Assembly (NCBI GenBank): GCA_902523635.1
Contig: CABZAE010000007.1
Coordinates: forward strand, 1-40,335
Direction of reading: 5' to 3'
Origin: an uncultured Bacteroidota bacterium
GTDB taxonomy: Bacteria; Bacteroidota; Bacteroidia; Flavobacteriales; Flavobacteriaceae
DNA: 40,335 nucleotides
Part shown: positions 1 through 40,335 of the stretch, piece by piece
Numbering within the stretch: position 1 is the first letter of the stretch
Layout of the letters: every line of letters begins with the position of its first letter
Made by a program: the position numbers and the translations under genes
Notes under the pieces: model-generated
What the model was told of the DNA's origin: nothing
Seen by the model: the letters and a program-made list of their open reading frames with translations, nothing else
Database searches by the model: none

Positions 1-551
1 ATATAGATTGATGGTAATCCGACTTTATAAAATACTAGAATAAAACTTAAGAAAATAATACTTGTACCAAGATCAGGTTGAAAGGCAATAAGTATAAATG
101 GAATTAAAACTATCAAAAATGAATAAAATTGAATTTTAATTCTTTTGAGATTTGAGTTCATATCACTCAAATATTTAGCTAATGCAAGGGCAGTTATTGG
201 TTTAGCAAACTCGCTAGGTTGAAAGCTGAAACCTCCCAATTGATACCAAGCTGTTGCACCATTAATTTCTTTTCCAATAAAAAATAAGCCTAATAATGTT
301 AATATAGAAAATACGTATAGTATGCTTGAGTATTTTATAAAAAAATTAATTGGTAATAGTTGAACAAATACAAAAATAAATATTGATAGGATTACAAAAA
401 TTAATTGTTTTGAAAAGGGGTTTAATGAAAAAATCGAATCTAAGGAATAAGCCTGAGATGAAGAAAAAATATTTCCTAAACCAAGTAATATTAGTAATCC
501 GAAACTTAATATACTAATCCAGTCAATTTTAATAAGATTGATATCATTCAT
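1..551 (-). CDS. rodA: Rod-shape-determining protein RodA (SEDS glycosyltransferase), 3' end beyond window
   Basis: The N-terminal 183 residues of a polytopic membrane protein are visible; the rest lies beyond base 1. The translation starts MNDINLIKIDW and runs through several hydrophobic helices. It contains the SEDS-family signature QPSEFAKPITALALAKYL, followed by FQPDLGTS, both diagnostic of RodA/FtsW. RodA polymerises lipid II into glycan strands in the cytoplasmic membrane and works with PBP2. The start codon overlaps the end of mrdA by 8 bases (ATGAATGA), so the two are translationally coupled. RodA rather than FtsW is chosen because of the mreBCD-mrdA neighbours; the family assignment itself is secure. 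Confidence 0.93.
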   Translation of the reverse strand, partial: MNDINLIKIDWISILSFGLLILLGLGNIFSSSQAYSLDSIFSLNPFSKQLIFVILSIFIFVFVQLLPINFFIKYSSILYVFSILTLLGLFFIGKEINGATAWYQLGGFSFQPSEFAKPITALALAKYLSDMNSNLKRIKIQFYSFLIVLIPFILIAFQPDLGTSIIFLSFILVFYKVGLPSIY

Positions 552-2406
552 TTATTACAAAATTATTTTTTGTGTATGGTTTGTAATACTCATTCATTAG
601 ATTTCCATTTTTAATATACCGTTCCAAATATTTTCTTTTAACTTTTTTATTTATGTATTTTTCTACAATTAAACTAGCAATTGGTGCTGCCCATCGAGTT
701 CCCCAATATCCATTTTCAATAAATACCGCAACTGCTATTTTTGGATTATCTTTTGGTGCGAATCCCACGAAAATCGAATGATCTGTAAGCTGTTTTCTAA
801 CTCCATTAATTTTAATAAAATTTTCAGCTGTACCCGTTTTACCTACCAATTCTAAATTCTTAATTTTGGAATTCTGAGCGGTTCCTTTTTCAATTACATT
901 TAACATGCCCTCTATTACTGTTTCAAAATGTTTTTCATCGATGGTAGTGTGTTTTTTTTCTTTGTATTTAGAAAGAATACTATCATTAGAAATTTTTTTT
1001 ACAAAGTGTGGTGTAATAAACCAACCTCTATTTGCAATCGCAGCAGTCATGTTAGCTAATTGAATTGGAGTAGTTAGAATTTCTCCCTGGCCAATTCCAT
1101 TTGAAATTGTAGTGACTGCCTTCCAACTATCATTAGCATACCATCTATCATAATAATCAGACCCGGGAATTAAACCTGGCTGTCCAGTTGGATGATCATA
1201 ACCCAAATAGTTTCCAAATCCAAAACTTTTTAAGTGATTTTTCCATACATTAATTCCAATTTTCGGATTATCGAATTTTTCAATTGTTTTTTTGTAAATA
1301 CTAGCAAAATAAGTGTTACATGAATTATAAATAGCAGAATTTAAGTCACTTACAGTTCCTGTTTTATTGTGACACTTCATAAATCTATTTTTTGCATAGA
1401 AATGTCCGCCGTTACATCCGATTTTAGTTTCAGGAAAAATTACCCCCTCTTGTAGTGCTATTAAACCATTAACTAATTTAAAGGTTGAACCGGGTGGATA
1501 CATGCCTTGAAGCCCTCTGTCAAAAAGAGGTTTTCCAATGGTGTCATTTTTTAGCTTCAGGAAATTCTCGGATCTTTTCCTTCCAATTAATAGATTTGGA
1601 TCAAAATTCGGAGCATTAATTAATGATAAGATTTCACCAGTTTCGGGCTCAATTGCAATTATACTTCCAAATTTGTTTGACATTAACGAATCTCCATAAA
1701 CCTGAAGATCGAAATCAATTGTAAGATTGATATTTTTGGCTGGCTTAAAAAGTGTATCATAAATACCATCTTTGTAAGGTCCAGTTGTTCGATTGTACTT
1801 GTCTTTCTGAAAATAGCTGACACCTTTTAATCCTCTTAATTTTTTTTCGTAAGATTTTTCCACACCTTGTCGGCCAATTAGCTCTCCTGACTCATAGTAT
1901 GAGTTATCTTTAAGTTCATAATCATTCACCTCACTTATGTAACCCAAAATATTGGAGGCAGAATTTGATAAATAATTTCTGTTAGATTTTTTTCTGACAG
2001 AGAACCCTTCATATTTCCAAAGTTTCTCCTGTATTATGGCAAAGTCATTTTTTGAAATTTGAGATAAGAATACCGATGGTTTTATATTCGAATATTTCAT
2101 TGCTTTTTCTATTTTATCCAGCAATGTTATTTTGTCAATTTTTAAAATATTACAAAATTCAGTAGTATCAATCAAATTTAATTTAGATGGTACAATCATT
2201 AGGTCGTAAAAAATTTCATTACCAACAATTAATTTGTTGTTCCTGTCATATATGTACCCTCTTTCAGGAAAATTATAAACCTTCTCCACGGAATTTTTAT
2301 TGGAAAGTGTAACATCGTTAATATTAATTATTTGTATGTAAAATAGTCGAATTATGAATATTATTGACGAAAAAATAATTAAAATTGGAAGTAACTTATT
2401 TTTCAT
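544..2406 (-). CDS. mrdA: Penicillin-binding protein 2, peptidoglycan transpeptidase
   Basis: Class B PBP of 620 residues that cross-links peptidoglycan during cell elongation as the partner of RodA. One N-terminal membrane helix (about residues 5-25) is followed by a dimerisation/pedestal domain (about 45-215) and a transpeptidase domain. All three active-site motifs are present: STFK (307-310, Ser307 nucleophile), SCN (362-364) and KTG (523-525). Length is normal for the family. It overlaps mreD by 11 bases upstream and rodA by 8 bases downstream, so it sits in the middle of a tightly packed elongasome operon. Confidence 0.96.
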   Translation of the reverse strand: MKNKLLPILIIFSSIIFIIRLFYIQIININDVTLSNKNSVEKVYNFPERGYIYDRNNKLIVGNEIFYDLMIVPSKLNLIDTTEFCNILKIDKITLLDKIEKAMKYSNIKPSVFLSQISKNDFAIIQEKLWKYEGFSVRKKSNRNYLSNSASNILGYISEVNDYELKDNSYYESGELIGRQGVEKSYEKKLRGLKGVSYFQKDKYNRTTGPYKDGIYDTLFKPAKNINLTIDFDLQVYGDSLMSNKFGSIIAIEPETGEILSLINAPNFDPNLLIGRKRSENFLKLKNDTIGKPLFDRGLQGMYPPGSTFKLVNGLIALQEGVIFPETKIGCNGGHFYAKNRFMKCHNKTGTVSDLNSAIYNSCNTYFASIYKKTIEKFDNPKIGINVWKNHLKSFGFGNYLGYDHPTGQPGLIPGSDYYDRWYANDSWKAVTTISNGIGQGEILTTPIQLANMTAAIANRGWFITPHFVKKISNDSILSKYKEKKHTTIDEKHFETVIEGMLNVIEKGTAQNSKIKNLELVGKTGTAENFIKINGVRKQLTDHSIFVGFAPKDNPKIAVAVFIENGYWGTRWAAPIASLIVEKYINKKVKRKYLERYIKNGNLMNEYYKPYTKNNFVINE

Positions 2407-2917
2407 TTGAAATCATAAATAGTATTGACGCGTAACAAAAAATAATAGTTAATAGTGATGTCATTAGTGTTTTTTGCGTGACTAAAAAAATATATTTGAA
2501 ACTCAAGCTTTCAATAGAAAAAAGAAAAAAATGATGAATCAAAATCATTGATATCATGTATAAGAATTTTTGTGAAAAAGAAGATTCAGATATATAATTC
2601 CTAATTAATTTAAGACCAACTGGGTCAAAAAAACTTCCAAAAATAAACGCCATAATATATGATCTTGAAAACGCAATCGTTAAACATGCGGCAGCATTAA
2701 ACCCCAATGAATTAGAAAATAGATCTAGTGTTAATCCAAAGATAAAACTGATAGACATAAAAGTTATCTTATTTATTTTAGTTGGAAAAGTTAAAATAAA
2801 GGTAAGATATATAAGGGGATCGTACATTCCGAATAAATCAAAATTATTAAAAACTAGTCCTTGTAAAAGAATAAAAAAAACAAATCTTTTAATCACCAAA
2901 AAATAAATACGATCCAT
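2396..2917 (-). CDS. mreD: Rod shape-determining protein MreD
   Basis: Small, strongly hydrophobic protein of 173 residues with about five predicted membrane helices. MreD sequences diverge widely, so the call rests on size, topology and position exactly between mreC and mrdA. It shares one base with the mreC stop and overlaps mrdA by 11 bases. In the elongasome MreD is the integral-membrane partner of MreC and helps link cytoplasmic MreB filaments to PBP2/RodA. No catalytic motif is expected or seen. Confidence 0.88.
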   Translation of the reverse strand: MDRIYFLVIKRFVFFILLQGLVFNNFDLFGMYDPLIYLTFILTFPTKINKITFMSISFIFGLTLDLFSNSLGFNAAACLTIAFSRSYIMAFIFGSFFDPVGLKLIRNYISESSFSQKFLYMISMILIHHFFLFSIESLSFKYIFLVTQKTLMTSLLTIIFCYASILFMISNEK

Positions 2918-3777
2918 TATTTACTAATAGTTTTAAATTCTTCTCGATTTAGACTTTTAATAACATAAACATTATTTATACTACTCATATCTGTATGTAA
3001 TCTTACTTCAATATTTAAATAATTTCCAATAAAATCTGAGTATTTTATTCTGTTTTTTTCAATGTTAAGCTTATGTAGAGTATCTCTAAATTTATTCTGG
3101 TTAATTATTTTAGATACAACCCCGACGTCGATTCCCTCTGGGAAAATCAATGACATTCCGCCAGTAATTATCGAATCACCAACTTTAATGTCAGCAGTTT
3201 CAGCAATGTCATTTAAAATCAAATGTCTAGTGCTAACACCGTTCCATTCCAAAGTTCCAAAATGGGATGATCGTTTAATTTTTGCATTAATTTTTGTATT
3301 CAAATTTAAAACAGACATTACGCTTGAATAGTTTAATGAAGAATTATTAATTATTCCAACAATACCATTTTGAGAAATAACACCCATTTCTTTATCAATC
3401 CCATTACTGGTTCCAATATCTAGAACCAATTGATTTTTAAGAGATGATAAATTATTAGAGATCACCCTAGCATTCTTATATTGAAAAGTAGCATTAGTTA
3501 GAGAATCTAAAGTATAATTATCACTAGCATTTTCTAACATGTTTCTTAAAGAAAGGTTTTCTTCAACCAACTTTGTATTTAGTTTTTTTAGTTCAAAATA
3601 ACTATTAAAATTTTTAATGTTTTCTTTTGTCATGTTAGCAATGCCATTAGAAAAAACTATCACTTTAGATTTATGAAAAAAACTTGAATTAAAGATGAGT
3701 AGAAAAGAAATGATCAATAATATAAAGAAAACAAAAAAATCTTTTTTCCTTATTAAAAAATCAATGACTTTTTGCAT
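2917..3777 (-). CDS. mreC: Rod shape-determining protein MreC
   Basis: A 286-residue bitopic protein with a short cytoplasmic N terminus, one membrane helix (about residues 12-32), a coiled-coil stretch (about 55-85) and a periplasmic beta-rich domain. The domain contains typical MreC segments such as DIGTSNGIDKEMGVISQNG and GDSIITGGMSLIFPEGIDVG. MreC bridges the MreB cytoskeleton to PBP2 and activates it. It lies 12 bases downstream of mreB and directly abuts mreD. Confidence 0.94.
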   Translation of the reverse strand: MQKVIDFLIRKKDFFVFFILLIISFLLIFNSSFFHKSKVIVFSNGIANMTKENIKNFNSYFELKKLNTKLVEENLSLRNMLENASDNYTLDSLTNATFQYKNARVISNNLSSLKNQLVLDIGTSNGIDKEMGVISQNGIVGIINNSSLNYSSVMSVLNLNTKINAKIKRSSHFGTLEWNGVSTRHLILNDIAETADIKVGDSIITGGMSLIFPEGIDVGVVSKIINQNKFRDTLHKLNIEKNRIKYSDFIGNYLNIEVRLHTDMSSINNVYVIKSLNREEFKTISK

Positions 3778-3789
3778 GACATGTAACAG

Positions 3790-4818
3790 CTATTTTACCA
3801 AAACACTTTTGTATCTTTCAATATTTTTAAGTGTGATACCTGTTCCACGAACAACAGCCCTCAAAGGGTCTTCTGCAATAAAAACTGGAAGGTCAGTTTT
3901 TTTAGATAATCGTTTATCCAAACCTCTTAACATTGATCCACCACCAGCTAAATAAATACCTGTATTATATATATCTGCAGCTAGCTCGGGAGGTGTTTGA
4001 GAAAGGGTTTCCATCACAGAGTCTTCAATCCTGATTATTGATTTGTCAAGTGCTTTCGCAATTTCTCTGAAAGAAATTAAAGCTTCTTTTGGCTTTCCAG
4101 TTAACAGGTCTCTTCCTTGAACAGAAATATCATCAGGGGGGCTCTCTAGTTCATCTGATGCTGACCCTATTGTTATTTTGATTTTTTCTGCTGTTCTTTC
4201 ACCAATGAAAAGGTTGTGTTGTGTTCTCATGTAATAAATGATATCTCCAGTAAAAACATCACCTGCAACTTTTACTGATTTGTCACAAACAATTCCAGAA
4301 AGAGCTATAACTGCAATTTCAGTTGTTCCTCCACCTATGTCAACAACCATATTTCCTTTAGGTTGCATTATATCAACACCAATTCCAATTGCCGCTGCCA
4401 TTGGTTCATGAATTAAATAAACTTCCTTACCATTTACTCTTTCAGCAGATTCTCTTACCGCTCTCATTTCAACTTCAGTTATACCTGAGGGAATACATAT
4501 GACCATTTTTAATGCTGGTGTAAAAAACCTCTTTTTCAATGCGGGAATACTTTTAATTAGTAAACTTATCATCTGCTCCGAGGCATTAAAATCCGCAATT
4601 ACACCATCTTTGAGAGGTCGAACAGTCTTAATGTTTTCGTGTGTTTTACCTTGCATCAAACTTGCCTCAGCACCAACAGCAATAATTTTATCAGTTTTTT
4701 TATCGATTGCAACAATAGATGGACTGTCAACAACTACTTTATCATTGTGAATGATTAAGGTATTAGCAGTCCCAAGATCGATTGCAATAGATTCCGATAA
4801 AAAATCAAAAAATGCCAT
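3790..4818 (-). CDS. mreB: Rod shape-determining actin homologue MreB
   Basis: A 342-residue actin-fold ATPase, the normal MreB length. The phosphate-1 loop AIDLGTANTLI is near residues 12-22, the phosphate-2 segment VVDIGGGTTEIAVI is mid-protein, and the adenosine motif GIYLAGGGSMLRGLD is near the C terminus. MreB forms short membrane-bound filaments that direct the RodA/PBP2 complex around the cell. It is the first morphogene of the operon, 30 bases after purH, and its own promoter is not obvious in that gap, so co-transcription with purH is likely. Confidence 0.98.
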   Translation of the reverse strand: MAFFDFLSESIAIDLGTANTLIIHNDKVVVDSPSIVAIDKKTDKIIAVGAEASLMQGKTHENIKTVRPLKDGVIADFNASEQMISLLIKSIPALKKRFFTPALKMVICIPSGITEVEMRAVRESAERVNGKEVYLIHEPMAAAIGIGVDIMQPKGNMVVDIGGGTTEIAVIALSGIVCDKSVKVAGDVFTGDIIYYMRTQHNLFIGERTAEKIKITIGSASDELESPPDDISVQGRDLLTGKPKEALISFREIAKALDKSIIRIEDSVMETLSQTPPELAADIYNTGIYLAGGGSMLRGLDKRLSKKTDLPVFIAEDPLRAVVRGTGITLKNIERYKSVLVK

Positions 4819-4848
4819 TTTTTTTAAGAATCTACAAGTTAATAAAAA

Positions 4849-6366
4849 TTAATGTTTAAAATGACGAATTCCTGTGTGAACCATTGAAATATTATTCTTA
4901 TCGCAAAAATCAATTGACAGGTTGTCCTTTATTGATCCTCCGGGTTGAATAACTGAAGAAATGCCGTGATTATGAGCAATTTCAACACAATCTGGAAATG
5001 GAAAAAACGCATCACTTGCCATAACTGCCCCAGAAAGATCAAATTTAAAATTATTGGCTTTTTGAATTGCATGTTTTAGGGCATCTACTCTGGAAGTTTG
5101 TCCCGTGCCCGAACTTATCAATTGTTTGTTTTTAACTAAAACTATTGTATTAGATTTTGTGTGTTTGCATATTTTGGATGCAAAAAGTAAATCTTCAATT
5201 TCTTTTTTTTCTGGATTTTTTTTGGTTACTATTTTTAAATCATGCTCATTATCCGTTTTAAGGTCTTTATCTTGAACCAAAAGACCATTCAAGCATGTCC
5301 TAATATTTTTTTTGGGTAATTGAATATCATTGTATTTCAGAACTATTCTATTTTTTTTCTTTTTCAATATTTCTAAGGCAGATTCTTTATAGTTTTTGGC
5401 AAGTACAATTTCAAAAAATAACTTATCAATTTCAGTTGCAACTTCAAGATTTATTTCTTGATTAGTAATTAAAACTCCTCCAAAAGCTGAGATAGGATCA
5501 CCGGCCAGGGCGTCAAGGTAAGCTTCTTTAACTGAACTTCTAACCGATAATCCACAAGCGTTATTGTGTTTAAAAATTGCAAAAGCTAATGATTTGGGTT
5601 TAAACTCTTGTATTAAGTTAATAGCTGAGTCAATATCTAATAGGTTATTAAATGAAAGTTCTTTGCCACTTAACTGGACAAACATCTCATTCAGTTTACC
5701 AAAGAAAAATCCATCTTGATGAGGATTTTCTCCGTATCTAAGTACTTTTCCATTTCTGAAGCTTGATTTAAAAGATAAATTATTAGTGTTGAAATAATTA
5801 AATATTGCAGTATCGTAGTGTGATGAAATATTAAAAGCTTTCGCACTGTACTCTCTTCTAATTTCCAAGCTTGTTTTTCCTTGATATTTATTTAAAATAT
5901 TCAAAAATGGTTGATATTGGTCCTTTGACGAAATTGTTAAAACATCAGTAAAATTTTTTGCAGCAGCTCTAATTAACGATATTCCTCCAATATCAATTTT
6001 CTCAATGATTTCAGTTTCATCTTTGCTTAATTCAACAGTTTTTTCAAAAGGATACAAGTCGACAATGACTAAGTCTATGTTAGGAATGTCATATTTCACC
6101 ATTTCAAAATTGTCTTTTTCATTTGAGCTTCTATTTAAAATGCCTCCAAAAATTTTCGGATGTAATGTTTTTACTCTTCCTCCTAGAATCGATGGATAAG
6201 AAGTAATATCTTCAACCTTAATTACATTTATATTTAAATCAGATAAAAAAGATTCAGTACCTCCAGTTGAGTAAATTTTCACATCTAATGAATCAAGCTT
6301 TTTCGCAATTTCAGTAATTCCTTTTTTATCAAAGACTGAAATTAATGCTGATTTAATTTTTAACAT
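4849..6366 (-). CDS. purH: Bifunctional AICAR transformylase / IMP cyclohydrolase
   Basis: A 505-residue enzyme for the last two steps of de novo IMP synthesis. The N-terminal MGS-like cyclohydrolase domain shows ISVFDKKGI, YSTGGTESFL and ILGGRVKTLHPKI. The C-terminal transformylase domain shows the catalytic FKHNNACGLS segment (Lys-His of the formyl transfer site). The length is typical and no key residue is missing. It sits directly upstream of mreB on the same strand, an association that as I recall is common in Bacteroidota and that couples purine supply and morphogenesis genes in one transcript. Confidence 0.98.
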   Translation of the reverse strand: MLKIKSALISVFDKKGITEIAKKLDSLDVKIYSTGGTESFLSDLNINVIKVEDITSYPSILGGRVKTLHPKIFGGILNRSSNEKDNFEMVKYDIPNIDLVIVDLYPFEKTVELSKDETEIIEKIDIGGISLIRAAAKNFTDVLTISSKDQYQPFLNILNKYQGKTSLEIRREYSAKAFNISSHYDTAIFNYFNTNNLSFKSSFRNGKVLRYGENPHQDGFFFGKLNEMFVQLSGKELSFNNLLDIDSAINLIQEFKPKSLAFAIFKHNNACGLSVRSSVKEAYLDALAGDPISAFGGVLITNQEINLEVATEIDKLFFEIVLAKNYKESALEILKKKKNRIVLKYNDIQLPKKNIRTCLNGLLVQDKDLKTDNEHDLKIVTKKNPEKKEIEDLLFASKICKHTKSNTIVLVKNKQLISSGTGQTSRVDALKHAIQKANNFKFDLSGAVMASDAFFPFPDCVEIAHNHGISSVIQPGGSIKDNLSIDFCDKNNISMVHTGIRHFKH

Positions 6367-6434
6367 GTCAACTAGGAATATAATTAACTTAAAATTAATT
6401 ATTTAAATTAATACGTACATTCAAAGTTGATATT

Positions 6435-6893
6435 TTATTTAAAAAACTTTTTTGAAAGACTGTGATTAATTTTTTCCAAAAAAACTAAATCTTTTTTTGA
6501 AAATTGATTATAATTATTTGAATCGATATCAATTTGACCAATATTAACTTTATTTCCATTAAATATTGGAACTACAATTTCAGACTTGACTAAAATATTA
6601 CAGGAAATGTAGTTTGATTCTTTTGAAACATCCCCTGAGATATAAGGTTTATTTGATTCAGCAGTTTGTCCACAAATCCCTTTTCCGAATTGAATGTTTT
6701 TGTGTTCCGTTTCAAGACCTGCAAACGCTAAAAGCTTTAATTCTTTTTTTTGTTCATCATGAAAGTAAAATCCAACCCAGTCATATCCATCGATTTCTGA
6801 CAAAAGTGTTTCACAAATGAATTGAAGTGCTGATACCAAATCATGGTATTCATTTATTTGATTGATTATTTTTTTTAAAATTATTTTTTCCAT
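6435..6893 (-). CDS. GAF-domain protein, free methionine-(R)-sulfoxide reductase-like
   Basis: A single GAF domain of 152 residues. The pattern GKGICGQTA (Cys74), ISCN (Cys98), KSEIVVPI and GQIDIDS matches fRMsr (MsrC) enzymes, which reduce free methionine-R-sulfoxide using cysteine pairs. Two of the usual three fRMsr cysteines are visible, in the positions I would expect for the disulfide pair. The start is ATG at 6893 because an upstream in-frame extension would run back into groL. That ATG follows directly on the T-run of the groL terminator, so the gene either uses terminator read-through or has its own start not visible here. A non-catalytic GAF sensor is the alternative. Confidence 0.8.
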   Translation of the reverse strand: MEKIILKKIINQINEYHDLVSALQFICETLLSEIDGYDWVGFYFHDEQKKELKLLAFAGLETEHKNIQFGKGICGQTAESNKPYISGDVSKESNYISCNILVKSEIVVPIFNGNKVNIGQIDIDSNNYNQFSKKDLVFLEKINHSLSKKFFK

Positions 6894-6918
6894 AAAAAAA
6901 CTGCCCCTAAGGGCAGTT
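6894..6918 (-). terminator. Rho-independent terminator of groL
   Basis: On the minus strand the bases form an 8-bp perfect stem (AACTGCCC / GGGCAGTT) with a 4-base loop, followed by seven Ts. It lies 20 bases after the groL stop and ends exactly at the ATG of the GAF-domain gene. Confidence 0.85.
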
Positions 6919-6937
6919 ACATACAAAATAATTTCAT

Positions 6938-8590
<1,653 letters not shown>

Positions 8591-8869
8591 TTATACTATT
8601 GCGAGGATATCGCTTTCTCGCATAATTAAATAATCGTTATTTTCAAACTTAAGTTCGGTTCCGGAATATTTTCCATATAAAACTGTATCACCAACTTTGA
8701 GTGTAACAGGGTTATCTTTAGTTCCTGGTCCAACAGCAACTACATTGCCTTTCTGAGGTTTTTCTTTTGCAGAGTCTGGAATTATAATTCCCGATGCTGT
8801 TTTTGTTTCTGCCTCTAGCGGTAATATCATAATTCTGTCAGCGAGTGGTTTGATTTTTAATTTGCTCAT
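8591..8869 (-). CDS. groS: Co-chaperonin GroES (10 kDa)
   Basis: A 92-residue GroES with the expected N terminus [15 protein letters not shown], the mobile-loop segment [19 protein letters not shown] and the C-terminal strand motif [13 protein letters not shown]. It caps the GroEL ring. The start is ATG at 8869; an in-frame ATG at 8905 would add 12 residues that no GroES has and would lie inside the putative promoter. It is followed by groL after 18 bases. Confidence 0.98.
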
Positions 8870-8893
8870 GTTTTTTAATTTTATTAAGTGTTT

Positions 8894-8909
8894 TGCATCA
8901 ACCATGCCA
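8894..8909 (-). promoter_or_regulatory. Candidate sigma54 (-24/-12) promoter for groES-groL
   Basis: Read on the minus strand the site is TGGCATGGTTGATGCA. It keeps the invariant GG and GC at the exact sigma54 spacing and five of five bases of TGGCA. It departs from consensus TGGCACRNNNNTTGCW at two positions. A start about 12 bases on would give a leader of roughly 15 bases to the groES ATG at 8869. A sigma54 activator is encoded at 10447-11679. No good TAnnTTTG housekeeping element was found here; the best is TTCGTTTG, overlapping the -24 side. Confidence 0.5.
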
Positions 8910-8916
8910 AACGAAA

Positions 8917-8931
8917 CAATATGACATATTG
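8917..8931. promoter_or_regulatory. Perfect 15-bp palindrome upstream of groES
   Basis: CAATATG-A-CATATTG has 7-bp perfect arms around one central base. It lies 8 bases upstream of the -24 element of the candidate sigma54 promoter. It is a plausible operator or activator site; the bound protein is unknown. Confidence 0.45.
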
Positions 8932-8952
8932 ATAATTGTTAAAAATTTTTTG

Positions 8953-8965
8953 TGACAGCATGTCA
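8953..8965. promoter_or_regulatory. TGACA-N3-TGTCA palindrome between secG and groES
   Basis: The bases TGACAGCATGTCA form 5-bp inverted arms with a 3-base centre. The same arms and spacing recur at 13149-13161 in the miaB/topA divergent gap. The position, about 45-60 bases upstream of the -24 element, would suit an activator-binding site. Confidence 0.4.
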
Positions 8966-8971
8966 TTATTA

Positions 8972-9316
8972 TTAATCCTCAACGGGTATTTCAACAGGGA
9001 TTTCAAGTTCATTTTCGTCAAGAATACTTTCTTGATTTTGGGATTGAGATGGATCAAGTAATTTTGAGTCAATATTAGAGGAGCTTCTCTCAATTGTCAA
9101 GTTTGATAACAAGATTAATACTAAAAGTAATGATGCTAAAACCCATGTACTGTTGTCTAAAAAATCAGTTGTTTTTTTTACACCTCCAATTTGTTGTGTG
9201 TCTCCCCCAAAACTTGAGGAAAGGCCACCTCCCTTCGGATTCTGAACCATAATTACAAGAACTAATAGAAAACACACAGCTATTATCAGAAAAACAAAAA
9301 TTGAAAAGCTACTCAT
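8972..9316 (-). CDS. secG: Preprotein translocase subunit SecG
   Basis: A 114-residue inner-membrane protein with two helices (about residues 4-23 and 55-75). Between them is the SecG signature VMVQNPKGGGLSSSFGG-like loop (seen as IMVQNPKGGG followed by LSSSFGGDTQQIGG). The acidic C-terminal tail is typical of Bacteroidota SecG. It is a non-essential helper of the SecYEG channel, which in this organism also feeds substrates to the T9SS. Its ATG overlaps the stop of the upstream TPR-like gene by 4 bases (ATGA). Confidence 0.95.
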   Translation of the reverse strand: MSSFSIFVFLIIAVCFLLVLVIMVQNPKGGGLSSSFGGDTQQIGGVKKTTDFLDNSTWVLASLLLVLILLSNLTIERSSSNIDSKLLDPSQSQNQESILDENELEIPVEIPVED

Positions 9317-9948
9317 TTGTTATTATTTAATATCTTTTTAATCTTTTTAATTTGGTTTGCAAATAAAATGATTTTTTCTGGATATTTCAAACTTAAAATT
9401 TCATAAGCCTTTATTGCTTCTGAAAATTTTTCTTGTTTGAAGTATATTTTTGCAAGAGTTTCAGTCATAAATTCATTTTTTGAAATTTTAGAATTCTTTG
9501 TAATGTCTATATCTTCAATTTCTTTATTCAAATTCAGTTTTTGATCAGATTGGAGAAATTTATCAATTAAACTATCATTACTTGTTTTCGATTCATAATT
9601 GACAGATTTAGTTTTTTTTAACCAAGATAAAAAGGAGTTTTTATTATGTGTTGTTAGTAGGTCAAGATCTTCCTTAAATTCTTCAATTTTTTCACTTGAT
9701 GTATACTTTTCTAACGTTGTCAATTCTCTTAGCAGGGATCTATCATGAGAGCTACTTGAACACCTTTTTAATGATGAAGTAAACTTTGTGCTGTTATGAT
9801 TTTTGAAAGCGATTGATTGAACAACTTTGGCAACATTAAAATATGGATATTGATTAATAATTTTTTCAATTGCGTTAGCCTCATCCAAGCTTATAGAATT
9901 GGGGTAAACTAAAAATTCAATAAATTTTGTTTTGCTAATATCTACCAT
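9313..9948 (-). CDS. Conserved TPR-like protein of the lptE-secG cluster, function unknown
   Basis: A 211-residue soluble protein without signal peptide. The N terminus (FIEFLVYPNSISLDEANAIEKIINQYPYF) resembles a helical domain often found at this locus in Bacteroidota. The C terminus carries one clear TPR-like helix pair, LAKIYFKQEKFSEAIKAYEILSLKYPEK (residues about 165-195, shown here as the core of the repeat). The middle is low in hydrophobics and rich in Ser, Lys and Asp. It overlaps lptE by 7 bases and secG by 4, so it is co-translated with envelope-biogenesis genes. I do not recognise a specific function. Confidence 0.85.
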   Translation of the reverse strand: MVDISKTKFIEFLVYPNSISLDEANAIEKIINQYPYFNVAKVVQSIAFKNHNSTKFTSSLKRCSSSSHDRSLLRELTTLEKYTSSEKIEEFKEDLDLLTTHNKNSFLSWLKKTKSVNYESKTSNDSLIDKFLQSDQKLNLNKEIEDIDITKNSKISKNEFMTETLAKIYFKQEKFSEAIKAYEILSLKYPEKIILFANQIKKIKKILNNNK

Positions 9949-10463
9949 TTTGCGAGTGAAGCATTAAAAATATCTTGAGTTATTCTTTCAAAAATAGCAT
10001 CATGAGCCTCAGATTTTATACTTACTAATTGAACTTCTGCTGGGTAATCATAATAAAACGAGAATCTGTTTTCAAAGTCATCATCCTCATTTTTGACATT
10101 AATAAATCTCACATTAATTGAAATTGTCAATCTGTTTTGTGCCGCAGTCAATTCGGAAGTTGCAGTCATTGGACTCACGCGATACTCAATAATCTCACCC
10201 TCGTATATTAGATCTGCGTCCTGTGAAACTAGTTGTAAATTTGTTTGATTTTGAAGTATGTTTTGTAAAGATGTTGTAAAATTTCTATCAAGCCCTGGTT
10301 CAAAAATAGATCCCATATCGTTTCCTGCATTATTTTCAAAAAAATTTACCTGAAAAGTTTCTGTCCCGGCTGGGATTGAGGCACCAGTAAATGAATAACT
10401 ACCACATCCTAGACTTGATGTTAAGAAAAATAAAATCAATATTTTTTTAAAGTTCAATATCAT
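9942..10463 (-). CDS. lptE: LPS-assembly lipoprotein LptE, Bacteroidota type
   Basis: A 173-residue outer-membrane lipoprotein. The signal peptide (residues 1-19) ends with the lipobox SLGC at Cys20. The mature part begins GSYSFTGASIPAGTETFQV and carries the alternating beta/alpha pattern of LptE, including NFFENNAG and DADLIYEGEIIEYRVSP. LptE plugs the LptD barrel that inserts lipopolysaccharide in the outer leaflet. It overlaps the sigma54 activator by 17 bases and the TPR-like gene by 7, suggesting one transcript. Confidence 0.88.
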   Translation of the reverse strand: MILNFKKILILFFLTSSLGCGSYSFTGASIPAGTETFQVNFFENNAGNDMGSIFEPGLDRNFTTSLQNILQNQTNLQLVSQDADLIYEGEIIEYRVSPMTATSELTAAQNRLTISINVRFINVKNEDDDFENRFSFYYDYPAEVQLVSIKSEAHDAIFERITQDIFNASLAKW

Positions 10464-11679
10464 GTTGTTTTATTTTTCTATATAAAGTTCTCTCAGAAAT
10501 ACCAAGTTCTTTGGCTGCAGCTTTTCTTTTGCCATTATTTCTTTCTAGAGCTTTTATTATAAGCTCCAATTCTTTGTCATGAATTGAAAGGGTTTCTTCC
10601 TCACTAATCTCTTCTGCAAAATGGTATTTGTCCTGCTTTATTTGTTCATCTTCGTAAGAGGATTTTTTATTAATAACTTCTTCATTACTAGCTTTAATTT
10701 CAAATAACTTTTCGAGATTACTTTTTTCACTAGAATTTAAATTTTGAGTATCAGTATTCAAGTGTTTGGTTATTTTTTTTAGGTCATTCAAATCCTTTTT
10801 CATGTCAAACAAAATCTTGTACATGATTTCCCTCTCGTTTGAAAAATCATTTTGCTCTTTTCTTTCATTTACAAGTGCAGGTAAAGAAATTTTGACATCA
10901 GTTAAATAAGTGTTTAGAATGGAGGGGGGGATTTCTCTTTTCTCCTCTAATACAGAAAGTTGCTCAGCAATATTCCTAAGTTGTCTAACGTTACCTGACC
11001 AGTTGTGATTGTTTAGAAGGTCCTGTGCATCTTCATCCAATCGAACAGTAGGCATATTATACTTTTTTGCAAAATCTGAAGCAAATTTTCTGAAAAGTAA
11101 GTGAATGTCATCTTTTCTAGATCTGAGTGGAGGAACTTTAATTTCAACAGTACTCAATCTGTAAAAAAGGTCCTCTCTAAACTTTCCTTTTTTAATGGCA
11201 TCTTCCATATCTAAATTAGTTGCAGCCACAATTCGAACGTTTGTTTTTTTAACATCTGATGAACCAACCTTGATATATTCTCCATTTTCAAGAATTCTAA
11301 GTAATCGAACTTGAGTTGTAAGTGGTAATTCACCAACTTCATCCAAAAAAATTGTCCCACCGTCTGCAACTTCAAAGTAACCTTTTCTTGAACTTGTAGC
11401 ACCTGTAAAAGCTCCTTTTTCATGTCCAAAAAGTTCGGAATCAATTGTACCCTCAGGAATTGCTCCACAATTTACAGCAATATATTTATTATGTTTCCTG
11501 TGGGATAATTGGTGAATGATTTTTGGAAAACTTTCTTTTCCCACTCCACTTTCACCAGTTACAAGAACTGAAATGTCTGTTGGAGCCACTCTTAAGGCTT
11601 TTTCAATGGATCTGTTTAATAAAAAATGATTTCCAATTATTCCAAATCTTTGTTTTATTGATTGAGTTGTGATATCCAT
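10447..11679 (-). CDS. Sigma54-dependent transcriptional activator without receiver domain
   Basis: A 410-residue bacterial enhancer-binding protein. The AAA+ domain starts almost at the N terminus, with no receiver or GAF domain. Walker A is GESGVGKE (42-49), the sigma54-contacting loop is GAFTGA (89-94), Walker B is TIFLDEVGE (about 109-117), and there is an arginine-finger region FREDLFYRLS. A low-complexity acidic linker (about 270-365) leads to a Fis-type helix-turn-helix at the C terminus (KRKAAAKELGISERTLYRKI). It should remodel RNA polymerase-sigma54 at -24/-12 promoters. Lacking a sensor domain, it may be controlled by its own level or by a partner. It lies 6 bases after miaB and overlaps lptE. 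A candidate target is the groES promoter at 8894-8909. Confidence 0.95.
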   Translation of the reverse strand: MDITTQSIKQRFGIIGNHFLLNRSIEKALRVAPTDISVLVTGESGVGKESFPKIIHQLSHRKHNKYIAVNCGAIPEGTIDSELFGHEKGAFTGATSSRKGYFEVADGGTIFLDEVGELPLTTQVRLLRILENGEYIKVGSSDVKKTNVRIVAATNLDMEDAIKKGKFREDLFYRLSTVEIKVPPLRSRKDDIHLLFRKFASDFAKKYNMPTVRLDEDAQDLLNNHNWSGNVRQLRNIAEQLSVLEEKREIPPSILNTYLTDVKISLPALVNERKEQNDFSNEREIMYKILFDMKKDLNDLKKITKHLNTDTQNLNSSEKSNLEKLFEIKASNEEVINKKSSYEDEQIKQDKYHFAEEISEEETLSIHDKELELIIKALERNNGKRKAAAKELGISERTLYRKIKQHDIEL

Positions 11680-11685
11680 AATGTC

Positions 11686-13125
11686 TTATTTAACGGCATT
11701 TCCAATTAATGTTGCAGATGTACAATTTGATATTAGTACATCAACAAAATCTCCAATTTTAAAATTTTTTTTGTCAAAAACTACTACTGTGTTTTGTTCA
11801 TTTCTTCCACACCACTGATTTTTTGATTTTTTTGACTCCTTTTCAATTAAAACTTTTACGGTTTTTCCTATGTATGAGCGTGTTCTGTAAAGGCTATGTT
11901 TTTGTTGAAGATCAACAATTTCTTGAAGTCTTCTTTTCTTTGTGATTTCGGAAACATCATCTTTAAGTTTTCTGTAAGCTAGGGTGCCAGGCCTTTCAGA
12001 ATATTTGAACATATATCCAAATTCATATTTTACTTGCTCCATTAAATCTAGAGTCAGTTGGTGATCTTTCTCATTTTCACCTGGAAAACCCGCAATCATA
12101 TCGTGAGAAATCGAACAATCAGGCATATATTCTCTGATTTTTTGTATTAAGTTTAAATATTCTTGTCTAGAATGTTTGCGATTCATCAAGCCCAGTATTT
12201 TATCACTCCCAGACTGTACAGGAAGATGTATGTGCTTGCATATGTTTGAGTGCTCAGACATGGTCTTTAAAACATCTAAACTCATGTCTTGTGGGTTTGA
12301 TGTTGAAAACCTGACCCTAAGCTTGGGGAATGTTCTAGCTATTAATTTTAAAAGTTTTGCAAAATTTATCGCGGTTTTTTTTCTTAAATCACTTATTTTT
12401 TTGAAATCCTTTTTTAATCCCCCTCCATACCATAAATAACTATCTACGTTTTGACCCAATAGAGTAATTTCTTTAAAATTATTTTCAACAAGTTCTTGTA
12501 TCTCATCCAAAATACTTATTGGGTCTCTGCTTCTTTCTCTTCCTCTAGTAAAAGGAACAACACAAAATGTACACATGTTATCACACCCCCTGGTTATTGA
12601 TACAAAAGCAGTTACTCCATTAGATGCGATTCTTACAGGGGATATGTCGCCATAGGTTTCTTCCTTGGATAAAATAACATTGACTGCATTTTTTCCAATT
12701 TCAATATCTTTTAAAAGATTGGGAATGTCACGGTAAGCGTCAGGCCCAACAACTAAGTCAACAATTTTTTCCTGCTCTAAAAATTTGTTTTTTAGTCTTT
12801 CCGCCATACAACCTAGTACACCAACTTTTAAATTCTTATTATTTGTTTTTAATCTATTTAAGTCTTTTAACCTTTTTCTAACTGTTGTTTCAGCTTTTTC
12901 TCTAATTGAGCAGGTATTCAGTAATATTAAATCTGCCTCAATTAGGGTGGTTGTGGGCACGTAACCTTCTTTAGAAATTATTGATGAAACAACCTCACTG
13001 TCTGAAAAGTTCATCTGACATCCATAACTTTCAATGTAAAATTTTTTTAAACTTTTTGATATGTTTAAACTCGATTTATTTTTGAACTTAACCTGGCTTT
13101 CCAAATAATGACTTTTTTTTTGCAA
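11686..13125 (-). CDS. miaB: tRNA-2-methylthio-N6-dimethylallyladenosine synthase MiaB
   Basis: A radical-SAM methylthiotransferase that modifies i6A37 of tRNAs. The N-terminal UPF0004 domain has the three auxiliary-cluster cysteines in SYGCQMN (Cys36), NTCSIRE and LGCMAER. The radical-SAM motif RGCDNMCTFC gives CxxxCxxC, and a C-terminal TRAM domain follows (from about SYIGKTVKVLI). The longest frame starts with TTG at 13125. A second in-frame TTG at 13104 may be the real start, because a TATATTTG promoter element (13123-13130) overlaps the first. Either start leaves the non-conserved leader short of the first motif. It is the first gene of the transcript that includes the sigma54 activator. 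Confidence 0.96.
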   Translation of the reverse strand: MQKKSHYLESQVKFKNKSSLNISKSLKKFYIESYGCQMNFSDSEVVSSIISKEGYVPTTTLIEADLILLNTCSIREKAETTVRKRLKDLNRLKTNNKNLKVGVLGCMAERLKNKFLEQEKIVDLVVGPDAYRDIPNLLKDIEIGKNAVNVILSKEETYGDISPVRIASNGVTAFVSITRGCDNMCTFCVVPFTRGRERSRDPISILDEIQELVENNFKEITLLGQNVDSYLWYGGGLKKDFKKISDLRKKTAINFAKLLKLIARTFPKLRVRFSTSNPQDMSLDVLKTMSEHSNICKHIHLPVQSGSDKILGLMNRKHSRQEYLNLIQKIREYMPDCSISHDMIAGFPGENEKDHQLTLDLMEQVKYEFGYMFKYSERPGTLAYRKLKDDVSEITKKRRLQEIVDLQQKHSLYRTRSYIGKTVKVLIEKESKKSKNQWCGRNEQNTVVVFDKKNFKIGDFVDVLISNCTSATLIGNAVK

Positions 13126-13130
13126 ATATA
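13123..13130 (-). promoter_or_regulatory. TAnnTTTG promoter element for miaB operon
   Basis: Read on the minus strand the bases are TATATTTG, an exact match to the Bacteroidota housekeeping -7 element TAnnTTTG. A start about 7 bases downstream would place the 5' end near 13117, inside the longest miaB frame and favouring translation from the TTG at 13104. Confidence 0.5.
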
Positions 13131-13148
13131 ATATTTAAAAGTAATTTA

Positions 13149-13161
13149 TGACAATTTGTCA
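13149..13161. promoter_or_regulatory. TGACA-N3-TGTCA palindrome in the miaB/topA divergent gap
   Basis: The bases TGACAATTTGTCA have the same 5-bp arms and 3-base spacing as the site at 8953-8965. It lies between the two divergent promoters and overlaps the -33 region proposed for topA, so a bound factor could affect either gene. Confidence 0.4.
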
Positions 13162-13183
13162 GTAATAATTTCCCATACATTTG
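13155..13183 (+). promoter_or_regulatory. Candidate distal topA promoter (TTTG-N17-TACATTTG)
   Basis: A -33-like TTTG at 13155-13158 is followed 17 bases later by TACATTTG (13176-13183), an exact TAnnTTTG match. The predicted leader to the topA ATG would be about 65 bases. Confidence 0.45.
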
Positions 13184-13227
13184 TATCTAAACAAAATGCA
13201 AATTTTATGATGATAAAAAAAAAAATA

Positions 13228-13235
13228 TACTTTTG
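13228..13235 (+). promoter_or_regulatory. Candidate proximal topA promoter -7 element
   Basis: TACTTTTG fits TAnnTTTG exactly and lies 20 bases before the topA ATG at 13256, following a run of adenines. No clear -33 TTTG is present at the right distance. Confidence 0.4.
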
Positions 13236-13255
13236 TGATCTCAAATTTTAAATAA

Positions 13256-15712
13256 ATGTCAAAAAATCTTGTTATAGTCGAATCCCCCGCTAAAGCCAAA
13301 ACCATTGAAAAATTCTTGGGCGAAGACTATAAAGTTGTTTCAAGTTATGGACATATATCAGATTTACCCTCAAAGGAACTTGGTGTTGATGTTGAAAATA
13401 ATTTTAAACCCGAATACATCATATCTAAGGAAAAAAAAGAAATTGTAAACTCTCTTAAGAAAAGTGTGAATAAATCTGAAACAATTTGGTTGGCCAGTGA
13501 TGAGGATAGAGAGGGTGAAGCTATTGCTTGGCATCTTTTTGAGAGTTTAAGTCTTGAAAAAGAAAGAACCAAAAGAATTGTTTTTAGAGAAATTACCAAA
13601 AAAGCTATCCTAAACGCAATTGAAAATCCTAGAGAAATCAATCAGAATTTGGTTAATGCTCAACAGGCAAGAAGAGTTATCGATCGACTAGTCGGATTTG
13701 AGATTTCTCCCATTTTATGGAGAAAGGTTAAGGGAGGATTATCAGCTGGAAGAGTTCAATCTGTTGCTGTCCGAATTTTGGTTGACAGAGAAAATGAAAT
13801 CAATGATTTTAAGGCTCAGTCAAGTTTTAAAATAAAAGCTGATTTTATAAGCGAAGAAGAAGGGCTGGTACAAACGGAGTTGTCTGAATCACTGGAATTT
13901 AAATCGGATGTTGAAAATTTCTTTCAATTATGTACCAAATCAACCTTTAAAGTTGCAAAGATTGAAAAAAAACCATTTAAAAAATCTCCATCACCCCCTT
14001 TTACTACATCAACTTTACAGCAAGAAGCATCCAGAAAACTAGGATTTTCCGTTAGTAGAACAATGTCTGCAGCACAAAAGCTTTACGAGGCTGGACAAAT
14101 CACATACATGAGAACCGACAGCGTTAGTTTATCGAACGAAGCAATTGATTCAATAAAAGAAGTGATTAAAAATAGTTATGGTGAAAACTATTCTCAAGTA
14201 AGAAGGTATAGTAACAAAAATAAAGGGGCACAAGAGGCTCACGAAGCAATAAGACCGACTAAGGTTCAAAACAGAGAAGTGAGTTTAGAAATTGATGCAA
14301 TAAAATTGTATAAATTAATTTGGAATCGAACCGTTTCCTCACAAATGAGTGATGCAATACTTGAAAGAACCACTATAGCAATTGAATCAGACAAATTTAA
14401 AAGTCAATTTAAGGCAAAGGGTGAAGTAATAGTTTTCGACGGATTTTTAAGTGTCTACATAGCTGGATCTGATAAAATTGAGGATGATAGTTTGGGAATT
14501 TTACCTCAGATCAGCGTGGGTGAAGAACTTAAATATAAATTTGTAAAGGCTACTGAACGATTTTCAAGACCACCATCCCGATATACTGAGGCTGCATTGG
14601 TGAAAAAGATGGAGGAATTGGGCATAGGAAGACCTTCAACATATGCTCCAACTATTACAACAATTCAAAACAGAAAGTATGTTGAAAAAGGCACTTATGA
14701 AGGACACGAGCGGTTTTTTACTGAAATATCTTTAGATAATGATCAAATTTTTACTAAAAAGTTAACTGAAAATACAGCATCAGAAAAAGGAAAGCTTGTA
14801 CCAACTGAAGTTGGAACAATTGTTACTGATTTTTTAGTTAATAATTTTTCAAACATTTTAGATTACAATTTTACAGCGAGCGTAGAAAAAGACTTTGATA
14901 GTATTGCAAATGGTAATCAAGATTGGACAAGTATTTTAAATGATTTTTATGGTGCTTTTCATCCCAATGTTCTTGATGTTAAAGAAAACGCAGCTAGAGA
15001 GACAGGTGAGAGATTACTGGGATTGCATCCTGAAAATGGGAGAAAAGTTATTGTAAGGCTTGGGAAATTTGGACCTATGGTTCAAATTGGTTCTCAAGAT
15101 GATAATGAAAAACCTTTATATGCCGGCTTGCTTCCAAACCAAAAAATTGGAAAAATCACTCTTGAAGAAAGTTTGGAGTTATTTAAACTTCCATTTTACG
15201 TTGGGGATTTTGAGAATGAAAAGGTAGAGACAAATATTGGACGATTTGGACCATATATTAGGCATAAAAATAATTTTGTCTCACTCCCTAAAGGGTTGAA
15301 TCCTCTTGATGTGTCAATTGAAATGGCCATTGAACTAATTAATGAAAAAAGAAAAGTTGATGCACCAATTGCAAATTATGAAGGATTCGATGTGACAAAA
15401 GGAAAAGGCCGTTTCGGACCATTCATAAAATGGAATGGCCTTTTTATAAATGTTAATAAATCTTACGATTTTGAAAATTTAAATAAATCTCAAATTGAAG
15501 AGCTTATCGAATCAAAAAAGAAAAAAGAAGCTGAAAAAATTCTCAAAGTTTGGGAGGACGCAGGAATCAGAATTGAAAAGGCTAGGTGGGGAAGGTTTAA
15601 TGTAATTAAAGGCACGAAAAAGATTGAATTACCTAAAGAAACAGATGTTAACAAATTAACTCTCGATAAAGTTTCTTCTTTTTTTACAAAGAAAAAGTCT
15701 AAGAAGGTTTAA
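13256..15712 (+). CDS. topA: DNA topoisomerase I (type IA)
   Basis: An 818-residue type IA topoisomerase that relaxes negative supercoils. The Toprim domain has NLVIVESPAKAKTIEKFLG at the N terminus and the metal-binding SDEDREGEAIAWH (Asp82, Asp84). The nucleophile is Tyr284 in GQITYMRTDSVSLS. The lid/gate helices contain AGRVQSVAVRI. The C-terminal part has repeated G(R/K)FGP(F/M/Y)(I/V) units of the zinc-free topo_C repeat type instead of tetracysteine zinc fingers, as is usual in Bacteroidota. It is divergent from miaB and monocistronic as far as can be seen. Confidence 0.98.
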   Translation: MSKNLVIVESPAKAKTIEKFLGEDYKVVSSYGHISDLPSKELGVDVENNFKPEYIISKEKKEIVNSLKKSVNKSETIWLASDEDREGEAIAWHLFESLSLEKERTKRIVFREITKKAILNAIENPREINQNLVNAQQARRVIDRLVGFEISPILWRKVKGGLSAGRVQSVAVRILVDRENEINDFKAQSSFKIKADFISEEEGLVQTELSESLEFKSDVENFFQLCTKSTFKVAKIEKKPFKKSPSPPFTTSTLQQEASRKLGFSVSRTMSAAQKLYEAGQITYMRTDSVSLSNEAIDSIKEVIKNSYGENYSQVRRYSNKNKGAQEAHEAIRPTKVQNREVSLEIDAIKLYKLIWNRTVSSQMSDAILERTTIAIESDKFKSQFKAKGEVIVFDGFLSVYIAGSDKIEDDSLGILPQISVGEELKYKFVKATERFSRPPSRYTEAALVKKMEELGIGRPSTYAPTITTIQNRKYVEKGTYEGHERFFTEISLDNDQIFTKKLTENTASEKGKLVPTEVGTIVTDFLVNNFSNILDYNFTASVEKDFDSIANGNQDWTSILNDFYGAFHPNVLDVKENAARETGERLLGLHPENGRKVIVRLGKFGPMVQIGSQDDNEKPLYAGLLPNQKIGKITLEESLELFKLPFYVGDFENEKVETNIGRFGPYIRHKNNFVSLPKGLNPLDVSIEMAIELINEKRKVDAPIANYEGFDVTKGKGRFGPFIKWNGLFINVNKSYDFENLNKSQIEELIESKKKKEAEKILKVWEDAGIRIEKARWGRFNVIKGTKKIELPKETDVNKLTLDKVSSFFTKKKSKKV

Positions 15713-15949
15713 TTATAAAGAATCGAACTGATTAGAAATTTGAACTTTGATGACTTATATTAACAATAGTGTTAAAATAAAACTAAGGAAATAACGTTAC
15801 TTAACTAAATTCTAAATACAAAATTTACAAGATTTAATCTGAAAGAATTTTATTATGTTTGAAAATAATTTTTATATAATTTGTACAAAATTTTACTTTA
15901 GCTTAAATTTTATGTTAATTTTACAAGTTAAAACTCAATACAAACAACA
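15713..15949. other. Intergenic region between topA and gldK
   Basis: The 237 bases are AT-rich with no convincing gene. A 6-bp inverted repeat TTAACA-ATAG-TGTTAA (15760-15775) could be a weak topA terminator but has no T-run. TATGTTTG at 15854-15861 matches TAnnTTTG and is the best candidate for the gldKLMN promoter, giving a leader of about 80 bases. Confidence 0.5.
15854..15861 (+). promoter_or_regulatory. Candidate gldKLMN promoter -7 element
   Basis: TATGTTTG is an exact TAnnTTTG match, 89 bases before the gldK GTG. I see no strong -33 TTTG at the usual distance, so the assignment is tentative. Confidence 0.35.
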
Positions 15950-17386
15950 GTGAAAAATCTTTTACTAACTATACTCTGTTTTGTTGTAATTTATTCGTGC
16001 GGTAAATCTGACAAGGGTGAATTAGTTGGTTATGACGCCATGAAATTTTTTAATTCTCAACCCTCTGGTATGGTTTTAATTCCTAGTGGATCATTTTTAA
16101 TGGGTATGGCTGATGACGATTACGTTCAGCTTCAGAATGCACCTGTTAGCACAGTTTCCATCAAGGCATTTTATATGGATGAAACAGAAATTACCAATGG
16201 TGAGTACAAACAATTTGTTAATTGGGTCAGAGACTCTGTTGTAAGGGATGCGTTAGCCAAAAGAGCAATAGCTGAAATTGGCTCAACTCCAACTGAAGAA
16301 GATTTAGATTTGGATAACAGTATCAATAGCTATTTCCCCCTATATGAAGTTCCCGAGGATGTAAGCGATGAAGAAAAGGGTGGTTATCAATTATATAAAG
16401 AGCAAAATTTAGATTTGGAAATCAGTGAGTTTGATAAAAGTACTTACAATTTGAATTATGATGTGGATTTACTTTGGGATCGTGAGGATTATCCTGATTT
16501 GGCATACGCTGAGGTAATGGAGGGAGTATTTCCTGGTGAAGGTTTTTTCCTTCCTAAAGAGGAATCTTTCAATGGTGAAAGAACTTTTAACACAAAAAAA
16601 ATTGAATATACTTTTACCGTCTTTGATGCTGAAGCCGCTATAAAATCAGACAGTGACTCAAGAAAAAATTTTTTCAAGGAAAAAACAATTCCAATTTATC
16701 CTGACACGACCGCTTGGATAAAGGATTTTAATTACAGTTATAACGATCCAATGCACAACGATTATTTTTGGCATGATGCTTATAATGACTATCCTGTTGT
16801 AGGTGTTTCTTGGGAACAAGCAAAAGCTTTTGCTCACTGGAGAACGATGTACAAAAATCAGTATGTAAGGTCTAAAAAGAAGAACGGACAAGATGTACCA
16901 AATTTTAGATTACCAAACGAAGCTGAGTGGGAGTATGCTGCTCGTGGTGGTCTAGAGTCTGCGACATATCCGTGGGGTGGTCCTTACACCATTGATGGAG
17001 AGGGCTGTTTTTTAGCTAATTTTAAGCCCAACAGAGGAGATTATGCTTCCGATAACGCTTTGTATACTGTTGAAGCAGAATCTTATTGGCCAAATGATTA
17101 TGGTTTGTACAACATGGCTGGAAATGTTTCTGAGTGGACTGACTCCGCATATGATAAAGGGGCTTACACTTTTGATGCAGGCCTTAATCCAAATGTTGCC
17201 GATTCAACAAACCTGAGAAAAGTGATTAGAGGAGGATCTTGGAAAGATATTGCTTATTTTCTGCGTGTTAGTGCAAGAGACTACGAGTATAAGGACGAAA
17301 AAAGATCCTACATTGGATTTAGAACAGTCCAGGATTATTTAGGCGAAGACATTGGAATTAACGATAATCCAAATAAAGTATTTTAA
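15950..17386 (+). CDS. gldK: T9SS outer-membrane-ring lipoprotein GldK
   Basis: A 478-residue lipoprotein of the formylglycine-generating-enzyme/sulfatase-modifying fold. It starts with GTG at 15950. The signal peptide (about 1-16) ends at a lipobox-like YSC with Cys17. FGE-fold segments include GMVLIPSGSFLMGM, FYMDETEITNGEYKQFV, PVVGVSWEQAKAFAHW, RLPNEAEWEYAARGG, NMAGNVSEWT and RGGSWKD. GldK with GldN forms the periplasmic ring attached to the outer membrane in the type IX secretion system and in gliding. Its catalytic function is lost in the family and its role is structural. It is the first gene of gldKLMN. Confidence 0.96.
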   Translation: MKNLLLTILCFVVIYSCGKSDKGELVGYDAMKFFNSQPSGMVLIPSGSFLMGMADDDYVQLQNAPVSTVSIKAFYMDETEITNGEYKQFVNWVRDSVVRDALAKRAIAEIGSTPTEEDLDLDNSINSYFPLYEVPEDVSDEEKGGYQLYKEQNLDLEISEFDKSTYNLNYDVDLLWDREDYPDLAYAEVMEGVFPGEGFFLPKEESFNGERTFNTKKIEYTFTVFDAEAAIKSDSDSRKNFFKEKTIPIYPDTTAWIKDFNYSYNDPMHNDYFWHDAYNDYPVVGVSWEQAKAFAHWRTMYKNQYVRSKKKNGQDVPNFRLPNEAEWEYAARGGLESATYPWGGPYTIDGEGCFLANFKPNRGDYASDNALYTVEAESYWPNDYGLYNMAGNVSEWTDSAYDKGAYTFDAGLNPNVADSTNLRKVIRGGSWKDIAYFLRVSARDYEYKDEKRSYIGFRTVQDYLGEDIGINDNPNKVF

Positions 17387-17432
17387 AACAAAATAAAACA
17401 ATAAATCAAAATAGAAATAAAACTTAACAATC

Positions 17433-18035
17433 ATGAAAACAATTAAACACAAAAGATTTTTTATTCCAGACAATATATTAGAACTATTTTTTGGTCTTGG
17501 AGCCTCTGTCGTAATTATTGGGGCACTTTTAAAAATAACACACGCTGATTTTATCTTTCCTGGTAATGTGTGGTTAACAGCAGGTTTGGTAACCGAAGCG
17601 ATCATTTTTGGTATCTCTGGTCTTAAAGGCTATATGACCATTGACCCTGATGGCTTTGAAAGTGGGGATGATATTGAAACCCTTGAGGTTGAGACACATG
17701 AACTTGCAAAAGCTGTTGCAACTTCAATCAAGAAAATAACCAAGTTGAATGAAGATTTATCGATGGCTAGTAAATCAATTGGTTCACTTCACATTCCTCA
17801 TGATATGAATGCTCACATGAGTGATTACAATGCTAACATTCACGCCGGTGCAACCAAGCTCGATGAAATTAACAAGCTTTACGAGTCTTTGAGTAGCCAT
17901 TTGATTGAAGTCAATTCTTCAACCAGCGAAATGCATGTACCTGATGGATTAAATGAAGAATTAGCTAAGATGAAAAACAAGGTTACTCAATTGAATGCTA
18001 AATACAAAGGTGTACTGAACGCATTCAATAATTAA
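17433..18035 (+). CDS. gldL: T9SS/gliding motor inner-membrane protein GldL
   Basis: A 200-residue protein with two N-terminal membrane helices (about residues 14-34 and 45-65) and a long cytoplasmic helical tail. GldL and GldM form the proton-driven rotary motor of the T9SS. The K34-x2-H37 pair at the end of helix 1 and Glu55 in helix 2 (GLVTEAIIFGISGLKGY) are the kind of buried charged residues that form the proton path in the characterised homologue. Exact equivalence was not aligned. It lies 46 bases after gldK and 31 before gldM. Confidence 0.95.
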   Translation: MKTIKHKRFFIPDNILELFFGLGASVVIIGALLKITHADFIFPGNVWLTAGLVTEAIIFGISGLKGYMTIDPDGFESGDDIETLEVETHELAKAVATSIKKITKLNEDLSMASKSIGSLHIPHDMNAHMSDYNANIHAGATKLDEINKLYESLSSHLIEVNSSTSEMHVPDGLNEELAKMKNKVTQLNAKYKGVLNAFNN

Positions 18036-18066
18036 CAATTAAATTAACAAAAACAACTAATTTATT

Positions 18067-19791
18067 ATGGCTGGAAAATTAGATTCAAGACAGAAAATGA
18101 TAAACATGATGTACCTCGTGTTTATTGCAATGTTAGCTTTGAATATTGGAAAAGAAGTTCTAGCTACTTTGGGAATTTTAAATAATGATTTGGAGTCTTC
18201 AATTACTGAGCTTGAAGCGTCATCTGCCGCTAGTTATGCTCAAATTGAATCCAACGCAACCTCCGCTGATTACATGATTGCAGCGAGCCAAGTATTGGAT
18301 ATGAAAGAAGAAGCTGATAAATTTTTCAGCTATGTTCAACAGATTAAAGACACTCTTATCATTGGCGAAGACGGAGTAGCAAATAAATACTTGAAAGAAG
18401 TTAATGTTAAAGGAACCGATTCAGTAATTACTGTAACCGCTTACCAAGAGATGGATAAGTCGGAAGTTCTCGATAATATGTTTTTTGAAGGAGATATGCT
18501 AACACCAAAAGGACAAGAATTTTTAGATTTATACAAGGCTTTCCCCTCAAACATAACTAAAGTACTTGAGACAATAGTGTTTATGGAAGAGGAGGCTAAA
18601 ATTGCTAGGACTGCTCTTGACGGAACCAAGGGTGAAGATGGTGTACAAATTGAGTATGATTTTGAATCTTCAAAAAATGATTTAAAAAACAGATTCAATT
18701 ATACTCCTATGGTTGTCAATAGTGAAGGAACTTCTCAAGAATTTTTAAGTTATAACTTTTACGGTTTTCCAGTGGTCGCTTCTTTAGCAAAACTCACTAA
18801 AATACAGGCAGACATTAGATACATAGAAAACAAGGTTTTGACGGAAATTTTAAGCTCTATTCAAGGAAAAGGATTGAACTTTAGTACATTCCAAACCTTA
18901 CTTGAGACAACAAAACCTGTCTATTACACTACTGATGTAATTGATGCAGCTATTGTAATGGGAAAAAAAGATGAAGGTTTTAAGCCTGACGGAGTTGAAC
19001 TGTTCTTAAATGGTAATCCACTTTCTGAAGATGAATACTTTATAGAAAATGGTAAGGTTGTATTAAAGAAAAGGGTCGGATCACCAGGAACTTATGAATT
19101 AACAGGAACGCTATCCAAGAAAAATGCAGATACGCAAGAATTGGTTTCAATTCCTGTCAACCAAAAAGTGGTTGTAATCAGAGAACCTAATTCAGCTGTT
19201 GTGTCTGCTGATAACATGAGGGTTTTTTATAGAGGTCTTCGAAATCCTACATCAATATCTATTCCAGGGGTTGCTTCAGGAACGATCGTTCCATCAAGTG
19301 CCAATGCTAAGTTTACCAAAACTAGTAGTGGTTGGGCTGCCCAACCTACAAATGCTAAAGCCTCAGAAATGAAAATTAATGTTTCTGGTGTTTTAAATGG
19401 AGTTAGAAAGAATTTTGATGGAGGAACCTTTCGAATTTTACCACCACCCCCAGGGAAGGGTTCAATTACTGGTTTAGGACAAGTAGTTGCTAATGCTGAA
19501 CAAATCAATAAAGATTTACTACTAAATGGACGGGTCAAAGGTGCAAAGCCAAAGGATTTCTTCTATGACTACGAAATTATTGTCAATGGATTTGATATCA
19601 AAGTTGGTAACCTTCCTCAGAAAACTGTTTCAGGAAATAAAGTTAGTGGAAATGCTGCAGCATCATCCGATGTAAGAAGTGCCAGTAGGGGTACTGTGGT
19701 TGTAATCACCAACATAAAAGCGAGTTCAAAAGATGGTGATGTTGTAACGCCAAACTATGCTGTTGATCCATTTATTCTTATAACGCGTTAA
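18067..19791 (+). CDS. gldM: T9SS/gliding motor protein GldM
   Basis: A 574-residue protein with one N-terminal membrane helix (RQKMINMMYLVFIAMLALNI, about residues 8-27) and a long periplasmic rod of four domains. The rod ends in a C-terminal domain (from about AKPKDFFYDYEIIVNGFDIKV) that contacts GldK/GldN. GldM couples the inner-membrane GldL motor to the outer-membrane ring. It is somewhat longer than the roughly 510-520 residues I recall for the type protein. It is followed after 3 bases by gldN, so the pair is translationally coupled. Confidence 0.96.
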   Translation: MAGKLDSRQKMINMMYLVFIAMLALNIGKEVLATLGILNNDLESSITELEASSAASYAQIESNATSADYMIAASQVLDMKEEADKFFSYVQQIKDTLIIGEDGVANKYLKEVNVKGTDSVITVTAYQEMDKSEVLDNMFFEGDMLTPKGQEFLDLYKAFPSNITKVLETIVFMEEEAKIARTALDGTKGEDGVQIEYDFESSKNDLKNRFNYTPMVVNSEGTSQEFLSYNFYGFPVVASLAKLTKIQADIRYIENKVLTEILSSIQGKGLNFSTFQTLLETTKPVYYTTDVIDAAIVMGKKDEGFKPDGVELFLNGNPLSEDEYFIENGKVVLKKRVGSPGTYELTGTLSKKNADTQELVSIPVNQKVVVIREPNSAVVSADNMRVFYRGLRNPTSISIPGVASGTIVPSSANAKFTKTSSGWAAQPTNAKASEMKINVSGVLNGVRKNFDGGTFRILPPPPGKGSITGLGQVVANAEQINKDLLLNGRVKGAKPKDFFYDYEIIVNGFDIKVGNLPQKTVSGNKVSGNAAASSDVRSASRGTVVVITNIKASSKDGDVVTPNYAVDPFILITR

Positions 19792-19794
19792 TTT

Positions 19795-20652
19795 ATGATT
19801 AGAAAAGTATTTACATTTTTATTTTTGCTGGTAGGTTTAGTTTTAGGATATGGTCAATCCAATATTTTAAATGCTAATAACCCTAGTGAAATTGGTAAAA
19901 AGAACATAGATCAAATCCAATCTGATTTAGACTCTTATTTGGAATACGAGTTCATTGATGATAGAGATATTCTGTGGTCTAAAATTGTCTATGAAAAGAT
20001 AGATTTGAGCGAGCGTTTAAATTTCCCCCTTCTTTTTCCAATTGACGATAATCAATATGTGGATACCAGAAAATCACTATGGAGAGTTTTAAAAGAAAAC
20101 ATTATTAATAAAAATATTACTTTAATATATAATGCTAATAATGACAACTTTAAAGAGCTTTTGACTTATGATCAAGCTATGGCTTCACTAAAAATTAGTA
20201 AAAATTATGGTGATGAAAATGATCCGGACTTTCAAACCATTGAAATCACCTCAGCTGACATAACAGGGTACTATCTTAAAGGTATGTGGTATTTTGACAA
20301 AAGAAGAGGGGAGCTGATGTATAGACTATTGGCTATTATGCCCGTTGGAAAAAATATTGAGGATCCTTTTGATGAGGAAATGAATACAACTTTCTTTTGG
20401 GTTTGGTATCCAAGTATCAGAAAAATATTACATAAAGAGCTTGTATTTAATGACAGAAGTAATGCCAATCAAATTTCTTTTGACCAGTTATTGATTTCTA
20501 GAAGATTTTCTTCCTACATATACAAAGAGGATAATATTTACGGAGATCGACCGATCTCTGCCTATAAATTAAAAGGGCTTGAATCCATATTAGAATCTCA
20601 ACGAATCAAAAAGGAGATACTTGATTTCGAGCAAGATTTGTGGAATAGATAG
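19795..20652 (+). CDS. gldN: T9SS ring protein GldN
   Basis: A 285-residue secreted periplasmic protein with a signal peptide (about residues 1-20, cleavage likely before Gln at YGQS). Family segments include DDRDILWSKIVYEKIDLSERLNFPL, IYNANNDNF, YYLKGMWYFDKRRGELMYRLLAI and FWVWYPSIRKIL. GldN pairs with GldK to build the periplasmic ring. It is the last gene of the operon; a terminator follows at 20845-20869. Confidence 0.96.
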   Translation: MIRKVFTFLFLLVGLVLGYGQSNILNANNPSEIGKKNIDQIQSDLDSYLEYEFIDDRDILWSKIVYEKIDLSERLNFPLLFPIDDNQYVDTRKSLWRVLKENIINKNITLIYNANNDNFKELLTYDQAMASLKISKNYGDENDPDFQTIEITSADITGYYLKGMWYFDKRRGELMYRLLAIMPVGKNIEDPFDEEMNTTFFWVWYPSIRKILHKELVFNDRSNANQISFDQLLISRRFSSYIYKEDNIYGDRPISAYKLKGLESILESQRIKKEILDFEQDLWNR

Positions 20653-20844
20653 TTTTTTTAAAATTCTTATATTTTCTTTAAATTTTACTCTGTAAAGTGA
20701 ACTAATTATTTTATTTTTTTTACAAAAATGAACTATTATTTCTATCACTTTTCAATCTTGTTTTGCACGATACATCTTAAAAACACATATTAGACTCAAA
20801 AACTATTGCTCATAGTTTTTTATTTTTTTATATTTAAAACATAC

Positions 20845-20869
20845 AAAAAGGCATTATTGCCTTTTTTTT
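20845..20869 (+). terminator. Rho-independent terminator after gldKLMN
   Basis: The stem AAAAAGGCA / TGCCTTTTT (9 bp) with a 4-base loop TTAT continues into a run of eight Ts. It lies about 190 bases after the gldN stop and before the giant gene, separating the two transcription units. Confidence 0.85.
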
Positions 20870-20936
20870 AACTAGTTAAAAAAAAACGCCTATTAAACAA
20901 TTTTAACCCTCTGTAGCGATTATTAGTAGTTCATCA

Positions 20937-20963
20937 TTGCTGATCAATGCATGCCTATTATTG
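20937..20963 (+). promoter_or_regulatory. Candidate promoter of the giant surface-protein gene
   Basis: TTG (20937-20939) and TATTATTG (20956-20963; one mismatch to TAnnTTTG) are 16 bases apart. The predicted start would leave a short leader of about 13 bases to the ATG at 20983, and would exclude the longer in-frame ATG at 20947. Confidence 0.35.
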
Positions 20964-20982
20964 TTACATCAATATATGTGAT

Positions 20983-23900
20983 ATGAAAAATATATTCTCA
21001 TTATTTTTTTTAATTTTTTCGATTCTAATCTATTCTAATCCCAATCCCATCTCGGCCTCTAAAATTGTTGCTCCGGAAACCTCCTCTGCTACAATTACAA
21101 TTAATGAGGGTGCTACGGTTCAAATCAACTTGAGCGATTACGCCACTATTTCAAGTGGAAGTATCGATGAATATGAAATCATAACTCAACCTGTGCACAA
21201 AGCAACAAATAATGGTTTTGTTCACATTGGTGGAGGTACATACACCTACACACACAATGGTTCAGAAGCACCTAGCGACTCATTTACCTTTAAGGCAAAG
21301 AGTGGTAATGATGAGAGTAATATTTCGACTATAACAATTAGTATTACAAACATAAATGACGCACCAACTATAGATGATATTTCAGCAACTGTGGATGAGG
21401 GTTCCTCAGTTGAAATTTCACCTATCGCAAAGGATGCAGAAAATACTGAAGTTACTGTAACTGCGGGGAATGCTTCAAATGGTACGGTTACCAAAGATGC
21501 AACAACTGGCGTTTTCACATATACTCATGACGGATCGGATACTACTTCCGATTCTTTTGTTTTGACAGCTACTGAGCTGGCAAACACCCAAAACAACGGT
21601 TTGAATTTATTATCTGGAACCAAAACGGTTCAAATTACGATTACGGCTGTTAATGATGCACCTGTAGCATTGGCTTCTTTGTTAGATGTTAATGAAGGTG
21701 GATCAACAAATGGTACTTTTGCTTTTACTGATTCTGATTCTCAATCCGTTACAACCTCTGTTACTACACAACCATCAAATGGAACTGTGACAATTTCTGC
21801 AGATAATCCTGCTTCATACACATATACTCATGACGGAAGTGAAACTGTCACTGATGAATTCACTTTCAACGTAAATGATGGTGCACTTAGTTCCTCTGCT
21901 ACCATTACTGTAGCGGTCAACCCAACGAACGATGCTCCAATTGCAGTTGATGATGTATATTACATATCTGCGACAGATACAATCATAATCAACAATCCTG
22001 GAGTTGGTGTACTCGGAAACGACTCCGACCCAGAAAAAAATAATTTTACTGCGGAACTTGTTAGTAATCCTCAAAATGGTGAGTTGACATTGAATGCCGA
22101 TGGAACTTTTATGTTCATTCCACAGGTAAGTACAACTGGTGCTTTTGTTACAGATTCATTCACCTACGCTCCTGTTGATGAATCGCAATCTCAAGGAAAT
22201 ACAGCTACTGTTACATTAAACGCGGCCACACTTATACCGATTCCTGATTTTTATGACCTCAAGGAGGGAGAAAACTTGCAAGTAGATGATGCCACAGGTC
22301 TTCTTTCAAATGATGTTGACTTAAACAATTTTGCCATCGATAGTTTATGGGTAGTTACGCAACCCAAGTATGGAACGGTTACTGTCAATACAGACTTCAA
22401 GGGTGGTTTTTCTTATCAACACGATGGTTCTGAGAATCTTCAAGACGCTTTTGAGTATAAAATAAAAAATACTGATGGTGATAAATCTGAAAAGGCTTTG
22501 GTTAATCTATTTGCAGCTAATGTAAATGATGCACCCACGTCAACTGGAACTAAAGTAACTGTAAACGAAGGTTCTGAAAAGACATTTTCTTTACTTTACT
22601 CTGATAGTGACACAGCAGCTAATGCAATTCAGTTTACCATATCATCACAACCAACAAACGGAAATATAATTGATCTTGGAAATGGAAGTATTCGATATAT
22701 CCACAATGGAAGTGAAACCACTTCTGACTCATTCACATACTCTGTTAGTGACGGTGAGTTATCACTTTCTAGTCCTGCTACTGTCTCAATTACTGTAAAT
22801 CCAGTAAATGATTTACCAGTTGTTTATGACCAGCCCCTAACTGTATCAGAGGGTGGATCAATCTCGGTTTATCTAGAGGCGGACGATGTAGAAACTCCAG
22901 GACCCAAGTTAACTTTTAAATTAGAATCTGAGCCGAGCAATGGTAAGGCCTCGATTAGTAATGGACAACTAACTTACACACACAATGGAACGGAAACTAC
23001 ATCTGACACTTTTACTTACTCTGCAAACGATGGCACTGAAAATGGTGCACCTGCTAATGTAATTGTAACAATTAATCCAGTTAATACATCACCTAAAACA
23101 ACCGCAGTTACCATATCTCTAAACGAGGGAGCTGCAGCAACTTATGATTTATCTACAAATTCAAGTGACTCAGATACAAATGCTACGAATCTTAAATATA
23201 TTTTGGTTACCGCTCCAACCAATGGTTCGATCACTGATCCAAGTAATTCAAACGCTGCAGTTTCTGCAGGCGGTCAACTTTCGGGAACGCAAATAACATA
23301 CACGCACAATGGAGGAGAAACTACTAAGGATTCATTTACTTTCAAGGTGAACGATGGAAACTCTGATAGTAATACTTCAACCTCAACAATAGCAGTAACA
23401 GCTGTCAATGACATTCCTACTATAGACGCATCCGGAACTGTTGCTGTTGATGAGAAGGATCAAGTGGATATTACCATTTTAGGTTCTGACGTAGATTCTT
23501 CAACTCTTACTTACACAATTGTCGCTACTCCCTCAAATGGAGTTTTAAGAAATTCTGATGGTGCGGATCTATCTACTGGAAATACAATTTCAAACAATGT
23601 GATAACATATGTATCAACTGCTGCATTAAGTTCTAATGGAACAGATTCTTTTCAAATAAAGGCAAATGATGGTTCCGCAGATAGCGCCACTGCTACAATC
23701 AACATAACGATTACTGCAATTGATGAAACAAAGCCTCAGGTTGTTTTAACTGCAAGTGCAAATACAGTTTCTGAAGATGTAGGTACTGTTACATTAACCG
23801 CTAGTTTGGTTAGTAATACTTTTTACTCTGCTAAAAGAGATATGGATGCAGCTCCGGTCAGTCAACATGCGACTAACTCATTAGATTACGTTTTTCTTGG

Positions 23901-26859
23901 GGACTATGGAGGTCATAAATATTATCTTAAAAAAAGCAACGACTCCGAATATAATTACAGTGAAGCGAAAGCTGATGCCTTGGCTAAAGGAGGTTATTTG
24001 GTAGTTTATGAATCACAAGCTGAGCATGATTGGGTAATTGATCAATTGGCCTCTGGGGCAGCAAATTGGACCCAAAGATGGTTTTGGATTGGATTGAACT
24101 ACAAGCTGACTGGAGATGCTTGGAAATGGATCAATGGTGCTACCTATGATAACAGCAGTTATAAGGCTTGGACATCCAATAGTTATCCCAACGATTCTGA
24201 AAACAATAAAGCGGTTAGAGATTGGTCGGGTAATGGTTCTATTTATGGTTGGCAAAATGCTCAAGAAACAAATAACACGCATGGTTACATCATCGAATTT
24301 GATAATAGTGTAAATGCTTCTGCAAATACAACTGTAAACTTAGCCTACTCTGGTTCTGCTCAAAATACAAATGGCGATTCAACAGCTGATTCAGGTGACG
24401 ACTGGACAATCAATGCCAATTCAATCACCATTGCTAACGGATCATCCTCTGCTACAGCAACGATTACAGTTGTCAATGATACAACTCCTGAAGGCAATGA
24501 ACCCATTGTGGTGACTGCAACATCTGCAGACAACAGTGTGGCAAGAGTCAAAGGCAGTGAAAAGTCAGCTACGATAACAATACAAGATAATGAAGCTGCC
24601 ATTGCTACGATGTCAACTTCTGCCAATAAGGTTTCCTATACTGAAGGCACAGACTCATCAATACAAATTGTAGCCACCCTTGATTTTGCAAAATCATTTG
24701 ATTCTGCAATTGGTTTAACAATTTCTGGTACCGCAACTTCTGGGGTGGATTATTCTTCAAATGATGATGCATACTTAACCACCAAATCAATGAGTGGAAT
24801 GAACAGAGTAAATGGAGTTACTGTTGACTCTAACGGCAACTACTATGTAGCCGACAGAGATTCAAGAAAAATATGGAAGATGACCTCAGGGGGGACGATT
24901 ACTCAAATTGGTAGTGGTAACTGTTGTGATTTTTCAACTTCACCTTCGACAGCATCTTCAACTAAGTTCAGAGACCTGAAAGATATGGATATTGATAGCA
25001 ATAATAAAATTTATTTCATCGATGCATTTGCTGTTAGAATGTTTGATCCAAGTAACGAAAGATTTTATTTTATTGCGGGTAGTACAACTGATTATGTAGA
25101 CAATAATTCTACTGTCCCAAGTGGATCCAATGCTGCTGTAATTGCGACTGACGCTCGATTTTCATGGGGACTTAGAGCTTTGGCTGTAAAATCAGATGGT
25201 AAGGAAATTTATGTAGTGGATGATAACATGATCAAAAAAATATATACAACAGACGGTCAAACACTATTTAAGCATTCATCTGAGGAATCGTTTAATAAAA
25301 TCAAAGTAGTTAACGTTGCCAATGTAGATAATACCTGGGAGAATAACGAGGGAGATGCAGCATCTGCTGGATTTAACGGACCTGGATCCTTGGACTTTGA
25401 TTCCAACGGGGACCTTTACATTGCTGATCACGAATATTTGAAAAAACTTACTGTGGGAACTCAGTCAGGAAATCCACAAGTGACTAACATTATTCAAAAG
25501 GGTTGGAGTGACAAAAGAGGACTGGTAGTCGATGGTTCAAACAATGTATACTTCAGTGGAAGAGACAGAGACTACATATACAAGTATAATTCTTCAACTG
25601 GAAGTTTGCTTTCTGTGGTTGATAATGGAAGTGGCTCTGTAGATGGTGATCTGTCCGTAGCTCAAATTTCAAGACCTACCGATTTAGCACTGCACCCTTC
25701 TACAGGTAATCTAGTATTTATTGAGGAAAATGAGAAAAAAGTAAGGGAAGTTGACTTTTCTAAGAAAATAAGGATTTTTGCTGGGGAAACAACAGGATCA
25801 TACACACTCAACATTAAAGATGAGTCTTTTTATGAGGACAATGAGACAATAAAGTTTGTTGCAACTGGATCTAATGTTTCAATAAATTCTAAAAATCTTA
25901 TAACCGAATCCTCTACTGACTACTTAAGTTTTGATAGTACAACTGCAAAATCTGAAAATGCGACTGACGGAACCAATGGAATAATTTTGGTCAGTGATGA
26001 TTCAGCTCCGACTGTACAAATTGTTGCCAGTGAGTCAACAATTGCTGAAAATGGTGGTGTTTCCAAAGTTTCATTTACCATTGGAGGAGCATCTGAATCA
26101 GGATCCAAGATGGATTTAGACGACGGATTGAAAGGAGAATACCCATTCATTGGAAATTTCCAAGATCATAAATACTACATTGTGCAAGATTGGGTGTCGT
26201 GGGAAACGGCAAGACAAAATGCAATTGATCTAGGTGGATATCTTTTAACAATCAACAGTGCAGCAGAGAATAATTTTATTCAAAATAACATTGGAGATAA
26301 TTACAAATGGGACTCATATTGGATTGGGTTTTCTGACACTGCTGAGGAGGGAACCTTTGTTTGGGCCAATGGTAGTGATTCAACTTACACAAATTGGTAT
26401 GATGGAGAACCAAATAATGCAGGAGATGAAGATGTCGTTGAGTTCAATGCTTACAGCGGAAAGTGGAATGACTTAAATTCTAATGACGGGAGATTCTATA
26501 TTATTGAATTTAGTGGAACCATTTCAGCTAAAGATGTTGTAATTCCTTATGTTGTATCCAACTCTTCTGGTTTTTCAACAACAAGCGGAACGGATGCTAC
26601 ATTTACTGGAAGCGGAACTGTTACGATTCCAGCTGGACAAAGTAAAGTTGATTTGACAGTGACCGCCGTAAATGATTCGGAAAATGAGGATACAGAAACA
26701 ATCACATATACAATCACGGACAACATTACAGATGGTACTTATGATGAGGCATCCTCAACGGCAACGATAAGCATTATCGATGATGAGGCTCCCGCTGTTA
26801 CATGGGCATTCAACCCTGTTGATGACAATGGAGATGGAAACAATAACTGCAACCAGTGA
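20983..26859 (+). CDS. Giant T9SS-type surface adhesin, N-terminal part (frameshifted)
   Basis: The 1,958-residue N-terminal portion of a secreted multidomain protein. The start is ATG at 20983, which gives a clean signal peptide (MKNIFSLFFLIFSILIYSN then PNPISA); an in-frame ATG at 20947 adds 12 polar residues before it. Nine cadherin-like (tandem-95 type) repeats of about 100 residues follow, most with a YTHDGSETTSDSFTF-like core. Next are three Calx-beta domains: the first hosts a C-type-lectin domain (about 23884-24310), the second an NHL propeller (about 24770-25770), and the third another C-type-lectin domain (about 26130-26520) with EPN and WND motifs. The frame then ends prematurely at TGA 26857-26859, just inside a fourth Calx-beta domain whose remainder continues in the +1 frame. 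It has no sorting tail, so alone it could not be anchored through the T9SS. The intact protein would have about 5,212 residues. Confidence 0.9.
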   Translation: MKNIFSLFFLIFSILIYSNPNPISASKIVAPETSSATITINEGATVQINLSDYATISSGSIDEYEIITQPVHKATNNGFVHIGGGTYTYTHNGSEAPSDSFTFKAKSGNDESNISTITISITNINDAPTIDDISATVDEGSSVEISPIAKDAENTEVTVTAGNASNGTVTKDATTGVFTYTHDGSDTTSDSFVLTATELANTQNNGLNLLSGTKTVQITITAVNDAPVALASLLDVNEGGSTNGTFAFTDSDSQSVTTSVTTQPSNGTVTISADNPASYTYTHDGSETVTDEFTFNVNDGALSSSATITVAVNPTNDAPIAVDDVYYISATDTIIINNPGVGVLGNDSDPEKNNFTAELVSNPQNGELTLNADGTFMFIPQVSTTGAFVTDSFTYAPVDESQSQGNTATVTLNAATLIPIPDFYDLKEGENLQVDDATGLLSNDVDLNNFAIDSLWVVTQPKYGTVTVNTDFKGGFSYQHDGSENLQDAFEYKIKNTDGDKSEKALVNLFAANVNDAPTSTGTKVTVNEGSEKTFSLLYSDSDTAANAIQFTISSQPTNGNIIDLGNGSIRYIHNGSETTSDSFTYSVSDGELSLSSPATVSITVNPVNDLPVVYDQPLTVSEGGSISVYLEADDVETPGPKLTFKLESEPSNGKASISNGQLTYTHNGTETTSDTFTYSANDGTENGAPANVIVTINPVNTSPKTTAVTISLNEGAAATYDLSTNSSDSDTNATNLKYILVTAPTNGSITDPSNSNAAVSAGGQLSGTQITYTHNGGETTKDSFTFKVNDGNSDSNTSTSTIAVTAVNDIPTIDASGTVAVDEKDQVDITILGSDVDSSTLTYTIVATPSNGVLRNSDGADLSTGNTISNNVITYVSTAALSSNGTDSFQIKANDGSADSATATINITITAIDETKPQVVLTASANTVSEDVGTVTLTASLVSNTFYSAKRDMDAAPVSQHATNSLDYVFLGDYGGHKYYLKKSNDSEYNYSEAKADALAKGGYLVVYESQAEHDWVIDQLASGAANWTQRWFWIGLNYKLTGDAWKWINGATYDNSSYKAWTSNSYPNDSENNKAVRDWSGNGSIYGWQNAQETNNTHGYIIEFDNSVNASANTTVNLAYSGSAQNTNGDSTADSGDDWTINANSITIANGSSSATATITVVNDTTPEGNEPIVVTATSADNSVARVKGSEKSATITIQDNEAAIATMSTSANKVSYTEGTDSSIQIVATLDFAKSFDSAIGLTISGTATSGVDYSSNDDAYLTTKSMSGMNRVNGVTVDSNGNYYVADRDSRKIWKMTSGGTITQIGSGNCCDFSTSPSTASSTKFRDLKDMDIDSNNKIYFIDAFAVRMFDPSNERFYFIAGSTTDYVDNNSTVPSGSNAAVIATDARFSWGLRALAVKSDGKEIYVVDDNMIKKIYTTDGQTLFKHSSEESFNKIKVVNVANVDNTWENNEGDAASAGFNGPGSLDFDSNGDLYIADHEYLKKLTVGTQSGNPQVTNIIQKGWSDKRGLVVDGSNNVYFSGRDRDYIYKYNSSTGSLLSVVDNGSGSVDGDLSVAQISRPTDLALHPSTGNLVFIEENEKKVREVDFSKKIRIFAGETTGSYTLNIKDESFYEDNETIKFVATGSNVSINSKNLITESSTDYLSFDSTTAKSENATDGTNGIILVSDDSAPTVQIVASESTIAENGGVSKVSFTIGGASESGSKMDLDDGLKGEYPFIGNFQDHKYYIVQDWVSWETARQNAIDLGGYLLTINSAAENNFIQNNIGDNYKWDSYWIGFSDTAEEGTFVWANGSDSTYTNWYDGEPNNAGDEDVVEFNAYSGKWNDLNSNDGRFYIIEFSGTISAKDVVIPYVVSNSSGFSTTSGTDATFTGSGTVTIPAGQSKVDLTVTAVNDSENEDTETITYTITDNITDGTYDEASSTATISIIDDEAPAVTWAFNPVDDNGDGNNNCNQ
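21061..23720 (+). repeat. Nine tandem cadherin-like (tandem-95/VCBS-type) coding repeats
   Basis: Nine imperfect units of about 270-330 bases are visible from the recurring cores YTYTHNGSEAPSDSF, FTYTHDGSDTTSDSF, YTYTHDGSETVTDEF, FSYQHDGSENLQDAF, IRYIHNGSETTSDSF, LTYTHNGTETTSDTF and ITYTHNGGETTKDSF. Two more divergent units are the fourth and the ninth. Each unit ends in an (V/I)NPVND- or AVNDAP-like linker. They form a stalk that would hold the distal domains away from the cell, probably stiffened by calcium. Confidence 0.85.
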
Positions 26860-29800
26860 TAAAGCAAAAACAACAGCTAGTAAATTAAACTTAACCATTA
26901 CTGATAGCGGTGCAACTCAGAATCTAGACTATGTAGTCAGTGAGTTACAAAAAGTTAATACTTTGGCCGGTGGATCATCAGGGTTTAAAGATGGTGAGGG
27001 TAGTGATGCAAAGTTTGATAGACCTCACGGAATGGTTTCAGATGCGAGTGGAAACTTATATGTTGCTGACCATGAAAATAGAGTAATTAGAAAAATTACA
27101 CCTGCTGGTGTTGTTTCAACTTATGCTGGAAATGGAGAGTGGGGGCATGATGAACCATCTGGAAACAAGGCGGATGTACGTTTATCTCACCCAATGGGAA
27201 TTACATTTAACAATGCTGGAAATGAACTGTATTTTACAGAAACGGGAAGACAAAGAATTACCAAAATTGATGCTTCTGGAAATGTATCTGTAATCTCTGG
27301 AAACGGTCAACACGGAGATGGAGTTGGTAATAAGAATTCCTCTAGGTACGATGACCCCTCTAGTCTTGCTTTTGACAGCGCTGGAAACTTGTATGTTGCA
27401 GAATGGCAGAGAGTTAAGAAACTAGTTGTAGATGGATCAGGTAATTGGACATCAGAATATTTTATAGGTTCTGGATCATACGGTGAACAAGATGGTACCG
27501 GAGAGAACGCAAGTTTTAGAGGAATAAGAGGGATCGTTATTGACAAGTCTGGTAACGACGATGTGATGTATGTTGCTGATGAAAATTCAATAAGAAAAGT
27601 GACTTTGCCTGGTGGCGAAGTAACAACGTGGGCAAACACCAATAGAAACTGGGGTGATAACGATGGTACATTAGCATCTGCTCAAATGCAAAATATAAAG
27701 GCAATTTCTATTGACGCCTCAGCATCTTCGTTAACATTGTATATCGTGGATGAAAACAAACTAAAAAAGGTGACTAACGACGGGGTTGAGACTCTAGCAG
27801 GTGGTGATTATGGTTATGCCGACGGAGCCTTTGCTTCTGCCAAGTTTAGAGAACCTAAGGGGATAGCAATTAATTCCAATGGAATTCATATTGCGGACAC
27901 TTGGAATCATAAAATTAGAAAAATAGATCTTTTACCATCTATCACAATTCCTGCTGGCTCAACTACAGGATCATTAACTGTAACAGGACTAGATGATCAA
28001 TTATATGAAAGTAATGATGAGGCATTTACAATAGCTGTCCAGTCCGTTTCTAATGTTTCAAGTGCAGTGAATTCTTTCAGTGATATAGTCACTAAAGTAA
28101 TAAGTGACGAGTCTGCACCAACAATTAAATTGACTGCCAATGATGACGTGGTTGATGAGAAAGGTGGAACTGTTCAACTAGTTGTTAGCCTTGCTGATGC
28201 ATTTTCAAGTGCCAAGTCAGACATGAACGGATCTGATAAAGCTGATTACTACTATTTAGGTGAATACAATGGCTCTAAGTACTACGCATCTAAAAACCAA
28301 GATTCAGGGAGAAAATCATATTCTGATGCATTAAGCACTGCTAATACTTTAGGAGGCCAATTGGCTGTAATCACTTCTGCTGGTGAAAATGATTTTATTA
28401 CTTCAAAAATTTATGAAAAAGATCCTGAATACAACTACGACAACAGAGAATGGTTGAATCACTGGATAGGTCATAAGTACAATAACTCATCTGAAAAATG
28501 GGAGTGGACAAACGGTGCGGTTAGTGATTATACAAACTGGGGATGGGAGTACAATGAAGACTACATAGATAGATATTATACTCAAATTCGAGAAAGAGGA
28601 CTTTGGTTTAACCGCGAAAGCAATTGGCATTCTCAGTATGTAATTGAATTCTCTTCCGCTGTTTCAGATATCAATGCAAGTGCAGTCATTGAGTTTGGAG
28701 GAACCAGTGCAAATGATGGAACTGACTATACAACAAGTATCGGAGTACCAAATGCTGATCGAACAGTGACAATTCCAAAAGGTCAGTCTACAGCTACTAT
28801 AACTGTTACTGGCGTAGATGACAATCTTGATGAAGCGATTGAAACCATAACTGCTACGATGAAAACTCCATCTGAGGCCGTAATTGGTGCTGATTCAAAT
28901 TCGAATCCAATTAATAATACAGCTACCATATCGATCAGTGACGATGAATTACCAGCAGTCACGCTAGCTGTAGCTAGTAACACCATTGGTGAGGTAGCGG
29001 ATGCTCAAAATAGTATCAGCACAAGTACTACCATTACAGCAACGATTCAAAACGCAAAACTAAATCCAGTTGATATTTCACTTGATTTTACATCCTCAGG
29101 ATCTGGTATTGCATCATTTGGAGCTGACTTTGGATCCAATGATTTGAATAGAGTCACTACTTATGCAGGTGATGGAAATCACGGTTATTTGGATGGTGAT
29201 GCTGAAGAAGCTGAATTTTCAGATGATATGAAAAATGCAACCGTTGATGCTGCAGGAAACCTTTATATCGCTGATGGACATAACAACGTTATCAGAAAAG
29301 TTTCAACTGACGGTGAAGTGTCCACTTACGCTGGAACAGGCCAGCACTGGGGCAATGGTGATGTTGAATTGACTCCTGGCAATAAGCTAGAAAGAAGTTT
29401 AAGTAGACCTTACTCCGTAAAAATTAACGGATCTTACATGTATGTTGTTGAGAGAGATGCTCATCAGATTTCAAGAATAAACATGAGTACGGGTGTGCTT
29501 TCCAGATATGTTGGAAAACGACATGAAAATGGTGATGATAACGGAAATGAGACAGAGGCTAAATTTAATGGGCCTGTAGATATAGCTTTTGATTCAGACA
29601 ACCAAATGTATGTACTTGATCATGACAACACCAAGATTAGAAAAGTTGTAGATAATGGTACCAACCGAATTGTTACCGATTATGCAGGTAATGGAAACTG
29701 GGGTGATAGGGACGGTGATGCCTTAAGTGCTGAGCTCGGTGGACTACAAAGTATAGTAATTGATTCAAATGATAATATCTATGTTACTACATGGAATAGG

Positions 29801-32400
29801 GTAAGAAAAATTTCTGCTGATGGATCAACTGTAACCACGGTGGCTGGTGAGTGGCATGACTTTTCCGATGGATATGGAAGAAATGCCAGATTTAGAGATC
29901 CTCATGGTTTGGCTATTGATGAAAATGATAATATTTATATAGCTGACCAAGGTAACAACAGGATTAGAAAAATGTCTGAATTAGGAAATGTTTCTCAAGG
30001 ACCCAAGGTTGAGACAATTTCTGGAATTGATGAGTATGATTATCAGGACGGAACTGCTGACGAAGCTGCCTACAGAAGACCGATGTATGTAGCCTACCAT
30101 GCAGGATCACTGTATGTGGTGGATTCTGATGATAACAGAATTAGAAAAGTCCAATTGACACCAAAAATGACAATTCCAAGTGGACAAAACTCTGTAACAT
30201 ACAATTTAGAGGCAATTGATGATGTTGTATACGAAAATGACGAAACCATTAAATTTACTTCCAACACAATTGTTGGTGGAACTCTTGGAACAACGGATCC
30301 TGTCACTCTAACACTAAAAAGTGATGAATTGATCCCAAAAATTGAGCTGGATGCCGAAAATTTAGTTCTAAACGAAGCGGATGGAACACTTGAACTTGAA
30401 GTGTACCTTACCGATGCGGGTGGAGCAACCAGTTATTGGAAAGAAACTGAACTGCCTGCCGAAGCAGCAAATGATTATCAGTTTATGGGTGAGTTTGAAG
30501 GTCACAAGTACTATTTCTCTAGATACAGCTACAAGTGGAAAGATGCCAACCAGAATGCTCAGGATGTTGGTGGACAGTTACTTGTCATAGACAGTAAAGA
30601 AGAGAATGAGTTTATTAGCTCTATTATGATTCATAATGGTACATGGCTTGGAACCAAGAGAGAGGACGGAGATGCTTCTTGGTCCAATGTCTATGGAACA
30701 CTTGATTACACCAACTTTGAAAATAATAATGGTTATACGAACAACACTGGATACGCATTGACTTATGGTAATAAATGGTATGTTCATGGACCTGATGATT
30801 ACAGACATTTCATTTTGGAGTATGGTCCTGTAACATCCTCAGAACTACCATCTACTGTAAACATTGTGTTTGCTGATGACAGTACGGCAACCAAAGGTGA
30901 TACAGCCGATGGAACTGCTGATTACAAATCCTCAGCTGAAACGTTTACAATTCCAGCTGGAGCTCAAACTGCCACAGTTACACTAACTGGACTTCAAGAC
31001 ACAAATGAGGAACCTATTGAGGTTATAAAAGTTTCGATTGCTTCACCTTCAAATGTTGAGCTTGGAGCACAAACCGCTCTTGAAATTCAGGTCAAGGACG
31101 ATGAGAAGCCTGTTGTTTATTTTGAAGCTTCTTCTGATCAAATATCTGAGAATGGTGGAAAAGTAGTAATTCAAGCCAATCTTTCGAACGCTAAACTAGA
31201 TCCAACTACAATTACTTTGGGACTCGAAGGAACTTCAACACCACTTGAAGATTACAACATTTCATCGATCTTCAAATACTCTAGATTTACTGGAAAATTA
31301 GATGTGCCTGGAGCTAGAGAAGGTGTTGGATTGGAGTCACGTTTTACTTCTCCACTCATGCTTGCAAGAAACGTTGATGGCTCACTGTTAGTAACTGACA
31401 GAAATGCCCACGTAATTAACTCCATTGCTCTCGATGGGACTGTCAGTAAGCTTTTGGGAAGGACTTACAATTGTAGAGATGAAGTTGGAAGTGCAGATGA
31501 GGTAGGTATTTGTGATCCTAAACAAGTCGCAGTTGATAGCCAAGGTAATGTGTATTGGGGACGAGACAGACAAATTATGGGCTACAGTCCTAACACTGGA
31601 CAGGTATCCATAATTTTCGATGGTAATAATGGAGACATCGCAAATGTTGGGGGGATAACGGTACTAAAAGATGAAATCTATTATTCAGATAGGGATAAAC
31701 ATACAATTAGTAAATTACTTTGGAATGGTAGCTCTTATGAGTCTGTTGTTGTAGCAGGTCAATCTAACCAATATGCGAGTATGTGGAATTTCAACACCAA
31801 TCAGCCAAGAACTCTTCTCGAACCTAATTTTGATCAACCAACTTGGTTGACTGCAGATGAATCCAATAACAGAATAGTTGTTAATTATGGAGAACCTGAG
31901 TGGAACTGGGATCAATTGGGTAGAATCTCTATAGTGGATTTCAATGAAGGCACAGTCCGTGATATGCCTGGATTCCGAAGGTATGTTGAGGATGCAACTG
32001 GTCAGTGGCCAATGTTTGGAAAAGTAGATTTTGATTCGCAAGGGAACATGTATATTCCAGCAATGAATCTAAATGCAATTTACAAATTGAGCCCAAATCA
32101 AAATGGCATGTATTATTTGGGAGCTATTATCACAGATCAAAATATGGCATGGCCATCTTCAGTAGCAGTCAGTAATGGATCACTTTACGTTTCCAATTAC
32201 TATGGATTCACAGTAGATAAAGTTGGACTTGGAGCAACTATTGAAATCCCAGCTCAACAATACCTGGGTGAAATTACTTTAGATGCCTTCAAGGATCCAT
32301 GGTTTGAGGAAGATGAGACCATAGATATCAAAGTTGCCAACTTATCAAATGCGACTGTTGAGTCAAACGATATTGAAGTAGTCACAATACTTGAGTCAAC
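23740..32400 (+). repeat. Four tandem Calx-beta[CTLD]-Calx-beta[NHL] modules
   Basis: Eight Calx-beta domains lie in series. The odd ones are split by a C-type-lectin domain (about 23884-24310, 26130-26520, 28237-28660, 30470-30820). The even ones are split by an NHL propeller with ADxxNxxIRK-like repeats (about 24770-25770, 26950-27930, 29140-30160, 31265-32230). The insertion loop is constant for each guest. The lectin enters after the second strand, before the xxVxxxYxxS segment. The propeller enters between the GxDY segment and the IxIPAGxxxxxxT strand. The fourth Calx-beta is the one broken by the frameshift. Confidence 0.85.
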
Positions 32401-35400
32401 AAAACTAACATTGGTTCAAGACGCACCGTTTGAAGGAGTTGAGAATGGTAAAGTTAGTTGGGGTGATTATGACAAAGATGGAGATATGGACCTTGCCCTT
32501 ATGGGTCAATCGTCAACTGGGACCATAACTAATGTATATGTCAATAACAATGGAACATTTGAAAATACCAATCAAAACTTTACAAAGTTTATTGGTGGAG
32601 ATATTGAGTTTGTTGATGTCAATCAAGACGGTTATCTGGATGTAGCTGTTGCTGGTAATGCTGAAGGAAATGTAAGAAAAGCGGAATTGTACATTAATGA
32701 GGAAGGTAATTTCTTCTCAAAAATGGATGATTACAATGTTGAAGGTCTATCTCAATCTGATATGGAATGGGGTGACCTAGACAACGATGGAGATCCTGAC
32801 TTGATCATTGCTGGAATTGATAAAAATAATGAGTTCCAAACTTATTACTATACAAACCTTGGTGATTTTAACTTTTTAAACGAAGGATTATTCAATGAAG
32901 TTGGAATGATCAATGGAGAAATTGACATTGTTGATGCTGATCAAGATGGTGATAATGATTTATTTTCTACTGGAACTAAGGGTAGTACTCAAAACAGGCA
33001 GTTCCACAGTGGAAGAATAAAAAACACTTATTACCGTGAGGGATATGATGAGGATGTTGATTACAACAATTATGGATTCAATGTCAATTCTGGGTATATG
33101 AATGGAAATGCAGAGTATGCCGATTTAGATGGAGACGGTGAACTGGACTTCCTTGCAATTGGAGAGGATGAGAGTGGAAACATTGAGTTGCAAACCAATT
33201 TAGCTACGCTTAATATAAATATTTTTAAGCTAAAAAATGTAGACTTTGATTTTGCAGATTACAATAACGATGGTCAGAGTGACATGATAATCGCAGGGGA
33301 AGATCCAAATACTGGTGAAGCAAAAACTATGCTTTTTACAACATATCCTGCTTACTTTGGAAATCAGTATGGAATTATCAAATCTGATCTTCAAATTCAA
33401 GGACTTAGAGAAAGTAGTGTTGATTGGATTGATTATGATAAAGACGGCGATTTGGATCTGTTCTTAACTGGACTAGACGATAATGGTTTAGCAAAAGCTA
33501 TGCTTTACAAGGCTGATAACACCAACAATTTAAATACACCACCTAGCAAAATTACCAATCTAACAGCAACAGCTGATGAGTTTGGTACCGTTGAGTTCAA
33601 GTGGGATAAACCAACCGACAACTCATCTTCTGAGTTCAGGTACAGTATTAAAATTGGAACTGGTGAGGACAAAGATGAAGATTCGCCAACCTATGGTGAA
33701 TATTTCCTAGACAACATCATCTATTCAAATAGTAATGCAGAAACAGGTTCAACTTTAATTAATATACCTTCACTATCTACTCAAAACAGTAGAGAAGTTA
33801 TATTGAATCCTGGCACCTACTATGCTGCTGTTCAAGCAATTGATGGTGGTAACATGGGTGGACCATTCTCAGACACAATTAGTATCACACTAGATTATGA
33901 GTGGAAACTACTTAACCTGGGTGGAATAATTGATAGAAGGTTGATTCCAAGTGCCTCAACTCAGCTCGATTTCATGGATATGGATGGAGATGGAGATAAG
34001 GATTTGATAGCAACAAATCTCGGAATGGTGCCAAACAGAGAAAGAGGAGGTAATGATGTGCAACAACAAGCAATAAATGTTTATGCTTTTGACAATGAGG
34101 TATTTGTTCCTGTTTATTCTGCTCACTATGGAGAGTCTAATTTTGAATTTGGTGATTTCAACAATGATGGTCAGCAAGATGTTATTGTTGCGATTGAAGA
34201 AAATAGTGGAACCAGGCTCAGAATGTTCTTAAATACCAGAATTAGAGATGATGAGAGACAGGACGATCCTGATACACCACAAGACGAAAGTGTTTACAGA
34301 GAATTTTGGGATGAAGTTTATCCATTTGATAACAACAATGGTGAAGACTTTTTGCAAAGCGTTTACAACATTAAGTTTGCAATTAAAGATCTTGACAATG
34401 ATGGCCTTGTTGAAATAATTACAGCAGGTCAAAATTCGAAGCTAGCGAACGAAGCAACCACTGTAATGACGATGGTTTCAGTTGAGGATGTAGACGATCA
34501 ACCTGGAATTGGATTTAGTGATTTTAAAATGTCCGAAAAAAGAAGCGTTGTTGATGAAGGTATGCTGGATAATCTAAGCTTTGCATCCTACGATTTTGGT
34601 GATATTGATAATGATGGAGATTATGACTTCTTAATTTCTGGATACTCGTTTGATGGTTACAAAACTCTTCTTTTTGAAAATAAAAGGAAAAAAGACGAGA
34701 ATGGAGTTGCTGTTGTTCCTGTTGAGGTTTATTATGAAGAAGTTGATAATGATTTTGTTTCTGTGAAAGAGGGAACTGCTGATTTTGTAGACTTTGATGC
34801 TGATGGTAAATTGGATGTTTTGTTCAGCGGACAATCTTCAAACGGAGATTTAGTTAAAGCTTATTCAAATACTGATAACGGATATGTTGACCTTGATGTG
34901 GGATTACCTGCAGTTAGAAATGGTCGATTTGTGTTTGGAGACTTTGACAGTAATGGATTCAAAGATGTCCTTTACTCTGGAACAGTCAGTGGAGTTGGAA
35001 AAGTTACCAAGATCAACACTTGGATACCCGAAACAGGTAAAATGATAGATTCAGGATATGATCTTTCTGATTATGAACAAGCCAATATGGGAGTTGCAGA
35101 TTTTGATGGTGATTTGGATGCTGATGTTGTAATCACCGGAAAAAATAGCAATTGGAACAACAACGGAAGTTGGATGGATCAATATATTTCTGATATTCTC
35201 ATTAATGTTAGAGGTTTTGCAGGACCAGATGACAGTAGTGGAGGTATTGCTAATGACGGCTCAGGTGATGCACTTGAAAGTGGACCACTTAAAAAGTCCG
35301 TTGGTAGCAAAAAGGTTTATGGATTAAACGCCAGACCTCTTCCACCAACCAACGTTGAATTCCAAAGATCAAGGCTTCAGGCATTCAACCCTGTTGATGA

Positions 35401-36622
35401 CAATGGAGATGGAAACTTAACGTCATCTAGAGCTGAATCCTCTGAGAATTCAAATTATGAGGAAGGATTGTTTGAAATGGTTATCAGTTGGAGAGGAGCT
35501 GTAGACATTGCTTTAGATGGTCAACAAACACCGGCTGAGGGTCTAACCTATTCAATGCGAATTGGAACATCTCCAGGTGCTTCGGATATAATGGCTCCAG
35601 GAGCTGATGTTGATGGAGTTAAAGCAGCTGCTGATCCAGGAAACGTTGAAAACAACTTACAATGGAAGATCAATGTTCCACAAGGTGATTACTATGTTGC
35701 AATTCAATCAATTGATGCTAGTTTTGTTGGTTCTAAGTTTACTGAGGAACAGAAATATACTGTTACATCTGCCTTCAAGCTTGGAGATTCCAACGGAGAT
35801 GATGGTGTCAATGTGTTGGACTTGACTACCAATTTGGATTACATCCTCGGAAACAATCCGTCTGTGTTTGTTAGTGAGGTTGCAGATGTTAATGATGATG
35901 GAAACATCGATGTAACGGATATTTCAGCGATTGTCAATATTATACTGAATGGTAACGCTGGTATTTCCAAAGATTCTAATTATGACCCATATGATTGGGA
36001 GTATTACTCTAACAAACCAATTGGGGATGCTTCTCTAGTACTCACAAAGGGTAGGGTTTATTTAGAAAATGACAAGCCAGTAACATCACTACAATTCTCA
36101 ATGGATGCAACTGTTGATTATGAATTGTCATCAAAACTTGAAGGTCTCAATATTGTAGATTTTGTAGAGGATGGTAAGAGAACATTCTTGATATATAGCT
36201 ATGATAACAAACCAATTGACCAGTTAACTGATGTTATATTTGAATATATTGATGTAAATGAAAATGACAATTTTGAAATCACTAACATGCGATCAGGTAC
36301 TGCTGGAGGATTGGTATTGGATGTTAAATTCTTGGATGAGTCCTTCTTTGACGCTTTAGCGGATCCAATTAAAATGTATCCAAATCCAGCAAGTTCAAAT
36401 GTAAATATCTTGACTGATGTAACAACTGAGTTAGAAACGTTGAGCGTTAATATTTACAATGTACTTGGGGTTTCAGTTTATCAAACCACAATTGAGTCAA
36501 TGGGTAGATTAAACGATTTGGATGTAAGTATGTTGGCATCTGGTGTCTACACTGTTCAAGTGAAGATGATAACAAAAGGTAAAGAAGAAATAAAGAGCGT
36601 ACATAAGCTAATCAAGAAATAG
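26780..36622 (+). CDS. Giant T9SS-type surface adhesin, C-terminal part (frameshifted)
   Basis: The 3,280-residue frame carries the rest of the giant protein. Its apparent N terminus is not a signal peptide; homology to the Calx-beta fold only begins at ITATSDKAK (about 26842), so the first 20 codons are a wrong-frame artefact. Domains in order: Calx-beta hosts 4-8 with two lectin and three NHL inserts (to about 32400), FG-GAP/VCBS repeats with DxDxDGDxD motifs (about 32440-33530), FN3-like (33535-33890), more FG-GAP (33900-35215), a second FN3-like with an acidic insert (35335-35770), a two-repeat dockerin (35783-35957), a cohesin-like module (about 36020-36340), and a type A T9SS sorting tail (from KMYPNPAS to the final VHKLIKK). 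Without the upstream signal peptide this part could not be exported. A one-base indel near 26842 would restore a single protein. Confidence 0.9.
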   Translation: MMRLPLLHGHSTLLMTMEMETITATSDKAKTTASKLNLTITDSGATQNLDYVVSELQKVNTLAGGSSGFKDGEGSDAKFDRPHGMVSDASGNLYVADHENRVIRKITPAGVVSTYAGNGEWGHDEPSGNKADVRLSHPMGITFNNAGNELYFTETGRQRITKIDASGNVSVISGNGQHGDGVGNKNSSRYDDPSSLAFDSAGNLYVAEWQRVKKLVVDGSGNWTSEYFIGSGSYGEQDGTGENASFRGIRGIVIDKSGNDDVMYVADENSIRKVTLPGGEVTTWANTNRNWGDNDGTLASAQMQNIKAISIDASASSLTLYIVDENKLKKVTNDGVETLAGGDYGYADGAFASAKFREPKGIAINSNGIHIADTWNHKIRKIDLLPSITIPAGSTTGSLTVTGLDDQLYESNDEAFTIAVQSVSNVSSAVNSFSDIVTKVISDESAPTIKLTANDDVVDEKGGTVQLVVSLADAFSSAKSDMNGSDKADYYYLGEYNGSKYYASKNQDSGRKSYSDALSTANTLGGQLAVITSAGENDFITSKIYEKDPEYNYDNREWLNHWIGHKYNNSSEKWEWTNGAVSDYTNWGWEYNEDYIDRYYTQIRERGLWFNRESNWHSQYVIEFSSAVSDINASAVIEFGGTSANDGTDYTTSIGVPNADRTVTIPKGQSTATITVTGVDDNLDEAIETITATMKTPSEAVIGADSNSNPINNTATISISDDELPAVTLAVASNTIGEVADAQNSISTSTTITATIQNAKLNPVDISLDFTSSGSGIASFGADFGSNDLNRVTTYAGDGNHGYLDGDAEEAEFSDDMKNATVDAAGNLYIADGHNNVIRKVSTDGEVSTYAGTGQHWGNGDVELTPGNKLERSLSRPYSVKINGSYMYVVERDAHQISRINMSTGVLSRYVGKRHENGDDNGNETEAKFNGPVDIAFDSDNQMYVLDHDNTKIRKVVDNGTNRIVTDYAGNGNWGDRDGDALSAELGGLQSIVIDSNDNIYVTTWNRVRKISADGSTVTTVAGEWHDFSDGYGRNARFRDPHGLAIDENDNIYIADQGNNRIRKMSELGNVSQGPKVETISGIDEYDYQDGTADEAAYRRPMYVAYHAGSLYVVDSDDNRIRKVQLTPKMTIPSGQNSVTYNLEAIDDVVYENDETIKFTSNTIVGGTLGTTDPVTLTLKSDELIPKIELDAENLVLNEADGTLELEVYLTDAGGATSYWKETELPAEAANDYQFMGEFEGHKYYFSRYSYKWKDANQNAQDVGGQLLVIDSKEENEFISSIMIHNGTWLGTKREDGDASWSNVYGTLDYTNFENNNGYTNNTGYALTYGNKWYVHGPDDYRHFILEYGPVTSSELPSTVNIVFADDSTATKGDTADGTADYKSSAETFTIPAGAQTATVTLTGLQDTNEEPIEVIKVSIASPSNVELGAQTALEIQVKDDEKPVVYFEASSDQISENGGKVVIQANLSNAKLDPTTITLGLEGTSTPLEDYNISSIFKYSRFTGKLDVPGAREGVGLESRFTSPLMLARNVDGSLLVTDRNAHVINSIALDGTVSKLLGRTYNCRDEVGSADEVGICDPKQVAVDSQGNVYWGRDRQIMGYSPNTGQVSIIFDGNNGDIANVGGITVLKDEIYYSDRDKHTISKLLWNGSSYESVVVAGQSNQYASMWNFNTNQPRTLLEPNFDQPTWLTADESNNRIVVNYGEPEWNWDQLGRISIVDFNEGTVRDMPGFRRYVEDATGQWPMFGKVDFDSQGNMYIPAMNLNAIYKLSPNQNGMYYLGAIITDQNMAWPSSVAVSNGSLYVSNYYGFTVDKVGLGATIEIPAQQYLGEITLDAFKDPWFEEDETIDIKVANLSNATVESNDIEVVTILESTKLTLVQDAPFEGVENGKVSWGDYDKDGDMDLALMGQSSTGTITNVYVNNNGTFENTNQNFTKFIGGDIEFVDVNQDGYLDVAVAGNAEGNVRKAELYINEEGNFFSKMDDYNVEGLSQSDMEWGDLDNDGDPDLIIAGIDKNNEFQTYYYTNLGDFNFLNEGLFNEVGMINGEIDIVDADQDGDNDLFSTGTKGSTQNRQFHSGRIKNTYYREGYDEDVDYNNYGFNVNSGYMNGNAEYADLDGDGELDFLAIGEDESGNIELQTNLATLNINIFKLKNVDFDFADYNNDGQSDMIIAGEDPNTGEAKTMLFTTYPAYFGNQYGIIKSDLQIQGLRESSVDWIDYDKDGDLDLFLTGLDDNGLAKAMLYKADNTNNLNTPPSKITNLTATADEFGTVEFKWDKPTDNSSSEFRYSIKIGTGEDKDEDSPTYGEYFLDNIIYSNSNAETGSTLINIPSLSTQNSREVILNPGTYYAAVQAIDGGNMGGPFSDTISITLDYEWKLLNLGGIIDRRLIPSASTQLDFMDMDGDGDKDLIATNLGMVPNRERGGNDVQQQAINVYAFDNEVFVPVYSAHYGESNFEFGDFNNDGQQDVIVAIEENSGTRLRMFLNTRIRDDERQDDPDTPQDESVYREFWDEVYPFDNNNGEDFLQSVYNIKFAIKDLDNDGLVEIITAGQNSKLANEATTVMTMVSVEDVDDQPGIGFSDFKMSEKRSVVDEGMLDNLSFASYDFGDIDNDGDYDFLISGYSFDGYKTLLFENKRKKDENGVAVVPVEVYYEEVDNDFVSVKEGTADFVDFDADGKLDVLFSGQSSNGDLVKAYSNTDNGYVDLDVGLPAVRNGRFVFGDFDSNGFKDVLYSGTVSGVGKVTKINTWIPETGKMIDSGYDLSDYEQANMGVADFDGDLDADVVITGKNSNWNNNGSWMDQYISDILINVRGFAGPDDSSGGIANDGSGDALESGPLKKSVGSKKVYGLNARPLPPTNVEFQRSRLQAFNPVDDNGDGNLTSSRAESSENSNYEEGLFEMVISWRGAVDIALDGQQTPAEGLTYSMRIGTSPGASDIMAPGADVDGVKAAADPGNVENNLQWKINVPQGDYYVAIQSIDASFVGSKFTEEQKYTVTSAFKLGDSNGDDGVNVLDLTTNLDYILGNNPSVFVSEVADVNDDGNIDVTDISAIVNIILNGNAGISKDSNYDPYDWEYYSNKPIGDASLVLTKGRVYLENDKPVTSLQFSMDATVDYELSSKLEGLNIVDFVEDGKRTFLIYSYDNKPIDQLTDVIFEYIDVNENDNFEITNMRSGTAGGLVLDVKFLDESFFDALADPIKMYPNPASSNVNILTDVTTELETLSVNIYNVLGVSVYQTTIESMGRLNDLDVSMLASGVYTVQVKMITKGKEEIKSVHKLIKK
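26805..26841 (+). repeat. 37-bp exact repeat, copy 1 (at the frameshift)
   Basis: The 37 bases are identical to 35380-35416 and encode AFNPVDDNGDGN in the upstream frame. The frame change occurs immediately after the last shared base. Flanking sequence of the two copies is unrelated. Confidence 0.95.
35380..35416 (+). repeat. 37-bp exact repeat, copy 2 (inside the second FN3-like domain)
   Basis: Identical to 26805-26841 and read in the same codon phase (AFNPVDDNGDGN), but here the reading frame stays open. It sits in a segment of about 25 extra residues compared with the first FN3-like domain at 33535-33890. Confidence 0.95.
35783..35957 (+). other. Dockerin type I-like domain of the giant protein
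   Basis: Two calcium-binding F-hand repeats are present: DSNGDDGVNVLD followed by a helix (LTTNLDYILG), and DVNDDGNIDVTD followed by ISAIVNIIL. Both carry every canonical Asp/Asn/Gly ligand position of dockerin loops. Dockerins bind cohesins; a cohesin-like module follows in the same chain and three more are encoded in the next gene. Confidence 0.88.
36374..36619 (+). other. T9SS type A C-terminal sorting signal of the giant protein
   Basis: The segment opens with KMYPNPASSNVNI, has the middle motif SVNIYNVLGVSVYQ, and ends LASGVYTVQVKM then a basic terminus with VHKLIKK. This is the pattern of Por-secretion tails recognised by the T9SS. The machinery for it is encoded immediately upstream (gldKLMN). 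Confidence 0.93.
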
Positions 36623-36627
36623 ATTAG

Positions 36628-39600
36628 ATGAAAAAACTTGTAAAGCTCTTATTACTCTTTATTGGAGTAGCGGTTTATGGTCAAAACTCCCTGTCAATTG
36701 TTGATGGGGGGTATGGTTATGAAACGGATTTTTCCCTTGACGTCAACCTCAAGACCGATACTGCAATCAAAGCTTTACAGTTGGATATCAAATTCGATGA
36801 GCAAAACTTCACTTACAAATCATCTTACAATTTAAATAAGGATCGTCTTGGTGGTTCCGAATCAGACCATGTAATGACCATAAAAAAAATCACTACATCT
36901 GATTCCCAGACTGATAAACTCAGAATACTTATTTACTCACCTACTAATAAGATCATCCCAACTGGTGATGGTAAACTTTTTGGTGTTGATTTCAAAACAA
37001 ATAAGGCTAGTTACGGAGATTTTAGCTTTGAACTTATGAGTGTTATTGCTTCAAAAGAAGACAATACAAATCAGACTTTAGATTTGGTTAATGGTGTAAT
37101 AACGATTTTAGCAGCTTTTTGGGATTATGAGCGAGAAAGCAATGGAGTACCTTATGTAACTGATTATGGTAAAATTTATAAAGATCAAAATTTTAGCCAA
37201 AGTTGGATTCAACTTTATAACAGAGGAAATGACAAACTCACTATCTCATTAAACAAAAATGAGTTGACCAATTTTACTTTGACTAAAGATGGTAATCCAA
37301 TTTCTTGGCCAGTTGAAGTTGCAGCTGGCTCTAGATATGATATAGATGTTGCCATCAATACTTCAAAAATTACTACGTTTGAGGAATCTTTATTTCTAGA
37401 ATCAAATGATCCCGATGAAACAAGAAAAGGGGTAAAAGAATTTAAGTTTAAAGCTGAAATTTTCAATGAAAATAAAGTTATCGTACAATCCAATGCGGAT
37501 GCAGAAAACAACAAGACCTCTAAAGTAAAAGTTTCCATCAATGGAGATGAAAACATTACTAGTTTTCAGTTTGATATTATTCCCGATCAAAGAATAAAAA
37601 TGGTTGCCGGTAGTGCTAAGCTATTGAAATCGTCAACCGATCATGTCATTAGTTCCAGTGTTCAAACTGACAGTAATAACAATGAATTTCTTAGAGTTGT
37701 ATCCTATTCACCAACCAATGCACTTTTGAGTCAGCCCATTGGAGATATTGTTGAGTTTGACGTCAGACCTGAGGGGATTGTTGAACCAGGTTCATACAAT
37801 TTAAATATCAGTGGTGTTGTACTTACTAATGCAGCGCTTACTAATGTATCCTCATCCTATGAAAATGGAAGTATTAATCTTAAAACAGGAAAGCTTGGAT
37901 TTCCATCTCCATTTGAAAACATTGATGGTGTTGAAACATTATACTTAGGTGAACTGTTTAGGAATAGCTTTAATGATAAAGATTTTACAGTTACCAATGC
38001 AGGTAATAAAAAAATTATCATTTCTGCTGCAACCACGGATGATACCGATTTCACATTTAAGACATCATTTCCCATCGAAATTGATCCGGGCGGTTCAAAG
38101 AAAATTGAATTTAATATTATTCCCTCAAAGCAAACACCTACGTTTGCTTCAATTGTAAAAATCATTCATGATGGTGGATCAAAAGAAAATTCAGTTAAAA
38201 TTACTGGTGCTTTAAAAAACAGAAATATTCTGGTTCCAAAGAATATTAATGCAAAAAGAGCAGAAGTAAATACAATTCCTATTTCTCTTTTAAATTCAAA
38301 CGAAATAAAAGGGTTGCAATTTGATGTCACACTTCCTAAGGAATCAAAGTCGTTTAATTGGACTCTTACTGCAGATTCAAATGATGACTTCTCTGTTACA
38401 GAACTTAGTAATGCAAAGGATCCTGGCTTGACACATTACGTTGGTGATGAAATCAATTTTATTAATAATTCAGGAGGAAGTCATCCTTTATTTATTGTTA
38501 CTGGTTTTGATGCCAATGGAGCCTATGATACTACAAAGCAACTGACAGGCGTGACCAATCAAGGAGCAACTAATGGTACTGTCAAAGTAGACCTTTCTGA
38601 GGTTGCACCTGGAACATACTATTACGTTTGTGGGACTCACAAATCCATGAAGGGTGAAATCAAAGTATTACCAAAATTTGCAATTGATGCAAAAACTGAT
38701 AATTTAGTGGCTGACAGAACAAATAATTTTGTTTTAACTCAAGCCGCAGTTGGTGCAAGGAAATATAGGGTTTTAATTTACTCTAATAATAATTCAAAAA
38801 TTACAGGTAACAGAGGTGATTTACTGAACCTTCCTCTTGTAATTTACAATATTCCGAATCTATCAATGGATATTGTAGATGGATCCTACAATTTGGAAAT
38901 TGATAACATAGTAATTTCAGGAAATGATAACAGGAACATCGCTTCTGAAGAAACCTCAACTGGAACTTTTGTGATTGGTGGGGCGAGTGAATTTGACCCT
39001 GTTATTGATCCAAATCAAGAAGCTTATGTGAGAGAAAACCCTGCAGTGAATACGTACTTTTACAAAGTTAAGGCTAGTGATGCGGATGCAAATAACTTCC
39101 TTGATGATTACAAAATTACAAGTGGAAATGATGATGGAACTTTTGGGATTGTTTCTGAAACAGGAGATTTGTATGTAATTAAACCTCAAAATATTGATTA
39201 TGAGACAAAAACAGTTTTCAATATTGGAGTGACGGTCTCAGATGGATTCGAGACTAGTGCTGAGGAGACCATAAAAATTAATGTAACTGATATTCCAAAC
39301 CAATTCGTTTTAGATAACTTGACAGTTAATGTTTATAAGGATTATAATTTAGGGGGTGTTATTGATTTAGATGATGACAATGATATTCGTTCCTCTTCTG
39401 CTGGAAATGAGGTTATTTATGAAATACACTCCGGTAATGACAAAGATCAGTTTTCAATTGATTCCTCAGGAAAAATAACATTTGTTACCGCTCCAAGTTA
39501 TTCAGATCCCAAAGACTCTGACAAAAACAACTTATATGAACTTACTGTTAAAACAACTGTCGTAAATGACGTTTCTGATGACAAACCAACAGTGACATCT

Positions 39601-40335
39601 GAGAAAACAGTTTCTATCAAAGAGGGGTCATCAGATGCTTTAACTATGACTTCAATTGTAACGGGACCAGCCAGTGACATTGATGGTGACGGGATAATTG
39701 ACTCTTTGGATAATTGTCCAAATGTATCCAATGCAAATCAGAGAGATTTTGATAGTAATGGTGAGGGAGATGCTTGTGAAGATTCCGATGGTGATGGAAT
39801 TTTGGATAAACAAGACATTTGCCCTTTAATACCCAACCCTGGTCAAGAAGACTTAAACTTTAATGGAATTGGTGATGCATGTGATGATTCTGATGGTGAT
39901 GGGATTATTGATCTTTATGATAATTGTCCTAAAGTTCCGAATGCTGACCAGTCTGATATGGATGGTGATGGAATTGGCGACGTTTGTGATAATGATAAAG
40001 ATGGAGATGGTATAGATAATGATAAAGATAATTGTCCAGATGTTGCAAATGCTGATCAAAAAGATTCAGATGGTAATGGAGTTGGTGATGTTTGCGAAAA
40101 TAGCACTCCAGTAGCCAATGCTCAAACCGTAACCACAGTTGAGGACATACCACTCGAAATTACTTTAACTGGTACAGATGCTGATGGGGATGCGTTGACT
40201 TACTCTGTTGTAGACAATCCAACAAGTGGGACTGTTGCACTTGACGGATCAAAAGCAACTTATACTCCTAATGCAGGTTATTTTGGATCTGATAGCTTTA
40301 CATTTAAAGTTAATGATGGATCATTAGACAGCGAA
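36628..40335 (+). CDS. Secreted cohesin-like/cupredoxin/TSP3 surface protein, 3' end beyond window
   Basis: An open frame of 1,236 codons continues past the window edge. It starts 5 bases after the giant gene, so it is probably co-transcribed. The signal peptide is residues 1-18 ([18 protein letters not shown], cleavage before Gln19). Cohesin-like modules lie at about 20-160, 285-420 and 532-770, each with a (A/G/S)(L/F)Q(L/F)D(I/V) strand and an (I/V)xYSxxN...GD segment. ASH/choice-of-anchor-D-like modules lie between them (about 165-280 and 425-530). The third cohesin-like module is split by a cupredoxin domain (about 575-683). After that come two cadherin-like domains (about 785-1005), four thrombospondin type 3 repeats (1017-1158) and a tandem-95/cadherin-like domain cut by the edge. 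Whether it ends in a T9SS tail cannot be seen. No enzyme domain is recognisable; a role as scaffold or binding partner of the giant dockerin protein is inference. Confidence 0.9.
38341..38679 (+). other. Cupredoxin (type 1 copper) domain inserted in a cohesin-like module
   Basis: The segment [13 protein letters not shown] ... [17 protein letters not shown] ... [19 protein letters not shown] has the plastocyanin/amicyanin pattern. Candidate copper ligands are His619, Cys668, His671 and Met674 (C-x2-H-x2-M). Before it the chain reads [11 protein letters not shown], and after it continues ADRTNNFVL ... [10 protein letters not shown], which are the two halves of the third cohesin-like module. Confidence 0.82.
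39676..40101 (+). repeat. Four thrombospondin type 3 calcium-binding repeats
   Basis: The units read [19 protein letters not shown], then [38 protein letters not shown] and [19 protein letters not shown]. Each ends with a GDxC cysteine that pairs with the NCP/ICP cysteine. They are typical rigid, Ca-loaded linkers in bacterial outer-surface proteins. Confidence 0.95.

Follow-up and report, generated by a model that had tools for sequence, protein, structure and literature searches.

Results

Organization of the Locus

The stretch of DNA analysed here (hereafter the window) comprises 40,335 nucleotides of contig CABZAE010000007.1 from an uncultured member of the Flavobacteriaceae. It contains a putative adhesin gene with a nested array at 23731-32419, in which eight tandem Calx-beta domains (hosts) each hold another domain (guest). 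The original prediction, made from the sequence alone, had proposed eight interrupted Calx-beta hosts at 23740-32400, the odd ones carrying a C-type lectin domain (CTLD) and the even ones an NHL propeller. This arrangement was borne out, with CTLDs in hosts 1, 3, 5 and 7 and NHL propellers in hosts 2, 4, 6 and 8, although host 4 is frame-broken. The array is spread over two overlapping open reading frames (ORFs), 20947-26859 (1970 aa) and 26780-36622 (3280 aa). The features are as follows.

15950-20652, + strand: gldK-like (FGE-sulfatase), gldL, gldM and gldN, upstream of the adhesin gene
20947-23730, + strand: N-terminal part, hydrophobic leader (by eye) and about nine Big_9/cadherin-like repeats (Pfam Big_9, E 8.4e-72, 9 stretches)
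23731-23874, + strand: host 1 Calx-beta N-half
23875-24327, + strand: guest 1, CTLD without EPN/WND
24328-24597, + strand: host 1 Calx-beta C-half (sub-threshold Pfam match to Calx-beta, 46-118)
24598-24765, + strand: host 2 Calx-beta N-half
24766-25758, + strand: guest 2, NHL propeller
25759-26007, + strand: host 2 Calx-beta C-half
26008-26136, + strand: host 3 Calx-beta N-half (AF2 strands 2-7, 11-13, 18-25)
26137-26532, + strand: guest 3, CTLD carrying both EPN and WND (closest PDB structure Endo180 CRD2, 9qy1)
26533-26790, + strand: host 3 Calx-beta C-half
26791-26941, + strand: host 4 Calx-beta N-half, frame-broken in the window at the 37-nt copy
26942-27937, + strand: guest 4, NHL propeller
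27938-28117, + strand: host 4 Calx-beta C-half
28118-28240, + strand: host 5 Calx-beta N-half (AF2 strands 2-7, 11-13, 18-26)
28241-28681, + strand: guest 5, CTLD without EPN/WND
28682-28951, + strand: host 5 Calx-beta C-half
28952-29125, + strand: host 6 Calx-beta N-half
29126-30157, + strand: guest 6, NHL propeller (top hits in the PDB: teneurin-like protein 9ifo, a quenching protein, NHLRC2 and Pizza6 designs)
30158-30334, + strand: host 6 Calx-beta C-half
30335-30469, + strand: host 7 Calx-beta N-half
30470-30850, + strand: guest 7, CTLD without EPN/WND
30851-31108, + strand: host 7 Calx-beta C-half
31109-31258, + strand: host 8 Calx-beta N-half
31259-32233, + strand: guest 8, NHL-like propeller, the most divergent
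32234-32419, + strand: host 8 Calx-beta C-half (with its guest deleted, host 8 scores at the cut-off of Pfam LapA)
32465-35300, + strand: FG-GAP-like repeats after the array (Pfam FG-GAP_3, E 8.2e-24, six stretches, the strongest at residues 1896-1957; extent approximate, by eye past the best stretch)
35780-35944, + strand: dockerin-type repeat, sub-threshold (21.2 bits; cut-off 22.9)
36374-36568, + strand: Por_Secre_tail, T9SS C-terminal sorting domain (E 4.8e-11)

Host 4 cannot be read in a single frame in the window. Nucleotides 26805-26841, its first strand region, duplicate without mismatch a 37-nt stretch found 8.6 kb downstream (35380-35416), and the reading frame changes at this duplicate, which leaves seven of the eight hosts intact. 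The position of the frame change at this copy, together with the fragmented and incomplete state of the source assembly (62%, 43 contigs), could mean that the gene is decaying or mis-assembled in this strain and that no working protein is encoded, a serious possibility to which we give rather less than even odds. However, the break point is read through in seven relatives and the remainder of both ORFs stays open over ~5,200 codons. A search for promoter-like sites ahead of the adhesin gene found 3, versus 3.9 expected.

The protein has the features of a T9SS substrate, namely the leader and the Por_Secre_tail domain, which in the window fall into separate ORFs. In all six relatives tested, gldN is found upstream of the adhesin gene, and this conservation, along with the gldKLMN genes upstream here, would be compatible with a SprB-type gliding or motility adhesin driven by the GldKLMN machinery in place of a static attachment fibre. 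We consider this unlikely: GldKLMN also serves T9SS export in general, the Pfam scan of the adhesin reports no SprB repeats, and such repeats are present in another protein of the same genome (L155), which sits on a different contig.

Lectin and Propeller Guests

Both guest families were recognised in both ORFs, Lectin_C (PF00059) with E-values of 1.5e-21 in the first and 2.7e-14 in the second, and NHL (PF01436) with 6.5e-6 and 4.7e-33, respectively. The guests of the odd hosts have a C-type lectin fold, with the host-3 guest at 1.6 A rmsd from Endo180 CRD2. The EPN/WND sugar-binding signature is restricted to the host-3 lectin, where it occurs in 6/6 aligned orthologues; none of the 20 lectins aligned from the remaining positions has EPN (or QPD) and WND. 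The proposal of eight binding heads is thus partly supported, with the other three lectins and the propellers as candidate heads.

The guests of the even hosts are NHL propellers, with AF2 and Foldseek applied to host 6 only; in guest 8 a single NHL stretch was matched (E 2.9e-8). In the PDB, the model of hosts 5-6 matched the teneurin-like protein 9ifo best (E 3.1e-25), with teneurins lower in the list. This match, and the lack of EPN/WND at three of the four lectin positions, might suggest a cell-cell recognition protein that binds chiefly through teneurin-like propellers, with a mostly structural role for the lectins. NHLRC2, TRIM2 and the designed Pizza6 match the same model, however, which makes the teneurin match a generic one for NHL propellers, and one lectin has retained its sugar signature in all aligned orthologues; we therefore regard such a role as distinctly unlikely.

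Sequence Support for Guests Nested within Calx-beta Domains

Each guest type has its own fixed entry loop, as had been anticipated. In odd hosts the lectin is inserted in the B-C loop, behind the second strand; in even hosts the propeller is inserted in the C-D loop, which separates a GxDY-like segment from the I-PAG strand. Aligned with hhalign to uninterrupted Calx-beta, the guest-deleted profiles of odd and even hosts both scored 71.3, compared with 18.6 and 60.6 for the two odd halves and 36.1 and 42.0 for the even ones. The guest-deleted profiles align in order over positions 1-95 and 1-98 of the 111 uninterrupted positions, and host halves in swapped order scored below the native order. 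The guest-deleted host profile also matched the single-domain CALX chain 3e9t (CBD1) over 11-109 of 110 (E 4.9e-4), a modest match (for 3rb5, E was 3.7e-5 for the chain and 0.0075 for the best stretch alone). Comparison of the hosts with guests deleted, one of the checks proposed at the outset, thus gave matches to both uninterrupted Calx-beta and CALX/NCX CBD1. Another, structure prediction, gave AF2 models of hosts 5-6 and of host 3 (pLDDT 82.7 and 89.8; pTM only 0.69 and 0.72) in which the expected strands are predicted to flank each guest.

Single hosts were also scored, joined versus half alone, with an HMM built from four uninterrupted domains. Joined even hosts 2, 6 and 8 reached 23.0, 21.9 and 19.4 bits versus 13.2, 19.9 and 12.2 bits for their best halves. 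Joined odd hosts 1, 3, 5 and 7 gave 11.2, 5.3, 15.5 and 25.7 bits, slightly below their C-halves alone (12.9, 9.9, 15.7 and 28.1 bits); as single odd hosts were not raised by joining, the profile-profile comparison was used for them. In the native ORFs, the best Pfam Calx-beta stretches cover the C-half only (46-118 and 48-118), and in host 1 the C-half alone is covered even after joining. No single guest-deleted host passes the PF03160 cut-off (best 25.5 bits versus 27), and guest-deleted host 8 lies at the LapA family cut-off (27.0 bits versus 27). L045, a paralogue described below, has uninterrupted domains that likewise give no Pfam Calx-beta match (3/4 scanned; whole L045 ORF at E up to 0.1), and their assignment to Calx-beta rests on their similarity to the hosts and on the joint-profile match to CBD1.

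The C-half-only Pfam stretches, the weakness of the odd N-halves in hhalign and the lack of gain from joining single odd hosts could point to lectins and propellers that are serial domains between half-size Ig-like domains, outside any single Calx-beta fold, but this very improbable reading is effectively ruled out by the joined-profile tests (collinearity with uninterrupted Calx-beta, the lower score in swapped order and the span of the CBD1 match), and a guest-free host occurs in the same protein family (L045, L159). A chance origin of the domain pattern is ruled out by the E-values and by conservation in relatives. Altogether, at the level of sequence, the comparisons confirm true nesting, with each guest sitting between two halves of one Calx-beta domain.

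Relatives and Duplication History

The search for the same architecture in other genomes was successful. In three genomes of the same genus (G017, G016 and G014), all four lectin/propeller pairs lie in one ORF downstream of gldN. Two paralogues, L045 (G005, same genus) and L159 (G673, another genus), alternate NHL-bearing Calx-beta domains with empty ones. They resemble the array in carrying NHL in the same Calx-beta loop and in their FG-GAP-like C-terminal part (Pfam for L045, by eye for L159), whereas every other Calx-beta is empty and no CTLD was matched. Other genera of the family have CTLDs nested in HYR domains (L145-L154, L156), again inside a beta-sandwich loop of a large protein, but here the host is HYR (PF02494) and two different loops are used; these ORFs gave no match with the NHL profile built here.

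In trees that include the guests, every unit position forms its own clade across species and, judged from the sequences, the four unit positions are shown to predate the species compared. The host-only tree brings odd hosts together at 83/81 (not strong) and even hosts at 98/89. Position-specific clades and odd/even host groups together support the predicted block duplication of a two-host, two-guest unit. With guests, odd hosts resolve as (u1,u2)(u3,u4) at 82/80, and in even hosts u4 falls outside and u2 joins u3 (70/43). In the host-only tree, u3 groups with u4 in both odd (97/90) and even (87/77) hosts, and u1 with u2 in even hosts (89/67) and with u3+u4 in odd hosts (85/72). A doubling history of block duplications is favoured, with its order weakly resolved. 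In the lectin-only tree, the host-3 lectins group with the lectin of the SprB protein (95/89), separately from those of units 1, 3 and 4 (97/94). Neither a single origin of the Calx-beta-borne lectins (p-AU 0.355) nor a group of odd and empty hosts (p-AU 0.426) is shown or rejected, and the best tree places odd hosts with even rather than with empty hosts (61/68).

Calcium Positions and Spine Geometry

Acidic calcium-ligand positions in the AB, CD and EF loops, mapped by our reading of the CALX alignment, are among the best-conserved host columns: E14 (26/26), D203 (23/26), D235 (25/26), E239 (26/26) and D275 (26/26) in odd hosts, and E14 (23/24), D59 (24/24), D424 (21/24), E428 (24/24) and E431 (24/24) in even hosts. 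Invariant columns of even hosts also include the non-acidic A30, K36 and I408, and the acidic C-terminal end is missing in many even hosts. The conserved acidic residues at CBD1 ligand positions would bind calcium at the joints between hosts and stiffen the spine.

The Na+/Ca2+ exchanger CBD1/CBD12 (PDB 3rb5, 3e9t, 2dpk) appears to share with the array the Calx-beta fold, the acidic calcium-site positions and the tandem order. Unlike the array, it is a cytosolic regulator. To our knowledge, it contains no inserted domains. Successive domains of exchanger CBD12 are described as placed such that the calcium loops (CD, EF) of the first lie opposite the BC and FG loops of the second (PMC3386913). 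On this basis, each even-host propeller (k) would emerge at the same joint as the lectin of the odd host that comes after it (k+1). Heads would then occur in pairs at alternate joints, and the joints in between would carry none.

Discussion

Our preferred reading, to which we assign a probability of roughly 0.62, is that the locus encodes a giant T9SS-exported, calcium-stiffened fibrillar surface adhesin with a Calx-beta spine split by guests; its calcium binding, export and ligands are what we infer. The split spine domains probably display many sticky heads along one fibre. The host-3 lectin would bind sugar via calcium through its EPN/WND motifs, the remaining heads may bind other ligands, and the whole adhesin would attach the cell to polysaccharide-rich surfaces or particles.

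RTX adhesins provide an experimentally studied precedent, in which "split" Ig-like domains project ligand-binding domains; in AhLap, FrhA and MpIBP they were recognised from predicted structure (PMC12077191, PMC10865825). There too, as far as the text available describes, an Ig-like beta-sandwich is interrupted and a ligand-binding domain buds sideways from a giant fibrillar adhesin, but the split domains are single, lie in the C-terminal ligand-binding region of type I-secreted proteins, and hold CBM/sugar-binding, PA14, peptide-binding, RTX or vWFA guests. In the array, the hosts are Calx-beta domains, eight in succession; they take CTLD and NHL guests by turns, each guest type in its own fixed loop, and the protein has a T9SS tail. 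By sequence and profile, its hosts appear to be split Ig-like domains that would each present a ligand-binding domain; no RTX family is among its Pfam matches, and the T9SS tail stands in place of a type I secretion signal. The words "Calx" and "propeller" are absent from the main text of both papers. BapP of Pseudoalteromonas tunicata, a Ca2+-dependent outer-membrane adhesin, also combines Calx-beta repeats, BIg_9 repeats and a beta-propeller, but its propeller is N-terminal and the description available mentions neither nesting nor a CTLD (PMC12153261). Across the listings and abstract beginnings that our literature search returned, no description of the Calx-beta/CTLD/NHL alternation was found, nor of tandem Calx-beta hosts with CTLD and NHL in two fixed loops in a T9SS setting. 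Among these listings, the claim that such nesting is undescribed holds for this alternation but not for the principle of presentation, which is known from the RTX split domains.

It is tempting to go further and to read loop-nesting as a rule by which the surface proteins of Flavobacteriaceae are assembled in general, combined with two-headed joints. Calx-beta, HYR and cohesin-like hosts would carry portable guests (CTLD, NHL and cupredoxin-like) in particular loops, and every even-to-odd joint would be a composite two-headed binding site assembled by calcium. We put this joint reading forward tentatively and consider it rather doubtful.

For the nested adhesin itself, the two-pole geometry is a sharp structural prediction. 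As the Pfam scan shows the hosts only as sub-threshold halves, such nesting is probably under-annotated. The natural occurrence of empty (L045/L159) versus filled hosts makes it possible to trace how domain insertion evolved, and the array extends split-domain presentation of heads from isolated cases in type I-secreted RTX adhesins to a regular eight-fold array with a T9SS tail in marine Bacteroidota.

The array and its gene

We resolved the array in the window, a complete contig (C7, 40335 bases) whose assembly is fragmentary, at 1.2 Mb and 62% completeness. On this contig gldKLMN lie upstream of a giant gene read as two long ORFs:

20947-26859, first long ORF, 1970 aa, overlapping the second
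26780-36622, second long ORF, 3280 aa, overlapping the first

A terminator-like stem between gldN and the giant gene (20845-20866; one found versus 0.1 expected in shuffles) is listed on the minus strand and is hardly informative about how the plus-strand genes are transcribed. Pfam placed Big_9/cadherin repeats first and Lectin_C and NHL matches next, followed by FG-GAP repeats, one weak dockerin match and the T9SS sorting tail. Calx-beta reached 24.4 and 26.3 bits in the two ORFs, under the cut-off of 27, with C-halves as the best stretches. By sequence, positions 23731-32419 comprise eight Calx-beta domains (hosts), every one of them interrupted, the odd hosts by a lectin domain (CTLD; 127-151 residues) that follows the second strand and the even hosts by an NHL propeller of 325-344 residues between a GxDY-like segment and an I-PAG strand. 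The alternation and the fixed entry loop of each guest, both part of the original prediction, are thereby confirmed. The reading frame changes in host 4 at the first copy of an exact 37-nt duplicate (26805-26841 and 35380-35416, 8.6 kb apart in the same gene region). Seven relatives carry ordinary Calx-beta sequence at this site and read through it; the break is either an assembly artefact or real.

Two host halves as a probable single domain

It had been proposed that the flanking halves make up one Calx-beta domain. Guests were deleted from seven hosts (1-3 and 5-8), three of which (5, 6 and 8) were also scanned with the guest in place. Deletion raised the Pfam match and extended its profile coverage in host 8 (LapA, 22.2 to 27.0 bits; 40-88 to 10-88), host 6 (LapA, 17.3 to 21.4 bits; 43-83 to 12-83) and host 5 (Calx-beta, 17.3 to 19.0 bits; 48-118 to 16-118). 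Joined host 2 matched LapA (20.2 bits, 6-75) and Calx-beta (18.1 bits, 41-92), the matches of joined hosts 3 (16.4) and 7 (21.5) began at profile position 35, and in host 1, even when joined, the C-half alone was covered (46-118, 25.5 bits).

Profile comparison used as reference the four uninterrupted Calx-beta domains of L045, a paralogue in another genome of the genus (G005). Joined hosts scored 71.3 for both the 26 odd and the 24 even sequences, covering 1-95 and 1-98 of the 111 template positions, versus 18.6 and 60.6 (odd) or 36.1 and 42.0 (even) for the halves alone and 61.4 (odd) or 41.5 (even) for halves in swapped order. Counting against a single domain, individual odd hosts scored slightly lower joined than their own C-half in four of four cases. 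A PDB search with a profile built on two uninterrupted domains plus seven hosts of the window, halves joined, retrieved Calx-beta domains from CALX and NCX1. The single-domain CALX chain 3e9t (E 4.9e-4) and the two-domain chain 3rb5 (E 3.7e-5 overall and 0.0075 for its best stretch) both aligned over 11-109 of 110 positions, and NCX1 chains matched only from position 36 to 40 onward; the best match overall was a protein-asparaginase chain (1.3e-9 over 4-109). After guest deletion, host profiles match both uninterrupted Calx-beta domains and CALX 3e9t, as the one-domain proposal anticipated. AlphaFold2 models of hosts 5-6 (22 rows, pLDDT 82.7, pTM 0.69) and host 3 (26 rows, pLDDT 89.8, pTM 0.72) have predicted host strands ahead of and behind each guest, in line with this part of the structural expectation; the models were read as a strand listing, which bears on strand order and not on pairing.

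Host 3 holds a canonical CTLD, with Endo180 CRD2 as best structural match (1.6 A), followed by CL-K1, CD23, a scavenger receptor lectin, surfactant proteins and mannose-binding protein. EPN and WND motifs mark calcium-dependent sugar binding. Both occur in six of six aligned host-3 orthologue guests and are missing from all 20 lectins aligned for the three remaining positions. Via its propeller, the hosts 5-6 model resembles a teneurin-like protein, a quenching protein, NHLRC2, TRIM2 and the designed Pizza6 propellers.

Distribution and duplication history

The architecture was also sought elsewhere and was found in relatives of the same genus. At least one full-length even-host match occurs in nine of 22 genus genomes, the window's own included and many of them incomplete assemblies. 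All four lectin/propeller pairs occupy a single ORF in G017, G016 and G014; G015 has four pairs, of which the fourth runs off the contig, and the arrays of G007, G005 and G004 are cut. In G011 (L044) the order is kept across several ORFs. gldN lies upstream in six of six loci tested, and the next long ORF starts within about 500 bases of it in five, the exception being G016 (L038), whose ORF starts 2.7 kb after gldN, just before the array. The split ORFs of G011 and the late start in G016 may reflect decay, indels from sequencing or a gene that is shorter.

Genome surveys scored few candidates per genome, so that copies may be missed. Some odd-host match was obtained in 118 of 395 phylum genomes and some even-host match in 202 of 395. 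Among the matches listed, the stronger ones in each survey, the full-length odd host (1-269) was confined to the window's genome, the others being Calx-beta C-halves or CTLDs flanked on each side by part of a host half at best (30-224); even-host matches listed outside the window's genome fell within positions 34-384, which is essentially the propeller. In the family survey of 397 genomes, four genomes had full odd hosts, all of the window's genus (E up to 1e-20), and full even hosts (3-434; E up to 1e-30) were found in four of that genus and in G673, from another genus.

A two-host, two-guest block had been proposed as the unit of duplication. In trees that included guests (26 odd and 24 even hosts; omitted were G011, cut copies, the window's host 4 with its frame change, and G007's second even host), each of the four unit positions forms its own clade with support of 98/98 or better. 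In the host-only tree all odd hosts group (83/81), as do all even hosts (98/89), and unit 3 pairs with unit 4 in both. The position clades and the odd and even groups fit expansion of one odd-even block to two and then four copies before the species split, although some branches disagree; copies in the window now share 27-38% (odd) and 27-30% (even) identity. L045, which shares FG-GAP, dockerin and T9SS tail with the window protein, alternates five propeller-bearing Calx-beta domains with four uninterrupted ones, and L159 of G673 has three and two, respectively, so the alternation also exists with every other host empty. Either the CTLDs were gained in the array lineage or they were lost in that of L045 and L159.

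Other nested domains

CTLD matches (E up to 1e-20) were found in 14 family genomes outside the genus. In ten of these (11 loci, L145-L154 and L156), all 15 CTLDs inspected by eye lie within an HYR-type domain: two (L152, L154) occupy an earlier loop than the other 13, which follow a segment that ends in N-C, D-C or S-C. In the three HYR hosts scanned, the best stretch began at profile position 42, 45 and 47 with the CTLD present; once it was removed, the match covered the whole profile (2-81 of 81; 59.5, 54.0 and 34.5 bits versus a cut-off of 21.7). In the window's own genome, L155 (contig C19), a T9SS (CHU_C) protein, carries a CTLD at about residues 772-910 of a 2622-aa ORF, amid SprB repeats. 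The next giant protein in the window (36628 to the contig end) has a seemingly interrupted domain:

38242-38985, domain that appears interrupted
38350-38676, cupredoxin-like guest within it

Once the guest is removed, the domain can be aligned to two sibling repeats in this protein that are uninterrupted. One sibling alone matched Cohesin, below cut-off (22.5 of 24.1), and the joined domain gave no Cohesin match.

A possible spine for binding heads

Acidic residues are among the best-kept host positions, alongside some non-acidic ones, and the CALX alignment may be read as placing them in the calcium-ligand region of CBD1. In NCX1, as reported in PMC3386913, CBD1 calcium is coordinated by E385, D446, D447, E451 and D498-D500, with D421 coordinating in isolated CBD1, and the CBD1 calcium loops (CD, EF) oppose the linker as well as two CBD2 loops, BC and FG, restricting the joint. 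By homology, since these loops face each other, BC-loop lectins and CD-loop propellers would sit at opposite poles of their hosts; propeller k would then meet lectin k+1 at one joint, leaving the odd-to-even joint bare. From homology we infer this geometry of poles and joints.

Open-access literature searched for Calx-beta together with NHL, CTLD, insertion or T9SS, and for split domains with CTLDs, yielded no account of the array. In BapP, a propeller occurs together with Calx-beta and BIg_9 repeats (PMC12153261). RTX adhesins carry and project ligand-binding domains on split domains (PMC12077191, PMC10865825). The split-domain principle is thus already known, and we regard the Calx-beta/CTLD/NHL array as a new form of it, in a protein whose tail and domain composition suggest T9SS export and surface attachment.
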